From contig NZ_AP018291.1 of assembly GCF_002368415.1 (NCBI RefSeq), positions 186,001-250,000 on the forward strand: a stretch of 64,000 bases of DNA, read 5' to 3'. The DNA comes from Calothrix sp. NIES-4105. Its GTDB lineage: Bacteria > Cyanobacteriota > Cyanobacteriia > Cyanobacteriales > Nostocaceae. Shown here in pieces: positions 1 through 64,000 of the stretch (position 1 is the stretch's first letter; each line of letters begins with the position of its first letter). The notes beneath the pieces were generated by a model that did not search any database, was not told the DNA's origin, and saw only the letters and a program-made list of their open reading frames with translations. Both the position numbers and the translations under genes were made by a program.

Positions 1-1213
1 AGTTCGTATACTCGTACCACAATTTGGTCAAGGTTCTGGTAATAACTTGACCGATAATAACCGGAAATATACAGACCAAGTATTAAGTGATTTAACCTGG
101 AATTCCAAACTAGGAGAAGGTAATAATTCATTAATAACAGCGAGATTTTATCTTGATTTTACCAATACTCGCTTTGATTCTAACTCTATTACTATTCCAC
201 CTCAATTCAACAGAAGATCTGATACTAATCAAAGTTCTTACGGTTTTCAAGGAACTCATAGTTGGCAATTTGCTCCCAACCAAAGTATAGTTTATGGTTT
301 TGACTATCGAAATGTAAACGTTACTAGTCGCGCGGTCAGATTTGCCACAGGCGCCAGAACCCCTAACTATGATGATAATATTGGTCAAGGCGCCGTTTTT
401 GCTCGGTACGAGACAAGCTTTATACCTAATGTCAAAATAAATGTCGGTGTGCGTCAAGATTTTAATACCTTAGCGAATGCTTCAGCAACATCACCATCAA
501 TAGGCGCCAAATGGGATATTAGCAACTCTACAACATTACGTGCAAACTATATTAGAAACTTTCGTGTTCCAACGGTTGCTAACTTATTTAATCTTAACCC
601 TACTAATATTGGTAATCCAAACCTTAAACCAGAAAAAGGAGATAGTTATGATATTGGTATTGACCAGAAATTAGGCGATATTGGTTTATTACGCTTAACA
701 TTTTTTCAAAATAACATATCTGACGTAATAGCCTTTAAATCTATTATACCAGCAGTTAATGGAGTAACTGGAACTTGGGAAAATATTGGTTTAGTCGAAA
801 CATCAGGAATCGAAGCTGCATTAAATTTACAACTTGCTAGAAATATCTACGCTTTTGTCGGTTATACGGCAAATGACCCCCGTATCAGAAAAAGTTTGAA
901 TCCGGCAGAGATTGGTAAAGAATTAAGATTCGCTGGTGCAGATAAACTAAATTTAGGTATTTCTTATGAAAATCCTCAAGGTTGGTATCTGGGATTATTA
1001 ATGAACTCCCTTGGTGGATACCCAACGAATAACACCAATACCGAATCATTACCAGGTTATACAACTTTTGATGCTAAAACTCGAATTCCTCTAAGTCAGA
1101 CATTTACACTTAATGCTAGTATAGACAATATCTTTAACCAAAGATATCAGTTGTTTCCAGGATTCCCTGACGCAGGTAGAATGTTCCAAGTTGGTTTGAG
1201 CGCAAACTTTTAA
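1..1213 (+). CDS. TonB-dependent siderophore receptor, C-terminal part
   Basis: The reading frame is open from the first complete codon at position 2, so this is the 3' part of a gene starting upstream of the window. About 400 residues are visible. They look like the outer-membrane beta-barrel of a TonB-dependent receptor: alternating aromatic/polar strands, the barrel signature NPNLKPEKGDSYDIG, and a last strand ending FQVGLSANF with a C-terminal Phe, the signal for BamA-mediated insertion. The plug domain and TonB box lie outside. It precedes genes for a periplasmic iron-siderophore binding lipoprotein and an inner-membrane permease, which fits uptake of a ferric siderophore across both membranes. 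The ligand cannot be read from this part. Confidence 0.93.
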   Translation, partial: VRILVPQFGQGSGNNLTDNNRKYTDQVLSDLTWNSKLGEGNNSLITARFYLDFTNTRFDSNSITIPPQFNRRSDTNQSSYGFQGTHSWQFAPNQSIVYGFDYRNVNVTSRAVRFATGARTPNYDDNIGQGAVFARYETSFIPNVKINVGVRQDFNTLANASATSPSIGAKWDISNSTTLRANYIRNFRVPTVANLFNLNPTNIGNPNLKPEKGDSYDIGIDQKLGDIGLLRLTFFQNNISDVIAFKSIIPAVNGVTGTWENIGLVETSGIEAALNLQLARNIYAFVGYTANDPRIRKSLNPAEIGKELRFAGADKLNLGISYENPQGWYLGLLMNSLGGYPTNNTNTESLPGYTTFDAKTRIPLSQTFTLNASIDNIFNQRYQLFPGFPDAGRMFQVGLSANF

Positions 1214-1298
1214 ATATGTACAGACGTGATTAATCCTTGCGGGAAAGGAGAGCGGATTATACGTCTCAACAATCAACCAAACATACAAGGAAAATGCC

Positions 1299-2165
1299 AT
1301 GACTCAATTTAACCCTTGGGTAACTCCATTAAATCAGACTGATGTAGAAGAAACTGGAAGCGGTTGGCAAATTGAGTACGAATATTTTGATTGCCAAAGA
1401 GATGTGCTTGCTTGTCTAACTTACACATTGTTTCAAGATAACTGGCGCCAAATTGGGTTAGGACATCTTGAACAAGGTAGTGTGTTGGAATTAGAGTTTC
1501 ATCAAGCGCCAAAAAAATGCGTTCTCTACGATGGATATTTAACGGTAATTGCTACTGATTGGCATTTTCACTTGTGTATTGAAGAAACTATCGGTGGTCC
1601 AGACTCAGAAACACCACCAGAATTAAGAAAACAAAGATTAATTAGTAAAGGTGCATTATATAGACGCATCAACCCAGAAGGAGAACCTCGTAGTTGGGGT
1701 ATTCAGTTTTGGAATGGTGCAGGTGATAAAGTCATGACTATATTTCTACCAAATCCATATATAGAGGATGAGAATTTATTGCCCGACGGAAAAGCTAATT
1801 TTACCAAGCTAGAACTATACAACGAGCTTCGAGAAACATATGTATTAGGATCGAAACAACTAGCTTTTACAAAAAATCCCTTCAAATGTACTTACATTGC
1901 AGTTTGTACATCTGGACGCTGTTACCCTTCCCAAAAATGGCAACCTACTTTCGATGCACTTTCAAATGCAGTTAAAAAATCACAGTTAGATATAGAAGTA
2001 CGTACAACAGGTTGTTTACAGGTTTGTAAATTAGGTCCCGTTGTCTTTTATTCTGACGATAAAACTTGGTACACGCGCGTCAAACCAGAAATTGCCGAAC
2101 AAATAGTCAACGAACACTTACTCCAAGGGAACAAAGTAATAGAACATATCTACCCACCCGTATAA
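1299..2165 (+). CDS. Two-domain protein with C-terminal thioredoxin-like [2Fe-2S] ferredoxin domain
   Basis: 288 residues. The C-terminal ~95 residues carry the thioredoxin-like ferredoxin pattern: Cys residues in KCTYIAVCTSGRCY, then about 35 residues later TTGCLQVCKLGPVVF with a C-x3-C pair, followed by the WYTRVKPEIAEQIVNEHL helix. These would ligate one [2Fe-2S] cluster. The N-terminal ~190 residues are a beta-rich domain I cannot assign; proteins of this layout occur beside cyanobacterial siderophore receptors. No signal peptide, so it is probably cytoplasmic. The position between receptor and FecB genes suggests a role in siderophore iron release or reduction, which is inference. ATG start is preceded by AAGGAAA. 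Confidence 0.75.
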   Translation: MTQFNPWVTPLNQTDVEETGSGWQIEYEYFDCQRDVLACLTYTLFQDNWRQIGLGHLEQGSVLELEFHQAPKKCVLYDGYLTVIATDWHFHLCIEETIGGPDSETPPELRKQRLISKGALYRRINPEGEPRSWGIQFWNGAGDKVMTIFLPNPYIEDENLLPDGKANFTKLELYNELRETYVLGSKQLAFTKNPFKCTYIAVCTSGRCYPSQKWQPTFDALSNAVKKSQLDIEVRTTGCLQVCKLGPVVFYSDDKTWYTRVKPEIAEQIVNEHLLQGNKVIEHIYPPV

Positions 2166-2171
2166 ACCCTC

Positions 2172-2200
2172 TTCCTTTCTTTCTTTCTTTCTTTCTTTGT
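2172..2200 (+). repeat. CTTT microsatellite
   Basis: Six tandem CTTT units just after the stop of the ferredoxin-domain gene. A simple repeat of this sort can vary by slippage, but it lies in an intergenic spacer and no effect on expression is evident. Confidence 0.85.
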
Positions 2201-2291
2201 GTCCTTTGTGGTTCAATACTCATAAATTAAGTAAGTTGGGTTCTGCAAAGCCTCCACCCAACCTACGATTCCATTTAATACATTTAAAATA

Positions 2292-3506
2292 ATGAGATAT
2301 AAATTTCGGTTCTTAAAACTATTAATTTTTATCATAAATATACTACTAATTTCTGGATTAATTATAGCCTGTCAAAATCATAAAATTAATAACCAGCCAA
2401 ATACGAAAAATGCAGCTTGTGTTCAGAACTATGATGTAAATCGTGATTACTTTCCTGATAAAATTACTGTAGCTCGTGCAAAAGGTTTTAGCGTTGAATA
2501 CCATAATAACTATAAAGTTATTACAATTAACAATCCTTGGAAAGACGCGAAAACCGGATTTAAATATATTTTAGTTCAATGCGGTACTCCATCTCCTAAA
2601 AATATTGATTCTGCTCAAGTCATTAACGTACCCGTTAATTCTGTAATTTCTCTTTCTACTACCCATCTTCCACATTTAGCTAAATTAGGAGTTGTTGATA
2701 AGTTGCTTGGAGTTAGTGATACCAAAATAGTTAATACATCTGAAGTTGTAGAAAAAATTAAAACTGGTAAAATAGCTAACGTTGGAAGTAATGCCAGTAT
2801 CAACATTGAGAAAATATTAGAACTTAACCCAGAACTAATTACGACTTATGGAACTGGAAATGCAAATAATGATAGTTATCCAAAATTGTTAGAAGCAGGT
2901 TTAAAAGTAGCAATCAATGCTGAATATATGGAAGATTCACCTTTAGGTAGAAGTGAATGGTTAAAATTTACTGCTTTATTTTTTAATCAAGAGAAGAAAG
3001 CAGAGCAAATATTTGAGGAGGTTGCAAAAAGATATGAAGAAGTGGTAACTAAAGCCAAAGCGGTAAAAACACGTCCGACTGTATTTGTGGGGTTTAACTT
3101 TAAAGGTACTTGGTATATGCCAGGTGGTAAAAGTTACGCTGCTCAATACTTAGAAGATGCAGGCGCCAATTATCTTTGGAGTAGTGATAAATCCACAGGT
3201 AGTTTACCTCTATCTTTTGAAGCAATTATTGAACGTGCTAGTGATGCTGAATACTGGCTGAATTTTAGTCAGAAGTGGAAACAGAAAAAAGAGATATTAG
3301 CAGAAGATAGTCGTTATGGTGATTTTAAAGCTGTGAAAAATGGAAATCTATATAATAATAATCTGCGAGTTAATGAAAATGGTGGTAATGACTACTGGGA
3401 AGGAGGCATTAGTAATCCTGATATGGTGTTGTTGGATTTGATTGATATTTTTCATCCAGACATTCTACCACAGCATAAATTTATTTTTTATCGGCGTGTA
3501 AATTAA
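2292..3506 (+). CDS. Iron-siderophore ABC transporter substrate-binding lipoprotein
   Basis: 404 residues. An N-terminal hydrophobic segment ends in a lipobox (LIIAC at about residues 23-27), so the mature protein is a lipid-anchored periplasmic protein. The rest matches the FecB/FhuD/BtuF (periplasmic binding protein type 3) fold: SLSTTHLPHLAKLGVVDKL in the first lobe, INIEKILELNPELITTYG, and a late SLPLSFEAIIERASDAEYW segment. It would bind a ferric siderophore delivered by the upstream receptor and pass it to the downstream permease. About 125 bp separate it from the ferredoxin-like gene and 43 bp from the permease, consistent with one operon. Confidence 0.9.
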   Translation: MRYKFRFLKLLIFIINILLISGLIIACQNHKINNQPNTKNAACVQNYDVNRDYFPDKITVARAKGFSVEYHNNYKVITINNPWKDAKTGFKYILVQCGTPSPKNIDSAQVINVPVNSVISLSTTHLPHLAKLGVVDKLLGVSDTKIVNTSEVVEKIKTGKIANVGSNASINIEKILELNPELITTYGTGNANNDSYPKLLEAGLKVAINAEYMEDSPLGRSEWLKFTALFFNQEKKAEQIFEEVAKRYEEVVTKAKAVKTRPTVFVGFNFKGTWYMPGGKSYAAQYLEDAGANYLWSSDKSTGSLPLSFEAIIERASDAEYWLNFSQKWKQKKEILAEDSRYGDFKAVKNGNLYNNNLRVNENGGNDYWEGGISNPDMVLLDLIDIFHPDILPQHKFIFYRRVN

Positions 3507-3549
3507 GCTTAGTCAGGCTTGCACTTGCGTCGTAGAGGCACCACATTAT

Positions 3550-4623
3550 ATGCATACACTTAAAAAATTCTCAAAGCACGCTCACAAATATTTAATAAAT
3601 AGTAAGTATTTAATTTTTACTGTACTATTTGGAGTATTAATTTTAGCTTTTTTATTGGATATTGCACTGGGTTCGGTTCAAATTCCTATTAGTGAAGTTG
3701 TTAAAGTTTTGTTTGGTGGGGAGGCAGACAAAGCAAGTTGGACTAATATTATTTGGAAATTTAGATTACCAAAAGCGATAACAGCAACACTTGCGGGCGC
3801 CGCTTTAGGTGTAAGCGGTTTACAAATGCAAACAATTTTTAGAAACCCGCTTGCCGGACCTTTTGTATTAGGAATTAGTTCGGGTGCATCGTTAGGTGTA
3901 GCAATAGTTGTGTTAACAGCAAATTTAGCTGGTGCTGGTGCAATTTTTCAAACTTTAGGTATTTTAGGTGATTTGACTCTGGTTATTGCATCGAGCTTAG
4001 GCGCCGCTGCTGTATTAGGATTAGTATTACTAGTTTCGCATCGAGTTCAAGATACGATGACGCTGTTAATTTTGGGTTTGTTGTTTGGTTATGCAACGAG
4101 CGCGCTAGTTAGTATTTTATTACAGTTTAGCGATAGTCAAAAAATTCAAGCATATCTACAATGGACTTTTGGTAGCTTTGCTGCGGTAACATGGCGCCAA
4201 ATGCCTATTTTGATAAGTGTAGTATTGTTAGGGTTGTTGGTTGCTGTAATATTATCGAAACCTTTGAATGTACTACTTGTAGGTGAGTCTTACGCTTTGA
4301 CACTGGGTTTAAATTTAGAAAGAACCAGGTTTTGGATAATTACAAGCGCTTCTATATTAGCTGGTGCGATAACAGCATTTTGTGGGCCAATAGCGTTTTT
4401 GGGTGTGGCAGTTCCCCATCTATGTAGAAGTACGTTTAGTAGTTGCGACCATCGTATTTTAGTACCTGCGGTGATAATAATGGGGGCAATTATGGCATTG
4501 ATTGCGGATTTAATGTGTACTATCCCTGGAAACCAAACGGTGTTGCCACTAAACTCAGTGACTGCACTAATTGGTACACCTGTTGTTTCATGGGTAATTT
4601 TACGTCGGTATTACGCTAAATAA
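3550..4623 (+). CDS. FecCD-family iron-siderophore ABC transporter permease
   Basis: 357 residues, about full length for FecCD/BtuC permeases, with around ten hydrophobic helices. Family hallmarks are visible: WKFRLPKAITATLAGAALG, SGLQMQTIFRNPLAGPFVLG and ITAFCGPIAFLGVAVPHLCR near the ATPase-coupling loop. It sits in the inner membrane and would move the siderophore complex into the cytoplasm. The ABC ATPase (FecE/FhuC type) that normally follows is absent; the gene is followed directly by a recombination scar with transposase remnants. Either another locus supplies the ATPase or the operon was cut by the rearrangement. Confidence 0.92.
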   Translation: MHTLKKFSKHAHKYLINSKYLIFTVLFGVLILAFLLDIALGSVQIPISEVVKVLFGGEADKASWTNIIWKFRLPKAITATLAGAALGVSGLQMQTIFRNPLAGPFVLGISSGASLGVAIVVLTANLAGAGAIFQTLGILGDLTLVIASSLGAAAVLGLVLLVSHRVQDTMTLLILGLLFGYATSALVSILLQFSDSQKIQAYLQWTFGSFAAVTWRQMPILISVVLLGLLVAVILSKPLNVLLVGESYALTLGLNLERTRFWIITSASILAGAITAFCGPIAFLGVAVPHLCRSTFSSCDHRILVPAVIIMGAIMALIADLMCTIPGNQTVLPLNSVTALIGTPVVSWVILRRYYAK

Positions 4624-4639
4624 TTGTTTACACTGCTTG

Positions 4640-4728
4640 GAAAGGTGGATATCTCTTCTTAGGTATAATCGCTGGGATTATAGACTCAATTGGTTTGGTA
4701 GAAATTATTAATGAAATAGTTGGGCAGG
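4640..4728 (+). pseudogene. IS1634-family transposase N-terminal remnant (DUF4277)
   Basis: A short in-frame stretch reads LGIIAGIIDSIGLVEIINE, the start of the DUF4277 domain typical of IS1634-family DDE transposases. There is no start codon and the match breaks at about 4728, where a piece duplicated from 30 kb begins. A second piece of the same kind of transposase follows at 4951. Recognised from family knowledge only. Confidence 0.6.
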
Positions 4729-4949
4729 TGCCCCTAACTCTTACTATGAGTCGCCGCTAAATTTTTTAGGAAAACATTCGCAAATAGATGGTGGTCAACT
4801 TGCTACTAAGTTTATGGAATTTGAGAGTGATGACATATATAACAGTTACACTGTTACTAACAATAGTTATATAAAGCAGCAATGTTCTAGCTGAAGAATT
4901 GTTTTTTGGTTTGGGTAGATGTTTGTTTTTCTAGCTGTTCATTCCAAAG
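4729..4949 (+). repeat. Composite duplicate of 30.7-30.0 kb (clostripain-like gene plus relaxase 3' end)
   Basis: Positions 4730-4878 are nearly identical to the reverse complement of about 30581-30731 (middle of the clostripain-like peptidase; it encodes NFLGKHSQIDGGQLATKFME). Positions 4879-4949 are nearly identical to the reverse complement of about 29998-30062 (3' end of the MobV relaxase gene, antisense). The ~520 bp between the two source segments is missing here, so this copy carries an internal deletion. It lies between two fragments of one transposase family. Differences are scattered substitutions, so the duplication is not very recent. Confidence 0.88.
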
Positions 4950-4950
4950 A

Positions 4951-5287
4951 AAAATCTTTGCGTACACGTTTACAAAAAACCTTAAATGCTCTCGAACTAC
5001 TCAAAAAACCGCGTCGTGGCAAGAAAAAGTTGACTTCAGTTGAGCAATGGGAAGCATCTATAGCAGCAATTTTAAAACGTTATCGTACTAATACGCTTAG
5101 AAGCCCGCATTACTTATTTTCTACGACAATTATACAGATGCCTAAATTGTTTGCACTTTTGTGCATTGGTTCAAGTACCTGCACGCACTATAATACGCAT
5201 ATATATATGTATAACTTATTGTTGCTTGTGTTAGTATCTATACTAGACTACAGAAAACATTTGTTACACCATATACATAAAAATTAA
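4951..5287 (+). pseudogene. IS1634-family transposase internal remnant
   Basis: The first ~45 codons encode LRTRLQKTLNALELLKKP and EQWEASIAAILKRYR, matching the helical insertion region of IS1634-family transposases (consensus of the kind aaIlkRYrV). After about 5100 the frame encodes unrelated low-complexity sequence, so only a fragment remains. The open frame begins at 4919 inside the duplicated segment, which makes its apparent start an accident of the recombination. Confidence 0.6.
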
Positions 5288-5350
5288 CTTGTCTCCAGTT
5301 CATAATTGTTTGATACTTGTTTATGATACAAATTTTGAGGTAAGTAAAAT

Positions 5351-6061
5351 ATGGTAAGCGTAAATTCAGTTGAATCAACAGTGAGTCAAGATTTATCTGT
5401 AGGAGAAACCCTTAAAGTTTTGGTTGTCGATGACCATCGATTAATTCTAACAGGAACTCTTGGTATTTTATCCCAGCACTATCCAAATGTAGAAGTATTG
5501 GAAGCGCAAACGGCATTTGATGTACTTCAACACCTTGATAAGTCTGAGTTTGATTTGATTGTTACGGACTTGGCTATTCCTGAACAGCCAGGAGATATAG
5601 CGGAAATAGATACAGGAATTAAGCTTTTGCAGACGCTTCTCGAATCTTATAAAACGCAAAATTTCTTGGTGCAAACGAGCCATGTTAAAGCTTTGGTGCG
5701 GATTAAGCATAGTATCGACAATCATGATGGAGGATTTGCTATTGCTGATAAAACTTTACCTGAACAAGAAATGTTAAACCGTTTACGGATAGCACTTACT
5801 GGTGGCACACACACTAAAGATATTAAAACAGGCATTGAACTTAAACCCGAATGGTTTGAAGTCTTACGTCTTGCATTTGAAGAAGGGTTAACTGATAAAG
5901 CTATTGCGAACAAGATGTATAAATGTCAACGCGCTGTTCGCATCTATTGGACTAAAATTCAGGATGTGCTTGAAGTATATCCGGAGGATTGTAAGCACGA
6001 TGGTAAAAGTTTGCGAATTCAAACTGAAATCCGCGCGCGTCAAGAGGGATTAATTGATTAA
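5351..6061 (+). CDS. Response regulator with C-terminal helix-turn-helix (NarL/FixJ-like)
   Basis: 236 residues. Receiver domain at about residues 22-150: acidic pair D27/D28 in LVVDDHR, phospho-acceptor D73 in LIVTDLAIPE, Thr/Ser and Lys near the end of the domain (VQTSHVKAL, IADKTLPE). The C-terminal region (about 168-206, LRLAFEEGLTDKAIANKMYK) is a divergent LuxR-type HTH. It lies 18 bp upstream of the CHASE2 histidine kinase gene, so the two almost certainly form a two-component pair. Likely targets are the adjacent secretion genes (inference). Confidence 0.88.
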   Translation: MVSVNSVESTVSQDLSVGETLKVLVVDDHRLILTGTLGILSQHYPNVEVLEAQTAFDVLQHLDKSEFDLIVTDLAIPEQPGDIAEIDTGIKLLQTLLESYKTQNFLVQTSHVKALVRIKHSIDNHDGGFAIADKTLPEQEMLNRLRIALTGGTHTKDIKTGIELKPEWFEVLRLAFEEGLTDKAIANKMYKCQRAVRIYWTKIQDVLEVYPEDCKHDGKSLRIQTEIRARQEGLID

Positions 6062-6079
6062 CTATGAAGGTATGGGTAA

Positions 6080-8020
6080 ATGCGTAGGCTATGGATTAAT
6101 ATTAATACTGAACTAAAAATTTGGCAACGTGCAGCACTTCCTGGGCTAACAGTGTTGATACTGGTTATTCTTGCTCGCATCACTGGGTCGTTGCAAGTTT
6201 TGGAATGGATGTTACTCGATACATTTTTACGCCTACGTCCACCTGAACCTGTCGATGAACGTGTAGTAATTATTGGCATTAACGATGCTGATATTGCTAA
6301 AATCGGGCAATATCCGGTTCCAGATAAAGAAATTGCCTCATTACTCAATAATCTTGAAACTTACAGCCCTCGTGTCATCGGACTCGATATTTTTAAGGAT
6401 GTTACCGTACCACCAGGACACGAAGAACTTGTCTCGTCTTTCAAGAATAATAAAAATATAATTGGTATCGAAAAGGTTTTGCATCCAGCGATTGCACCCC
6501 CACCAACTCTTATCTCTGAACCTGAACGTGTTGGAATTGTCGATGTTATTCCTGATAATGATGCTAAATATAGACGTTATATTTTATACTCCCCGAGTCC
6601 TCAAAACCTTCAATTAGACAAATTTTCATTAGGATACAAGCTTGCAAAAGCTTACCTCGAAGCACAAGGTATCACTGATTCTAATGGTCAAAATGACCCA
6701 GATACAATACAGTTCGGCGCCTATGAACTTCCGAGTGTCTCGTCAAATTTTGGTGGATATGTTGGACTACATGGAGGCGAACTTCAAGTATTAATCAATT
6801 TTCGGCGCGCTAAATTTCGTACTCTTTCGTTAAATGATATTAAAGCAGGTAAATTTGAAGCAAGCTGGCTGCGTGACAAAATTGTTTTAATCGGTAATAT
6901 TCATAATAGTGCAGGTGAGTCATTTTATACTTCAGCAATACCAGAGCAAAAAATCGCTGGACAAATTTATGGAGTTGAATACCATGCCCATGCAATTAGT
7001 CAAATTCTAGCTGCTGTTTTAGATGGAAGACCAATGTTAAAAGCTTGGGCAAAGCCTTGGGAATATATATGGATAATCGTTTGGGGAATTATTCCTATTA
7101 GTATTGGGCGCTTAACGCAATCAGTTTGGAAGAACCTTTTAGGTGCGGGTGTAGCAGGTATCTGTCTTATAAGTATAGGCTATGTCAGCTTATTATTTTG
7201 GGGGGTTTGGATTCCTATTGCTCCCAGTTTACTTACCCTTGCTATCAATGGAGTTGGGTTAAGTGCATTTGCCTTCTATCAACACGATAAGCTCCTGCGG
7301 TCAAAAATTGATGAACGCCAGCACACAATAAAATATGCATTTAACCTGATTCATGCTGGACCGTTACAAACTCTTGCAAATTCCTTGCATCATTTGCGCG
7401 CGCAGGATATACCCCATGAGCAAATAATTTCACAATTTGAAGAGTTAAATCTTGAAATCCGTAAAATTGGTGATTTCCTAGAAGCTGAAGCACTAACTCA
7501 TAATCAGAGTTTACTTTTGGGTAGCAAATTAAAAATTGATTTAAAACGTCCGATAAATGATTTATTTTACGAAGTTTACAGTAGTACACTTGAGCGCAAA
7601 GATTTAAAAAACTTTGAAACTCTTAAGGTAAAAACTCGTTCTTTTGACCCAATTGATGATAAATATCTAAATATTGAGCAAAAAGCCGAACTTTGCCAAT
7701 TTCTTGAAGAAGCACTTTGTAATGTGGGAAAACATGCATATGGAGTTAAGCGCGTTCAAGCATCCGGCACTTTTAGTGATGGATACTATACACTCCGTAT
7801 TGAAGATAATGGACTCGGCATGAGTTCGGATACAGAAAACAAAGGTACTAAACAATCTAAAAACCTTGCTAAAAAACTTAACGGGAAGTTCAAGCGCTCA
7901 TCACGTACTCCACGGGGGACTGTTTGTGAACTTAGCTGGGCGCCTTTAAAAAGTCACTCATTCAAAAATCAAAAGAAAGTTTTCAAATTTGATAACCATA
8001 GATTAAATGACGAAATATGA
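6080..8020 (+). CDS. CHASE2-domain sensor histidine kinase
   Basis: 646 residues. An N-terminal membrane segment (LTVLILVILARIT) is followed by a CHASE2 extracytoplasmic sensory domain (about 50-320; ERVVIIGINDADIAKIG, RVIGLDIF), then three hydrophobic helices (about 325-415). The cytoplasmic part has an H-box reading FNLIHAGPLQTLANSL, in which the Asp that often follows the His is Ala, and a HATPase with N-box EEALCNVGKHAYG and G-box RIEDNGLGM. It overlaps the next gene by 4 bp (ATGA). The ligand is unknown. This architecture is common in filamentous cyanobacteria beside CHAT and DUF928 genes. Confidence 0.92.
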   Translation: MRRLWININTELKIWQRAALPGLTVLILVILARITGSLQVLEWMLLDTFLRLRPPEPVDERVVIIGINDADIAKIGQYPVPDKEIASLLNNLETYSPRVIGLDIFKDVTVPPGHEELVSSFKNNKNIIGIEKVLHPAIAPPPTLISEPERVGIVDVIPDNDAKYRRYILYSPSPQNLQLDKFSLGYKLAKAYLEAQGITDSNGQNDPDTIQFGAYELPSVSSNFGGYVGLHGGELQVLINFRRAKFRTLSLNDIKAGKFEASWLRDKIVLIGNIHNSAGESFYTSAIPEQKIAGQIYGVEYHAHAISQILAAVLDGRPMLKAWAKPWEYIWIIVWGIIPISIGRLTQSVWKNLLGAGVAGICLISIGYVSLLFWGVWIPIAPSLLTLAINGVGLSAFAFYQHDKLLRSKIDERQHTIKYAFNLIHAGPLQTLANSLHHLRAQDIPHEQIISQFEELNLEIRKIGDFLEAEALTHNQSLLLGSKLKIDLKRPINDLFYEVYSSTLERKDLKNFETLKVKTRSFDPIDDKYLNIEQKAELCQFLEEALCNVGKHAYGVKRVQASGTFSDGYYTLRIEDNGLGMSSDTENKGTKQSKNLAKKLNGKFKRSSRTPRGTVCELSWAPLKSHSFKNQKKVFKFDNHRLNDEI

Positions 8021-8760
8021 AACTTTACATACCCTTATTTTTTAACCCTCATATACGCTCCTGTGCAAGCGTTTTGACTTTTTGTGTCTTTGTAACCAGC
8101 TTAAATCCTTCGGCATTAGCAGGATTTAGTCCACGCACGCGCAAACAACCTAGCGAGATTTCGCGAGGCGCCGGTTCGCGTGGATGTGGGGAAAATGGTA
8201 TACCGCTAACATTACTGGCGCCACAAACATATATTGCGAAAACCGCGTCTAAACGTCCGACGTTGGTATGGTATACGTCAACTCCACAACCTGCACGCTT
8301 TCGGCTGTTTGAAATAGAATCTCAAAAATCCCGAAAACAAATAGGCGCCTTACAAAACATTCAAACATCTGCTGGTATCAATAAATTTACGATTCCTGTG
8401 GATTTTCCTGAACTGAGTGTTGGTAAAACATACTTCTGGCAAGTTTCGATTCATTGTCAAAACACCGATGAATGGTTAGTCAAACGTGCGGAATTTACCG
8501 TTGAAAACTTACCATCTGTATCCAAAAATACTCTAAAAAACTTACCTAATCGCGTTAATTACTTTGCTGAAAACGAGTTATGGTATGAAGCCCTTGATGA
8601 ATCATTAAAGAATGCTAACCCTGGAAAACTTGGGCAAATTGGTTCAAATTTGATTCAAGACCTAGCACAATCTGAACTAATTGAGGAAAACGATGCAGAA
8701 AGGGTTAGTATCCAACAGCGTATTGAAAACTTACGATTGATTGCGAATCGTGAACGGTAA
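8017..8760 (+). CDS. DUF928 secreted protein
   Basis: 247 residues with an N-terminal signal-like hydrophobic stretch (VLTFCVFVTSLNPSALAG), so probably exported. The core matches DUF928: PLTLLAPQTYIAKTASKRP, LVWYTSTPQPARFRLFE and KTYFWQVSIHC. Such proteins, largely cyanobacterial, are typically encoded with CHASE2 kinases and CHAT-TPR proteins; their biochemical role is not known to me. Translationally coupled to the kinase (4-bp overlap). The convergent CHAT gene ends 5 bp after its stop. Confidence 0.85.
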   Translation: MKLYIPLFFNPHIRSCASVLTFCVFVTSLNPSALAGFSPRTRKQPSEISRGAGSRGCGENGIPLTLLAPQTYIAKTASKRPTLVWYTSTPQPARFRLFEIESQKSRKQIGALQNIQTSAGINKFTIPVDFPELSVGKTYFWQVSIHCQNTDEWLVKRAEFTVENLPSVSKNTLKNLPNRVNYFAENELWYEALDESLKNANPGKLGQIGSNLIQDLAQSELIEENDAERVSIQQRIENLRLIANRER

Positions 8761-8765
8761 TAGAA

Positions 8766-11507
8766 TTAAAGCCAACTACCAATAATCACAAACGGCGCCC
8801 AAAACTTAGGGTTTTTATACTGGATGTTAATATCTTGGGTAGTTGGCAGTTCTTTTGCTTTAATCATTTTTATTTGTGCTTGACGCAGTGCTTCAGCAAT
8901 ACTAATGTTTGAGTTACGGTAGTTGGTGTAAAATTCTTTAATTAACTGAGATGTTGATTCATCTTGAATGTTCCATAACGATGCCAGCGCGCTTTTAACG
9001 CCAACTTGTAATGCTATTCCTGCTAATCCTAAAGTAGAACGGTCATCTCCAACAGCAGTTTGACATGCAGTTAATGTTATAAGTTCTACGGCACTTGATT
9101 TATTATTGACTTGACGAAGCGCAGCTTCGAGTTGATTTATTGTGAGTTTATTATTATTACCAGTGACGATGAATGTATCTTCAGGTATTGTACCAAATTG
9201 TGCGTGGCTGGCAATGTGAATTACAGGGTAAACGGTTTTATCTAATGCTTTTTGAAAACGCGCGGAAATGAAATCTTTATTAATGAGTGGAGTATTATTA
9301 GGGAATATACGTTTAACTTCGTTAATTTCCGAAGTCACATATCGTAGTGCGTCATAATCTTTTTTATCGACATTAGCTTTCTCAGTTAAACCTAAAATTA
9401 GCGCGCGTTGGGCATCACGACGTGCTTTACTTGGAGTAAGACGCAGACTAGGAGTTGTTGCAATTGCGTAATTTTCAACTAGGTATTGATTAGTTTCACG
9501 GTTATACAGTGCTGCCATTGGTATACTTCGCAAAAAACCATCTTGAATAAAGATAAGTGTTTTAATGTTGTTTGGAATATTGTCAACAAAGGGACTAATT
9601 ATCCAATCATAGAGTTTTGCTGCGTGTGTAGTGTCAAAATTAACAGCTTCCTCACCTTCCTTCAAGCTTTGACGAAATGCCTCTACTTCTTGACGAAGAG
9701 TTTGACTATCAACAAATTGATCTTTTTCTTGATTTTTATCTTTAATCCAAGCCAGTCTTGTTTCTATTTCTTTGTTACTTGGGTTGAATATTCGTAAAAG
9801 TATGGCTGTACCTTTATCTAAAATAATCGAGCTAAAAACAGCGGTATTCGCATCGAGTAACTCATCAACTTTTTTAGGTGATAAAGCATTTATAATACAA
9901 TCATTACCAAAGAAATTTTGTAATTCTGCAAGTTTTAAGGAATCAACAGTTTCAATTGCACTTGATAACTCTTTTTTTTGCTGTTTCAATTCTAACGTTG
10001 GCTGTTGGGCTACATCAAGTCTTTGCTCTGCTAACTCGCGATATAGTGGTTCAACGACATCTCGAAAGTCTAATTGTACATCGCGTTTCGCACTAAGAAT
10101 ATCACTGCGGATAGCTTCAAGCGTATCGAAAGCGCGCTGATAGGCAGCAGTTGCTTCTAATTTTTTACCTTGGACGTTCAAAATTCGTCCGTTTTGCCAC
10201 TCCCACAAATACGCACTATCTTTTGCTGCTGTGTTTTGATCAGCTGCTATCAGTGCTTGATAAGTATATTTCAGTGCTTGTGTATAGTCTTTTTGGCATT
10301 CCCAATAATGCCCTAATGAGCCATTTGCAAACGATTCAGCGCGCGCGTTTTTTATTCTCTTACTGATTATTACTGCATTTTCAAGTAATTTTAAAGACTC
10401 TTGTCTTGATAATTTTGAAGGCGCCAGACATTGCGTTAAAGGAGAGGTAACGCGATTTTGAGACAGGGTTGCTAAATCAACAGTAGCATATACTTTATAA
10501 GATGCATTACTGAGTTGGGGGAGTAATGCAACTGCTTGGGCTATTGCTGTATCAATATCTTTAGTCGAAAAATTCTTTTCTTGTGTACGATACCCTAAGT
10601 GAATCAAGTTTAGTAAAGACCGCATTTGACTTGATTTATCTTGAAGTACGTTCGCGCGTTGCAGACTCGCTTGAAAATAATCGCGCGCAATTTGGTTATC
10701 GCGTATTGCATTCAAAGCAAACTCTTTTTCTTTGGGTACTCGACTTTGTTTCGCAGATTCGGCATAAAGGTTCCAGCGTGCAGCATTGCTTGCATATGCA
10801 TTTCCCAAACTGTTTAAGACCGACACTTCATACTCAGGTTGTGGAATTTGCTGCGCTCCCTTTAAATATTCAATCGCAATGCTATATTTTCCTGCAAGTC
10901 GATATGCTTCACCCAATGTTCCCAGTGCAGCTACCTTTCCAAGCTTATCGTTGTGCTTTTGAGCTAGTACAAAAGCACTTTGGTCACGGCATTGTGGTAA
11001 GAAGCTAGATTTTGCATTCGCTTCAGGTTCTACCGCTATTACTCCACAAACTAAAGAAATAGCTTTATTTGGCTGTCCAACACTGTTATATATTTGTGCT
11101 AGTTCGGTTTGCATTCTTCCGACTTGTTGTAAATCAGGCGCCGTTTGGTAGTAAGCAATTGCAGTTTCAAAGGCGCCGATAGCTTGTGAAGTTGCCCCTA
11201 ACTGTTGATATGCGCGCGCTAAGTTCTCGCTAACTACTGCTGTATTCTTTATATTATTAGTTTTTTTATATTCGCTTAAGGCTGTATTCCATAATTCGAT
11301 GGCGCCTTGAAAATCCCCTACCTTATATTTTTCAACACCCGTGCGTACTTGCTGGCTAGCAACTGTCAAGGCAGTAACTGCATCGCCAATATTAACACCT
11401 CCCCAGTTTGGAGCAAGGGTAAGACATATTAGCAACGTTAGTAGAAACAGTAATTTGATTGCGCGGCGCCGACTTCGTTGATAAAACTTAAACACAAAAA
11501 ACCCCAC
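8766..11507 (-). CDS. TPR-repeat protein with C-terminal CHAT (caspase-like) peptidase domain
   Basis: 913 residues. An N-terminal hydrophobic segment (about 15-35, LLFLLTLLICLTLAPN) suggests membrane anchoring or export. TPR repeats occupy about residues 45-480 (KVGDFQGAIELWNTALSEY and following). The CHAT domain spans about 620-910 with both caspase-fold catalytic residues: His768 in HIASHAQFGT and Cys815 in LTACQTAVGDD, plus SLWNIQDEST. It is likely an active cysteine peptidase; substrates are unknown. Divergent from the secretion genes and convergent with the DUF928 gene, it belongs to the same island. Confidence 0.92.
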   Translation of the reverse strand: MGFFVFKFYQRSRRRAIKLLFLLTLLICLTLAPNWGGVNIGDAVTALTVASQQVRTGVEKYKVGDFQGAIELWNTALSEYKKTNNIKNTAVVSENLARAYQQLGATSQAIGAFETAIAYYQTAPDLQQVGRMQTELAQIYNSVGQPNKAISLVCGVIAVEPEANAKSSFLPQCRDQSAFVLAQKHNDKLGKVAALGTLGEAYRLAGKYSIAIEYLKGAQQIPQPEYEVSVLNSLGNAYASNAARWNLYAESAKQSRVPKEKEFALNAIRDNQIARDYFQASLQRANVLQDKSSQMRSLLNLIHLGYRTQEKNFSTKDIDTAIAQAVALLPQLSNASYKVYATVDLATLSQNRVTSPLTQCLAPSKLSRQESLKLLENAVIISKRIKNARAESFANGSLGHYWECQKDYTQALKYTYQALIAADQNTAAKDSAYLWEWQNGRILNVQGKKLEATAAYQRAFDTLEAIRSDILSAKRDVQLDFRDVVEPLYRELAEQRLDVAQQPTLELKQQKKELSSAIETVDSLKLAELQNFFGNDCIINALSPKKVDELLDANTAVFSSIILDKGTAILLRIFNPSNKEIETRLAWIKDKNQEKDQFVDSQTLRQEVEAFRQSLKEGEEAVNFDTTHAAKLYDWIISPFVDNIPNNIKTLIFIQDGFLRSIPMAALYNRETNQYLVENYAIATTPSLRLTPSKARRDAQRALILGLTEKANVDKKDYDALRYVTSEINEVKRIFPNNTPLINKDFISARFQKALDKTVYPVIHIASHAQFGTIPEDTFIVTGNNNKLTINQLEAALRQVNNKSSAVELITLTACQTAVGDDRSTLGLAGIALQVGVKSALASLWNIQDESTSQLIKEFYTNYRNSNISIAEALRQAQIKMIKAKELPTTQDINIQYKNPKFWAPFVIIGSWL

Positions 11508-11914
11508 AAACCAGGAATTTATAGAAGATTTTAGCTTAATCGCTTAATAAATGTGCAAAACATTGCAATTCTATATAATCTATGACTCAGAAATTTTCTA
11601 TAGATTCAGCCTGCTCTCGTCGGGCTTTGCTCGCAAGTGTGATACAATGCGCGGCTTCAAGAGATGTGGTGAGAAATCCGGGCGAATTTTTGCAATGAGT
11701 TTTTACTACATGTCAATACATTTTTGTGCAATCTTAGTTACATTTTTTAGTTGCTATCACGTCAAAATGGGCATAATACTCTGCATCAAATGTGAATGAA
11801 ATACATTTTTATTTCCTTTAATCTATAAGTTATAGAAACAGTTAATCGATTCAAAACCAAAGAGTTGATGATGTTTCTTTTGAAAACCAATCTATCTTAA
11901 ATCAGGAGTTCATT
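11508..11914. other. Intergenic region between the divergent CHAT and leader-peptide genes
   Basis: About 400 bp that should hold the promoters of both divergent units. An 82-codon frame (11551-11799) is not convincing: no clear ribosome site, Cys/Phe-rich composition and no domain. I see no RNA gene or repeat here. Confidence 0.4.
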
Positions 11915-12190
11915 GTGAAAAATACACAAAACACCTCAATGTTTACCGAAATCACATCAGAAGAAGCTGCAAATGTTAATGGAGGTTATTCTTTAGGTGG
12001 CTATGATTTCCAGGGAAGTTACTATGCTCCTGGTATTGCGGGATTATTTGACCCAAACACTTATTATGGGCATTTAAACTATTTTAGCAACTTGTTTGCT
12101 TATAGTGGTTTTGCTGCTTTTGATCAAGGTGGTTCATTGGGTTTACTTAATCATCAGCTTGGCATAGCTGGTTCTTTAAGCAACTTCTAA
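11915..12190 (+). CDS. Double-glycine leader peptide precursor (bacteriocin/RiPP-like)
   Basis: 91 residues from a GTG start with a good ribosome site (AGGAG, 6 nt upstream). Residues 1-24 form a classic double-glycine leader, FTEITSEEAANVNGG, with cleavage expected after Gly24. The 67-residue core is rich in Gly, Tyr, Phe, Leu and Asn, has no Cys and few charges, and is thus unlike lanthipeptide cores. The next gene encodes a C39-peptidase ABC exporter, which cleaves exactly such leaders, followed by an HlyD adaptor. The product is probably exported unmodified or slightly modified; no tailoring enzyme is adjacent. Its role (bacteriocin, signal or surface peptide) is unknown. Confidence 0.85.
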   Translation: MKNTQNTSMFTEITSEEAANVNGGYSLGGYDFQGSYYAPGIAGLFDPNTYYGHLNYFSNLFAYSGFAAFDQGGSLGLLNHQLGIAGSLSNF

Positions 12191-12202
12191 GCAATTTAGT
12201 AC

Positions 12203-12227
12203 AGAAGGTGGGCGCTACCCACCTTCT
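12203..12227 (+). terminator. Hairpin between precursor gene and exporter gene
   Basis: Perfect 10-bp inverted repeat AGAAGGTGGG / CCCACCTTCT with a 5-nt loop, 13 nt after the precursor stop. No T-run follows, so it is more likely an mRNA-stabilising or attenuating hairpin that raises precursor over exporter expression than a full terminator. Confidence 0.65.
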
Positions 12228-12274
12228 CAACAAAACTTTAAATATTAGGTAAAGCTATCAAAGCTTTTTAGCTT

Positions 12275-14425
12275 ATGAAATACGCGCATGTTTTACAACA
12301 TAATGAAGATGATTGCGGCGCCGCTTGTTTAGCTACAATTACTAAACATTATGGTCGCAACATCACTATTAATCATATACGTGAAGCTGTAGGTACAGGG
12401 CAAACTGGTACGACGCTATTAGGTTTAAAACAAGGCGCCGAAGTTTTAGGGTTTAATGCTCGTACAGCTAAAACATCACCAGAAATTGTTAACAATATTA
12501 ATCAGGCGCCATTACCTGCAATTATTCATTGGAAAGGTCATCACTGGGTTGTATTATATGGCGAAAAGGGTAAAAAATGCGTAATAGCTGACCCTGCTGT
12601 TGGTATTCGCTATTTATCAAAACGCGAATTAGCACAAGGTTGGTCAGATTGGGTAACTTTACTGTTAGAACCTGACGCAAATCGTTTCTTTGTCGAACGG
12701 GATGTCAAGATTGGAGGTTTCGGTAGATTTATTCAGCGTACTTGGGGTTATCGTAATTTACTATTTCAAGTGCTGCTGTTAAATGTTGTATTGGGTCTAT
12801 TATCACTTGCCTCACCGTTTTTGATGCAGATTCTGACCGATGATGTGTTAGTACGTGGTGATACTAAGTTACTGGGAACGGTAGCAATAGCTGTTGCGGT
12901 TATCACTTTTGTTGGGAGTTCTTTAGGGTTTGTACAGTCTAATTTAATTGCAAATTTTGCCCAGCGTTTAGAGTTAGGGTTAGTACTAGAGTTTGGACGG
13001 AAGATTTTACGCTTACCTTTAAGTTACTACGAAGCGCGCCGCAGTGGAGAAATTACCAGTCGTTTGCAGGATGTACGGGAGATAAACCAGCTAGTATCGC
13101 AGGTTGTTGTTGGTTTACCTAGCCAATTTTTCATTGCAGTTATATCGTTAGGTTTTATGACCTTTTATAGCTGGAAGCTGACTGTTGCTAGCATATGTTT
13201 TGCTTTTGTTATGACACTATCAACACTAATATTTCAACCGACACTCCAGCAAAAGACACGCAGTTTATTAGTAACTGATGCAGAAAACCAAGGTGTGCTT
13301 GTTGAGACATTCAAAGGCGCTCTAACACTTAAAACTACTACCGCAGAAGGACAATTTTGGGAAGAATTTCAAACGCGCTTCAGTCGAATCACACGTTTGT
13401 CTTTAGGTACGATTCAAATTGGCATTATAAATCATACTTTCTCCGGTTTAGTTTCAAGTATTGGTGGAGTTGCGTTACTGTGGTTTGGAGGTTTATTAGT
13501 AGTTAATCCCGCTGAAAACCTCAGCATTGGTCAATTATTAGCGTTCAAGGCAATGACCGATAACTTTTTGGGATTCATCAGTACTATTGTAAAATTTATC
13601 GATGAATTCACGCGCGTTAAAACTGCAACTCAACGTCTGACAGAAGTTATCGATGCAACTTCAGAAAACAATAGCGACAATACCAAAGCTGTTGTGACTA
13701 TATCTGGAGATGATGAAATTAATTGCAATCACGTCAATTTCCATTATCCTGGTCGGTTGGAGTTATTGGAAGATTTTTCCTTAACAATACCTGGTGGACA
13801 AGTAGTTGCAATTATTGGTAAATCAGGTTGTGGTAAAAGTTCGTTGGCAAAGCTGATTGCAGGATTGTATACACAGCAGTCAGGTACAATTAGTATTGGA
13901 CTTTACAACCAGCGCGATTTATTATTAGATTGTTTGCGTCAACAAGTAGTTTTAGTTCCTCAAGAAGCGCACTTTTGGAGTCGTTCAATAATTGAAAACT
14001 TCCGTTTAGGTAATCCTGGTGTTAGCTTTGAGCAAATAGTGCGCGCGTGTCAAATTGCAGAAGCAGATGGTTTTATTTGTAGATTACCAGATACTTACCA
14101 AACAGTACTTGGAGAGTTTGGCGCCAATATTTCTGGTGGACAGCGACAAAGATTAGCAATAGCTAGAGCTATAGTGAATAACCCCCCAGTTCTGATTTTA
14201 GATGAATCTACTGCTGGATTAGACCCAGTAAGCGAAATGCAGCTATTAGATACACTTTTAGATCACCGTCGTGGTCAGACTACTATCTTAATCAGTCACC
14301 GTCCAAGAGTTATAAATCGCGCAGATTGGATTGTTTATCTAGAAAATGGCAAAGTTAAATTACAAGGTACTCAACAAGAACTACGCAAAATAGAAGGCGC
14401 CCATCTAGACTTTCTAATCCCCTAA
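12275..14425 (+). CDS. C39-peptidase-containing ABC transporter (PCAT), bacteriocin/RiPP exporter
   Basis: 716 residues. N-terminal C39 peptidase (about 1-135): Q8 and catalytic C14 in EDDCGAACLA, H90 in KGHHWVVLY, D106 in IADPAVG. Six-helix ABC transmembrane domain about 155-440. ATPase domain: Walker A IIGKSGCGKSS near 513, signature ISGGQRQRLAIARA near 618, Walker B VLILDES near 637, H-loop ILISHRP. It removes double-glycine leaders in the cytosol while exporting the core, so the upstream 91-residue peptide is the obvious substrate. It lacks the extra cyclic-nucleotide domain seen in some cyanobacterial exporters. Confidence 0.95.
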   Translation: MKYAHVLQHNEDDCGAACLATITKHYGRNITINHIREAVGTGQTGTTLLGLKQGAEVLGFNARTAKTSPEIVNNINQAPLPAIIHWKGHHWVVLYGEKGKKCVIADPAVGIRYLSKRELAQGWSDWVTLLLEPDANRFFVERDVKIGGFGRFIQRTWGYRNLLFQVLLLNVVLGLLSLASPFLMQILTDDVLVRGDTKLLGTVAIAVAVITFVGSSLGFVQSNLIANFAQRLELGLVLEFGRKILRLPLSYYEARRSGEITSRLQDVREINQLVSQVVVGLPSQFFIAVISLGFMTFYSWKLTVASICFAFVMTLSTLIFQPTLQQKTRSLLVTDAENQGVLVETFKGALTLKTTTAEGQFWEEFQTRFSRITRLSLGTIQIGIINHTFSGLVSSIGGVALLWFGGLLVVNPAENLSIGQLLAFKAMTDNFLGFISTIVKFIDEFTRVKTATQRLTEVIDATSENNSDNTKAVVTISGDDEINCNHVNFHYPGRLELLEDFSLTIPGGQVVAIIGKSGCGKSSLAKLIAGLYTQQSGTISIGLYNQRDLLLDCLRQQVVLVPQEAHFWSRSIIENFRLGNPGVSFEQIVRACQIAEADGFICRLPDTYQTVLGEFGANISGGQRQRLAIARAIVNNPPVLILDESTAGLDPVSEMQLLDTLLDHRRGQTTILISHRPRVINRADWIVYLENGKVKLQGTQQELRKIEGAHLDFLIP

Positions 14426-14437
14426 AGGTAATTAACT

Positions 14438-15880
14438 ATGGTTAGCATCCACAACTCTAATAACGTCCATCCATCTCAAATCAAAAATATCTTGCAGCAA
14501 AATCCGCAATCAACCACTGATTTACCAATAGTTAGCAGCGATGATTTTGTTCCTCCAGTAAATCGCTGGATATCAACGAGCGGATTCTTCTTAGCAGGTG
14601 CAATGGCAACTACAGTCATGCTAGCATCAGTCATCAAATATAATGTGACAGTTAAAGCTAGTGCAACAGTACGCCCTACAGGAGAAGTGCGGTTAGTGCA
14701 ACCAGAAATAGAGGCAAGTGTGAAAAGTATCGAAGTAAAAGAAAACCAAATTGTAAAGCAAGGTGATGTAATCGCGCGTCTTAATGATGAGCAATTACAA
14801 ATTAAAAAAAGTCAGTTACAAGGTAATATTCAGCAAATTAACTTACAAATCGTGCAAATCGATGCTCAAATCAAAACTTTAAAAACGCAACTTTCAGCTG
14901 AGTCACGTGTAAATCAGCGTTCTGTTTTATCTGCACAAGCTGATTTAGCGCGCAATCAAAAAGAATATAGTGAACGACAGGCAACGACAAACAGTGAATT
15001 ACTCTCTTCTGAAGCTAGTTTACAAAAAGCCAAAGTTGATTGGCAAAAAGCCAAGGCTGATTTAGCATTTGCAAATCGGGATAAATTGCGATATCAATCA
15101 TTAGTGCAAGTAGGTGCAATTTCCAAACGTGATTTTGACCAAAAACAAGTAGCAGCAGAGCAAGCAAATTCGATAGTAGACGCAGAAGCCAAAACTATCG
15201 AAATTGCCCAAGCTAAGGTAAAAGCAGCCAAAGCCACACTTAATCCAACCCAAGCTACAATTACAATCGCACAACAACGCATTGTCCAAGAGCAAGCCAA
15301 GGGAGAAGCAACAATTGCTACATTAAATAAAGAGCAACAGGGTTTATTACAGCGGCGCTCAGAAACACAAAACCAGCTACAGCAAACTCAAAAAGAACTT
15401 CAACAAATTTGGCGCCAGCTACAAAGTAGTGTAATTCGTGCTACTAGTGATGGAGTCATCCTAAAGTTGAATTTACGCAATCCCAATCAAGTTGTACGTC
15501 CAAGTGAAGCAGTTGCAGAAATTGCTCCCAGCAATGCACCCTTGGTAGTTAAAGCAATGATTCCTCCCGGTGAAATTCAAAAAGTAGGAGTTGGGAACAA
15601 AGTACAAATGCGCGTCGAAGCCTGTTCCTATCCTGATTATGGTACTCTCAACGGTATCATCAAAACGATTTCGCCAGACGCTATTACACCTTCAGGTGCG
15701 GCTAATACTCAAAATAGTTACTTTGAAGCTACAATTCAACCGGAAAAACTCACTTTTGGTAATAGTCGGCGCCAGTGCCAGCTACAATCAGGTATGCAAG
15801 CAAAAGCCGATATTATCTCGAAAGAAGACACAGTGTTACGGTTTATTTTGCGTAAAGCCCGATTGTTAACAGATTTGTAA
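14438..15880 (+). CDS. HlyD-family periplasmic adaptor (membrane fusion protein)
   Basis: 480 residues. One membrane helix at about 45-70 (SGFFLAGAMATTVMLASVIK), a biotinyl-lipoyl-like domain (VKENQIVKQGDVIARLNDEQ), a long coiled coil (about 110-310, Gln/Ala/Lys-rich) and a C-terminal beta domain (VIRATSDGVILKLNL). It would bridge the ABC exporter and an outer-membrane channel. No TolC gene is adjacent, so a chromosomal TolC homologue must complete the type I system. It starts 12 bp after the exporter gene, clearly in the same operon. Confidence 0.93.
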   Translation: MVSIHNSNNVHPSQIKNILQQNPQSTTDLPIVSSDDFVPPVNRWISTSGFFLAGAMATTVMLASVIKYNVTVKASATVRPTGEVRLVQPEIEASVKSIEVKENQIVKQGDVIARLNDEQLQIKKSQLQGNIQQINLQIVQIDAQIKTLKTQLSAESRVNQRSVLSAQADLARNQKEYSERQATTNSELLSSEASLQKAKVDWQKAKADLAFANRDKLRYQSLVQVGAISKRDFDQKQVAAEQANSIVDAEAKTIEIAQAKVKAAKATLNPTQATITIAQQRIVQEQAKGEATIATLNKEQQGLLQRRSETQNQLQQTQKELQQIWRQLQSSVIRATSDGVILKLNLRNPNQVVRPSEAVAEIAPSNAPLVVKAMIPPGEIQKVGVGNKVQMRVEACSYPDYGTLNGIIKTISPDAITPSGAANTQNSYFEATIQPEKLTFGNSRRQCQLQSGMQAKADIISKEDTVLRFILRKARLLTDL

Positions 15881-15934
15881 CATAAATATCTAATAACAGG
15901 GTGATATGCTCTATAAAAAGGGAGCTGCATTATT

Positions 15935-18763
15935 GTGATTAAAACTTTAAGTAGTCAGTATTGGCATTTGGGTTTAGTTGGTATGCTGGCTTTAGGCGCC
16001 GTAATCACTTATGCAGACTCAGCAGACGCTCAGAGTAAAATTGTTCCAGATACCACACTTGGTGCTGAAAATTCTGGAATTGTGCCTTTAGACGCTTCTG
16101 GTTTACCTATTGATGTTATTGATGGCGGCGCCTTGAGAGGAAGTAACTTATTTCATAGCTTTACAGAGTTTAATGTTGCTGAACTTAGAGCGGCTTATTT
16201 CCGTAACCCTAGTAATGATATCCAAAATATTCTCGCGCGCGTCACTGGCAATAACCGCTCAGAAATTTTGGGTACTTTGGGCATTTTTAACGCCACGGAT
16301 GTTACATCCAATCCCAACCTGTTTTTAATTAATCCCAACGGGATTATCTTTGGTAAAGATGCTAGTTTGGATGTAGGTGGTTCGTTTGTGGCAACTACAG
16401 CCAATGCTGTTCAACTTGGTAGTACAGGATTATTTAGCGCGTCTGAACCTGAAAAGAGCAATCTATTGGCAATTAATCCATCAGCTTTCCTCTTCAGTGC
16501 TATTTCAGCACAACCAATTATTAACCGTTCTACTGCAACCACGACATTGTTTGGAGATTATAACTTTGGGCTTTTGGTTCCAGAGGCTAAAAGTTTCTTG
16601 CTGCTGGGTGGTGATGTCAAATTAGATGGTGGGCTAATAGCAGCTTCGGGTGGTCGAATCGAATTAGGTGGAGTGGTCGGTCAGGGAGTAATAGGATTAG
16701 ACTTTGATGACAATAATCCCAAGTTAAGTTTTCCAGATAATGTAGCTCGCTCTGATTTATCATTTGCCAATGGAGCAACAGTCTCTACCAACGGTAATGG
16801 CGCCGGCACTGTACAGTTGTACGGCAACCGTGTCATGCTTACCGATGCTTCAAAAATCCTATCAATAACGTTAGGTTCAACACCTGGGAAAGAAGTTGTA
16901 ATTAATGCTAACCATCTCACAATTCAAGATGGGTCAAACATATCTGTTAGTACAGCAGGTCAGGGACAGGGAGGTAATTTACGCATTATTGCACCAGATT
17001 CAGTAAAAGTAATCGGTGTTACAGAAAATGAGCAGTCTTCCAGTGGTGTATTTGTACGAACGCAAGGCGATGTAGCAGCAGGAAACATCCAGATAGAGAC
17101 TGGTAAGTTAACAATTCAGGATGGAGCAGTAGTATCAGCAGATACTTCCGGTGGAGGAAATGCGGGAAACATAACTATTCGAGCTTCCAAAGTAGAAGTG
17201 ATTGGAGCATCCACCAACAATCAGCTCCTAAGCACCATATCAACTCAGGTTAATCGAAGAGCAAGTGGAAATGGAGGAAATCTAACAGTAACAACTGGGC
17301 AGTTGATTGTTAGAGATGGGGGACAAGTAATAACGGGAACTTTAGGTCAGGGACTAGGAGGTACTTTGACCATAGCTTCAGATTCTGTTGAATTGTTGGG
17401 CGCAACACCCAATAAACAGGATATTAGTCGTCTGATTACGCAAACAGAAGGTTTATTTGCTGCTGGAGACTTGACAATCACAACTGAGCGAATGTCTATT
17501 CGAGATGGGGCGCAAATATCAACTGCTACCCTTGGTGCGGGAAGGGGGGGAAGCGTAAATATAAATGCTTCAGACTCTGTAGAGTTAGGTGGAACTATAA
17601 CTCTTGCAAACGGTGCGCTCGGTTTTGGAGGGATAGTTACTCAAGCTTTTAATATTGGGGACGCTGGAAACATAACAATTAAAACTGGTGAGTTGAGTGT
17701 TCGCGATGGCTCACAAGTATCGGCTGATACTATCGGTGTTGGAAATGCTGGAGATATAGGGATTATAGCCAAAAAATTAATAGTTGAAGGAGGAGCGCAA
17801 GTATCCGCTTCCACAATGGGTTTAGGAAAAGGAGGAAGTTTAACGATTAATGTAAAAGAAGTGGAAGTGATTGGAAGAACGAACGGAAGTAGGCGATTTG
17901 CGAGCCTTTTGACAACACAATCTGGTGATTTTGCGACTCAAACTCCTGAACAAAATACAGGAAGCGGCTCTGCCGGGAATTTGACAATTTTGGCTGAGAA
18001 GTTAAGTGTTCGAGATGGGGCACAAATATCAACAAGAACCTTTAGTCGGGGAAGGGGAGGAAGTTTAATTATTAATATAAGTAACACCCTACAGGCTAAT
18101 AATGGAGTAATCTCAGCTAACTCTGCTCAAACTTCCGGAGGTAACATTACAATTACTGCTCAAGATATCCGTTTGCGTAACAACAGCAACATTCTAACTA
18201 ATAGTGGTGGAGGTGATGGCGGTAATATTAGCCTTGATGCTAATACTATAATTGCCCTTGAAAATAGTGATATCCTGGCGTTTGCACCTTCAGGCACAGG
18301 TGGCAATATTACATTTAATACGCGCGCTTTTCTCAGTTCTCCCCTTTATCGCTCAACCCAGTCCGCAACTGATGCTGCGACCCTTGAGGCACTAAGGCGC
18401 AATAATCGTGTAGATGTAAACGCTAGCGGTGCAGTTTCTGGAACCATTTCTGGAGTGCCTGATATTACCTTTTTACAAAACAGCCTTACAGATTTACAGC
18501 AAAATCCTATCGATACCAGCGCGCTTATTGCCAACAGTTGCATAGCCCGCAGCAGTACAAAAGAAGGCTCTTTCACCATAGTAGGTGCTGGAGGTTTACC
18601 TTATCGTCCAGGTGATGCATCACCTTCAACCTTTACTATCGGTCAGGTTCGAGAAGTAGAAGCAACATCTCATCCTTGGAAAAAAGGCGCCCAAATTATA
18701 GAACCATCTGGCGTGTATCAACTTGCGAATGGACAATTAGTCATGAGTCGTGAATGCAGTTGA
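15935..18763 (+). CDS. Filamentous haemagglutinin N-terminal (TPS) domain protein, TpsA-like
   Basis: 942 residues from a GTG start. Signal peptide (LGLVGMLALGAVITYADSADAQ), then the TPS secretion domain (about 35-180) with the family motifs GSNLFHSFTEFNV and NPNLFLINPNGIIFG. The rest is a right-handed beta-helix built from imperfect repeats (SVRDGAQISTRTFSRG, LTIQDGAVVSADTSGGG). The end, CIARSSTKEGSFTIVGAGGL, is the usual C-terminal motif of cyanobacterial TpsA-like proteins. It would be secreted through the outer membrane by the TpsB protein at 21949-23688. A role in adhesion or the cell surface is inference. Confidence 0.93.
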   Translation: MIKTLSSQYWHLGLVGMLALGAVITYADSADAQSKIVPDTTLGAENSGIVPLDASGLPIDVIDGGALRGSNLFHSFTEFNVAELRAAYFRNPSNDIQNILARVTGNNRSEILGTLGIFNATDVTSNPNLFLINPNGIIFGKDASLDVGGSFVATTANAVQLGSTGLFSASEPEKSNLLAINPSAFLFSAISAQPIINRSTATTTLFGDYNFGLLVPEAKSFLLLGGDVKLDGGLIAASGGRIELGGVVGQGVIGLDFDDNNPKLSFPDNVARSDLSFANGATVSTNGNGAGTVQLYGNRVMLTDASKILSITLGSTPGKEVVINANHLTIQDGSNISVSTAGQGQGGNLRIIAPDSVKVIGVTENEQSSSGVFVRTQGDVAAGNIQIETGKLTIQDGAVVSADTSGGGNAGNITIRASKVEVIGASTNNQLLSTISTQVNRRASGNGGNLTVTTGQLIVRDGGQVITGTLGQGLGGTLTIASDSVELLGATPNKQDISRLITQTEGLFAAGDLTITTERMSIRDGAQISTATLGAGRGGSVNINASDSVELGGTITLANGALGFGGIVTQAFNIGDAGNITIKTGELSVRDGSQVSADTIGVGNAGDIGIIAKKLIVEGGAQVSASTMGLGKGGSLTINVKEVEVIGRTNGSRRFASLLTTQSGDFATQTPEQNTGSGSAGNLTILAEKLSVRDGAQISTRTFSRGRGGSLIINISNTLQANNGVISANSAQTSGGNITITAQDIRLRNNSNILTNSGGGDGGNISLDANTIIALENSDILAFAPSGTGGNITFNTRAFLSSPLYRSTQSATDAATLEALRRNNRVDVNASGAVSGTISGVPDITFLQNSLTDLQQNPIDTSALIANSCIARSSTKEGSFTIVGAGGLPYRPGDASPSTFTIGQVREVEATSHPWKKGAQIIEPSGVYQLANGQLVMSRECS

Positions 18764-18905
18764 GTGCAATAGTTCTAAAAATGCACTTTTGTGTAAATTT
18801 CTTAGCACAAGTAGTCAAATAATTAATTGTTAACTTTCTGTATTGTCTAAAGTAAGTCAAATATTTTACCCATAATCGGGCTTTAGATAATAAGGATGCA
18901 ACAAT

Positions 18906-21281
18906 ATGAATACCCTTGTACCGAATCAAAATAATTCTCATAAAGACGAAGCAGCTGGTACAAATATCAGCGAGATTAGCCAGCGCATTGCTCGAATTAT
19001 TCAAAAACGTCAACAACTGGCGAAGAAAGTTGCACCAGTTTGTCAACATTTAACAACATTATTAACAGAAATAAAGCTTTTGGGTCAACACCGTCAAACA
19101 CTCAAAACTACATTAGACCATTTTGAAGCTAGGGAGAGTTTGGACAAAATAGACATTCCATCACTAGAGGCTAAAATTAGTACAGAAATCACTCAATTAG
19201 AACTGCTTCAACAGCGTTTCTCCCGTTCTACGCTTAATATTGGTGTTGTAGGTTGGTCGAAGCAAGGCAAAAGTGAGTTTCTTAAAAGTTTGAGTGGGTT
19301 GACAAATAACGAACTCCCAGCACTACCAGGAGGACCTTGTACCGCAGTACGTAGTAAAATAGAACACCACGACGATGAGACACAAGCAAAAGTCACTTTT
19401 CATTCAGAAAGTTCTTTTCTTGAAAAGGTGATTGCTCCCTATTATGAAAAACTTAGTTTGGGAACTCCTCCCCAAAGCTTGGATGAGTTTGCAAATCAAC
19501 CATTTCCAGAATCTCCCGATGGTGTAACTAATCAAACTATGTATGACCATCTGCGAGATGATTATTACTTGCCTCTAAATAATTATCGGCAGCTTTTGGA
19601 ATCAGGTGAACCACGGGAAATCTCTATCCGCAAAGAAGAAATTCCTAATTATGTAATGCAGCGGCGTGATGCCAAAAATCGTCTAATTACATTTAAGCAC
19701 TTGGCAGTACGTGAGGTTAAGATTTTTTGTCGATTTCCAAATACAGAAGTAAATCAACTAGGATTATTTGATGTTCCTGGTATGGGAGATACCCGTTTGG
19801 GAGATGAAGACTTAATGCTGCAAACTTTGGGATGCGAAGTGGATATTGTAATGTTTCTGCGGAGACCAGATGCCTTGGGCTATTATTGGGGAAAAAATGA
19901 TACTGATTTGTATGATACTGTAAGCAAGGCTCTACCGGATTTAAGCGAGCGCGCGTTCTTAATACTTAATCATCAAACTGAGGGTAATAATTTAGACGCT
20001 TGTCGCTCGTTGCGAGATAATACTGGTGAAATGAAGTTTGTTACGCGCGAAATCGCTAACTGTACTAGTCCTGATGAAGCAAATCGGATTTTGATACTAA
20101 TACTACAGTACCTTGACCAACATATCCAGGTACTAGAACAAAAATATGCGATAGTCAGGCAAAATAGCCTAATTGCTTTATATCATACTATTCAATCTGA
20201 CTTGGGAAAGGCTCGTTACGTGATGCGACCATTTACGCAAGAAAATAAACTTTTTAATCGTCTTTTTCAAGAATTCGAGCTAAACTTAACCAATGGTTTA
20301 AGAGACTTAGTAGTAACTTTAGCACAGGAACAGGACACAGTTGATGTAGACTTCGAGGCGGTGGTAAGTGCTGCATTGCTGGCTTGTGAACAAGATGCAG
20401 GTATTCCTTCAGAACAGGAAATACTCAACCACGCTCGTAGCTTAGATAAAAAAGATTCCTATAAAGGGACGTATTGTGTATTGATTCCTGAACTGCGCGC
20501 TCATTTATCTAAAAACTTCCTTACCTTAGATGCAGGTTTACAACAAGCTGCAAATAAATTGAAACAGCAAGTTGCACAAGTTCTAATTGAAAAAACTAGC
20601 TTGGGTAATTTAACCAATGCACGAGGTGTGAATTTTTTGGAGCAGATAACCGAGATGCTAGCAGAACGGGGGAATCAATTGGAATTAGGCTTTCGTACCC
20701 TGAGTACATTCAACATCTCCTACGGTGCATTAGTTTTGCGACTAATTCGGCAAAACCTGATGAGTGTTCTCGATTCAGATGAAATTGTGAAAAATCATGA
20801 GTTGAGAGAAACAGCAGCCCATACTGCTAAAGTTATAGCTGAAGTAGCTACTGTAATTGGAGTTTCAGAACATACAAGCATAAATCATGAACTAGTAGGA
20901 CAAGTTGTACAAACAGCTGATCAATTGGCAAATGCTGTATTAGATTCAATATTTGACTTTGATGCTAAGACGGTTCGTAGTCATCTCCAAAAGTTACATC
21001 AACAAGCAGTTAATAAATGCCGAGAAACACTGGAACGCTGGTTAGAAGCCCCCAGCCAGATTCGTTACTACATGGCAACAGAGTTCGTAGATCGGGTTCT
21101 TGATGCAAATAATATGCAGGCAGAATGGGATGGGTTTTTGCGTGACCCAGAAATTCGTTCTAAAGTATGGGCAGAGTTTGAACACATTGAACATGTTAAA
21201 CAAGTACAGCAAAATTGGCTAGATGCGTTACAAAAAGTTTTAAATCTAAACCAACGCAGTCAATTTGAGTTCTTGTACTAG
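18906..21281 (+). CDS. Dynamin-like large GTPase
   Basis: 791 residues. G1/P-loop at 116-123 (GWSKQGKS), likely G2 in PCTAVRS, G3 in LFDVPGMGDTRLG. The G4 position reads LILNHQTEG instead of N/TKxD, so nucleotide specificity may be altered. Long helical regions flank the GTPase (coiled coil about 20-105; helical bundle about 390-790), as in bacterial dynamin-like proteins that act on membranes. No clear transmembrane segment. It sits between the TpsA-like and TpsB genes on the same strand. Function is unknown; membrane remodelling or stress response is plausible. Confidence 0.75.
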   Translation: MNTLVPNQNNSHKDEAAGTNISEISQRIARIIQKRQQLAKKVAPVCQHLTTLLTEIKLLGQHRQTLKTTLDHFEARESLDKIDIPSLEAKISTEITQLELLQQRFSRSTLNIGVVGWSKQGKSEFLKSLSGLTNNELPALPGGPCTAVRSKIEHHDDETQAKVTFHSESSFLEKVIAPYYEKLSLGTPPQSLDEFANQPFPESPDGVTNQTMYDHLRDDYYLPLNNYRQLLESGEPREISIRKEEIPNYVMQRRDAKNRLITFKHLAVREVKIFCRFPNTEVNQLGLFDVPGMGDTRLGDEDLMLQTLGCEVDIVMFLRRPDALGYYWGKNDTDLYDTVSKALPDLSERAFLILNHQTEGNNLDACRSLRDNTGEMKFVTREIANCTSPDEANRILILILQYLDQHIQVLEQKYAIVRQNSLIALYHTIQSDLGKARYVMRPFTQENKLFNRLFQEFELNLTNGLRDLVVTLAQEQDTVDVDFEAVVSAALLACEQDAGIPSEQEILNHARSLDKKDSYKGTYCVLIPELRAHLSKNFLTLDAGLQQAANKLKQQVAQVLIEKTSLGNLTNARGVNFLEQITEMLAERGNQLELGFRTLSTFNISYGALVLRLIRQNLMSVLDSDEIVKNHELRETAAHTAKVIAEVATVIGVSEHTSINHELVGQVVQTADQLANAVLDSIFDFDAKTVRSHLQKLHQQAVNKCRETLERWLEAPSQIRYYMATEFVDRVLDANNMQAEWDGFLRDPEIRSKVWAEFEHIEHVKQVQQNWLDALQKVLNLNQRSQFEFLY

Positions 21282-21300
21282 TAGTTTAATATTTGGTTTC

Positions 21301-21333
21301 AGATTTCCGACTTCTTAAAGAAGTCGGAAATCT
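21301..21333 (+). terminator. Rho-independent terminator after the dynamin-like gene
   Basis: Perfect 15-bp stem (AGATTTCCGACTTCT and its complement) with a 3-nt loop, 19 bp after the stop, followed by TATTTAATTTT. It separates the GTPase gene from the M48 remnant and tpsB. Confidence 0.85.
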
Positions 21334-21437
21334 TATTTAATTTTAGAAAAATACACAAAAGTGCAATTATAGGCGCCGAGTTACGCGCTAATTTATACAC
21401 AGAATTATAGAGACAAAAGCCAGTAACAAATTTAATA

Positions 21438-21777
21438 TCATCGTAAGGTTGAACTTTCGTGTGACCGTGCTGCACTTTTAGCAACTCAAAATGAAGATGC
21501 TATTTACAGTGCTTTAGTCAAATTATCGGGTTATTCTAAAAACCTCAAAGATGAAATTAACATTCAAGCCGTGATTGAACAAGGCAATGGCATTCAGAAC
21601 ATTGGAGATAATTCTATACCTGATTGGCTTTTTAATTTTTTTGCAACCATTGATGCTTCACATCCGTATCCGTCTGAGCGAGTCGGTGAGTTGTACCGCT
21701 GGGCAATGTCTGGAGACTATTTAGATATTCTCAATGGCAATTATCCTGTGATGGATAATAAGGAACTCCAAGGTTAA
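21438..21777 (+). pseudogene. M48-family metallopeptidase C-terminal remnant
   Basis: An open frame with no usable start encodes KVELSCDRAALLATQNEDA and later SHPYPSERVGELYRWAMSGD. These match the end of HtpX/M48 peptidases: the E..xxDRAAL segment carries the third zinc ligand and the SHP.P.ERV motif follows. The HExxH-containing N-terminal half is missing, so the product cannot be an active protease. It fills part of the gap between the GTPase and tpsB genes. Confidence 0.65.
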
Positions 21778-21784
21778 TGAGCTA

Positions 21785-21816
21785 CCTCATGCGCTCCGCA
21801 AGCTGCTCGCATGAGG
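21785..21816 (+). terminator. Hairpin terminator after the M48 remnant
   Basis: Inverted repeat CCTCATGCG / CGCATGAGG around a 14-nt loop, followed by TTTTCAT. It probably isolates tpsB from upstream transcription. Confidence 0.65.
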
Positions 21817-21948
21817 TTTTCATAACACACTGGACATGATAATCACGCGCGTGTTAAATTTGAAGCAACAGTATTAGTAGTTAAATTTTATACTCAAAAT
21901 CAAAAAATATTCAGGTTGTAAATAAAATATAAATGGTGTATTGGGTGT

Positions 21949-23688
21949 ATGGATGCATGTGATAATTTTTATTTCATAGTTAAGTTAGCGGTATTACTTA
22001 TAGTTGGAAGTAGTTGGATATTTCCGCGCCTGGTGTTAGCACAGTCCATACCTCCACGAGATATCAATATTCCTCGTGATACTCCCGGCAAAGTTGAACA
22101 AACAATTCCCCAGCCAACACCAACACCTGTACCATCTGCTACACCAGTTCCACCTACCGCCCCAATTCTTCCATCTCCACCTACAGAAACTTCACCTGAT
22201 ACAACATTTCCAACTGGCGCTCCTTTTACTGTTAGAGAAATTCAGGTTATAGGGAACACTGTTTTAAAAAAAGAGATTACTGAGTTAAAAGCAAGGTTAG
22301 AAAATCGCGAAGTATCGTTTGAAGAAATTTTGCAGTTGCGTTCTGATATTACTAAACTTTACATTGATAACGGATATATTACGAGCGGCGCCTTCATTCT
22401 TAATAACCAAAACTTAAGTAGCGGTATTGTCAAAATCCAAGTCGTTGAAGGCGAACTTGAAGATGTCAAATTGGAAGGGTTACAGCGTTTACAAGAAGGG
22501 TATATACGTTCTCGAATAGCACGCGCTAGCGGAATACCCCTTAATCGTCAACGACTCGAACAAGCTTTGCAATTATTACAGCTTGACCCATTAATCGAAC
22601 GTGTTAACGCCGAACTAACTGCCGGAAGCGCACCTGGATTTAATATTTTACTATTAAAACTCAAGGAAGCACCAGCATTTCACGCAGGAGTTGTAGTTGG
22701 GAATAGCCAATCTCCTAGTGTCGGTTCCGAACAAGCAAGCGTATTTGTAGAACATGACAACCTGCTAGGTTTTGGCGATGTATTCCGTACTGAATATGGC
22801 ATTACTGAAGGACTCAACATCTACGACTTGAGCTACACTATTCCATTTAACGCCCTTGATGGAACTATTGGTGCCCGCTATAATAACAACGACAGCCGCA
22901 TTATTGAAACTGATTTTCGTGACTTAGATATCCGTAGCGAAACTAGTACATTATCATTTAATATTCGTCAACCATTAAAGCGCAATCCAAATAGTGAATT
23001 TGTCTTGGGTTTAGCGTTAGACTTACGTCGTAGCCAAACATACTTACTTAATGACATTCCCTTTTCTTTCTCAGAAGGACCGGAAGACGGCAAGTCAAAA
23101 GTTACAGCTATTAGGTTTTCACAGGATTGGGTGCAGCGTAGTCAATCACAAGTTTTAGCCGTGCGTTCTCAATTTAGTTTCGGAATCGATGCTTTCGACG
23201 CAACAGTAAATAACACGGGTACAGATGGAAGATTCTTTACTTGGTTAGGACAATTTCAGTGGGTACAACGCCTATCTCCGCGTATCTTAATGTTAGCAAA
23301 GCTTGATACACAACTCACAGGCGATTCACTCCTTTCGCTAGAAAAATTTAGTATTGGTGGTGTGGAAACAGTACGTGGATATCCTCAAAACCAATTAGTT
23401 ACAGATAACGGAGTTATCGGTTCGGTCGAAGTTCGCATTCCCATTACAAGAAATGCAACCGCGTTGCAAGTTGTACCATTTTTTGATATTGGTACTGGAT
23501 GGAATAATCGCGGTAGTAATCCAAATCCACAAACCCTAGCTAGCCTCGGATTAGGTCTGCGCTGGCAACCTTCACAAGCATTTTCAGCCCGCTTAGATTA
23601 CGGGATTCCGTTAATTAAAATTAATAACAATGCTGATTCACTCCAAGATAATGGGTTGTATTTTTCGCTACGTTATCAACCGTTTTAA
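21949..23688 (+). CDS. ShlB/FhaC/HecB-family outer-membrane transporter (TpsB)
   Basis: 579 residues. Signal peptide to about residue 33, a Pro/Thr-rich linker (TPTPVPSATPVPPTAPILPS), POTRA-type domains (about 85-245; FTVREIQVIGNTVL, NGYITSGAFILNNQNL), then a 16-strand barrel with the conserved VRGY motif (GGVETVRGYPQNQL) and a C-terminal aromatic strand (YFSLRYQPF). It would recognise the TPS domain of the adhesin at 15935-18763 and thread it across the outer membrane. The two partners are separated by a GTPase gene and a peptidase remnant instead of lying side by side. Confidence 0.95.
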   Translation: MDACDNFYFIVKLAVLLIVGSSWIFPRLVLAQSIPPRDINIPRDTPGKVEQTIPQPTPTPVPSATPVPPTAPILPSPPTETSPDTTFPTGAPFTVREIQVIGNTVLKKEITELKARLENREVSFEEILQLRSDITKLYIDNGYITSGAFILNNQNLSSGIVKIQVVEGELEDVKLEGLQRLQEGYIRSRIARASGIPLNRQRLEQALQLLQLDPLIERVNAELTAGSAPGFNILLLKLKEAPAFHAGVVVGNSQSPSVGSEQASVFVEHDNLLGFGDVFRTEYGITEGLNIYDLSYTIPFNALDGTIGARYNNNDSRIIETDFRDLDIRSETSTLSFNIRQPLKRNPNSEFVLGLALDLRRSQTYLLNDIPFSFSEGPEDGKSKVTAIRFSQDWVQRSQSQVLAVRSQFSFGIDAFDATVNNTGTDGRFFTWLGQFQWVQRLSPRILMLAKLDTQLTGDSLLSLEKFSIGGVETVRGYPQNQLVTDNGVIGSVEVRIPITRNATALQVVPFFDIGTGWNNRGSNPNPQTLASLGLGLRWQPSQAFSARLDYGIPLIKINNNADSLQDNGLYFSLRYQPF

Positions 23689-23726
23689 TCTGAGAAGTTG
23701 GATATTATATATTAAACTCAGCGAGT

Positions 23727-23985
23727 TTAATCCGATTTATAATTTGTTTGCATCTTCACCATTCTTTCTAATATTTCTTTTTCTGCTGCTTCTAGGTAAG
23801 CAAGCCCTTCTAACGCCTTTTGTTTTCTTTCTTGTACTATTTCGTTCGTTACGAATCAGGTACTCGCCACTCAAGTAATAATTACCTAGTTTTATTGCTT
23901 CTTCGTCTGTAACTTCAGGAAGAGTAAACGGATTACCTTCAAGCTCCAGGTCTTGTTCAATTCGGTTATCAACTTGTTCTTGCAT
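23727..23985 (-). pseudogene. Small coiled-coil plasmid protein, frameshifted by a 4-bp tandem duplication
   Basis: ATG at 23985 with ribosome site GGAGG. The first ~47 codons encode an acidic protein (NPFTLPEVTDEEAIKLGNYY). At about 23843-23850 the tetranucleotide CGTT (AACG on the coding strand) is tandemly duplicated. Beyond it the original frame becomes basic and unnatural, whereas the shifted frame encodes a helix-like sequence (QKALEGLAYLEAAEKEILER) ending at 23727. Removing one copy restores an ~84-residue protein. The family is unknown to me. Confidence 0.6.
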
Positions 23986-24024
23986 TATCCTTGCCTCCAA
24001 TTGTTTAATATTTTAGCAGAGTTT

Positions 24025-24216
24025 TCAGCACCACCGCGCGCCAACACTATCAACCCATTTCATCTTCAACTGCTGGATAATGGGTATCAATTTTTTAAAG
24101 TGTGACACATCCTCATTGCTGAACTGACTTTGTTCGACTGGTTGCCATTCTCCTTCCATATAAGCAGCTTTCATCAATTGCACGTGATGCTCATCCTGAA
24201 AACTACGTTCAAGCAC
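24025..24216 (-). CDS. Small hypothetical protein, doubtful
   Basis: 63 codons, with FSNEDVSHFKKLIPIIQQLK resembling a small helical plasmid protein. No clear start or ribosome site, and the sequence ends abruptly at WVDSVGARWC. It may be the tail of a decayed gene. The 280 bp upstream (24217-24494) hold no frame I can support. Confidence 0.3.
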   Translation of the reverse strand: MLERSFQDEHHVQLMKAAYMEGEWQPVEQSQFSNEDVSHFKKLIPIIQQLKMKWVDSVGARWC

Positions 24217-24494
24217 TAATCTGAAATTCCAAAGCCAGGTAGCAAGGAAAACCGCCCATTAGGAATTCCCGTTAGGCAAGCTACATCCAATAGTTCAAGT
24301 CAGTACTAATCGCCGAACAAACAGCGAGCAATAAATACCCTACTGCCCTTGATAAAATGTTTGCGTCAGTACAAAACGACTTAGGTTTATGTTCGCTCTC
24401 AATTAGAGTTGGCGCCTTATTCAAAATTGCAGTCTCATTGCGCTCTACATTTTTTTAGTTAGATTAGCTGGTGCCTTTATAATTAAATATTTAT

Positions 24495-24767
24495 TTACTT
24501 GGTGCCTTCCCTTAACTCGGAATCCCATTCAAAGATATCGCTATCATTACTACCATCAACCTCACCAATAAATTCCTCCCCAGACATCAGTTGAGAAACA
24601 CACTCAGATAGCCGAGCAATTGCTTCCTTTAATGCTGCTACTTGCTCCCTATCTTTCCTAAGTTCGTTCAAAAACCCTGACCGCAATTGGTTCAAACGGT
24701 CGTGAACTGCTAACAACTCACCCTTACCCACAGCAGGATGGTTTACTTTATCTTTCAAAACCGCCAT
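24495..24767 (-). CDS. Small coiled-coil hypothetical protein
   Basis: 90 residues. A central coiled coil (RSGFLNELRKDREQVAALKE) is followed by an acidic tail. Its start overlaps the end of the upstream ribbon-helix-helix-like gene by 13 bp, so the two are translationally coupled, an arrangement typical of plasmid partition or toxin-antitoxin-like pairs. I cannot assign a function. Confidence 0.55.
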   Translation of the reverse strand: MAVLKDKVNHPAVGKGELLAVHDRLNQLRSGFLNELRKDREQVAALKEAIARLSECVSQLMSGEEFIGEVDGSNDSDIFEWDSELREGTK

Positions 24768-24967
24768 TTTTTGTTCAACTTTAATATATTGCCCTTGGTT
24801 GCAGGTTCATTAGAAGCGTCATACTCCACCAACGCCTGCCTTAAACAATTCAATAAAAAGTTCTTAAACGTTAACCGCAAATTAAGAGCGCGCTTTTTAC
24901 TACGCTCGACTAACGAACGCTCATCTTCTGAGAGAAGTTTTATATTTATCTGCGGATTATCTGACAT
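24755..24967 (-). CDS. Small ribbon-helix-helix-like DNA-binding protein
   Basis: 70 residues from the ATG at 24967; a longer in-frame extension upstream has unnatural composition. SDNPQINIKLLSEDERSL followed by a helix looks like a CopG/Arc-type ribbon-helix-helix fold, which would bind an operator as a dimer and repress its own operon. It diverges from the integrase gene at 25124, so the shared 156-bp spacer may hold its operator. Confidence 0.55.
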   Translation of the reverse strand: MSDNPQINIKLLSEDERSLVERSKKRALNLRLTFKNFLLNCLRQALVEYDASNEPATKGNILKLNKKWRF

Positions 24968-25123
24968 AGCATCTACCTGTTTTAAGTATATTCTCGGATA
25001 TACGTGGATATATTGGATAGATTTTTGTTGGGGAGCTAGTGCTAGGACGATGATTGAATTATGATGTGTATACCGGGAATTGTCATTCTCGGCATCATTT
25101 TTACCAGTAGGAGGCACCCCTAA

Positions 25124-26218
25124 ATGACCGAGGAAAGCTTACCCGTTCGCTACGCAGAATCACTTGCTGTTGAAGTCGTGGCACCATCAGAAGACGCAGC
25201 ACGGATTGCGCTTGTTGATTACTATTTTCCGAATCGGCAGCGGATAAGTACAACTGAGCAGTTAATCGAGTTGTGGGTGCGGTCGAATACTATCAAAAGT
25301 GAGCAAACGCAACGAGTGTATCGTCAAATTGGTTACGAGGTGGTTGACTTCATGTCGTCACGCTTCAATATAGCTGATTTGCGTTATTGTACGCTATTCC
25401 ACCTTCATACTTACATTTCTTGGCTGCAAGAATCAAAGCCTGTGCGGGGTAAGCTTGATACTTATGGGCTAAGTAAAAACGCTGTAGCAAAGTATGTTGC
25501 TGCGATTAAAAGTTTGTGGGAATGGGGGACAAGGGCAAGTATTGGGTATTTTGCGATTGATTTGGGGAAGGACTTGAGTATTCGCTGGGATGATAAGCTA
25601 GCTGAACGTATTTTGTCAGAAAAGCAGGTGGCAGTATTGGAAAAAGCAGCAATTTCTTTGGATGCGGAAAGTAAGAATAATAAAATGTACTGGTTGTTGT
25701 TTACGCTGATTTTTTATAGTGGTGTGCGTGCGGGCGAGATTAGTAGGCAAGCTACTGATAATGGTAGTAAGGTAATTATACCAGGCTTATTTTGGTGCCA
25801 ATTCCGAGAAGATGGAAAATATTTATTGTTGACGGTTACGGGCAAACGTAACAAAACTCGTACTATTACTTTGGATGTTGAAACGAGTAAGGCGATATTG
25901 GAGTATAGGGGTGATGCGCTTGATAATCAGCCAGTGTTTCCTAGTCCTTCGCGTCGTGATAAAGGTAAACCTCTTAGCGATAGGGGATTGCGGAAAATGA
26001 TGCAGGATATTTCTGAGTTGGCTGGAATTAAGTTTAGTGCCCACTTTCTAAGACATACTCATGCGACAGTAGCGAAGAAATATGGTGCCTCTGATTTTGA
26101 TTTACAATCTTCTTTGGGACATGCATCTCCTGCAACTACTGCGAAGTATATTCATCATGTTGGGCGTAATGGTACTGCACATGCGTTGCGAAGTAAGGGA
26201 AAAGGTAAGCGTCAGTAA
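25124..26218 (+). CDS. Tyrosine recombinase (phage-type integrase)
   Basis: 364 residues. N-terminal SAM-like core-binding domain (about 40-155; LIELWVRSNTIKSEQTQRVY) and C-terminal catalytic domain with the tetrad: Arg in YSGVRAGEI, Lys in TVTGKRNKTR, H-x-x-R in AHFLRHTHAT, His in GHASPATTAKY and the Tyr nucleophile in the same motif. Complete and probably active. Ribosome site AGGAGG lies 9 nt before ATG. It could resolve plasmid multimers or integrate the element; no attachment site was identified. Confidence 0.92.
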   Translation: MTEESLPVRYAESLAVEVVAPSEDAARIALVDYYFPNRQRISTTEQLIELWVRSNTIKSEQTQRVYRQIGYEVVDFMSSRFNIADLRYCTLFHLHTYISWLQESKPVRGKLDTYGLSKNAVAKYVAAIKSLWEWGTRASIGYFAIDLGKDLSIRWDDKLAERILSEKQVAVLEKAAISLDAESKNNKMYWLLFTLIFYSGVRAGEISRQATDNGSKVIIPGLFWCQFREDGKYLLLTVTGKRNKTRTITLDVETSKAILEYRGDALDNQPVFPSPSRRDKGKPLSDRGLRKMMQDISELAGIKFSAHFLRHTHATVAKKYGASDFDLQSSLGHASPATTAKYIHHVGRNGTAHALRSKGKGKRQ

Positions 26219-26229
26219 ATAGGGAATTT

Positions 26230-26442
26230 ATGTTTGATAAACTTGAAGAATTATTAGATGCTATTGACTACCCCGACCGATATGATTTGAACAAAGCACA
26301 CTATCATTAAAGGTGAAACAAATCATATAATAATAATCTTTATCAAGAACAAGCTGTTAAAATTCAGCCAATCATAGAAGAAAGTTTAGCATCAAGCTTG
26401 TGGGTAAACGTTGAGACTATCCGCAGGCAAAGAGATAGTTAA
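26230..26442 (+). pseudogene. Small plasmid protein gene with two in-frame stops
   Basis: ATG 11 bp after the integrase stop. The frame encodes MFDKLEELLDAIDYPDRYD, then meets TAA and TGA close together (about 26308-26316), then continues in the same frame with QEQAVKIQPIIEESLASS and VETIRRQRDS before a final TAA. The coherent acidic/helical sequence on both sides of the stops suggests a ~70-codon gene inactivated by point changes. Function unknown. Confidence 0.5.
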
Positions 26443-27020
26443 CTACTACCTCTTTTTGTTTTGTGGTGTAAGTTTAAAGATATTCCTGGTATTGGGTGCG
26501 AGTCCAACGGTAAAATTGGGCTATACCATTGAGTTACTTAAACATCTGCCTCTTTATACAACGGTTGTGTATTTATCTCAAATGGTCTAGTAAAAATGTT
26601 CTTGCTAATGAGTTTTTAAGTTTTCCCTTGTTAATTTTACTGTAAGTTACTTTAAACCATGCTATAATTTTTGCTTATTTCTTTTTTGCCTTACATTTGG
26701 CTTACGTGCTTTTTGATTCTTTTTACTTTATATGTCTCTCCTATCTTTTTGTCTTGCTTTAAGGTTTGTAAGTTACTTCAAACTCTAATTTTAGTTACTG
26801 TGTTATAATTACATTCTCTAAATTTCGTGTAGTGTATTTAACGGTACTTACTACGCAATCGTCCCCCTAATGGGTCGGCTGGCACAGTAGCGATTGCTGC
26901 GTTCTCCCTGCGGAAACATACGAAGGATAACCAAGATAACAAAGCAATATAGAGATATTAGTGTAACTTATTTGAGAAAATACGATTATAAAAATATTCC
27001 TAGAGGGGATAAGAGGATTT
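26443..27020. other. AT-rich intergenic region with paired promoter-like repeats and a hairpin
   Basis: No gene visible. Two direct repeats TGTAAGTTACTTYAAAC (26641 and 26767) each precede a TATAAT-like box (GCTATAATT, GTTATAATT), suggesting two related promoters or a repressor site. At about 26851-26900 an interrupted inverted repeat (CGCAATCG with CGATTGCTGCG) could form a hairpin in the leader of the genes downstream. Confidence 0.4.
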
Positions 27021-27582
27021 GTGCAAAGTAAGGTATTACTAATTAGCGGGCAGGATAACCTTATAGTTCAAGCCGATCTGTTACAACTAACAGAAAAACA
27101 TGCTTCGGATTATACTTTGTATTGGAAAGACAAGCTAAGGCAATACTTACAACAAGATAAATGGTGTCCCTTCACGTTTAAACTGAGCGTCAATAATTAA
27201 TAAGCAAGGGAATCGCGAAGGTTATGCAATCGAATATGAAGGCGAAACCCAAGGGCTAATGATGATAGAAGTAGAAATGCATGGCTCACAAATAACGAGA
27301 GGTAAACGCTTAGTATATATAGATGGTATCGCTTCGGCGCCTGCAAACCGCATCAAGATTCAAAACCCGCCAAAATACAGAGGTGTTGGATCTGCACTCT
27401 TAATGTTTGCGAGAAGACGTAGTTTAGAATTAGGTTATGAAGGCAGGGTTGGTTTACATGCTCTACCAGATTCTGAAAAATTTTATGATGACCAAGAAAT
27501 GCTTGATTTAGGTAAAGATAGCGATTACGATGACTTAACTTACTTTGAGGGCAGGGGTATGGCGTCAAGGTCGATAAAATAA
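27021..27582 (+). pseudogene. GNAT-family acetyltransferase, frameshifted
   Basis: Two frames that appear to be one gene. GTG at 27021 encodes 59 residues ending YLQQDKWCPFTFKLSVNN. About at 27190 the coding sense moves to another frame, which runs through KQGNREGYAIEYEGETQGLM to 27582 with GNAT core motifs: LVYIDGIASAPANR and the acetyl-CoA loop PPKYRGVGSALLMFARRR. Cyanobacterial GNATs of about 180 residues have both halves in one frame. The frameshift is inferred from similarity by memory; the downstream ATG at 27259 might still give a truncated product lacking the first strands. Confidence 0.6.
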
Positions 27583-27596
27583 ACGAAGGTAAAATC

Positions 27597-28143
27597 ATGA
27601 GTCAGCAAGAAGATAACAATCAAGAACTTTTCTTAGATCCAATGGATTTATTACTTAACGAAGACTGGTTGAGAAAATCTGCCGAGCTTGAGGATGAAGC
27701 TGGTGGTAACATCGGTGCCGGCTTAGACGCTTGGTGACGCTTTAGGCGAACTCATGTTTAATCCTGAACTGTTCGGTCGGTTAATAACCTTACGTATCTC
27801 GCTCAACCGCGAAGTACGTTTACTGCTTAACGATTGGAATTTAGGTACTATTACTTCCTCTGCGACAAAAACCGCACGAGAACTTTTACTGCAGAAATTA
27901 AAACAACCTACACCCGGCATACGCGAAAAACTAACAACGGTTTTACAAAAGGACGAACTTTTCGGTGAGGAATTTATCTCTAACCGCGAAGTACTGCGCG
28001 AACTAGTGACACAAATGCTTACCATTGAAGACTGGGAAACAATTGCGGCAGTTGCGGCAGACTCCTTAAAGGCGCAAATCATGAACTATGCGCCAATAGA
28101 AAAAATAGAGCGCGTAGGTCTAAAGTTTTTTTACGCGTTGTAA
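27597..28143 (+). pseudogene. Hypothetical ~180-residue protein, frameshifted
   Basis: ATG at 27597 opens a 46-codon frame ending GAGLDAW then TGA at 27735-27737. In another frame the sequence continues directly as DALGELMFNPELFGRLITL and runs to 28143. One added base near 27734 would fuse them into GLDAWGDALGELMFNPELF, which reads naturally. The protein is helical with no recognised domain. It follows the broken GNAT gene and precedes the relaxase gene. Confidence 0.55.
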
Positions 28144-28184
28144 ATAATTTATGAAGAACTTAAAACAATTATTGACAAAGCAAG

Positions 28185-28289
28185 TCTTGGATAAATTTCA
28201 CACCTGACAACGTGAGAAAATGCCATTAAAAAGTTTGCTCACGGCAAGCTTTGCTTATATAGCAACACTTTTCAAAGTGTCCAAGACCG
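28185..28289 (+). promoter_or_regulatory. Candidate oriT upstream of the MobV relaxase gene
   Basis: In MobV systems the nick site usually lies just upstream of the relaxase gene. Here a perfect small hairpin ACACTTT-TC-AAAGTGT (28265-28280) sits 9 bp before the ATG, and the flanks carry an imperfect inverted repeat (CTTGGA... at 28185 and TCCAAG at 28279). Position and structure are suggestive only. Confidence 0.35.
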
Positions 28290-30056
28290 ATGGCTACTTA
28301 CGCAATTTGCAGGATTCAAAAAATTAAGAATTGGGGAGACCTGGGAAGTAGTTCGCAGCATACTACTAGGGAACGTTACACCCCCAATGCTGATTACTCG
28401 GTTCAAAATATTCGGCTGATTGGCGCCAGTGATGTAGCATTAGACACCCTGTTTAGAGATAAAATCGGCGCCCAAACGATTCGTTCAAATGCTGTATTAG
28501 GCGTTGAAATGTTGCTAAGTGCCAGTCCGCAATATTTTCGTCCAGATAACCCTGAGCAAGCTGGCGCGTATAATAAAGAATTTGTTGATGAGTTTGCAGT
28601 TGCCTCGACTAACTGGTTACTCGAACGCTACCAAGATAAAGTCGTGAGAGCAGAATTACATTTAGATGAAGCGACTCCTCATATTCATGCTTACATTGTA
28701 CCAATTGATAATAGGAATCGTCTCAACTCCCGCGCATTTTTTAATGGCAGGCAACAATTATCTGAGATGCAAGACAGTTTTGCCGATGCTGTAAAACATC
28801 TTGGAATTGAACGTGGTGTTAAAGGTTCAAAAGCAACCCATACATCTGTGAAAAAATATTATGCTGAAGTTAATCAAAAATCTGACAATATAAATTTTGA
28901 GGACTTACCTCAACCCACACAGAATCAAAATCCTTTTATATATCGTGAAGAATTAAAACAAGCTCTTCAATCTAATCTTGATACAATTAATAGTCAGTTA
29001 GCTGACCGCGCGCGTATTCTTAAAGAAAAAGGGGAACTTGCTGAAACTGCTTTATCTTCTGAACGCGAGCGGCAGAAATTAGAACAGCGTGTCAAAATGC
29101 TAGAACAAGAAGTAATCTCATTAAGGTTGCAAGCTGAACTTCTGCGAGACTTACCATTAGATGATGTTGCTTACCAGCTAGGATTATTCCTTGATAAAAA
29201 AGGTAATAATCGCTGGAGAGGAAATAACCATATTATTAGTATTGTTGACACAAAATTTTATGACTTCGGTGCCAATCAAAAAGGTGGAGGTGGTGCAATT
29301 GATTTAGTTATGCACGTCAACCAATGTGATTTTAAAGATGCACTTAAATGGTTAGCCGAACGCTTCAACTCTCAAGAAATTGCTAAAGCTGTCACCCATC
29401 ATATCAGAACCCAAACCGAACAAATTAGCAAATATAATTTAACTAATAACTCAAATAAATTTACACCACCAGGCGCCGATGAATCTCACTGGCGTGAAGT
29501 TCAAAAATATCTGACAAAATCAAGAAAATTATCCGAGCCTTTAATCCAAGCTCTCCACACCAATAACTTAATTTACGCTGACAAAAATTCTAACGTAGTA
29601 TTTATAATGAGAAATCTCGTCGGAGAAACCACAGGCGCCTACTTACGCGGTACTATAGGTTCAAGGAATCCATTCATTGGATTTGCACCAGATACAAAAC
29701 GTACTGCTGGATGGTTCCACCTAACCATCGGTGGACAAGCATCCGACCCAATTACACGCGCGGTTCTCGTAAAATCACCCATCGAAGCACTTTCAATCGC
29801 GAGTTTGATGGGCAATAACGAAAAAACATTATACTGTTCTGCAGATAGCGCGCGCTCTTTACCAACCTCCGAATCTTTTAGAAACATTCCCACAATAATT
29901 GCAGCTTACGACAACGACTCAGCAGGTGACGAAATTTCTAAACAAATCAAGGAGATAATACCCCACGCCACCCGACTGCGACCAAAAGCCAAAGATTGGA
30001 ACGAACAACTCGAAAAACAAACACCTACCCAAACCAAAAAACAATTCTTCAGCTAG
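28290..30056 (+). CDS. MobV-family relaxase with C-terminal DUF3991/TOPRIM region
   Basis: 588 residues. The N-terminal ~200 residues are a Mob_Pre relaxase with the HUH-type motif HLDEATPHIHAYIVP and the early NIRLIG motif. A coiled coil follows (about 235-285). The C-terminal half resembles DUF3991 plus TOPRIM: WFHLTIGGQ, VKSPIEALSIASLMG, YDNDSAGDE and LRPKAKDWNEQL. It would nick oriT and lead plasmid DNA into a recipient, with the TOPRIM part possibly acting in priming. All key residues are present. Confidence 0.9.
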   Translation: MATYAICRIQKIKNWGDLGSSSQHTTRERYTPNADYSVQNIRLIGASDVALDTLFRDKIGAQTIRSNAVLGVEMLLSASPQYFRPDNPEQAGAYNKEFVDEFAVASTNWLLERYQDKVVRAELHLDEATPHIHAYIVPIDNRNRLNSRAFFNGRQQLSEMQDSFADAVKHLGIERGVKGSKATHTSVKKYYAEVNQKSDNINFEDLPQPTQNQNPFIYREELKQALQSNLDTINSQLADRARILKEKGELAETALSSERERQKLEQRVKMLEQEVISLRLQAELLRDLPLDDVAYQLGLFLDKKGNNRWRGNNHIISIVDTKFYDFGANQKGGGGAIDLVMHVNQCDFKDALKWLAERFNSQEIAKAVTHHIRTQTEQISKYNLTNNSNKFTPPGADESHWREVQKYLTKSRKLSEPLIQALHTNNLIYADKNSNVVFIMRNLVGETTGAYLRGTIGSRNPFIGFAPDTKRTAGWFHLTIGGQASDPITRAVLVKSPIEALSIASLMGNNEKTLYCSADSARSLPTSESFRNIPTIIAAYDNDSAGDEISKQIKEIIPHATRLRPKAKDWNEQLEKQTPTQTKKQFFS

Positions 30057-30070
30057 AACATTAAAACTCA

Positions 30071-30202
30071 GTGTACTTGCTTTACTTGCAGGAAGCACGC
30101 TTACCAATTCTTGCCATCAACATATACACATTATCCCAACTTCAAACACAAATAGAAGCTCTACAAAAATATATGGAGACACAAGAAGAATCGTTACAAT
30201 GA
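30071..30202 (+). CDS. Small coiled-coil protein after the relaxase gene
   Basis: 43 codons from GTG at 30071: YLLYLQEARLPILAINIY followed by a Gln/Glu-rich coiled coil (LSQLQTQIEALQKYMETQEE). Composition is clearly coding-like, and small proteins of this kind follow relaxase genes on Nostoc plasmids in my experience. It starts 14 bp after the relaxase stop. The function is unknown; it could also be the tail of a longer decayed gene. Confidence 0.45.
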   Translation: MYLLYLQEARLPILAINIYTLSQLQTQIEALQKYMETQEESLQ

Positions 30203-30203
30203 T

Positions 30204-31400
30204 TTAAGGAAATAGTACCGTCTTATAAATTTCTAATAATTTTATATCGATGTAAACTTGTAAGTAACTATATTTTTCCAACTGCTTCTGGTCATAAGGC
30301 AACCAAATGTTTATTCCACAAAAATTTTTTGGTCGGTCTAAGATGCCATAGTAAGTACCTCCGTCTTTGTATCTATAAATAATCTTCTTCTGGAGAAAAT
30401 CAGCAAAGTTTTGATATAACTTTTGCGTTTGAGGTAATGAACTGCTGATTTTTTGAAATAACTCAATAATATCAACAAATTGCTCCTCCATATAATAACG
30501 AACCTGGAATTTATTAAGTTTGACTACGTTAGGTTTAGAAGCAATGATAGCATCAATAAGTGGGTTCAGTACTTTAGGCAGCTGCTTTATATAACTATTG
30601 TTAGTAACAGTGTAACTGTTATACATGTCATCACTTTCAAATTCCATAATTTTTACAGCAAGCTGACCACCATCTATTTGCGGATGTTTTCCTAAAAAAT
30701 TTAGCAGCGACTCATAGTAAGAGTTAGGGGCGCCAAGCAATAATTGAGAAGAAAGAGTATATTTACTAACATCTTGAAAAGTATAGTGAGTTTCAAACGT
30801 TCCTTTATAACAATTTTGGAAGAAAAGCAATTCTAAATTATTACTTACTCTTTTATTAAAATCATAAATTATATTTTTAAGATTTTTATAACTCATCCAT
30901 TTAATGCTTGTAGTTAAACCTGGTTGAGGATTATCGTCCGGACTTATTTCATCTAAACTACCACCATGACCTAAAAAAACAACAGCCCATTTTTTACTCT
31001 TAAACTGTGATTGTGCCCAATCTAAATATTCAGCAAATACCTTTTCATTAGCACTATCACCTGTATTCAATAATTGCACATCAACTGAATCTTTTTTAAT
31101 TACTCTTCTTGAAAGCTGTTTATCACCATAAAAATCAGACTGAACCAAAACAAGTATATTATCATCTTTTACACCCTTAGATAACATTTTTATTATGGGC
31201 AACCCAAACCTAGAAAGATTATTATCATAAGGCATCCAATATAAAATTATCCAATCATATAGTTTCTGTTTTTCTTTATGCTTGCTTGGTAAAGCTTTAG
31301 CTAGATAAAGTGTTAAATAATTTATAAATAAAAATGAAGCTAAAAATAATGATGTATGTTTGAAAAACTTTCTTCTACCTAGCAAATAACTTAATAACAT
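30204..31400 (-). CDS. Clostripain/gingipain-like (family C11) cysteine peptidase
   Basis: 398 residues. Signal-anchor near the N-terminus (SLFLASFLFINYLTLYLAKA). The caspase-like fold of clostripain proteins is seen in DWIILYWMPYDNNL, catalytic His in VVFLGHGGSLDE and catalytic Cys in LLFFQNCYKGTFE. These peptidases often cleave after Arg or Lys and are usually extracytoplasmic. The middle of this gene is duplicated as a fragment at 4730-4878. It converges with the relaxase region. Confidence 0.82.
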   Translation of the reverse strand: MLLSYLLGRRKFFKHTSLFLASFLFINYLTLYLAKALPSKHKEKQKLYDWIILYWMPYDNNLSRFGLPIIKMLSKGVKDDNILVLVQSDFYGDKQLSRRVIKKDSVDVQLLNTGDSANEKVFAEYLDWAQSQFKSKKWAVVFLGHGGSLDEISPDDNPQPGLTTSIKWMSYKNLKNIIYDFNKRVSNNLELLFFQNCYKGTFETHYTFQDVSKYTLSSQLLLGAPNSYYESLLNFLGKHPQIDGGQLAVKIMEFESDDMYNSYTVTNNSYIKQLPKVLNPLIDAIIASKPNVVKLNKFQVRYYMEEQFVDIIELFQKISSSLPQTQKLYQNFADFLQKKIIYRYKDGGTYYGILDRPKNFCGINIWLPYDQKQLEKYSYLQVYIDIKLLEIYKTVLFP

Positions 31401-31531
31401 TTTTTTCAGTGGTTATACATACTTATATTGAAGTATCATTTTTTATAATGACTAAAAATATTTACATTATTTTAAACTTTTGATGTTATGAATCAGATAA
31501 TAATTACAAGAATGAATTAGGGGAAGTTGAC

Positions 31532-32326
31532 ATGGTTATGTATTCTTATCCTGCTCCGGTCGATCAGTTATTAACTTATGGCGATGCCAGTGAAATCAAA
31601 GAAGTTCCAAACTATGTTGAAGAATTAGGTTTTAGTAAAAACCATATTGGCGCCCTTATTAACATTGCGACTGATATAGAATTAAATTCTGCCCATACTG
31701 ATAGTTTAGAAGTTTGGGCGCCTATTCACGCGGTGCGTGTACTTGGTCAACTGCGTGCAGAAGAAGCAATTCAATCGTTGATCGACCTGTTTGAACTTGA
31801 TGACGACTGGATGGGAAACGAATTACCAGTAGCATTAGCAGCAATAGGACTATCCGCTATCAATTCTCTTGAAGCATATCTGATAAATTCCTCAAATCCT
31901 TACTTTCAACGTATACGTGTATCAGGCACACTTGTCAAAATTGCTCAAATATATCCGGATACGCGCGACCGATGCGTAGCTATAATAACGCAACAACTAG
32001 AAAAGTGCGCTGATAATCCTACAGATATGAACGCTTGTTTGGTTGGCGACCTCATTGAGCCAAATGCCGTTAAATCTGCACCTGTTATAGAACGCGCGTT
32101 TGCAGCTAAAAAAGTTATGCCAATTTTAGCGGGCGATTGGGATGAAGTACAGGTCTCACTGGGATTAAAAACTCGTGAAGAAGTGCCTATTCGTAGATTT
32201 ACCTTGAAAGAAATGTCTGAAGCTTTGGGAATTGAGCAGCTTGTGAGCGAACCCCGTGGTTTTGCTAAAACAGAGAGTAAGACAAGTAAGAAAAAAAGCG
32301 CCAAGAAAAATAAAAAGCGTAAATAG
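31532..32326 (+). CDS. HEAT-repeat/DUF1186-like protein with Lys-rich tail
   Basis: 264 residues. Helical repeats at about 60-190 (APIHAVRVLGQLRAEEAIQS, LPVALAAIGLSAINSLEAYL) resemble DUF1186/HEAT-like scaffolds. The C-terminal 20 residues are almost all Lys and Ser, probably binding nucleic acid. It has a good ribosome site (AGGGGAAG). Function unknown; likely cytoplasmic. Confidence 0.6.
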   Translation: MVMYSYPAPVDQLLTYGDASEIKEVPNYVEELGFSKNHIGALINIATDIELNSAHTDSLEVWAPIHAVRVLGQLRAEEAIQSLIDLFELDDDWMGNELPVALAAIGLSAINSLEAYLINSSNPYFQRIRVSGTLVKIAQIYPDTRDRCVAIITQQLEKCADNPTDMNACLVGDLIEPNAVKSAPVIERAFAAKKVMPILAGDWDEVQVSLGLKTREEVPIRRFTLKEMSEALGIEQLVSEPRGFAKTESKTSKKKSAKKNKKRK

Positions 32327-32457
32327 GTAAGTCTGGAGAGCGCCTACCGTAGGTAATCCAATATTTAATTTGATTATGTTCTAGCTTTCTAATTTATAAA
32401 CTAGCTAGAACAGTGTCACAAGCCCAATCAAACCACGGACACTTCGCTGCACTCCTT

Positions 32458-33117
32458 TCACAGCAACGCCAAAGCGTCCGCGAGCGCTTGTTCTATCAAC
32501 TTTAACTTTGTCCTGACTTGGGTAACTTTATTTCGACGTTCAATACCTTCTCTTGCCTCCAAGTTTCGAGGGTCGTCACTGCGGCTCAGATGAATTACTC
32601 TAACTTTTGCTTGTCTTTCAAACGGTTCAAATATTGGTTTCATCGCTGTCAACTTATTGTACTGGTAAGCACGACGGTACGATTCAACACCTCGTTCAGT
32701 CAAATGAGACCTTGGACGTTTGACATTATAACTGTGAACCTCGCAACTTTCGGGTGCAATATATTGCCCTTCAAATTGTGTCAGACGCGAACGTAGTTGA
32801 TCTAAACTGGCGCCAACTTGATTAATTAGTTCATGTATACTTAGCGACTCCAGCGACTGAGGACAGGCTCGGCTCATTAACATCATTATTGCTGCTTGGC
32901 GCCTGTTAATTCTAATTTTATCGTGAACGTATTTAAATTCTCCTTGCTTTTGTGACGTTTGGATTTGCCGAACTATTATCAACTCAACTTCTTCCTCTAC
33001 GGTTAAGTCGTTAGCCAAACTGCAAGTTCTGTAATTAGGACATTCATACACTTCTAAACCTGGCTGCATCATCATCGACGCACAACTAAAACCAAAGCCA
33101 CATTTTTTCTTGGGCAT
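32458..33117 (-). CDS. Hypothetical protein with N-terminal Cys cluster
   Basis: 219 residues. Cysteines at about 6, 12, 26 and 32 (KKCGFGFSCAS, YECPNYRTC) could bind a metal. The rest is helical and basic (INRRQAAIMMLMSRACPQSL, VKRPRSHLTERGVESYRRAY). I do not recognise the family; similar proteins are common on cyanobacterial plasmids. It converges with the HEAT-like gene. Confidence 0.55.
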   Translation of the reverse strand: MPKKKCGFGFSCASMMMQPGLEVYECPNYRTCSLANDLTVEEEVELIIVRQIQTSQKQGEFKYVHDKIRINRRQAAIMMLMSRACPQSLESLSIHELINQVGASLDQLRSRLTQFEGQYIAPESCEVHSYNVKRPRSHLTERGVESYRRAYQYNKLTAMKPIFEPFERQAKVRVIHLSRSDDPRNLEAREGIERRNKVTQVRTKLKLIEQALADALALL

Positions 33118-33195
33118 AGGAAGTATTCTTTTGTTCTAGTTTTATGTTTTTATTTTAAAGCTATAACAACGTCTTATTAAAGCTATAACGACACC

Positions 33196-33399
33196 TTAGT
33201 GATAAATATAAGTAAGGTCTTGCGGTCTACGACTTCCAACTTGAAATTCGTACATATGTTCATCGTAATGGTCAAATGCCTTAAAGATAATTTTACGAAG
33301 TTCTGAAAGCGTATTACTGCCTTTAATCTCAATCGTTCGAGATACCACTGGGTTTTTAGCAACAAATTTCTCCGTTATTGGACAGATATGAGCGACCAA
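33196..33399 (-). pseudogene. pRiA4b ORF-3-like protein, N-terminal fragment
   Basis: 67 codons encoding SRTIEIKGSNTLSELRKIIF and FDHYDEHMYEFQVGSRRPQD, matching the beginning of pRiA4b ORF-3 (IS1096 TnpR-like) proteins: a strand, then LxxLHxxIxxAFxWxxxHLYxF. The frame then stops after ~15 residues although the family normally continues for >100. Probably a truncated copy. Confidence 0.6.
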
Positions 33400-33628
33400 G
33401 TGTAATTATTAGTACTAATTTTAGTGGTTGCTAAGTATTTAGCGCAAAAAAAGCGCTATTTTACCGAGTGAATTTGTGTAATTAGTCTATTTTTTATACA
33501 CCCTTATACTGCTTTCCCATTTGGAAGCATATGGAGAACAGCAGTTTTAGAATTCTTAAATCCCTATATTTGGTACTACTGGTTAACTTCGTTAGTGGTA
33601 TAATTGTTCTGATTTTTCAATACGGCGC

Positions 33629-34135
33629 CTATATATTACTAAACCTTCTGTACCCTCTGTAATTGATGTCACTTAAATCAATATATTCAGGGTCAAATTC
33701 CCCTTCTAACCATTCTATTTTTTCTTCATATTCTGGGTTTTCTGGGTCGCTAAGTATGGTCAATAATTCTGCATATCCCCAAACACCACCACAATCAAAT
33801 GGTGGGCAAGCTCTTTTTCCTGCAACACATACAGGGTAATAGGTATTAGGCGCCGATGGTAGTATCTTTTCAATTAGAATTTCATGCTCCCAAGAGTCAC
33901 CGAAGTCATACATGTAAGAAAACTTAACTTTTTCGCTACTACCAATTAAGCTACTGAGTTTTACATTTTTCTCGTCACGCATACCCAAATCGTAATCTTC
34001 ATGTGGTACGCCATAATCCACACCACGAATACTCCAAGAGTGAAGATGATAATCAGCCCAACCCATTACCTCCTGAACAATATTGTGTAATTGTCCAAGC
34101 TTTATATTACTTTTTACTAGTTTGTTTTCGTTCAA
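33629..34135 (-). CDS. Plasmid pRiA4b ORF-3-like protein
   Basis: 168 residues. Family motifs: LGQLHNIVQEVMGWADYHLH, FSYMYDFGDSWEHEILIE, and the Cys motif GKRACPPFDCGGVWGYAELL. The usual first strand (KITLKGsKPPIWRR) is missing, and the frame starts at TTG inside the upstream gene (29-bp overlap), so the N-terminus is short or the gene is slightly truncated. The family is common on plasmids; its role is not established. Confidence 0.78.
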   Translation of the reverse strand: MNENKLVKSNIKLGQLHNIVQEVMGWADYHLHSWSIRGVDYGVPHEDYDLGMRDEKNVKLSSLIGSSEKVKFSYMYDFGDSWEHEILIEKILPSAPNTYYPVCVAGKRACPPFDCGGVWGYAELLTILSDPENPEYEEKIEWLEGEFDPEYIDLSDINYRGYRRFSNI

Positions 34136-34781
34136 GTCTACTAACTTTTGATTCTAACCCCATTAAACGCTTTGCAAACCCTTTCATATTTTTGCGTGTT
34201 GGGTTTGCTAATTGTTGTTCCATTAATTCAATTGTAGAGGCAACTGACTTCCAACCTGCCACTAGGTCATCATTTAATGCCTTGATTCTTAAATCGCGCG
34301 CTGTTTTTAGTTGGTCAGTAATTATATCAGTTCGCTTGCGATGCTTCCCATAAATTTCAAATATTACTGTATCGAAACTTGATGATCTATCATTACATTT
34401 GATAGGAAGTAGTTTAGCTATATTGTACATTATCGGTTCACGAAATGATAATGTTTGTTGTGTATCTGATATACTAACAGTAGGTTGAATGTCAATATCT
34501 AGTATTTCAAGGAATCTTTGGCGAAATAATGCTAATGATTGTTTGCGACTTGTGTTTTTTATTGACTTATAGACAACGCTTTTTATGTCTGACCTGTCTG
34601 GGCAATCAATACCTACACCGGGAAAATGGCGCCAATAAGTTCGTTTATGCTCACCGCGAGCTAAACAAATCTCGCCAAAGCACGTTCCACATACTGGTAG
34701 TTTATCTCGATATGTTTCGTAATTAGCATTAGATGCTTCTATTGTATCACCATCTACTATGCTAAATGCTGTTACACTCAT
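34107..34781 (-). CDS. Hypothetical protein with CoiA-like N-terminal zinc-binding segment
   Basis: 224 residues. Near residues 31-60 it reads LPVCGTCFGEICLARGEHKR and YWRHFPGVGIDCPDRS, a Cys/His arrangement like the N-terminal zinc region of CoiA-like nuclease-associated proteins. The remainder is helical and basic, ending MGLESKVSRLERKQTSKK. No nuclease motif is seen. It overlaps the downstream pRiA4b-like gene by 29 bp. Confidence 0.5.
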   Translation of the reverse strand: MSVTAFSIVDGDTIEASNANYETYRDKLPVCGTCFGEICLARGEHKRTYWRHFPGVGIDCPDRSDIKSVVYKSIKNTSRKQSLALFRQRFLEILDIDIQPTVSISDTQQTLSFREPIMYNIAKLLPIKCNDRSSSFDTVIFEIYGKHRKRTDIITDQLKTARDLRIKALNDDLVAGWKSVASTIELMEQQLANPTRKNMKGFAKRLMGLESKVSRLERKQTSKK

Positions 34782-34906
34782 GTCCGTTTAATTAATGATT
34801 ATTTAATAACGGACATGCGTGCATTTTTGGTGATATTGAATACAAAAAATGAGGTGTATAAAGAGGGATATATATAGTTTACACATCCCTTTATTCTGTA
34901 AGTGTC

Positions 34907-35458
34907 TTAATTCAAGCAATAATTATTGAACCAAGTTATAATTTTGTTCCGATAGGTACTAATGCTTCCAAATGATTCAAATATTCCAAAGCTTGAAGGA
35001 TTTTGCATACACTCTTGTACCTGTTTTTGATGCTCAAGCAATATTTGTGCTAATTGCTCTTTGGTAATTTCTGCTTTTTTATTGGGGTCAGGTTTGGGGT
35101 ATTGTTCCCGTAGAAATTTCATCCCTTCTTTGAAGTCTGCTAGATATAATTGGTGGTCAATTCTGTTAAGCAGTAGAATATGTGATGGTTCGGTGTCATC
35201 TGAGCCAAAATCGATACTGTATTCTGGTTTTATTTTTTGGTAGACTGAAGCTAATTGTATACTCATAGCTTCATTGTGAAGCAGAGGGTAGTATACATCG
35301 AAGTAAGAAAATGTTGCACTCCACCCGCCGTCGCTCCAAGTAGCATTTGTTGCCTGGTAAAATATCCCAATCCACTCTTTTGCTTCCTTTGCCACGTTCA
35401 TTGCTTCAAGTAGAAAGTGTGGTGCGGGAATGAATAATTTATAACTTTTTTCAAGCAT
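34907..35458 (-). CDS. Hypothetical protein
   Basis: 183 residues with mixed alpha/beta composition, no signal peptide and no motif I recognise. Segments such as HILLLNRIDHQLYLADFKEG and the C-terminal IITWFNNYCLN look like a folded cytoplasmic protein. Codon use resembles its neighbours. Confidence 0.5.
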   Translation of the reverse strand: MLEKSYKLFIPAPHFLLEAMNVAKEAKEWIGIFYQATNATWSDGGWSATFSYFDVYYPLLHNEAMSIQLASVYQKIKPEYSIDFGSDDTEPSHILLLNRIDHQLYLADFKEGMKFLREQYPKPDPNKKAEITKEQLAQILLEHQKQVQECMQNPSSFGIFESFGSISTYRNKIITWFNNYCLN

Positions 35459-35523
35459 GATATTTTCCCTTAACTGTTAATAGTTTTTTATTTGATGATA
35501 ACTCCAAAACATTTGTTTACTCC

Positions 35524-36276
35524 TTATGCGTAACAATTGAAAATATTTGTTTGAATTGTTAATTCATCAATTGCTCGCGCGTATGCAATTGAAATTGCTG
35601 GGTCACGACTATTCTGATACTTAGTACCTTTGTCACCGCTAAGTTGACCACTTGCTGAGTCAGCACTGAATAGCAACCCAATAATTAAATTATCATCAAG
35701 CTGCCTTTTTGATAGTCCATAGCCATGTGGTTTTATATCGGGTCGCTGCATTTTTATTGAAGTCAGTATCGAAAAGACTTCACTGTTTGGGCGCCGTTTT
35801 AACCCCCCAACCCCGACCCAGGCATTTTGCTGAATAGCATCACCATATTGTGAAAGATGACAATTGTAGTCTGCTGCTGTTTTACCTTGTAGTATAGGTA
35901 TTACATACGGGAGGTTACGTTCATCAAACTCCTCACAAACTTGGTCGTAGATATCCAGTAATTCATAATCATATTCCTCGTCAGCATATTCCATGAAACT
36001 CGCATGAAGCTCCACCATTGCTTCAAGATGAATATCTTTCAGGTGCTTTTTGATCTGATGGTATCGATGTATTGTTAAACGTTGATGTGCAGGGACATCG
36101 AGTTTTGTGAAATCAAGTACCTCATCGAAGCATGGGTAGTCCTGGGTAGAGGCGCCGACGAGAGAACCACCCACTAACTTACTATTCAGTGCCCATTTAT
36201 ATATAGTACTTGCATATTTTTTTGTGGATGGGTAGGGTTTACCATTGAGTAGTCGCGTAAATCCGCAATCTAGCAA
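35524..36276 (-). CDS. DpdA/TGT-like deazapurine transferase domain protein, N-terminally truncated
   Basis: 250 codons. LLDCGFTRLLNGKPYPSTKK resembles the substrate-binding DSGxFtxl segment of tRNA-guanine transglycosylase-like proteins. YVIPILQGKTAADYNCHLSQ and NAWVGVGGLKRRPN match the VLQG and VGvGs/KR segments of DpdA-family enzymes, and IKPHGYGLSK corresponds to their HgFGl motif. Such enzymes insert 7-deazaguanine into DNA or tRNA. No ATG precedes: TTG at 36276 opens the frame and a TAG lies 24-30 bp upstream, so the usual ~50 N-terminal residues are missing. Probably a remnant; no preQ0 genes are nearby. Confidence 0.6.
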   Translation of the reverse strand: MLDCGFTRLLNGKPYPSTKKYASTIYKWALNSKLVGGSLVGASTQDYPCFDEVLDFTKLDVPAHQRLTIHRYHQIKKHLKDIHLEAMVELHASFMEYADEEYDYELLDIYDQVCEEFDERNLPYVIPILQGKTAADYNCHLSQYGDAIQQNAWVGVGGLKRRPNSEVFSILTSIKMQRPDIKPHGYGLSKRQLDDNLIIGLLFSADSASGQLSGDKGTKYQNSRDPAISIAYARAIDELTIQTNIFNCYA

Positions 36277-36672
36277 CCAATCTTTGACGGCGTACTGACA
36301 TAACTAACGTATTTCGGAGTAATCCAAATAAATTGGAGAATCGCGCATATACTTTGTTTGTCTTCTTTTTTCGCGGTCTGATTGACAGCAGTATTTAAAA
36401 CAACTGAATGGCTATACGTGTTTTAAATCTCTTAGGACACTGTATCTAGACCCTAACTCTTACGCCGTAGAGTTTATAGCCATATCGCACTTTAATCAGT
36501 ATTTTGTACCATTCCCACATAGGTGAAGAATTAATTATTAAGCACGTTTTCCCAGTAACGCTTTTTAAAAATCAACCTATATGGTACAAAATTAACTCTC
36601 TATGTATTTCATTCTAACATAAGATTATATTTTTATTGTCTTATTTTCTCGGCTTCAACTCCAAATTATTAT
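36277..36672 (-). ncRNA. Structured region downstream of the TnpB-like gene; candidate guide (omega-like) RNA or transposon end
   Basis: Non-coding. A strong nested inverted repeat occupies 36502-36591: outer arms TTTTGTACCAT / ATGGTACAAAA (11 bp, perfect), inner arms ATAGGT / ACCTAT. It lies 82-171 nt after the TnpB-like stop, the place where TnpB guide RNAs and IS605-type right ends are usually found. The rest of the stretch shows nothing clear. Confidence 0.4.
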
Positions 36673-38196
36673 CTACGCACAATTTGTTTTTACTTTAATA
36701 AGATGCTTAGAATTTAACCATCCCATATAGACAGCCGCTTCAAGCGTATAACCTAACTCCTCAAGAAATTGTACAGTACGATTAAGCAAGATTTTATGAA
36801 CGGCTTCTTTTTTCATAAACCGTGTTATCTCTGAATCTAAGGCGCGGTTTTTAATATTGATAGCTGCATTCATATCCGACTGTAATATTACACCTTGGTA
36901 ACTAATAAATTGGTCTCCAATACGCTTCCCTAGTAATGTTCCATTATTTGAATCAAGCTGTGAAGTATATGCTGGATTTACAAGTGTAACCTTTGCACCC
37001 TTTCTGACAGATATTTCATCTAATGCTTTTTGTAATTCTCCCTTTGACCATTCATTTAATTTTCGATTAATGGCTTTTGCTTTTTTCTTGCCTTTGATAT
37101 GTTTGCTCAAATCCTCTGCAACAACCTCCCCAAAGCTATTAAATATTTGATTGACATCTGTTCGGATAAGCTGCTTAATATATAAGCGCTTGACACTATC
37201 TTTTTTCGATGCTTTTTTACGTCCTAAATTACTTTTGAACATTCGTGATGATTTTTGAGCATCTACTTTTTGAGAAATTGCAAATATTACAGAGCGCTTT
37301 TTGTTTTTCTCTGTTCTTTTGCTGGAAGCAACTTTTATCACTTCACCTAGCGTTTCAACATAAGCTTGTCCATTACTGCCATAAAATCCTTCCGTAAAAC
37401 CTTTATCAAGTCCAATTATATCAGTTTTTGTTATTGCATTAACTTGAGTTGTATGTGGGTAATGCAACTCAAATTTTTCACCGTTAAAAATGAGGCGAAG
37501 CCTACCAGCTTTTGGACAAGTTCTTCCAGTATGAATTTTAATTTCTACCCACTGACATTTTTGACCATCCATAAAAGTTGGTATCTTGTAAGTTGTAACA
37601 CTTCTGCCATCCTTAGTTATTTTACCTTTCATAGAAGAAGCTGTTGCATTAATTACAATTTGATTATTAACCCAAGTGTGACCCCGTTTATAAAACTGCC
37701 TCACCCAACGACAAAGAATTGGGTACTGATGCCACACTGAATAAGCAGAATTAATTGCTATGATTAATTCTTGTCTAAAAGAGGTTTCTGGAATATCAAC
37801 ACACACTAACTTTTTACCTTTCTGAATTAGCGTGCGCTCTGGTTTAAAATGTTCGTATATTTTACGAATGATTTGTGCTTTTGCTGCTTCTTGAGTAGCG
37901 TGAATATCGTCCAGTACTGCCTGAACTGTTCTTTCCCATATTTCGGAGGACAGGTTAAACCGTTCTGCTCCGCAAATTCTACGTAGTTTTACATCGTTTC
38001 TAATATTCTTAATAATTTCATTTTTATTAATACCCCAAGACTGAAGTGAGCCATACTTATTCCACAGTTCTGAGCGAAGTTTTCCTAACACTGAGGCTAG
38101 ATCAATCAACGACTGATTGATAGTGCCAACAGAATATGCGATTCTGGTAACAGTGTATTCAGTTGTTTGGATTGGCTTTTTATTTACTATATTCAT
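36673..38196 (-). CDS. TnpB/Cas12-like RuvC nuclease lacking the zinc finger
   Basis: 507 residues from the ATG at 38196. RuvC-I TDIIGLDKGFTEGFYGS, RuvC-II GEVVAEDLSKHIKG and RuvC-III LQSDMNAAINI all keep their acidic residues, so a catalytic nuclease is likely. Between RuvC-II and III, TnpB proteins normally carry two CxxC pairs after the PAYTSQ motif; here PAYTSQLDSNNGTLLGKRIG has no cysteine at all. The N-terminal ~240 residues are longer than in compact TnpB. It resembles type V-U-like TnpB derivatives, but I cannot place it in a named subtype. No TnpA is adjacent. Confidence 0.72.
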   Translation of the reverse strand: MNIVNKKPIQTTEYTVTRIAYSVGTINQSLIDLASVLGKLRSELWNKYGSLQSWGINKNEIIKNIRNDVKLRRICGAERFNLSSEIWERTVQAVLDDIHATQEAAKAQIIRKIYEHFKPERTLIQKGKKLVCVDIPETSFRQELIIAINSAYSVWHQYPILCRWVRQFYKRGHTWVNNQIVINATASSMKGKITKDGRSVTTYKIPTFMDGQKCQWVEIKIHTGRTCPKAGRLRLIFNGEKFELHYPHTTQVNAITKTDIIGLDKGFTEGFYGSNGQAYVETLGEVIKVASSKRTEKNKKRSVIFAISQKVDAQKSSRMFKSNLGRKKASKKDSVKRLYIKQLIRTDVNQIFNSFGEVVAEDLSKHIKGKKKAKAINRKLNEWSKGELQKALDEISVRKGAKVTLVNPAYTSQLDSNNGTLLGKRIGDQFISYQGVILQSDMNAAINIKNRALDSEITRFMKKEAVHKILLNRTVQFLEELGYTLEAAVYMGWLNSKHLIKVKTNCA

Positions 38197-38205
38197 ATAT
38201 TTCAA

Positions 38206-38619
38206 TTTTCTCTTATTTCTATAATACTACATTTTCTAATATTTACTAATCTATTTTTTCCAAAATAAGACATTATTAGTAACTTAATTTAACATTTTCA
38301 TTATATTATAGATAGCGGCTATTTTTATTGCCAAGAGGCATTTATAGTGATACAAAGTCTCGCACACGTGCCTGTCTCACCAATTGTAAGAGCCAATCAT
38401 TATATGGACTCGCCTTGCTTTTGGCACACGCCTTGCGACTTCACCCTTTTCCTTACTTGTAACAGGCGCGCGTTGCCCTTCAAACCAACTTCTATTTATA
38501 ACGATTGACTCCAAATAAAGGACAAAAAAACGTTATCTAATCAGACGGGACAGGAGGATTTACGATGTTCAATGCGATTGTAGGAAATGCATACTCTTGG
38601 GAAGTCGCGTGTGCCCGAT
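38206..38619. other. Intergenic region between the TnpB-like and methyltransferase genes
   Basis: About 410 bp, AT-rich next to the nuclease gene, then more GC-rich. No convincing gene. A 39-codon frame at 38564 overlaps the 3' end of the methyltransferase gene and is probably chance. Confidence 0.35.
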
Positions 38620-39573
38620 TTACCGCAGTTTGGCTGATTCCAGCCAGGAAAAAACAGCATTATGTGTTTGGAGATAAGATTTAATGGCGTTTGCGATAAA
38701 CTCTGCCAACTTCACGGGTACGGCATTACCAATCATTTCTTCTAAATTGGTGTTTGTTTCATTACTGAAATCAAAGTTTGACGGGAATGTTTGAATCGCC
38801 GCACGTTCAAACGTAGTCAGTGGTCGTAGTTTTGAATTAATAGGCGCCGTATCACTTGGATGACCCTTATAACCCGGTGGTATCGGTCGATTCGTTCCCC
38901 GAATTGTGGGCGATGGTTCCGAAATACTGAATACTGCTCGCCTTTTATAACTGCGTGCGTGTCTATAATAATGTTCGATGTTGAGACTATCGCCAAAATA
39001 ATCACGCACCGTCATTGGTTTGGATGACAATCCTGCGTTTAAATAGGGTAGTAACTCATGGTCGGCGCCATTGAATACCCCCACACAGATGTAACGTTGC
39101 CTGTTTTGGGGTACTCCACAATATGCGGCATTGAATACTTTTTCAGTTAATCCATATTTATTACGTTTTAATATTTCGATAACTTGTTTATATTTTTTGC
39201 TTTTTTGATAGCGTTCAACATTTTCCATTACGAATATTGATGGTTGAATGTATTCAATTAATTCAGCAAATCTGATACTCAAATCTCCGCGACCACTATC
39301 TTCATTACGGGAGCCAGCAGAGCTAAAATCTTGACATGGTGGGCTACCAGTAATAAAATTGCATTTTGTTTTTCTAATAAATTTCCAATTTGCTTTATCC
39401 CCAATATCAAGATTATGAATAGGGTGTGTGAAATTTTTGCGGTAAACATTTATTGCTGGTTTCCAATTATCAACGGCGCCAATAATATTGAGTTTTGCAT
39501 TTGCAAAGCCAAGCGACATCCCACCACAACCAGCAAATAGGTCGATGATTCGTAAAGAATTGATATTTATCAT
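38620..39573 (-). CDS. C5-cytosine DNA methyltransferase (Dcm type)
   Basis: 317 residues with the ordered motifs of m5C methyltransferases: I DLFAGCGGMSLGF, IV GSPPCQDFSSAG with the catalytic Cys, VI ENVERYQ, VIII QNRQRYICVGV, a short target-recognition region (about 165-235), IX RPLTTFERAAIQTFP and X MIGNAVPVKLAEF. Complete and probably active. Specificity cannot be read from sequence. GGCGCC and GCGCGC are hyper-abundant here, and a GC-only palindrome is a reasonable guess for its site. No clear endonuclease is adjacent, so it may be an orphan. Confidence 0.93.
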   Translation of the reverse strand: MININSLRIIDLFAGCGGMSLGFANAKLNIIGAVDNWKPAINVYRKNFTHPIHNLDIGDKANWKFIRKTKCNFITGSPPCQDFSSAGSRNEDSGRGDLSIRFAELIEYIQPSIFVMENVERYQKSKKYKQVIEILKRNKYGLTEKVFNAAYCGVPQNRQRYICVGVFNGADHELLPYLNAGLSSKPMTVRDYFGDSLNIEHYYRHARSYKRRAVFSISEPSPTIRGTNRPIPPGYKGHPSDTAPINSKLRPLTTFERAAIQTFPSNFDFSNETNTNLEEMIGNAVPVKLAEFIANAIKSYLQTHNAVFSWLESAKLR

Positions 39574-39733
39574 GTAAAATGTTTATTATGTGTAAAAGAT
39601 ATTTTAATAAGCCATGATTTAGATACTTCAATCATGTCTTGTTTCATTATATACTTGGATACTGAATAATTGCTACTAGTATTCAGTATCCAATAAATAA
39701 TTTTGACTTAATTGCAGAAGATTTTTTCAACAA

Positions 39734-40705
39734 TTATTTCTTTTGATAAGCATTGCACAGGATGAGACGTGGCATTAATCTACTATTCGAGATATTTTCT
39801 AGGCACCACAAACCACCACATTTAACATGCAGCTTACGCATGTCGTGTATTTGTTCGTCAATTATATTCTTTGTTATATCAATGTTATGGGAGTGAAAAT
39901 AATCTGTTTGATTTTCAGCAATCACATCAAATACTGCTTGAAATAATTCGGGAACCAGTTTACCAAATAATTGAATTGAAAATGCTGCAATATGTCCATA
40001 TAACAATACAGCATCATCGGGAGAGTTTGATAATAAAGAATTTTTTGCTAGATTCAGATTCCACAATAATATGTCAGCATCGTAAGCGCTACTAGCTTGT
40101 TGAAACCCAATTGATAAGTCGTCCCTGTGATTTAAATTATCCTCAACAACTTTACCATTTGGCAGCACTATCACAGGCACAATTGATGAATAATCAATTT
40201 TATCCTTTGGATTAAACATGCTGACGTGAGATTTTATTGGATTAAACTTTTTGTATTGACCTGACGGTGTTTTCCAAGCATAAAATAAGCTGTGTGAGCT
40301 TGCTCCTTTTATGGTCAAGTAGCTTGGTGCGTGCATTATAGATGATAAGCAGCGTTTTGCCTCATTTTCATCAAAGAACTCCTGAAAATCTCTATATTCA
40401 ATAATATTTCTGTTAAGTGGCGCCGTATAGTCGTATTCAATTTCCCTGATTCTATATTCCCGACTTTCACCCGACGCATAAACTTTTTCTAATAAATACC
40501 AATAATTGTTTGCGGGATTTTCAATATATGTTTCCCGATTAATTCCTTGCACGTATTTTGTACCTACTTCAGTAACAGTAGGCATATAAATAGTCATTTG
40601 ATTATATTTCATAATGATTAATTGATTAGTTGTGTTATCTACATATGTATATTCTGGTAATAATATTGAATTAAGATTTAACAGTTGATATGGAATTCCT
40701 TGCAC
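39734..40705 (-). CDS. Hypothetical protein upstream of the methyltransferase gene
   Basis: 323 residues from a GTG start. Mixed alpha/beta with segments such as VPVIVLPNGKVVEDNLNH and DADILLWNLNLAKNSLLSNS. No endonuclease motif (PD-(D/E)XK, HNH) is evident, although the position 160 bp upstream of a DNA methyltransferase on the same strand would suit a partner. Unknown function. Confidence 0.5.
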   Translation of the reverse strand: MQGIPYQLLNLNSILLPEYTYVDNTTNQLIIMKYNQMTIYMPTVTEVGTKYVQGINRETYIENPANNYWYLLEKVYASGESREYRIREIEYDYTAPLNRNIIEYRDFQEFFDENEAKRCLSSIMHAPSYLTIKGASSHSLFYAWKTPSGQYKKFNPIKSHVSMFNPKDKIDYSSIVPVIVLPNGKVVEDNLNHRDDLSIGFQQASSAYDADILLWNLNLAKNSLLSNSPDDAVLLYGHIAAFSIQLFGKLVPELFQAVFDVIAENQTDYFHSHNIDITKNIIDEQIHDMRKLHVKCGGLWCLENISNSRLMPRLILCNAYQKK

Positions 40706-40725
40706 TCTAGGCGCCCTTCGGGTTC

Positions 40726-40810
40726 GTTAGTTTGACGGTCGCAAAGTCTGCCACCGGGGAGTATCCCCGTGGCGAGCGAGCTTTGCGAGAAACCACACCC
40801 GCCAACTAAC
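40726..40810. ncRNA. Nested hairpin element
   Basis: Outer arms GTTAGTT / AACTAAC (40726-40732, 40804-40810) enclose CGCAAAG / CTTTGCG (40740-40746, 40781-40787), which encloses GCCAC / GTGGC-like arms and a GGGGA-GTA-TCCCC tip. It is far more GC-rich than its surroundings. It could be a structured RNA, a REP/MITE-like hairpin or a transposon end. No gene is present between 40706 and 41409. Confidence 0.5.
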
Positions 40811-41033
40811 TCACCACATAATTTTTACCTTTATTCATTAATTCAATACTACCATTGCCTAATTAGTGAATCTGACAAAATTTGTTATTTTATATCTTCC
40901 TAACCAAAGCAAATCAAGTTTTTATCAATTTGGACATAACCCCAATACGCAAGATAATTCATTGGCTTGCCATTAAAGACAGCATCAAACCCTAACCATT
41001 CCTCTGCTCTAAATGATTGTGTTGAGTTTTTCA

Positions 41034-41250
41034 GAGTGGCTCTTAAGCACCACTCCGATATACATCTCTAGGTGGGGGTGTTTTTCTGGTGGGTTTTCTA
41101 GGCGCCACCTATCCAACCAAACAAATTAGCTACTTTATTTGAAGTATCCAGTTGCTATCCTTTAGCTTCAGTTGAAATAACCGGCTACTTTATTTGAAGT
41201 TCATTAAAGTTCATCTGAAGTATCCAGTTACTTTGCTACGTTTGGGTAAG
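41034..41250. repeat. Hairpin and short direct repeats
   Basis: A hairpin GAGTGG / CCACTC (41034-41055) is followed by direct repeats: CTACTTTATTTGAAGT appears at about 41130 and 41182, and TGAAGTATCCAGTT at about 41140 and 41216. Direct repeats of this size in an intergenic region could be iterons or a regulatory array; no replication gene is nearby. Confidence 0.45.
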
Positions 41251-41304
41251 CGCTTACGGGGTAAGGAGAACAGGCAATTTTTAGTAGCACTAGTTTTGCA
41301 AAAA

Positions 41305-41356
41305 TAAAAACCCCTGGAATAGTACTAAATTAGTATTAGGGTTTCCAGGAGTTTTT
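41305..41356 (-). terminator. Rho-independent terminator after the zinc-ribbon gene
   Basis: On the minus strand, a CTCCTGGAA / TTCCAGGGG stem (with an inner TAATACTAA / TTAGTACTA pairing) is followed by TTTTTATTTTT. It lies about 55 bp downstream of the stop at 41410. Confidence 0.8.
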
Positions 41357-41409
41357 TATGTTTAGGAGTGAGGCTATTGATTTGGAATTGAAATTTGAGG
41401 GGGTCAATT

Positions 41410-42039
41410 TTAGTCTTGCCAGTCTGGGCAAATAGTACTTTTGTCGTAGCCGCTTGGGTAGATGGCACATATTAGCGGTACTTTGTTGTAGGTTTCGCCG
41501 TGGTAATTTTTACAGCCTACACAAGCTATAGGCTGATTTTCGTTTTCGAGGTTTTCATCTTCTTCATCCTGTAGTACTTTGCCGCAGTTTGGGCATGTTT
41601 CAATATGGCGCCCGTTGTCATCTTCCAAACAGGTCATGTAATACCAGTACTCAGTCGGTTCATTGTAGGCATTGAGTTGAGTACTCAGTGCAGAAAATAA
41701 GGGGTATGAGCAATCACAGGTTATTATTTCGCCATCAGTGCATAAATCTCTACTCGCTATTTTGTAGTCGTGATGCACTTGCCAGTCCTGTTCCTGTGAT
41801 AAGGCGCCATCTAGATTCCACAGCTTACCGAACTGCAACACTTTTAAACTAAAGCAAGAATTTTCATGGCTAAGATTGCTCGACTCACAGGTGGACATAG
41901 CTGTTGTTTTGCAAATTGTATCTGCAACTACATATAACCTCCAACTTATTGGGTATGTACGAATAACGAGATAAGTTTTGTTGAAGGGTATTGCGAATGA
42001 TTCGTTGAGATACTGTAAATCAAATGTATTGTCCATCAT
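41410..42039 (-). CDS. Zinc-ribbon hypothetical protein
   Basis: 209 residues. The C-terminal third has a zinc-ribbon pair (ETCPNCGKVL, ACVGCKNYHG) and ends CAIYPSGYDKSTICPDW, a Cys/Trp motif seen in small Nostoc plasmid proteins. The N-terminal part is probably a separate domain that I do not recognise. Function unknown; DNA or RNA binding is possible. Confidence 0.55.
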   Translation of the reverse strand: MMDNTFDLQYLNESFAIPFNKTYLVIRTYPISWRLYVVADTICKTTAMSTCESSNLSHENSCFSLKVLQFGKLWNLDGALSQEQDWQVHHDYKIASRDLCTDGEIITCDCSYPLFSALSTQLNAYNEPTEYWYYMTCLEDDNGRHIETCPNCGKVLQDEEDENLENENQPIACVGCKNYHGETYNKVPLICAIYPSGYDKSTICPDWQD

Positions 42040-42182
42040 TAAAACCTTCAGTAAAAAGTAATAAGGTTGAGAAAAAACCTCGTAAAAAAAGGTGTAAAAC
42101 TAAACCCGAACTACCCACTATTGGTGTTCAACTCGACTTGTTTAATAGCTTTGACGGGGATGCTGAGGGGTTAGTCGGCTAA
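42024..42182 (+). CDS. Small basic protein, uncertain
   Basis: 52 codons from an ATG that overlaps, divergently, the start of the zinc-ribbon gene by 16 bp. Lys/Arg-rich, then PELPTIGVQLDLFNSFDGD. The coding-like ending (acidic, no stops) is suggestive, but it is antisense to the last codons of the truncated target gene at 42171-42309. Confidence 0.3.
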   Translation: MYCPSLKPSVKSNKVEKKPRKKRCKTKPELPTIGVQLDLFNSFDGDAEGLVG

Positions 42183-42309
42183 AATCCAGAAGAATCCGTA
42201 TCCATATTTTAATGAAATTGGAAACGGTATTTCAATTTGATGTTGAAGGTATTCTTGGTCAGGCGGGTCTAGCCATAATCTGTCGTACTCCGCGTATATT
42301 TTAATTAAT
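42171..42309 (-). pseudogene. 3' end of a protein-coding gene interrupted by the CAST (target gene)
   Basis: Minus-strand open frame ending at TAA 42171-42173. It encodes IYAEYDRLWLDPPDQEYLQH and then IEIPFPISLKYGYGFFWILA. Upstream it runs straight into the transposon end at 42310 and meets a stop inside the transposon, so the 5' part of the gene has been separated. The protein family is unknown to me. The segment YDRLWLDPPDQE is exactly the part matched by CRISPR spacer 42799-42834. Confidence 0.65.
42252..42287 (+). other. Protospacer matched by the CAST spacer, with GTA PAM
   Basis: The 36 bases equal the reverse complement of the spacer at 42799-42834 except at 42272, 42275, 42279 and 42285. 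The first 20 bases after the PAM are identical. The three bases before it (42249-42251) are GTA, fitting the 5'-GTN PAM of Cas12k. The transposon end starts 22 bp beyond the protospacer, 58 bp from the PAM. Three of the four differences are synonymous in the target gene frame. Confidence 0.85.
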
Positions 42310-42380
42310 TGTAGAGGGACAAGCTAAATGACCGTGGAGACAATTTATTTGTCAAAATGCAGAGAGACAATTTACTTGTA
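42310..42380. mobile_element. CAST transposon end (cas12k/CRISPR side, right end) with TnsB-binding-like repeats
   Basis: Reading inward, TGTAGAGGGACAA resembles the V-K terminus TGTACAGTGACAA (11 of 13 positions, compared from memory). Three TnsB-site-like repeats follow: GACAAGCTAAATGAC (42318-42332), GACAATTTATTTGTC (42339-42353) and GACAATTTACTTGTA (42366-42380). The bases before the end are TTAAT (42305-42309), the possible target-site duplication. The opposite end was not found in the window. Confidence 0.75.
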
Positions 42381-42617
42381 AATTTTACCCAAATAACCAT
42401 CAAAGCGATAAAAAAACATATTAACTTTCGCTTAACTGTTGAATAATAATCATTCTTTCAATATATTGCTTGCTAAAATAACTGAATATCAATAATTTTG
42501 CAATACATCTCAATTTTCAAGAGTCCTATGCTCTTTTCAACTTTCCGGAGCCACATTGATTTTGAACTACTGTCGAAACAGTTATTCTTTCATATACAAA
42601 ATAGCTGCATCCCAAAA

Positions 42618-42866
42618 ATTTCAAACCACCCATAGCTGGAATGGTTATTGAAACTATAATTCTGGGCGAAGTATACTTCCTTTCTGAGACTTTCAACCCA
42701 CCCATAGCTGGAATGGTTATTGAAACACTGAAAAATCATAGTCCCGTTTCCAGCACTTCAAGCTTTCAACCCACCATAGCTGGAATGGTTATTGAAACTA
42801 TGACAGGTTAAGGTTAGACCCGCCTGACCAAGAACTTTCAACCCACCCTGAAATGGTTATTGAAAC
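42618..42866 (-). CRISPR. Type V-K CRISPR array, four repeats and three spacers
   Basis: Repeats (minus-strand sense GTTTCAATAACC ... GGGTGGGTTGAAAG) at 42618-42654, 42690-42726, 42763-42798 and 42835-42866. The second is full length (37 bp), the third lacks one base, the fourth has a ~5-bp internal deletion, and the first is degenerate at two positions. Spacers at 42655-42689, 42727-42762 and 42799-42834 are 35, 36 and 36 nt. The repeat closely resembles those of Scytonema/Anabaena V-K CASTs. No adaptation genes are present, as usual for V-K. The sequence after the degenerate repeat (42582-42617) could be a delocalised spacer. Confidence 0.95.
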
Positions 42867-43066
42867 TCCGCCAATCCAGAACCTTATCAGTAAAGCTTTT
42901 TCTAATACAAATTTGGTGCCGCCCTAAAAAAGCATCTTCATTATAAATGAAAAAATTAAATTAATTGACAAGCTTGTACTTGAATCAGTTACCATATAAG
43001 GATTTTAATATTTTGGCGGGATTCCAGTGATTTTACCTCCGCTTCGATACGCCAAAAAAAATATTT

Positions 43067-43420
43067 GGAGGGTTCCCCCGACGAAGGGGGTGATTCAGTA
43101 GCCACCACTGAGGTAGTCCTCACCGTTATGCAATTATGCAACGGTTCAAGCTTTTCAGCTATACTCTTTTTTGCTGGGAGCGCACCTATCCCTCTTTTCC
43201 GATTCCTAAATATAAGCATTCTTCTTTGTTATCAAAACATAGAAGTATGTTGGTTATCCTAAGACAGAAAAGAAGATGTATCCTGTCTGAACTAGCCAGA
43301 CAGCAGCTTCAAGAGCGGGCAGCTACCAGGGTCCAGAAAGCAAAACGGTTTTCAACCCGTTAAACTAACCCAAATTTATCACTATTCAGAGGCTAAAAGC
43401 ATGAATAGCGGCGCTATTCC
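43067..43420 (-). ncRNA. Cas12k tracrRNA gene, interrupted by a small insert
   Basis: Minus-strand sequence follows the known V-K tracrRNA in order: AATAGCGCCGC near the 5' end, GGGTTAGTTT, GCTTTCTG-ACCCTGGTAGCTGC, the GACAGGATA segment, GGTGCGCTCCCAGC, then GGTGGCTACTGAATCACCCC and the anti-repeat GGGGGAACCCTCC at 43067-43079. Comparison is with the S. hofmannii tracrRNA from memory. Between GACAGGATA and GGTGCGC there are ~92 extra bases (see separate entry). It lies between the cas12k remnant and the CRISPR array, as in canonical V-K loci. The 200 bp from 42867 to 43066 show no gene. Confidence 0.85.
43187..43283. mobile_element. MITE-like 87-bp insert inside the tracrRNA gene
   Basis: An insert at 43192-43278 is flanked by the direct repeat TATCC (43187-43191 and 43279-43283). 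Its ends are imperfect inverted repeats (CTCTTTTCCG and, reversed, TTCTTTTCTG), and it contains an ACATA-GAAG-TATGT hairpin. Removing the insert and one TATCC restores the uninterrupted canonical segment. Too small to encode a transposase, so it would be mobilised in trans. Confidence 0.6.
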
Positions 43421-43469
43421 TTAAATAATATAATTATATTTTCAAGGTTCTGTTTTATTTAACAAATTT

Positions 43470-44084
43470 TTACTTATTTAACATAGCTTGGCGTTTTTTG
43501 TAGGCGCAAATCGCTAAATCTTTTGCTTGCTCTTGAGGACTACCCTTTGTTTGCTGAGATGGTGTTTCTATTGTAATTCCAGCTTTTGCTGCTTGGGCTT
43601 GAATGTTATCAATTAATCTTCCATAGCCCCAACGGTGAACACTCATACGGTACTCTTTTGCGTACTTTTGCTGACCTTCTTTGTATCCTGAAATCTTAGT
43701 TTCTGCTTTTGCTTGAATTTCGCTCTGAATGATTTCTCGCATATCACGAAGTTTTGGTAGAGCAATACTACTAGCTTGGTAAGTTACTGCGAAGTTAATT
43801 ATTGACTTGGCTAACAACCTGTCTAAATATTGTCCTAGCTCTGATTCACCCAATTGATTCGGCGCCTGTTTCTTTTGCGATTCGTGACGTTTTTGAGCAA
43901 GACGTTGCTGCTGCTGTCGCTGACGGTTTAAGAGTTTGTAGTTTTGACCAAGTAGTTGTTTAACACTACGATAAGCCAAAACTTTATTGCTCACTACGTC
44001 TACTGCTGCTACAGTCGCTGGTTTTTTCAATCCTAAACTAACTCCTACAAGGATATGTAAATTACCCGTTTGGAGGTAACGCAA
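43470..44084 (-). pseudogene. cas12k: Cas12k C-terminal remnant
   Basis: 204 codons from a TTG inside a foreign junction; homology to Cas12k starts at about residue 7 (GNLHILVGVSLGLKKPATVA) and continues to the natural end (GSPQEQAKDLAICAYKKRQA). Diagnostic segments: LNRQRQQQQRLAQKRHESQK, APNQLGESELGQYLDRLLAK, LPKLRDMREIIQSEIQAKAE and YRMSVHRWGYGRLIDNIQAQ. Full Cas12k is about 640 residues, so the REC/PAM-interacting two thirds are gone. Cas12k is a naturally nuclease-inactive effector that guides Tn7-like transposition. This remnant cannot bind the target normally, so the element is no longer guided by its own effector. Confidence 0.93.
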
Positions 44085-44266
44085 ACGGCAGCGATAGAGG
44101 AGGCAATTATAGATTGGTTGAAAAAGAAGGAGTCAGAGTTGGCACCTAACGAAAAGTAAGCTTGTTTTAGGATATTGACGGATGTGCCATTCAGTCATTA
44201 AATCCTGGTTCCAAGCACCGAACTTTTTTGAGTCAAAAGCACATGTAGTTGTACCCTATCCCCAAA

Positions 44267-44462
44267 TCACACATTTTCTAAGGGACTTCCAAAAATTAAA
44301 TTAACCATCTCTTGTGGGATGGGGTACAGCATTAGCAAATCAGCAACTAAAGTGGTAAGTCGCTGATTTTGACGGTGTATAGTTTGTAAAATATCGCGCA
44401 TTTCTTCTTCATCTAATTGTGGCGATAACAGCGCTGACTCTACAGTGGTGCCTGTGCGGCTA
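44267..44462 (-). pseudogene. Histidine kinase HisKA fragment
   Basis: A ~65-codon open frame reads VESALLSPQLDEEEMRDILQ and TIHRQNQRLTTLVADLLML, matching the second part of a HisKA dimerisation domain (ETIHRQ...LVNDLLLL). No start codon, phospho-His region or ATPase domain remains. It lies next to the 3' end of arsH and the broken cas12k. The rest of 44085-44266 shows no supportable gene. Confidence 0.5.
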
Positions 44463-45128
44463 CAGCTTGCCTTTACCTGAGTTCATTTCAAGAGGCTTCG
44501 CTAACGTTATTGCTTCTTTAGCTGCTTTTTCCTTACGTTCGCTATAGCGATCAGTAAGATAATCAATTTGGGAGCGTAGCAGCATAGTGAACTTATAAAG
44601 TTCTTCCATAACATCAATAACTCGGTCACGATACGGCGAATCTTTCATAGTGCCATCTTCATGAAATTCTTCGTATGCTTTGGGAACTGAAGACTGATTT
44701 GGAATTGTAAACATTCGCATCCAGCGTCCTAAAAGGCGCAAAGTATTTACCGCATTGAATGACTGGGAACCTCCGCTTACCTGCATAACTGCTAAAGTTC
44801 TACCCTGAGTTGGTCGAATTGAACCAATATTAAGCGGAATCCAATCAATTTGATTTTTCATAATACCTGAAACGTTGCCATGCAGTTCAGGTGATGACCA
44901 AACTTGACCTTCTGACCATTGGCTTAATTCGCGCAATTCTTGCACTTTAGGATGGGTATCGGGAACACTTCTATGAATTGGCAATTCACGCGGGTCAAAA
45001 AACCGAACTTCGGCGCCATATCCTTCAATAATGCGCGCGGCTTCTTCGGCGAGAAGACGACTATAAGAACGCTCGCGTAAAGAGCCATACAAAAATAAAA
45101 TTCTTGGTTTGTGATCAAATGTGGTCAT
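44460..45128 (-). CDS. arsH: ArsH organoarsenical oxidase (NADPH-dependent FMN protein)
   Basis: 222 residues from the ATG at 45128. Flavodoxin-like FMN-binding motif [20 protein letters not shown], then [20 protein letters not shown] and [14 protein letters not shown], characteristic of ArsH. The enzyme oxidises trivalent methylated or aromatic arsenicals to less toxic pentavalent forms and can reduce other acceptors with NADPH. First gene of the arsenic cargo next to the cas12k remnant; it fits with arsM at the other end. No damage is seen. Confidence 0.92.
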
Positions 45129-45174
45129 CAGTAAGTACTTAAATATAAACTTTAATAATTTTATACATTTACTA

Positions 45175-45435
45175 TCAAAGTGTGCCATATTTTATCATGA
45201 TATGGCACACTTCCTCGAATAACATAGCAAGCTCAATACCATCTGAACTTTTTTCGCCGTGCAGTTCCACCATAAAGACAACCCACTTACCATACTGTTC
45301 CTCTGACCAGCTTTGAATTTTTCTGGTTATTTGACCAAGATAAAGGTCACGACCAGTTTCTGGCATAAAACCAGCCGACACAGCAGCAGCTTCACATGCT
45401 AGGAGGCATCTTTTAAACAATTCTCCATTTTTCAT
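45175..45435 (-). CDS. Small hypothetical protein of the arsenic island
   Basis: 86 residues from [23 protein letters not shown], then helices with [20 protein letters not shown]. No metal-binding Cys motif and no membrane helix. It lies between pstS-like and arsH genes on the same strand and is probably co-transcribed with them. Unknown function. Confidence 0.5.
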
Positions 45436-45566
45436 AATATTTTCTGAATAATTTTAGCCGAGTCAAAATGTTTGAGGAACCGCAAGAAGTGAGCATATTG
45501 TAGAGACGCGCGTGTCCAAGAAGATAAGCATCTCTACCGCGACACACCACACGGGAGCAACAACAA

Positions 45567-46616
45567 CTAAAATTGCTTTTGTTTGCGTAATACTTCTGCA
45601 ATTGTCAAATCAAGTTGGGGTTTACCAGCATACACTGTTCCAACCTTGTCAGTATTGAGATGGACGTAGCCAATGCGGTAAGCTTCATCTGGTAAAGGCA
45701 CATACCCTACTGAAGATGCTACTGAAGGCGCCTTTTGTAAATAAAAGTTTGCAAATTGATATGCTTCTCCTTTGCCAACGATGCGTTGAGGATTAACGTA
45801 AATGAATAAGGGTCTAGAAAGTGGTTGATACTGAGCGTTCTCTACTGTTTTGGTTTCAGGTAGAACAGCACCCTTGCCGTTATCTACTGGTACAACTTTC
45901 AACTTATCTTTATGTTCTTGGTAATATGCGTATCCAAAGTATCCCAAAGCATTAGGGTCATTGCTGACACCTTTTGCAATGACTTCATCATCTTCACTAG
46001 GAGTGTAATCATTTCGGCTTGCTCTGGCTTTTCCAACTGTTGCCTCAGTAAAGTAGTCAAATGTACCAGAATCTTTCCCGGCGCCAAATAATTTTAATGG
46101 TTGGTTAGGCCAAGATGAGCGAACTTGCGACCAATTGGTTATCTTGCCTTCTGCGGCAGGTTCCCACATTTTCTTTAATTCTTCTACGGTTATGTCTTTC
46201 GCCCAGTTGTTCTGCGGATTCACAACAATGGTTAGAGCATCGAAAGCTACGGGTATTTCTATATACGCGATATTATTTTTTCTACAAGCTTCCATTTCTT
46301 CAGTGGTAATCGGTCGAGAAGCATTGCTAATGTCTGTTTCCCCAGCGCAGAACTTTTTAAACCCACCACCAGTACCAGAAAAGTTAACTGCAATTTGTAC
46401 CTGTTTGTTTTGAGCTTGATATTCTTTAGCAATCGCTGCTGTGATTGGATACACCGTACTCGAACCATCTACCTTGATTGTGGAAATAGTTTGGGAATTA
46501 CTGACTGCACTCGCAGAAGGCACCTGTTGCGTTTGAGTAGATTGGTTCGATGTGGATGTGCAACTTGCCAATGCCAGTATTCCTGATACCAGAGCCAACT
46601 TTACTACGGTATTCAT
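45567..46616 (-). CDS. PstS-like phosphate/arsenate-binding lipoprotein (copy 1)
   Basis: 349 residues; ATG at 46616 is preceded by AAGGAG. Lipobox ALASC at about 18-22. PstS features: DGSSTVYPITAAIAKEY, NFSGTGGGFKKFCAGETDIS and ASRPITTEEME, with the phosphate-binding SGT/GSST loops. In arsenic islands such proteins probably bind arsenate or phosphate in the periplasm; no PstCAB genes are nearby, so it must use the chromosomal permease or act as a periplasmic trap. It is about 60-70% identical by eye to copy 2 at 56665. Confidence 0.88.
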   Translation of the reverse strand: MNTVVKLALVSGILALASCTSTSNQSTQTQQVPSASAVSNSQTISTIKVDGSSTVYPITAAIAKEYQAQNKQVQIAVNFSGTGGGFKKFCAGETDISNASRPITTEEMEACRKNNIAYIEIPVAFDALTIVVNPQNNWAKDITVEELKKMWEPAAEGKITNWSQVRSSWPNQPLKLFGAGKDSGTFDYFTEATVGKARASRNDYTPSEDDEVIAKGVSNDPNALGYFGYAYYQEHKDKLKVVPVDNGKGAVLPETKTVENAQYQPLSRPLFIYVNPQRIVGKGEAYQFANFYLQKAPSVASSVGYVPLPDEAYRIGYVHLNTDKVGTVYAGKPQLDLTIAEVLRKQKQF

Positions 46617-46941
46617 TAACTTCACTCCTTAATCGGGTAGTTTCAATAACATACATCTATTATTTCAAGAAAATTTGATGTATAACTATAGATGTTAGCA
46701 AAAAACACAAAACTTATCAAAATAAATTGATGCGTTTATTTAAGTACAGAAAAACTACTAAAAAATGTATATTTTTAGTCATCAGAGATATATAAGCACA
46801 CAATACTTATCAATTTTATTTGAAATAATATTTCTAGATGCATCAAAAAAAGTTGATTTATATGTATACTAAGTAATTGTTCTTGTTTTGTATATGTGCA
46901 AGATGAAGAGCAAATATATTAATTTACGTTAAGGAGAGCTA
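46617..46941. promoter_or_regulatory. Divergent promoter region with four ATCAA-N6-TTGAT operators
   Basis: No gene. WTCAA-N6-TTGAW palindromes at 46664-46679, 46716-46731, 46809-46824 and 46842-46857: two near the pstS-like gene, two near the GAPDH gene. The same motif precedes most other arsenic genes, so it is likely the site of an ArsR-family repressor (probably that at 57843-58190) released by arsenite. Confidence 0.65.
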
Positions 46942-47949
46942 ATGACGATAAGAGTTGGGATTAATGGATTTGGCAGAATTGGACGGTTAGCTCTGCGAGC
47001 AGCTTGGGGATGGTCTGATATTGAGTTTGTCCATATTAACGAAATTAAAGGTGGAGCGGTGACATCTGCCCACTTACTGAAGTTTGACTCAGTTCACGGA
47101 CGTTGGGCACCGGACGTTGCTGCAAAAGAAGATAATATTCTCATTGACGGCAAACCCTTGAGTTTTAGTGAGTACAGCGAACCAGGTAAAGTAGACTGGG
47201 CAGATTTTGGTGTAGATATTGTTTTAGAATCTTCCGGTAAATTCCGGACACCTGAGACTTTGGCGCCTTATTTTGATAGAGGGGTGAAAAAGGTTATTGT
47301 TGCGGCGCCTGTAAAGGAAGAAGCTTTAAATATAGTTATGGGAGTTAATGATTATCTCTATGAACCCGAAAAGCATCATTTATTAACAGCAGCTTCTTGT
47401 ACTACAAATTGTCTGGCGCCAGTAGTTAAGGTAATTCACGAAGGTTTGGGTATCAAACACGGTTTAGTTACCACAATACATGACCACACCAACACTCAAA
47501 TTGTAGTGGATGCGCCGCATAAAGATTTACGAAGAGCTAGAGCAGGTGGGATGTCTCTAATTCCCACAACAACAGGTTCAGCTACAGCCATAGGCTTAAT
47601 TTACCCAGAACTGAACGGCAAACTCAACGGACTTGCGGTGCGTGTACCTTTGTTGAATGCATCACTTACAGATTGTGTATTTGAAGTTACTCGACCTACA
47701 ACCGTAGAAGAAGTTAATAGTTTGTTGAAAGCTGCCGCTGAAGGCGAACTCAGAGGTATTCTTGGTTATGAAGAATTACCACTAGTCTCAATCGATTACA
47801 AAGATGACCCTCGCTCATCTATTATTGATGCGCTTTCAACAATGGTGATAGATGAAACTCAAGTCAAGATTTTGGCTTGGTATGACAACGAATGGGGTTA
47901 TGCGAACCGCATGGTTGAACTCGCGCGTAAAGTTGCACTGAGTCTTTAA
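46942..47949 (+). CDS. ArsJ-associated glyceraldehyde-3-phosphate dehydrogenase
   Basis: 335 residues, full length. NAD-binding [16 protein letters not shown] and catalytic Cys in [25 protein letters not shown] and [12 protein letters not shown] also match GAPDH. It lies 23 bp upstream of arsJ. In this pair the dehydrogenase uses arsenate in place of phosphate and makes 1-arseno-3-phosphoglycerate, which ArsJ exports, giving arsenate resistance without reduction. Strong ribosome site AAGGAGAG. Operators lie upstream. Confidence 0.95.
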
Positions 47950-47972
47950 AGCACTTATTACTTAAACCAAAC

Positions 47973-49232
47973 ATGACTACTACAGCATCGAGCGCTAACT
48001 TAAGAAATTACATTCTAGTTACACTGGCATATTGGGGCTTTACCATTACTGATGGCGCCTTGCGGATGTTGGTGTTGCTGTATTTTAATAACATTGGCTA
48101 CACTCCAATTCAAATAGCCTCATTGTTTTTGTTTTACGAGGTTTTTGGCGTTGTTACCAACTTTCTAGGTGGTTGGATTGGTTCGCAGTTTGGACTCAAA
48201 GTAACGCTCTACACTGGTATTGGGCTACAAGTATTTTCTTTGATAATGTTGTCAGGGTTAAATCCGACCTGGCCGCAGTGGATTGCTGTATTGTTTGTAA
48301 TGGTAGCGCAAGCATTTTCTGGTGTTGCCAAAGACCTAACTAAGATGAGTACTAAAAGTGCAATTCGTTTAGTTGTACCCCAAGATGCTCAATCTTCCCT
48401 ATTTAAATGGGTGGCAATACTAACAGGTTCTAAAAATGCGCTCAAAGGAGTTGGTTTCTTTGTTGGTAGTGCGCTGCTGTCGTTAGTTGGTTTTATCAAT
48501 GCTTTATGGATTATGGCAGCAGGACTTTTCCTGCTAATGTTCAGCGGATTAATGCTTCCAAAAGGAATGGGTAAAATCAAGAAAAAGGTCAAATTTACCC
48601 AACTATTTTCTAAAAGTCAAGAAATCAATGTTCTCTCTGCTGCTAGATTCTTTCTGTTTGGTTCGAGAGATGTGTGGTTTGTCGTTGGTTTACCTGTATT
48701 TTTACGTAGTGTTTTAGGTTGGTCTTTTTACCAAGTCGGAGGTTTTCTTGCTATTTGGGTGATTGCTTACGGTATTGTACAATCTTCGGCGCCGACATTA
48801 TTAAAACGTTTTGGTTCGGGTCGTCCTCCTACTGCATCGACTATCCAATTTTGGACTTTTACCTTAACCGCAGTTCCTGCACTTATTGCTATTGGGTTAC
48901 AAGCGGGTATAGAGCCTAACACCGTAATTATTGCTGGACTGCTACTATTTGGTTTAGTGTTTGCTTTCAACTCTGCAGTGCATTCTTACTTAGTGTTAGC
49001 GTTTACCGACGATGACAAAGTAGCGTTAAATGTAGGCTTTTATTACATGGCAAACTCTGCTGGCAGGTTAGCAGGTACAGTGCTATCTGGAGTAATTTAC
49101 CAAGCATTTGGATTGATTGGGTGTCTATGGACTTCGATGTTATTTATTTTGGCAGCAGGGTTAGTTTCACTAAAATTACCGAATCCTCAACCAAGTAAGG
49201 ATATTGCTTGGAAGGCAGGGGAAGGAGATTAG
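47973..49232 (+). CDS. arsJ: ArsJ organoarsenical efflux transporter (MFS)
   Basis: 419 residues with 12 hydrophobic helices. NYILVTLAYWGFTITDGALR and LFLFYEVFGVVTNFLGGWIG are typical of ArsJ, as is LTKMSTKSAIRLVVP in the central region. It exports the unstable 1-arseno-3-phosphoglycerate made by the upstream GAPDH. Translation is probably coupled in the same operon. Complete. Confidence 0.94.
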   Translation: MTTTASSANLRNYILVTLAYWGFTITDGALRMLVLLYFNNIGYTPIQIASLFLFYEVFGVVTNFLGGWIGSQFGLKVTLYTGIGLQVFSLIMLSGLNPTWPQWIAVLFVMVAQAFSGVAKDLTKMSTKSAIRLVVPQDAQSSLFKWVAILTGSKNALKGVGFFVGSALLSLVGFINALWIMAAGLFLLMFSGLMLPKGMGKIKKKVKFTQLFSKSQEINVLSAARFFLFGSRDVWFVVGLPVFLRSVLGWSFYQVGGFLAIWVIAYGIVQSSAPTLLKRFGSGRPPTASTIQFWTFTLTAVPALIAIGLQAGIEPNTVIIAGLLLFGLVFAFNSAVHSYLVLAFTDDDKVALNVGFYYMANSAGRLAGTVLSGVIYQAFGLIGCLWTSMLFILAAGLVSLKLPNPQPSKDIAWKAGEGD

Positions 49233-49320
49233 CAACGGATGCTGTTTCAAGCATAGGGCGGGCGGGGACGCTCACCCCACAAGAAAAATCTTTACATATT
49301 AAATAAAGGATATAAACTAA

Positions 49321-49470
49321 TGGAGCAGCAAGCAGTTCAGCCAATTCTAGAAAATCTGTGGTGGGTAGTTTCAATAACATACATCTATCATATGAATAAA
49401 ATTTGATGGATAACTACAAATGTCAGCAAACAAACATAAAACTTATCAAAAAAAATTGATGGATTAATTT
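49321..49470 (+). repeat. Duplicated 5' fragment of the phosphatase gene plus duplicated operator region
   Basis: Positions 49321-49365 encode MEQQAVQPILENLWWV, nearly the start of the phosphatase at 50494 (MEQEQIQPIKENLWWV). The fragment stops there and joins directly to 49363-49470, a copy of the pstS upstream region at 46634-46735 including ATCAA-N6-TTGAT (49445-49460). This composite marks an old rearrangement inside the cargo. Confidence 0.75.
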
Positions 49471-49486
49471 GATATCGGTGCCAGCG

Positions 49487-50164
49487 CTATTCTTTAAGTA
49501 CGTTGTAAAGCAATACTGCTAATTGCCCGCCTAATATTGGTCCTATCCAGTAGATCCAATGGTGCTGCCAAATTCCTCCTACGAATGCAGGACTAAAAGA
49601 ACGCGCCGGATTCATACTTGCTCCTGTAATTGGTCCCATAAACAAAGCTTCCAGTCCAACAGTCAAACCAATTGCCAGAGGTGCAAAACCAACGTGCGCG
49701 CGTTTATCAAGACCTGAGCCAAAAATCACAAACATTAAAATGCAAGTAAGGATGGTTTCTAAAATTAGAGATTGCAACCAGTTACCGTGAAGCGGTAAAG
49801 TTGCACCCAAATTAGCAACTCTCCCCAAGCTGATTAGCAGCATAAATGAAGCTGCGACTGCTCCAAATAGTTGTGACAAAATATACTGAAGGACTTGCCG
49901 TGCGGGAAAAAATCCACTTGTCCATAATGCTAAAGTGACTGCTGGGTTAAAGTGGGCACCACTCGTATGCCCCATCGAATAAATTAAAGCAGCCACGACA
50001 GCACCAAAAACAAAGCTAATACCAACATGCGTAATAGCTCCCTGACCGATCTGATTTACCATCACAGCACCAGTACCAGCAAACACTAAGATGAAAGTGC
50101 CGATTGCCTCTGCTAGCATCGAACGCCAGCAACGCAATAGCGACTTTGGTAAAGAATTCTTCAA
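49487..50164 (-). CDS. Aquaporin/glycerol-facilitator family channel (AqpS-like)
   Basis: 225 residues from a TTG start preceded by GAGGAG. Six membrane helices and both NPA boxes (GAHFNPAVTLALW, GASMNPARSFSPAF). In arsenic operons such channels let arsenite formed by arsenate reduction leave down its gradient. Operators of the ATCAA-N6-TTGAT type lie at 50206-50221 and 50259-50274, immediately upstream. The arsenite role rests on context. Confidence 0.92.
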   Translation of the reverse strand: MKNSLPKSLLRCWRSMLAEAIGTFILVFAGTGAVMVNQIGQGAITHVGISFVFGAVVAALIYSMGHTSGAHFNPAVTLALWTSGFFPARQVLQYILSQLFGAVAASFMLLISLGRVANLGATLPLHGNWLQSLILETILTCILMFVIFGSGLDKRAHVGFAPLAIGLTVGLEALFMGPITGASMNPARSFSPAFVGGIWQHHWIYWIGPILGGQLAVLLYNVLKE

Positions 50165-50493
50165 TTTTCACTCCTCACCTATTCTAGGCACGATAGATCA
50201 ATTATTTCAAAAAAAGTTGATATATAGAATGCAGAAGCAATACAAAGCAGCAAAACTTAACAAATTTATTTGATGCTTGAAGAAGATGATTGGCAGGAAC
50301 GACCTTTAATAATCAATCAACTTTTCTTAATCTAATTTTATTTTACTTAACAATTTTAGTACTTGACAAATCAAGTTTTTTTGAAATGATAGAGATACAC
50401 TTTTGATATAACTTCTATATTTTTGTCTTCGCAGTGGGATTAGATTAGCTGGTTTGAGCGACGCTATTTTTTAGTATAAAAGGGTTTAAGTAA
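50165..50493. promoter_or_regulatory. Divergent promoter region with three operators
   Basis: No gene. WTCAA-N6-TTGAW sites at 50206-50221 and 50259-50274 (aquaporin side) and ATCAA-GTTTTT-TTGAA at 50370-50385 (phosphatase side), the same motif as elsewhere in the arsenic island. Confidence 0.6.
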
Positions 50494-50952
50494 ATGGAAC
50501 AGGAACAAATCCAGCCAATCAAAGAGAACTTATGGTGGGTGACCCGTGGCAAGCTTGCAGGAGTACGTAAGCCAATGGCAGAGGAATTAACCGAGTTACA
50601 AGAGAAAGGCATTGGTGCAATTGTTTCAGTTATTCATGACCGCTCTAATCTGGATTTATATGAGCAGGCAGGTATACCCTACATTTGGCTACCCATTAAC
50701 ATAGGTTGCTCACCAAGTCTAGAACAAATTCAGCAATTACAGAACTTTGTTGATAGTCAAAATCGTCTGGGTCATGCTGTTGCAGTTCATTGTACAGGTG
50801 GAGTACATCGAACCGGAACGATGCTGGCTTCTTACTTGATTTATAATGGTTTGTCTTATAATGATGCAATGCAGAAAATTCAAAATGCGAATTCTTTTGT
50901 TGAACTCGAAGAAGCTCAAAGTAGCTTTTTACGTTCTTTAGCAGAAGCATAA
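50494..50952 (+). CDS. Dual-specificity protein phosphatase-like protein
   Basis: 152 residues. Catalytic CX5R loop in AVHCTGGVHRTGTMLASYLI and an upstream general-acid region around IGAIVSVIHDRSNLD. Family: DSP/cyanobacterial tyrosine phosphatase. Its role in arsenic resistance is not established; it could hydrolyse an arseno/phospho-ester or act on proteins. A truncated copy of its 5' end lies at 49321, and an arsenic-type operator lies upstream, so it is probably co-regulated with the ars genes. Confidence 0.82.
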   Translation: MEQEQIQPIKENLWWVTRGKLAGVRKPMAEELTELQEKGIGAIVSVIHDRSNLDLYEQAGIPYIWLPINIGCSPSLEQIQQLQNFVDSQNRLGHAVAVHCTGGVHRTGTMLASYLIYNGLSYNDAMQKIQNANSFVELEEAQSSFLRSLAEA

Positions 50953-51018
50953 GCTGTTATATATATGCTGACAATAACTTTGATGACTGCTGAATGAGAT
51001 AAAAATATTAATTTGAGT

Positions 51019-52191
51019 ATGGAACAGGGTGTATCGAGTAAATCTTCAGCACTAAGATTTGTCATTATACTAGGCATTGTTAGTATGTGCGCTGATGCAA
51101 CTTATGAAGGCGCCCGCAGTATCACAGGAGCTTATTTGGGTATTTTAGGCGCTAGTGGTTCCGTAGTTGGGCTAGTTGCAGGTTTCGGAGAATTGATTGG
51201 CTATTGTTTTCGTCTGGTTATCGGCTATCTTAGCGATAGCAGCCGACAGTATTGGAAAATTACCACACTCGGTTATTTTATCAATACCGCAGCCGTACCA
51301 CTCTTGGCTTTAGCTGGAAGTTGGCAAGTTGCAGCAGCGCTAATGCTTGGTGAACGCACAGGTAAAGCAATTCGCACTCCTCCTAGAGATGTACTTTTAT
51401 CTCACGCGGCTTTAAGGTTAGGAGGTGGGTTTGGTTTTGGACTTCATGAAGCACTCGACCAAATTGGCGCCGTTTTAGGACCTTTGGCTGTAGCAGCAGT
51501 GATTTATTTGGGTAGAGGATATCAGAGCAGCTTTGCAATTTTGTTACTACCTGCTGTTTTAGGGTTGATTGTACTCTTCGTTGGACAAAAAATATACCCA
51601 AATCCAAGCGATTTGGAACCGAAAAGCGCTGCACTCACAGGAGAAGGACTACCCCGTAAATTTTGGATTTATCTTGTTGCTGTAACGTTTATTGCTGCAG
51701 GTTACGCAGATTTTCCCTTAATTGCCTATCACTTCCAAACCAAAGGAATCGCCTCTTCCAATATTATTCCTTTATTTTATGCTTTGGCAATGGGTGTTTC
51801 TGGGATAGCAGCATTGGGATTTGGGCGTTTATTTGACCGCTTTGAAATAAAGGTACTACTATTTGCAGCTTTGTTATCTTCGTTATTCCCACCATTGGTA
51901 TTTTTTGGCGGCGCCAAGCAAGCGCTTTTAGGAATGGTACTATGGGGTGCTGGGATGGGAGCGCAAGAATCAATATTAAAAGCAACAGTTGCAATGATGG
52001 TGCCACCATCTAGACGTGGTTCTGCTTTCGGTATATTTAATAGTGGTTATGGATTATCATGGTTTTTAGGTAGTGCATTGATGGGGATTTTGTACGATAA
52101 GTCAATCACGATGCTGGTTATCTTTTCGGTAATAATCCAACTTGCAGCCATTCCAATTTTATTGTTGGTTAACAGGCAAACACAAATCTAA
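51019..52191 (+). CDS. MFS transporter of the arsenic island
   Basis: 390 residues from the ATG at 51019; a TTG six bases earlier is possible. Twelve hydrophobic helices with DATYEGARSITGAYLGILGA and ERTGKAIRTPPRDVLLSHAA, typical of a group of MFS proteins often found in ars clusters. Substrate unknown; arsenical efflux is inference. It follows the phosphatase gene by 66 bp, probably in the same transcript. Confidence 0.82.
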   Translation: MEQGVSSKSSALRFVIILGIVSMCADATYEGARSITGAYLGILGASGSVVGLVAGFGELIGYCFRLVIGYLSDSSRQYWKITTLGYFINTAAVPLLALAGSWQVAAALMLGERTGKAIRTPPRDVLLSHAALRLGGGFGFGLHEALDQIGAVLGPLAVAAVIYLGRGYQSSFAILLLPAVLGLIVLFVGQKIYPNPSDLEPKSAALTGEGLPRKFWIYLVAVTFIAAGYADFPLIAYHFQTKGIASSNIIPLFYALAMGVSGIAALGFGRLFDRFEIKVLLFAALLSSLFPPLVFFGGAKQALLGMVLWGAGMGAQESILKATVAMMVPPSRRGSAFGIFNSGYGLSWFLGSALMGILYDKSITMLVIFSVIIQLAAIPILLLVNRQTQI

Positions 52192-52280
52192 AATCATTAC
52201 CTCTATTTTTCTTGCGATTGTAAAAAACTGGTGACTTTTGATCACCAGGGTGTAGTGTAATAATTTAATAAAAAGTTAAC

Positions 52281-52676
52281 TTAATTTAAAGATTCAATTA
52301 AAGAAGCAACACGCTCCTTAACTTGGTCGCGAACTTTGCGGAATGCTTCAATATCTTCTCCTTCAGGGTCATCAAGCTGCCAATCTTCAAAAACTTCCCT
52401 AAGTACCCACTCTTCGGGTAAATTAACGCCGCAACCACATAAAGAAATTACCACATCATAGTTTTCTGGCTTAAAATTACTTAAAGTCTTAGAAGTCTGA
52501 TCACTAATATCAATATCAATTTCTAACATAACTTTAATCGCTAGCGGGTCTACTTCACTCTTTTCTAAACCTGAACTATTAACAGCTACTTTACCTTTTC
52601 CCAAAGCCCACGCAAAACCCTCTGCCATCTGAGAACGGCGAGAATTTTTCTTGCAAACAAACATAATACGTTTCAT
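52281..52676 (-). CDS. arsC: Arsenate reductase, low-molecular-weight phosphatase type
   Basis: 131 residues; start ATG 52676 chosen for the AGGAGAAAGG site upstream. CX5R loop CKKNSRRSQMAEG near the start and the redox pair in VISLCGCGVNLPEEW. This layout matches the cyanobacterial, glutaredoxin-dependent reductase (Synechocystis type). It converts arsenate to arsenite for export by Acr3, whose gene lies directly upstream on the same strand (60 bp). Confidence 0.93.
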   Translation of the reverse strand: MKRIMFVCKKNSRRSQMAEGFAWALGKGKVAVNSSGLEKSEVDPLAIKVMLEIDIDISDQTSKTLSNFKPENYDVVISLCGCGVNLPEEWVLREVFEDWQLDDPEGEDIEAFRKVRDQVKERVASLIESLN

Positions 52677-52735
52677 GCGCCTTTCTCCTTGTTGTTTAAA
52701 TATCACTGTAAGCAATTAAAAAGTTACAAAGTTAA

Positions 52736-53815
52736 CTATGATGTTGGTTCAGAAGATGGGAAAAATCGTTTTCTAAACCAAAGTGCGACATTAACTAAGC
52801 CAATTAATACTGGAACTTCTACTAATGGGCCAATTACAGCAGCAAAAGCGGCACCTGAGTTAATTCCAAATACAGCTACGGCAACAGCAATTGCTAGTTC
52901 AAAATTATTACCAGCAGCGGTAAACGCTACACTTGCTGCTTTTGCATAATCAGTTTTGATTTTCCAAGCCATGTAGAAGCTAACAAAAAACATGACTGCG
53001 AAGTAGATGAGCAGTGGAACTGCTATCCGCACTACATCGAATGGAATTTGAACAATAAGATTACCCTTCAAGCTAAACATCACCACGATAGTAAATAGTA
53101 AAGCTATCAGCGTTAGCGGACTAATCTTCGGTATAAACTCGTTGTGATACCATCTTTTTCCTTTGGCTCTAACCAAAAGAACGCGCGTTATAAATCCAGC
53201 TAAAAAAGGAATTCCCAAGTATATAAACACACTTTGGGCAATTTCTCCAATCCCAACGTTAACAGTACTTCCCTTCAAGCCAAATAAAGGTGGCAAAACA
53301 GTTATGAAAAACCAAGCGTAGGGACTATAAAACAGAACTTGAAATATACTGTTGAATGCTACAAGTCCCGCTGTATACTCAGTGTCTCCCCTCGCTAGGT
53401 CACTCCATACAATTACCATCGCAATACAACGGGCTAATCCAATTAAAATTAATCCCGCCATATACTCTGGATAACCATGTAAGAAGATAATCGCCAGAGT
53501 AAACATCAGTACTGGGCCAATCAGCCAATTTTGGAGTAGTGACAGACGCAGAATTTTTCCATTGCGAAACACATCACCTAATTCTTCATACCGCACCTTC
53601 GCAAGTGGTGGGTACATCATCAAGATTAAACCTAGCGCGATAGGTATATTAGTAGTTCCTACTTGAAACTGGTTGATAAATTTGTCTACTGCTGGTATGA
53701 AATAACCTATACATACACCAATAAACATTGCCAGAAAAATCCACAAGGTTAAGAAGCGGTCAAGAAACGAAAGTTGTTTAAGAAGATTCTTTTTCTTCAT
53801 TGCTGGATTCTGCAT
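52736..53815 (-). CDS. acr3: Acr3 arsenite efflux permease (copy 1)
   Basis: 359 residues, ten helices. The conserved arsenite-translocating Cys is present in [17 protein letters not shown], and the conserved Glu in [18 protein letters not shown]. Ribosome site GGAG lies 5 bp before ATG. It exports arsenite in antiport with protons. In operon with arsC downstream; an ATCAA-AAAAAA-TTGAT operator at 53863-53878 lies just upstream of the start. Confidence 0.95.
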
Positions 53816-53862
53816 GATTTCTCCAGGTAGCTGTATTAAATGGAAATCAAGTAAATGTAAAT

Positions 53863-53878
53863 ATCAAAAAAAATTGAT
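53863..53878. promoter_or_regulatory. ArsR-type operator upstream of acr3
   Basis: Palindrome ATCAA-AAAAAA-TTGAT, 48 bp before the acr3 start. Confidence 0.65.
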
Positions 53879-53924
53879 GCATCCCATAATAACTTAGCAC
53901 AGACGCTCCTGAACCGGAGCGTCT

Positions 53925-55289
53925 CTACAAATGTTTACCTAAAACCTGTTTGACCCAAGCTTGAGCGCTCATTTGCACGGGGTCCCAAGGACTGCTCAAA
54001 GGGGGTGTATAACTCAAATCAAGTTCGCTCATTTCCTCAACCTTCATTTCATGAAATAAGGCACAAGCAAAGATATCAATCCGCTTGGCGACTTCCCCTT
54101 GGTAATGTCCGGCAATTTGGGCGCCTAATAACTTACCTGTTTGGGAATCTCCGGTGACGCGAATTCGGATTTTTTGGGCGCCAGGATAATAAACTTTGTG
54201 ATCCCAAGTTTCAAATTCGACTGTTACAGGACTGTTACCCGCATCAGTCGCTTCTATGTCGCGTAACCCAGTACGGGCAACCGCTAAATCGAATATCTTT
54301 ACAACCTGAGTACCTAGGGTTCCAGCAAACTCTCGATTTCCACCAACCGCATTTTCTCCAGCAATCCGACCTTGTTTGTGTGCCGTAGTACCCAAAGGTA
54401 AATAGATATACTCATTTAATAAGCGGTGCCAAGTTTCAATACAGTCCCCCGCAGCGTAAATATCAGGGACGTTTGTTTCCATTTTTTTGTTAACTTGGAT
54501 GGCGCCTCGTATACCTGTCTTCAATCCTGCCGACATCGCTAAATCAGTTAAAGGTTTAACTCCAACTGCAACCAAAACCATATCGGTAGTTTTATGAAAA
54601 CCATCAGAACCAGAAACTACTAACTGTGTCCCCTGTTGCTCAATGTTCTTAATTTCGGTATTATTGACCACCTCAATTCCATGTTGTTGTAATTTTTCAG
54701 CAATCATCAATCCTAAACTAGAGTCAACAGTCTTCATCACGGTAGGGGAATGCTCTACTACCGTAACTGTCATACCCTGGTGAGTTAAAGCATCTGCCAT
54801 TTCTAAACCAATATACCCACCACCAACAATCACTGCATGTCGAGGTTGACTAGCTTTTATGTACTGATAAACAGCAAAGCTGTCCTCCATTGAATGTAAG
54901 AGAAAGACACCATTAGTATTTAACCCTGTAATTTGAGGTTGAACTGAGACGGCGCCTGTCCCAACCACTAACTTATCGTAAGTCAACGATTGTTCTTGTC
55001 CTTGTTGATTCACAACTTGGACAGTTTTATTAACAGCGTCAATAGTCGTGGCTGTGTAATTGAGTAATAATTTAATGCCTGTGGCTGTGATTTCTTCTGC
55101 TGTTCGATGAGCAAGATGGCGCCAATCTGTAACTTCTCCACTTAAATAAAAGGGAATGCCACAAATACTGTAGTTGGGAAAGCTGTCAGCTACAACGATA
55201 GTGACATCAACTGTAGAATCTAACTCTCTTGCTCTTAAAGCCGCACTAATACCAGCGTCGCTACCACCAATTATTAATAAATGAGTCAT
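53925..55289 (-). CDS. CoA-disulfide reductase/NADH oxidase-like FAD-dependent oxidoreductase
   Basis: 454 residues. FAD-binding LLIIGGSDAGISAALRARE, the active-site Cys in FPNYSICGIPFYLSGEV, NAD-binding HAVIVGGGYIGLEMADAL and the second FAD motif PDIYAAGDCIET. The C-terminal dimerisation domain is present. Such enzymes reduce low-molecular-weight disulfides or oxygen. Between two acr3 genes it may maintain thiols for arsenate reduction or oxidise arsenicals; this is inference. Confidence 0.88.
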   Translation of the reverse strand: MTHLLIIGGSDAGISAALRARELDSTVDVTIVVADSFPNYSICGIPFYLSGEVTDWRHLAHRTAEEITATGIKLLLNYTATTIDAVNKTVQVVNQQGQEQSLTYDKLVVGTGAVSVQPQITGLNTNGVFLLHSMEDSFAVYQYIKASQPRHAVIVGGGYIGLEMADALTHQGMTVTVVEHSPTVMKTVDSSLGLMIAEKLQQHGIEVVNNTEIKNIEQQGTQLVVSGSDGFHKTTDMVLVAVGVKPLTDLAMSAGLKTGIRGAIQVNKKMETNVPDIYAAGDCIETWHRLLNEYIYLPLGTTAHKQGRIAGENAVGGNREFAGTLGTQVVKIFDLAVARTGLRDIEATDAGNSPVTVEFETWDHKVYYPGAQKIRIRVTGDSQTGKLLGAQIAGHYQGEVAKRIDIFACALFHEMKVEEMSELDLSYTPPLSSPWDPVQMSAQAWVKQVLGKHL

Positions 55290-55326
55290 GTTTGTCTAGC
55301 TAGTTATCATTTCAAAAAACATATGA

Positions 55327-56373
55327 TTAAGATGTTGGCAAGCGTCTCTGAAACCAGGACGCAGTATTTACAAGCTTGGTTAATACTGGTACTTGTACTA
55401 ATGAAACCACAACCGATGCAAACGCTACACCCGAATTCATACCAAACACCTCAATCGCAACGGCTATCGCCAGTTCAAAATTATTACTTGCTGCTGTAAA
55501 CGCAACACTTGCGGCTCTTGAATAGTCAGCTTTTACCCGCCATACCATATAAAAACTAACTAAAAACATAATCACAGAATATACGACCAGGGGAATTGCA
55601 ATCCGAACCACATCAAAGGGAATTTGCACAATCAAACCCCTTTTAAGGCTAAACATCACTATAGTCGTAAACAGCAAGGCAATCAGCTTCAGGTGGCTAA
55701 TTTTGGGAACGAACTTTTCGTAATACCAGTGTTTACTTTTTACTTCTAACAAGAAAAAACGAGTTACAAATCCAGCTAACAAGGGAAGAGCAAAATAGAT
55801 TAAAACACTTTTGTCAACCTCAGAGATGCTGATATTCATTACACGATGCTGTAACCCAAATAGCGGTGATAGAAAACTGATGAACAACCAGCTATATAAA
55901 CTGTAGGAAAAGACCTGTAAAATACTATTCCAAGCAGCTAAAGAAGCTGTGTACGTTGCATTGCCAAGCGCTAAATCGCTCCATTGAGTAACCATTGTAA
56001 TACTGCGGGCTAAACTTATTAGGATTAGTCCTACCATATATTCCGGATAATCGCGTAGAAAGAGTATAGCGAGTACAAACATCAGTACTGGAGCAACAAC
56101 CAAGTTCAACAACAACGATGTCGCAAAAATCTTTTTGTTGCGGAATACACTATAAAACTCTTCGTATTCCACCTTTACTAAAGATGAATACATCATCACG
56201 ATTAAACAGATAGCAATCGGTATATTAGTTGCTTCTACCTGATACCTGTAGACTAATTCTTCAGTGGGAAGAACATAGCTCAAACTAACTCCGATAGCCA
56301 TTGCTAAAACAATCCACAAGGTTAGGTAGCGCTCAAAAACAGAAAGTTGTTTAGAGATGGGTTTGATTTTCAT
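55327..56373 (-). CDS. Acr3-like permease (copy 2) without the conserved cysteine
   Basis: 348 residues from ATG 56373 (AGGA site). Clearly homologous to copy 1 across its length ([20 protein letters not shown] keeps the Glu), but the helix-4 motif reads ISLARSITMVTQWSDLA: the essential Cys of arsenite-transporting Acr3 proteins is Ser. It may have another substrate or be inactive. Unlike most genes here it has no GGCGCC, suggesting a separate origin. Operator TTCAA-AAAAAA-TTGAT at 56482-56497 lies upstream. Confidence 0.88.
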   Translation of the reverse strand: MKIKPISKQLSVFERYLTLWIVLAMAIGVSLSYVLPTEELVYRYQVEATNIPIAICLIVMMYSSLVKVEYEEFYSVFRNKKIFATSLLLNLVVAPVLMFVLAILFLRDYPEYMVGLILISLARSITMVTQWSDLALGNATYTASLAAWNSILQVFSYSLYSWLFISFLSPLFGLQHRVMNISISEVDKSVLIYFALPLLAGFVTRFFLLEVKSKHWYYEKFVPKISHLKLIALLFTTIVMFSLKRGLIVQIPFDVVRIAIPLVVYSVIMFLVSFYMVWRVKADYSRAASVAFTAASNNFELAIAVAIEVFGMNSGVAFASVVVSLVQVPVLTKLVNTASWFQRRLPTS

Positions 56374-56481
56374 CAATAATTCCTTTGTTTAAACAAGCAT
56401 CCTAAGTATAAAAGTCAACTGTCAATGTACGCAGTATTGACCTTCTCTTGGTAAACTCAATTTAAAGTATATCTCTATCAT

Positions 56482-56497
56482 TTCAAAAAAAATTGAT
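56482..56497. promoter_or_regulatory. ArsR-type operator upstream of the second acr3-like gene
   Basis: TTCAA-AAAAAA-TTGAT about 110 bp before the start, within a promoter region that has further TTGAT half-sites. No other feature in 56374-56664. Confidence 0.6.
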
Positions 56498-56664
56498 TTG
56501 TCAAGAACTTGAGCTAATCAATTTGATAGATATTGATAAATCATCAGGCACCGTAATGGACATCATGTAATGTAGGAGTTAAGAAATAATTAATTATTAA
56601 CTCCAGGTTATACATTATTTATCAACACTCAAAAAACTATTGGTGAAAAATGGCTCAAATAAAT

Positions 56665-57714
56665 CTAAAATTGCTTCTGCTTCTGTAATAGCTGCCCTAT
56701 GGTTAAATCTAACTGCGCTTCTCCACCAAATACTGTTCCGACTTTGCCTTTATTTAGATGAACAACACCAATTTGATAAATTTCTTGAGGTAAAGATACA
56801 TAACCGACGGAATCTGATACTTGTGATGCCTTTTTTAGATAGAAATTTACAAATTTGTAAACGTGGTGTTTTTGTGCAGTATATGGATTTACGTAGATGA
56901 ACAAAGGGCGAGCTAATGGTTTATACTTGTTTTTATGAACGGCTTCTGGTGATGGCTCTACTGCTCCTTTGCCGTTGTCTACCCCCAAAACTTTTAATTT
57001 ATCTTTGTGTTCTTTGTAATATGCATAACCAAAGTAACCTAACGCATTAAGGTCTTTACTTATGCCATCCGCTAATACTTCATCGTCTTCGCTTCCTGTG
57101 TAGTCTTTACGGCTAGCTTTGGCTTTTCCTACAGTTGCTTGTGTAAAGTAGTCAAATGTACCGGATTTATCTCCGGCGCCGAATAAGGTAAGAGGTTTAT
57201 CAGGCCAAGACGCGCGTACTTGAGACCAACGAGTGATTTTTCCTTCAGCCCCTGGTTCCCACATTTTCTTCAATTCTTCTACAGTAATATCTTTCGCCCA
57301 GTCATTCTGAGGGTTGACAACAACCGAAAGGGCATCAAAGGCTACGGGAATTTCCACATATTGAATATTATTGTTCTTGCAAGCTTCCATCTCTTTTGTG
57401 GAAATTGGTCGAGAAGCATTGCTGATGTCAGTTTGCCCAGCACAAAATTTTTCAAACCCTCCGCTAGTACCAGAAATGTTAACTGATACCTGCGCTTTAG
57501 TATTTGGATTCGCTTGATACTGTTTAGCTATTGCTTCGGTGATTGGAAATACGGTACTCGAACCATCAATTTTTATTGTAGGAACAATCTCCGAAGCACT
57601 GCCTGATGTGGCCGTAGGCGCCGACTGAACTGATGTGGATGTTTGGGATGTGGTGCAACTTGCCAAAACCAACATCCCAACCGCAAGAGCCAATTTTTTC
57701 ACAACTGCGTTCAT
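56665..57714 (-). CDS. PstS-like phosphate/arsenate-binding lipoprotein (copy 2)
   Basis: 349 residues; ATG 57714 preceded by GGAG. Lipobox VLASC at about 18-22; binding loops [17 protein letters not shown] and [20 protein letters not shown]. Paralogue of the protein at 45567. The two copies bracket the arsenic genes, and both have the ArsR-type operators upstream, so they are probably induced by arsenic and not only by phosphate limitation. Function as arsenate trap or high-selectivity phosphate binder is inference. Confidence 0.88.
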
Positions 57715-57723
57715 TGACTTCAC

Positions 57724-57842
57724 TCCAGTGGGTAGTTATATCAAAGGAATGAGTCCATCATTTCAAAAAAACTTGATATATAAACGCAGTTGTGATACAA
57801 AAGGGCAAGTTAAATCAAATTTATTTGATATTTCAAAAAAGA
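57724..57842. promoter_or_regulatory. Operators between arsR1 and pstS copy 2
   Basis: TTCAA-AAAAAC-TTGAT at 57762-57777 and the near-perfect palindrome ATCAAATTTATTTGAT at 57814-57829; a partial third copy touches the arsR stop. Confidence 0.65.
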
Positions 57843-58190
57843 TTATTCGCAAGGTTGCGCTCTAAGTGTTCGTCCTGCCTGACTATACGTAGATAAGTGT
57901 TGCTCAATGACGCTAAATCCTGGCAGGTTCAAGCTGTAGTAAATCCAGCGTCCTTCTGGACGAGAGTTTACCAAGTTAGCCTCTTTAAGGATTTTGAGGT
58001 GGAAAGACAGCTTTGACTGAGCGACGGACAAGGCTTCTGACAAGTCGCAAACACATAACTCTTGCTTCTTCAACAGTTCTAATACTTTTAGCCGAATTGG
58101 GTCACTCATTGCATGAAAGACTGCTGCAACATCAGGGTCTACTAAAGTTGACATTTTTTCCATCAATTTTTTTTGATTAGTTTCTTTCAT
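57843..58190 (-). CDS. arsR: ArsR-family arsenite-responsive repressor (1)
   Basis: 115 residues from ATG 58190; a TTG 33 bp upstream would add 11 poorly coding residues. Winged HTH with AMSDPIRLKVLELLKKQE, the arsenite-binding ELCVCDL motif at the start of the recognition region and [22 protein letters not shown]-terminal Cys (RAQPCE) may be a third ligand. It would repress and release on As(III). The best candidate to bind the widespread ATCAA-N6-TTGAT sites, which are densest just downstream of it. Confidence 0.92.
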   Translation of the reverse strand: MKETNQKKLMEKMSTLVDPDVAAVFHAMSDPIRLKVLELLKKQELCVCDLSEALSVAQSKLSFHLKILKEANLVNSRPEGRWIYYSLNLPGFSVIEQHLSTYSQAGRTLRAQPCE

Positions 58191-58283
58191 TCTATTTGAT
58201 TGTTGTGTTGCTTGCCCACTCAAATTAAATTTTTCTGCTTAGAGGTTATGACTTGTAAACTATGTTGACTTTTAACCCTTTAA

Positions 58284-58299
58284 ATCGTATATTGACGAT
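58284..58299. promoter_or_regulatory. Operator ATCGTATATTGACGAT before arsR2
   Basis: Inverted repeat with arms ATCGT / ACGAT directly before the arsR2 start (58305). The same 16-mer with one change (ATCGTATATCGACGAT) lies at 58647-58662 before arsM. It differs from the ATCAA-N6-TTGAT type, so a second regulator is at work. Confidence 0.7.
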
Positions 58300-58304
58300 T
58301 AACG

Positions 58305-58628
58305 ATGAAAAGTAAACCTCGCAAAGTGAATCCACAAGCAAAGACAGACTCTCTTCCGTCGCTCCAAGATCAGCAACTGGCAAAGCTTGCTACTGCTTTA
58401 GGTCATCCTGCTCGTGTCGCGATTGTAAGATTTTTAAAGGAGCGCAAATGTTGCATCTGCGGTGAAATCGTTGAAGTGTTGCCACTGGCACAAAGCACTG
58501 TATCACAGCATTTGAAAATACTTAAAGAGGCTGGCTGGATACAAGGAGAAGTTGATGGGCTAAGAATCTGCTATCGATTGAACCCGTTCACACTGGAGCA
58601 ATTCAAGAAACTTATAGAGACACTATAA
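58305..58628 (+). CDS. ArsR/SmtB-family metalloregulator (2)
   Basis: 107 residues. Winged [23 protein letters not shown], metal-binding [12 protein letters not shown] and [18 protein letters not shown]. The Cys arrangement CCxC differs from the CVC of the other two regulators, so the inducer may be a different arsenical. It probably controls itself and arsM through the two ATCGTATATYGACGAT sites. Confidence 0.9.
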
Positions 58629-58646
58629 AATTTTTTTGTACTTTTC

Positions 58647-58662
58647 ATCGTATATCGACGAT
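58647..58662. promoter_or_regulatory. Operator ATCGTATATCGACGAT before arsM
   Basis: Second copy of the arsR2-type operator, between the arsR2 stop (58628) and arsM start (58697). Confidence 0.7.
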
Positions 58663-58696
58663 AAACAATTTAATGGTTTAGACCATAGGAGAATAT

Positions 58697-59278
58697 ATGA
58701 CATCACACGAGCAAGATAACATACGCGAACTTGTACGTCACGAATATGGAGAAGCCGCACGAACGGTTTTGAATGGTGGCAGCAGTGGTTGTTGTGGTAG
58801 CGGCACCGACCTGAAAGCACATTTGAATGGTAGCAGCATTGTGACTGAGAATTTGTATGATGAAGCTGAAAAGTCTTCACTACCAGAAGCGGCAGTATTA
58901 GCTTCATTAGGTTGTGGTAATCCGACTGCATTAGCAGAATTAAAACCAGGTGAAGTTGTGCTTGATTTAGGTTCAGGTGGCGGTGTTGATGTGCTACTTT
59001 CTGCTAAACGTGTAGGAAATACTGGCTTTGCTTATGGTTTGGATATGACAGACGAAATGCTGGCTTTGGCAGAAAAAAATAAAAAAGAAGCCCGTGTTGA
59101 AAATGTGCGCTTTTTAAAAGGCTACATTGAGGATATTCCGCTACCAGACAACAGCGTTGATGTAGTAATTTCTAATTGCGTGATTAACCTCTCAGCGAAT
59201 AAAGATAAAGTTTTATCAACGGAGGTTTTAGAAATTATTCCGTATCAGAGCAGGGACGGGCTGGTAATATTGGACTAA
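58697..59278 (+). pseudogene. arsM: Arsenite S-adenosylmethionine methyltransferase, C-terminally truncated
   Basis: 193 residues; ArsM proteins are usually ~270 or more. Present: Cys pair SSGCCGSG, CGNPTALAELKPGEVVLDLG with the SAM motif DLGSGGGVDVLLSA, and ISNCVINLSANKDKVLSTE. After that the sequence leaves homology (EIIPYQSRDGLVILD) and runs through the 3' end of the convergent arsR3 gene (44-bp overlap). The C-terminal domain with another conserved arsenic-binding Cys is missing. Ribosome site AGGAGAA is intact. Activity is doubtful. Confidence 0.85.
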
Positions 59279-59564
59279 AGCGGCGAAACTCTGCTAGATA
59301 TTGCTCTAAGACGACCAACTGAGGCAAATTTAGACTGTAGTAAATCCAGCGTCCTTCTTGCCGTGCCCGAACTAAACCTGCTTCTTTCATTGTTTTGAGA
59401 TGAAAAGATAGTTTAGACTGACTTACGCCCAAACTGTCACACAAGTCACACACGCATAGCTCTTGGGAACGTAATAATTCCAAAACTTGAAACCGCAAAG
59501 GGTCAGACAGTGCATGAAAGCCAGCAATAATGATATCAGGAGTGTGGGTGTTAGTTGCAGTCAT
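59235..59564 (-). CDS. ArsR-family arsenite-responsive repressor (3)
   Basis: 109 residues. HALSDPLRFQVLELLRSQEL, CVCDLCDSLGVSQSKLSF: As(III)-binding CVC with a third Cys nearby. Close to arsR1 in sequence. It converges with and overlaps the truncated arsM. Upstream, two copies of AAGTTTTATT (about 59566 and 59602) may form its operator. Its insertion apparently removed the arsM 3' end. Confidence 0.9.
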   Translation of the reverse strand: MTATNTHTPDIIIAGFHALSDPLRFQVLELLRSQELCVCDLCDSLGVSQSKLSFHLKTMKEAGLVRARQEGRWIYYSLNLPQLVVLEQYLAEFRRFSPILPARPCSDTE

Positions 59565-59685
59565 TAAGTTTTATTAATATTACCTCTATACTAACCATAC
59601 TAAGTTTTATTTATGAATAAATCTACTTGAAGTGTCACTGCCTAAACGAAAGTCGTTATCAAGACGCTAATTGGAGGGGAAGAGG

Positions 59686-60123
59686 ATGGAAGTAAATGAA
59701 CTGCTACATCTGTACGCAAACGGAGAACGTAACTTTACTAGAGTATACCTACCAGAGGTTAACCTGTGTAGTACCAACCTAATTGGTATTGACTTTAGCG
59801 GCGCCATTCTATCTGGAGCTAAATTTTATAAAGCCAACTTGAGCGAAGCTGACTTTTTGTGTGCTAATTTGTGCTGGGCATTTCTACAGCAAGTAAATTT
59901 AACAAGAGCCAATCTTAAATATACAGACCTTTATAAAGCTAACCTCAAAATGGCTATCTTGTACCGAGCGAATTTATATCGAGTAAACTTGTCTGGAGCA
60001 GATTTGTCAGCAGCAAATCTTACCGAAGCCAACCTGAGCTGTGCAAAACTGCACGGGACAATTTTAGATGGAGCGAATCTAACTGGAGCTATTATGCCTG
60101 ATAGTACAACAGGCGATTACTGA
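59686..60123 (+). CDS. Pentapeptide-repeat protein
   Basis: 145 residues from ATG 59686 with GGAGGGG upstream. Nearly the whole length after residue 30 is tandem A(D/N)LxX pentapeptides (DFSGAILSGAKFYKANLSEA and onward), forming a right-handed quadrilateral beta-helix. Cyanobacteria have many such proteins; function is usually unknown, some mimic DNA. It is the last cargo gene before tniQ. Confidence 0.88.
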   Translation: MEVNELLHLYANGERNFTRVYLPEVNLCSTNLIGIDFSGAILSGAKFYKANLSEADFLCANLCWAFLQQVNLTRANLKYTDLYKANLKMAILYRANLYRVNLSGADLSAANLTEANLSCAKLHGTILDGANLTGAIMPDSTTGDY

Positions 60124-60402
60124 TTTCCGAGTATATTTGAGAAATAGGTTTAAAAACGCCCTTGAACATAAATATTTTGGCTCTTCCGTAGATGTTATGC
60201 TGAACTTTAAACTAAAATTTGGAACTTTTCCTTTAAAATCAAGGCTTCTAGACAGTTTTAATCTAGATTTTATCGTAAAGGCTCAAACGTTAAAAGTGAC
60301 GGCTATTATCCTTGCCCAGTAAGGATTTAAAGCTATTTTTTAGACGTGTTAAGCATGACAAGTAATGAAGAACCATAATTATTTAATCACAGCAAATTAT
60401 CT

Positions 60403-60936
60403 TTAACCACGCTTTTGTTTTCTTGCCATCGTTGCGAAAGGTAAACAACAATTGGGACATTCCCCTGTCAACCAATCTGCAGGAATAGGGAAAGCTGTGC
60501 CGCAGTTGGTACATTTGGTCAGCAAGCGTAATTGATGGTGACTACACTTCATTACATCCTTAAACTGCCATTCAAGATGATGATAGGGAGATTCTGCATA
60601 ACAAGCAGCACATAGCTTAATTGGTCAAGGCTTCATAGTAATACCTGTTTTTGGCAGCATTTCTCTCAATTTCCCCACCTCCACACCAACTACATTAGTT
60701 AATGCTTCTAATTCTTGTTTGGTTGGAAACGGGTTGAGATAAAGCATTCTCCATCTCGTTACTACAGCGCCAATCTTCGCTTCCTTACCTATTTGATTTG
60801 CAGTTAGCAAATTAGCTCTTTCAAAACGACCTATAAAGTGACTAATGCTTTCACCTGGTAATGGTTCAAGAACATTAAGCCAAGTTTCAAAATCATAAAT
60901 TTGATTCGACATATAAGATAAGAAAATATTATTCAA
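60403..60936 (-). pseudogene. tniQ: TniQ (V-K CAST target adaptor) with internal stop
   Basis: A 177-codon frame interrupted by TGA at 60625-60627. Before the stop: LEPLPGESISHFIGRFERAN and TRWRMLYLNPFPTKQELEAL. After it, in the same frame: PIKLCAACYAESPYHHLEWQ, KCSHHQLRLLTKCTNCGTAF and ECPNCCLPFATMARKQK, the zinc-binding C-terminal part of V-K TniQ. Its length equals the family norm when read through. The start overlaps tnsC by 4 bp. Truncation at the stop would lose all zinc ligands. Between 60124 and 60402 no gene is convincing. Confidence 0.9.
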
Positions 60937-61748
60937 CTTGGAACATTTCCAGCTAGTAAATAATCTCCTTCGATACTTTCCAAAACTGATTTATCAATTT
61001 TATTAATACCAGTCTCCAGAGCTTTAACTGCTGCATTTCTAAGAATCTGGTCTAATAATCGAATTTGTCCCTCCGTTTTACCCTGTAGAAGAGTGATAAC
61101 TTCGTCGTCTTCTGCTAAATTTGAAGGTTCTGGAAGTCTCAGGATTTGTTGTTCCCATATTTTAACTGTTTTTTTAAAGTTTGCTCCTAATAATTTCTCA
61201 AAACTAAAGTAAGATGCGAAACGTCCAATTATTTGCTCATCTCTGCTCATTAAGGTATCCAACCTGTTACTTGTTCCTACAAGCACTGGTACAACTTTTA
61301 CTTTATCAAACAAATCCCTAATATCTGGGAGAGTTTTAAATTGTAGTCGGTGAGCTTGATCAACAATGATTATTTCAACTTTACATTGTTTTATTAAGTA
61401 CCAAGTTCGCTCTCGCAGTTGATTTTCATTTCCACTTTTTGCTTTAAATTTTAAAGTTTCAATAATTGTCTTAAAAAAGAGTGATGGACTGCAAGAACTT
61501 CCCGTCAATTCCACATAGAGTATAGGAACTGTTGGACTTTGATTTGGAGCTTTAATAGCGCGATTTTGATAAACGTAATAGAGGCAAGATGTTGTTTTAC
61601 CTAAACCAGATTCACCTACAGCCCTACCTGGTTTTCCCAATTTACGTCTTTCATCTAACCAAGCACAAAATCTTTTAACCTGCTCTAGGTTTAAAATATT
61701 TGGCTGCCGAAGTCTATCAATCTCTTGTTGCAATTCTTCATTTGTCAT
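60933..61748 (-). CDS. tnsC: TnsC AAA+ ATPase of the V-K CAST, with Walker B Glu to Gln
   Basis: 271 residues, full length. Walker A GESGLGKTTSCLYYVYQ; Walker B reads VEIIIVDQAHRL where DEAHRL/DEADRL is expected, so the catalytic Glu is Gln (codon CAA at 61356-61358). Sensor region VVPVLVGTSNRLDTLM; Arg-rich IIGRFASYFSFEKLLG. TnsC forms filaments on target DNA, and ATP hydrolysis tunes TnsB recruitment. The substitution would be expected to impair hydrolysis. It is 3 bp from tnsB and overlaps tniQ by 4 bp. Confidence 0.93.
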   Translation of the reverse strand: MTNEELQQEIDRLRQPNILNLEQVKRFCAWLDERRKLGKPGRAVGESGLGKTTSCLYYVYQNRAIKAPNQSPTVPILYVELTGSSCSPSLFFKTIIETLKFKAKSGNENQLRERTWYLIKQCKVEIIIVDQAHRLQFKTLPDIRDLFDKVKVVPVLVGTSNRLDTLMSRDEQIIGRFASYFSFEKLLGANFKKTVKIWEQQILRLPEPSNLAEDDEVITLLQGKTEGQIRLLDQILRNAAVKALETGINKIDKSVLESIEGDYLLAGNVPS

Positions 61749-61751
61749 GAT

Positions 61752-62954
61752 TTATAGCCCCAATTCTTCACGCAATCGTTTTAAGTCTACTTGTTCTATT
61801 GTCTCTTCTACTTCTACTTGAGTTTTTACAGTTAAAGTTTTCTGATTTTTATTTTTACTTTCTTCATGTCTTGGCGGTAGTGGCTCAACACGCTTTTGCT
61901 CGGTGTGACGTCGTTCTGCTTTTGTCTTATCCTTTTTATTTTTTAGGAAATCCCGGCGCCTAATAACTTCTTCGTAAATTGAAATATTATTGATTCCTTT
62001 ACCGCTGTTCTCAGCTTTTTGACGTGCATACTTAACTTCTTCAATAGATATCCTTTCAGCTTCTAAACCAACAGCGTAAGCACGCGCCAAAAATAATTAT
62101 TTGTTATTTTTTCGACCGTATACCAAAACCAAAGTGATATCTCTGGGGTCATACCTTAAGATGACTTTTTCACCTGCGTAAGCTCCTAAATTTTCTCCCC
62201 TGTAGCGAAGACCAGAAAAATTGAGATAGCCACTGTCATATACTACCCGCTCTGTTGCTTTCATCAAGCAAACATCAAGGTCTCTTTCGCTTAATAACGT
62301 AGGAGGTGACTGTAGCCCTTGTTCCCAACGTTCAACTCGGCTTTGCTTTGAAGTTAGGGGATTTGCTTGACTTCTAGCATCTGGTTTTTGATTGTAATTG
62401 TCAACTATGTACCCCAAAATGAGTTTTTCTAACTCTGAGAGTGTTATGCAAGCTTTTTCTTCTGCATCCTCCGGACGATCTTTCACGCTTGACCCCGTAT
62501 AACCAGGCATTTCGGAAAGCAAGCCACTCAAAGTTCTAAAAGGTCTTTCTACAATTCCTCCTTGCGAGGGGTGACTTCTAAGTATAGGCTCAAAATTTAA
62601 TTGGTCAGAAATCCATTCCACCAAATGTTTTGAACGAAAGTCTTTACCTCCGTCAGTAAAAACATATTTAGGCACCCCATAAGCACTCCATTTACAACGA
62701 AGCTCGTATTCAGAACCATAGCGTTTTGGCAAAATCCCATTACGCAATGACAATGCGACAACTTGAGAACTAGGTGGATTAAATCCTAGACGAAATCCAA
62801 CTATGCAGCGAGAGTAGCAATCTATTACCGTAGTTAAGTTAGGACGACCGATTTCTTCGCCATCCTCATCAACCAAAAGGATATCAGCTTTAGTGTGATC
62901 AATTTGCCAAACTTGGTTACTGTACTTAATAGATATTTCTCGACATAAGCCAGT
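61752..62954 (-). pseudogene. tnsB: TnsB transposase, N-terminally truncated with internal stop
   Basis: A 400-codon frame; V-K TnsB has about 580. The frame opens at a truncation point near 62954 inside the protein: YSNQVWQIDHTKADILLVDE contains the first catalytic Asp, VFTDGGKDFRS the second, SQGGIVERPFRTLS the Glu. The N-terminal DNA-binding domains are gone and there is no proper start. TAA at 62097-62099 interrupts GRKNNK*LFLARAYAVGLEA, where a Glu or Gln codon is expected. The C-terminal TnsC-interacting tail (RVEPLPPRHEESKNK and LKRLREELGL) is preserved. Inactive as it stands. Confidence 0.92.
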
Positions 62955-62972
62955 TTATTTTGTTAATTTTTA

Positions 62973-63452
62973 CTAATTTGATTTGATTTGTGCGTAGCGT
63001 TTTGAAGTCAACCGTTTGATGTCATCACGGTTTTTATTCGCTTCAATTATTACTTGTTCAAGGTCGTATCCTGATGCTACACCGATATATAAGTCTACTT
63101 CTGATAAATCGATACGCTGCTTAATTTTGAGTGCATCTGATAGATTGCAATCTTCAAGTAAAACTAGAAATTCATCACCTCCAACACGATAAACATTGTC
63201 TTTATCACGAACAATCTTCTTTAGCAAAGATGCAACCCTGATGATTAATGCGTTACCATCTTCATAGCTTTTTTCTAGGTTTACTCTTTGTAAACCTTTA
63301 ATATCTACAGCTATTACAGCTATTTGGCGAGGCTGATTTAACAAAGTTTCTTGGAGTGCGTAATGGTTGAGACACCCTGAAAGCGAATCATGCCTTGCTA
63401 GTCTTTCTAGTTCCCTAATTCTTTGAAGTAAATGAGCTATAACTTGTATCAT
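62973..63452 (-). CDS. GGDEF-domain protein (diguanylate cyclase-like)
   Basis: 159 residues. HDSLSGCLNHYALQETLLNQ, IAVIAVDIKGLQRVN and YRVGGDEFLVLLEDCNL: the GGDEF active site is intact, with a shortened domain (~150 residues) and no sensory domain. It could make cyclic di-GMP. Start overlaps the upstream small gene by 4 bp (ATGA). The gene ends 18 bp from the tnsB truncation point, so it belongs to whatever replaced the transposon end. Confidence 0.85.
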   Translation of the reverse strand: MIQVIAHLLQRIRELERLARHDSLSGCLNHYALQETLLNQPRQIAVIAVDIKGLQRVNLEKSYEDGNALIIRVASLLKKIVRDKDNVYRVGGDEFLVLLEDCNLSDALKIKQRIDLSEVDLYIGVASGYDLEQVIIEANKNRDDIKRLTSKRYAQIKSN

Positions 63453-63664
63453 GCTTTTGCTTGCGTCACTAAATAAAGTTGACCATTAATTACCAAATAA
63501 AGTCCACCACTGTCAGAGCCATTCCTACACCTATGTGTTTTTGGAGTCTGCCCTCTTTTACACCAAGGAATATCTGGAACTCCCTCCAAAGACTCAGCTT
63601 GGCTTTTACTTGCAAGTAAGAGCATAGACACTAATAAAATTTCTACTAAAATTATTGGTTTCAT
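63449..63664 (-). CDS. Small secreted protein
   Basis: 71 residues. Signal peptide ILVEILLVSMLLLASKSQAE, then a ~47-residue mature part with two Cys (PWCKRGQTPKTHRC) and GGLYLVINGQLYLVTQ. Overlaps the GGDEF gene by 4 bp, so both are translated from one message. Unknown function. Confidence 0.6.
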   Translation of the reverse strand: MKPIILVEILLVSMLLLASKSQAESLEGVPDIPWCKRGQTPKTHRCRNGSDSGGLYLVINGQLYLVTQAKA

Positions 63665-63680
63665 TTTACTTATTTCTAGT

Positions 63681-63971
63681 TTAATGAATTACAGCGGATG
63701 GATTATTATTTGTAGCTCTAAGATTTAATGACAAAATATTTATCCAATTATCAGGCACCATCTTTTTGTTAACTCGAACCTCTTTAGCTTCAAGCCATCT
63801 ACTGGCTAGCTGGCGCCCAAAGCTAATTACTTCATCGTCAGAGCCAAATTCATCATGCTCTTCACGATAAATTGTCCATTCTTTCCCATCTACCACTATT
63901 TGGTATACGGATTTAATGCAATTCATCGTAATTAAAGCTGCGACTGCTTCAAGACAACTCTTCGCTTTCAT
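63681..63971 (-). CDS. Small hypothetical protein
   Basis: 96 residues; begins ATG at 63971 close to the window end. Segments SVYQIVVDGKEWTIYREEHD and ISFGRQLASRWLEAKEVRVN suggest a small alpha/beta fold. 16 bp upstream of the secreted-protein gene, probably the same operon. No family recognised. Confidence 0.5.
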   Translation of the reverse strand: MKAKSCLEAVAALITMNCIKSVYQIVVDGKEWTIYREEHDEFGSDDEVISFGRQLASRWLEAKEVRVNKKMVPDNWINILSLNLRATNNNPSAVIH

Positions 63972-64000
63972 TGAAATACCTGTTTTTGATGAGGCAGGCC

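Follow-up and report, generated by a model that had tools for sequence, protein, structure and literature searches.

Type V-K CASTs are held to use two routes of transposition, one in which a short separate guide directs homing to tRNA genes and one in which array guides direct the element to plasmids. The CAST of Calothrix sp. NIES-4105 raises the question of whether a natural copy, still lying where it inserted, can be traced to the second of these routes, as one of its own array spacers matches the DNA just outside its CRISPR-side end. In the available text of a recent review, where homing is discussed, integrated copies are described as not lying beside protospacers of their own arrays (PMC11656645), and section 3.4 of another review, as far as its available text goes, attributes nearly all natural V-K insertions to the homing guide (PMC11406308). 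The accessible part of a further study places CAST boundaries mostly 50–60 bp from array-spacer protospacers, array and homing guides not being told apart there (PMC8649781), and the use of array spacers by CASTs against mobile elements is stated in the accessible part of PMC10293859. A literature search covering titles and the openings of abstracts found no array-guided natural V-K insertion among the hits listed, and an earlier description may exist. The stretch analysed here, referred to as the window, comprises 64,000 nucleotides, namely bases 186001–250000 of contig C2 (394,733 bp) of a 12.04-Mb genome that also contains an 11.06-Mb, chromosome-sized contig (C1). The element that it carries appears to be a record, left in nature, of the predicted plasmid-targeting route. 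The coordinates of its features are collected in Table 1.

Table 1. Features of the element and its flanks, in window coordinates
Feature	Position	Strand	Basis or remark
Target-gene remnant, residues 41–63 of the 98-aa CAL7716_102540	42237–42305	-	tblastn, 87% identity over 23 aa; right-flank alignment
PAM, GTA	42249–42251	+	sequence
Protospacer	42252–42287	+	32/36 to spacer 1
TTAAT, one copy of a putative target-site duplication, the second being lost	42305–42309	+	adjoins TGTA end
CRISPR-side transposon end, TGTA	42310–42382	+	repeat family and sequence
Two internal repeats, putative TnsB-binding sites	42337–42355, 42364–42382	+	repeat family D2
17-nt homing-type (anchor) guide GAGCATAGGACTCTTGA	42517–42533	-	16/17 to tRNA-Lys(CTT), G000:C1:1197453, GTA PAM
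Degenerate truncated repeat (R*) preceding the anchor guide	42534–42546	-	compared with truncated repeats of the survey
CRISPR array, 4 repeats and 3 spacers, same strand as cas12k and adjoining it	42618–42866	-	
R4	42618–42654	-	degenerate last repeat
Spacer 3	42655–42689	-	
R3	42690–42726	-	
Spacer 2	42727–42762	-	
R2	42763–42798	-	
Spacer 1, guide matching the flank	42799–42834	-	alignment, 36 nt
R1	42835–42866	-	32 nt, 5-nt internal deletion
Presumed tracrRNA region	42870–43469	-	position between cas12k and array
cas12k, C-terminal part only, model positions 438–629 of 629 (192)	43470–44084	-	NF038191, E=1.6e-86
Cargo, arsenic-resistance island	44460–59564		NCBIfam scan of six proteins; other genes by reading translations
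tniQ, in-frame stop 60627–60625	60418–60936	-	tblastn to Gloeothece TniQ 14–163
tnsC, present	60933–61748	-	PF05621 TniB, E=4.6e-19; tblastn to Gloeothece TnsC
tnsB, N-terminal part missing, in-frame stop 62099–62097	61752–62936	-	PF09299; tblastn to Gloeothece TnsB 219–586
tnsB-side junction, without transposon end or target-gene 5' part	62937–62975		Calothrix alignment, sequence
GGDEF gene, insertion flank	62973–63452	-	PF00990; beside the target gene in the relative (synteny)

Spacer 1 is of full length and is flanked by R1 and R2. Alignment confirmed the match as it had been proposed from the letters alone: spacer 1 and the flank agree at 32 of 36 positions, including all of the first 20 next to the PAM, the four mismatches are PAM-distal, the PAM is GTA and the TGTA end begins 58 bp from it. 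As had also been claimed, three of these mismatches are silent in the reading frame of the target gene (judged by eye on the alignment; spacer YDRLRLDPPDQE, target YDRLWLDPPDQE). The next best match of spacer 1 within the window reaches 20/36, and spacers 2 and 3 have nothing above 22/36 in the window except themselves. A search of 388 genomes of the order for the PAM together with the 20-mer, allowing up to three mismatches, gave four matches, namely, the protospacer (0 mismatches), spacer 1 (2) and two further sites (3 each; one on the host chromosome). The PAM plus the first 18–20 nt of spacers 1–3 gave no exact protospacers in IMG/VR, and the sole match of spacer 1 in PLSDB is the Calothrix homologue described below. 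The searches turned up no sister element, whether carrying spacer 1 or lacking it.

The original prediction described the matched flank as part of a gene at 42171–42309 that had been cut by the element. A protein-coding gene is interrupted there, but only ~69 bp of that span (42237–42305) are homologous to CAL7716_102540 by tblastn; the further statement that the flank is not a tRNA gene agrees with aragorn, which calls none at the target. Part of 42100–42240 resembles the chromosome in stretches that are 69–82% identical (C1: 2755620, 6252467 and 10214829), the protospacer lying outside that part. Since homology to the target gene ends at ~42237 and part of 42100–42240 is chromosome-like, the gene is cut on the CRISPR side too. 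Residues 1–39 of the target protein were absent from a search of the host genome, an empty answer that alone is weak proof. The gene for the 98-aa protein is rare: of 72,556 plasmid records, only the plasmid of Calothrix sp. PCC 7716 has the protein, and it is present in two of seven genomes of the genus, the host's own included. It has no relatives in IMG/VR, and its C-terminal part has none in phage records.

It had been proposed to look for an intact homologue of the interrupted gene, and one was found on the PCC 7716 plasmid Cal7716_p1 (AP025019.1), where the 98-aa CAL7716_102540 is uninterrupted and directly adjoins the GGDEF gene. The genes of this plasmid are collinear with C2 at 67999–62982 (partly outside the window) and then at 42305–35536, with the intact target gene lying between the two blocks. 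Because the gene is uninterrupted there and both flanks follow in the same order, the segment from 42310 to ~62950 (20.6 kb) is an insertion relative to the PCC 7716 plasmid, which is the one empty site known for it. To compare the two replicons more widely, 17 of the 19 annotated features in a 12-kb stretch of Cal7716_p1 were translated and compared with ~124 kb of C2. Fifteen of the 17 match C2 at E < 1e-3, with the best matches in the same order, and two (cal_1322_2278 and cal_6269_6769) have no match in those ~124 kb. On the strength of this common gene order, C2 can be regarded as plasmid-like. The PCC 7716 allele of the target has spacer 1's arginine codon position in common but carries ATA, not GTN, at the position of the PAM; hence, a third allele may be the source of spacer 1, or the target, once disabled, may have drifted.

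Spacer 1 is not the only guide of the element. Downstream of the array, a degenerate truncated repeat precedes a 17-nt guide of the homing type (Table 1), which the original prediction had missed, and the host chromosome contains GTA-GAGCATAGGACTCTTAA within its tRNA-Lys(CTT) gene, which agrees with this guide at 16 of 17 positions; ~0.005 matches of such quality are expected by chance in the genome. A pattern derived from guides of other elements (L085) matches the host tRNA-Lys(CTT) without mismatches, the element's own guide differing at 1 of 17 positions, and at three mismatches the same pattern yields nine weaker matches as well, reversed controls yielding five. Moreover, five of the surveyed elements (see below) have their flank match in tRNA-Lys(CTT). 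No transposon end was seen in the ~190 bases that follow the host tRNA-Lys(CTT) gene, and the host genome contains a single match to the Cas12k family. Given this separate R* and tRNA-Lys(CTT)-like guide, the element carries a homing-type guide besides the array spacer, and spacer 1 would represent a second, plasmid-directed route.

The original prediction raised one objection to its own claim, namely, that the CRISPR-side end faces the protospacer, whereas ShCAST in E. coli mostly inserts with the tnsB-side end proximal. Cas12k was sought in 388 genomes sampled from the order, 117 of which had a match. Downstream stretches were taken for 100 Cas12k matches, hand-picked among the matches listed; matches without a C-terminus or without contig downstream were left out, as were many short fragments. 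Addition of 80 further loci (the best 80 of 150) and of the present one gave 181 loci, of which 158 are unique. The main scan required the end of a repeat and, after it, 17 bases of which at least 15 match the CRISPR-side flank in inverted orientation with a GTN PAM, and it covered no other geometry. A guide match of this geometry is found in 124 of the 158 unique loci, the present one included, and 34 have none; eleven stretches are shorter than 1600 bases, ten of them without a match and one with a match. The opposite strand of the CRISPR-side flank gave no match in any of the 158 loci, and the tnsB-side flank gave none in the 52 loci whose upstream stretch spans 3000 bases or more. The available text of Ziemann et al. 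2023 (PMC9938897) agrees: natural V-K elements are described there with the CRISPR-side end adjoining the tRNA target, with homing by a guide, mostly of 17 nt, that follows a truncated repeat R*, and with a PAM-to-end distance of 46–82 nt, one exception aside. The objection is therefore mistaken, and the element is canonical in its orientation. In the survey, the PAM-to-end distance has a median of 60 bp (interquartile range 56–62, range 42–86; 72 of the 124 loci, those with one clear TGTACA end), so that the 58 bp observed here fit V-K systems, as had been predicted. The targets overlap tRNA genes called by aragorn in 104 of the 124 matched loci, the remaining 20 including the present element. 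Four loci among those surveyed (L062, L065, L081 and L201) have a common guide, ATGGGGCARATTGAGAA, whose matched flank is not a tRNA by aragorn and resembles the beginning of a protein gene (MGQIEKHSKIAM).

What sets the present element apart is how far its match extends. Past base 17, the agreement between guide and flank does not exceed 9 of 19 positions in 121 of the 124 loci, and the values for the other three are 15/19 for this element, 15/19 for an element on a plasmid of Gloeothece verrucosa and 12/19 for Laspinema sp. D2d (L088). A separate scan of 501 array spacers from the 158 loci at a threshold of 24/34 gave matches at L154, L088 and L215; spacer 1 of the present element was not counted in it because R1 is shortened. 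The L215 match lies beside its own spacer and lacks a GTN PAM. An inverted match of 25/36 at L104/L105 was set aside on reading the sequence. One locus, L098, had matched in an earlier scan, among the matches listed, and not in the main scan, probably through an added position limit. In L088, a truncated repeat precedes the guide, the match runs over 23 contiguous nt and a full repeat follows 37 nt later; its downstream ORFs look chromosomal, judging from their translations. At ~1453–1904 of the oriented stretch of this locus (L088 = L189), a truncated repeat lies inside the array between full repeats, and the target is not called as a tRNA. Among the matches listed, the array of L098 contains two identical neighbouring spacers (36/36), and that of L089 two neighbouring spacers identical at 33/36.

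The second plasmid-borne case is the element on plasmid Cy782202 of Gloeothece verrucosa PCC 7822 (NC_014534.1). Like the present element, it lies on a plasmid, has an array spacer that matches its flank (30/36, with a GTG PAM) and carries a separate homing-type guide; it differs in its spacing of 85 bp, in the family of the plasmid gene that it entered and in having all four core genes annotated. Its array consists of one full-length spacer between two repeats. The element splits a gene into a 416-aa part on one side and a 71-aa part on the other, and the same two gene parts lie 63 bp apart in four cyanobacterial plasmids (AP018275, AP018319, NZ_CP046705 and NZ_CP040288); 12 bases of the 63-bp gap remain in Gloeothece and ~50 bp are missing. 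No 5-bp duplication is present, the flanking 5-mers being AATCC and GCAAG. The array spacer also resembles two other sites on the same plasmid. Furthermore, the homing-type guide matches the host tRNA-Pro(CGG) at 14 of 17 positions, a value that alone is not significant, since one other site and reversed controls also reach 14/17; among the matches listed, this guide is similar to the tRNA-Pro guides of other elements. The Gloeothece case is weaker evidence than the element in the window, because its 85-bp spacing is at the edge of the survey range, its flanking 5-mers differ and two mismatches fall within the first 17 bases. The annotation of its cas12k (L024:10659-12705) consists of two overlapping CDS, which points to a frameshift. 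A PLSDB search with the Cas12k fragment of the present element returned one of 72,556 records at E < 1e-5. Altogether, two plasmid-borne elements were recognised, from distantly related cyanobacteria and both with an array match, the draft contigs of the survey carrying no plasmid label. In both, the homing-type guide does not explain the present site and the array guide does.

Only part of the Calothrix element survives. Judged from gene content, the type V-K core set is recognisable as Cas12k with tnsB, tnsC and tniQ, of which tnsB and tniQ are broken. The presumed tracrRNA region has no Rfam match at the gathering threshold and shows 7-nt complementarity to the repeat in a crude check. At 62936, where the tnsB reading frame begins, the alignment is already at about residue 219 of the Gloeothece protein, and an N-terminal TnsB piece (176 aa) from a relative has no match in the host genome, again an empty answer that is weak proof alone. 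Most simply, the tnsB-side end would have been lost by deletion together with both of its neighbours. Because cas12k, tnsB and tniQ are truncated or broken, this copy is a dead fossil, unable to move by itself. Between the core genes lies the arsenic-resistance cargo, in which NCBIfam names ArsH, an ArsJ-associated GAPDH, ArsJ, an aquaporin, ACR3 and an ArsM-like protein, the last below the family cut-off and short (193 aa). The cargo also includes ACR3-like transporters, ArsR-like regulators and two PstS-like phosphate-binding proteins, in part recognised from translations only.

The best explanation of these observations, to which we assign a probability of roughly 0.87, is a V-K insertion into the plasmid gene guided by spacer 1 and followed by decay. 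Cas12k would have bound the protospacer beside GTA, and TniQ, TnsC and TnsB would have joined the CRISPR-side end to the target 58 bp from the PAM. As the element also carries the homing-type guide for tRNA-Lys(CTT), both routes would have been open to it, and this copy would have used the plasmid route. Subsequent decay would have cost cas12k its N-terminal two thirds, tnsB its start, the transposon its tnsB-side end and the target gene its 5' part. We infer both that spacer 1 caused the insertion and that events took this order; the PAM, the distance, the strand, the transposon end and the empty site in the relative all support the original prediction that the spacer records an RNA-guided insertion. 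What speaks against it are the four PAM-distal mismatches, spacer 1 being an inexact copy of the present target, and the ATA at the PAM position of the PCC 7716 allele. The empty site is a single one, and evidence from a target-site duplication is lacking in both plasmid-borne elements, as one junction has been lost here and the flanking 5-mers differ in Gloeothece. In addition, the crRNA of spacer 1 may be abnormal in function, since the repeat that precedes it has a 5-nt deletion.

The element could instead have entered by another route, such as untargeted transposition or recombination, and have acquired the spacer later from its flank or from a homologous plasmid. Spacer 1 does occupy the first position of the array, which is usually that of the newest spacer. 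The available text of PMC11406308 states that V-K systems often insert off-site in experiments and that their spacers must be acquired in trans. Nevertheless, a spacer drawn at random from the 395-kb plasmid would fall on the right strand, beside a PAM and at the 58-bp spacing from the proper end in fewer than 1 in 10,000 cases, by a rough hand estimate; with 4 of 36 positions differing between spacer and flank, the former was not copied recently from this site; and a similar arrangement is found in the other plasmid-borne element. We therefore consider later acquisition improbable.

Even less probable is that spacer 1 is simply the homing guide of the element, aimed at a plasmid gene rather than at a tRNA gene. 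In its favour, R1 is atypical, as repeats of homing guides are, this element is one of the 20 matched elements whose targets are not tRNA-called, and three surveyed loci (L061, L065 and L079) likewise have a nearly full repeat before the matching guide. Those three guides, however, match over 14–18 contiguous bases only and are followed by no repeat, whereas spacer 1 measures 36 nt and lies between two repeats. Moreover, a separate homing-type guide for tRNA-Lys(CTT) exists, and a rare plasmid gene would make a poor homing site, there being no other copy of the PAM and 20-mer at fewer than three mismatches in the 388 genomes. Finally, a match by chance or through base composition can be practically dismissed despite the partial repetition of the neighbouring 42100–42240 on the chromosome, as 6.8e-10 matches of at least 32/36 are expected in 64 kb on both strands (1.3e-7 in the whole genome, under a composition model) and a complement control matched at none of 144 loci, and a common dispersed repeat is just as improbable for want of any further exact copy of the PAM and 20-mer in the 388 genomes or IMG/VR.

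Insertion guided by spacer 1 would have a wider bearing. We think it likely that natural V-K CASTs enter plasmids via full-length array spacers and retain, apart from these, a short guide for homing to tRNA genes. If this is true, the Calothrix element provides direct natural evidence for a guide-sorted plasmid route of V-K elements, and with Gloeothece the array route would have two natural cases, one of them clear and the other weaker, a homing-type guide still being present in each. Both cases would indicate the guide length, the mismatches and the spacing that natural array-guided insertion tolerates, and both offer sites that can be tested directly.

The tRNA-homing V-K CASTs (ShCAST, AcCAST, AnCAST and others) share with the present element the genes for Cas12k, TnsB, TnsC and TniQ. 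According to the available text of PMC9938897 and the survey, they also share with it repeats ending in TTGAAAG, a GTN PAM, a CRISPR-side end 46–82 nt away, and a truncated repeat with a 17-nt homing guide. The present element differs from them in that the guide matching its site is a 36-nt array spacer, in that its target is a protein gene on a plasmid-like replicon, and in being decayed. Type I-F3 CASTs (Tn6900 and others) likewise have two routes, an att guide and array guides, the latter aimed mostly at mobile plasmids, as stated in the accessible part of PMC11406308; they differ in using Cascade rather than Cas12k and belong to other families and hosts.

Two further loci on the plasmid lie outside the element. 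A 510-aa protein with a Cas12f1-like TNB domain (TnpB-like) is encoded at 36673–38205 on the minus strand, and a DpdA-like (deoxypurine in DNA) protein at 35524–36276, also on the minus strand, near a cytosine-5 DNA methylase at 38620–39573 (minus strand).
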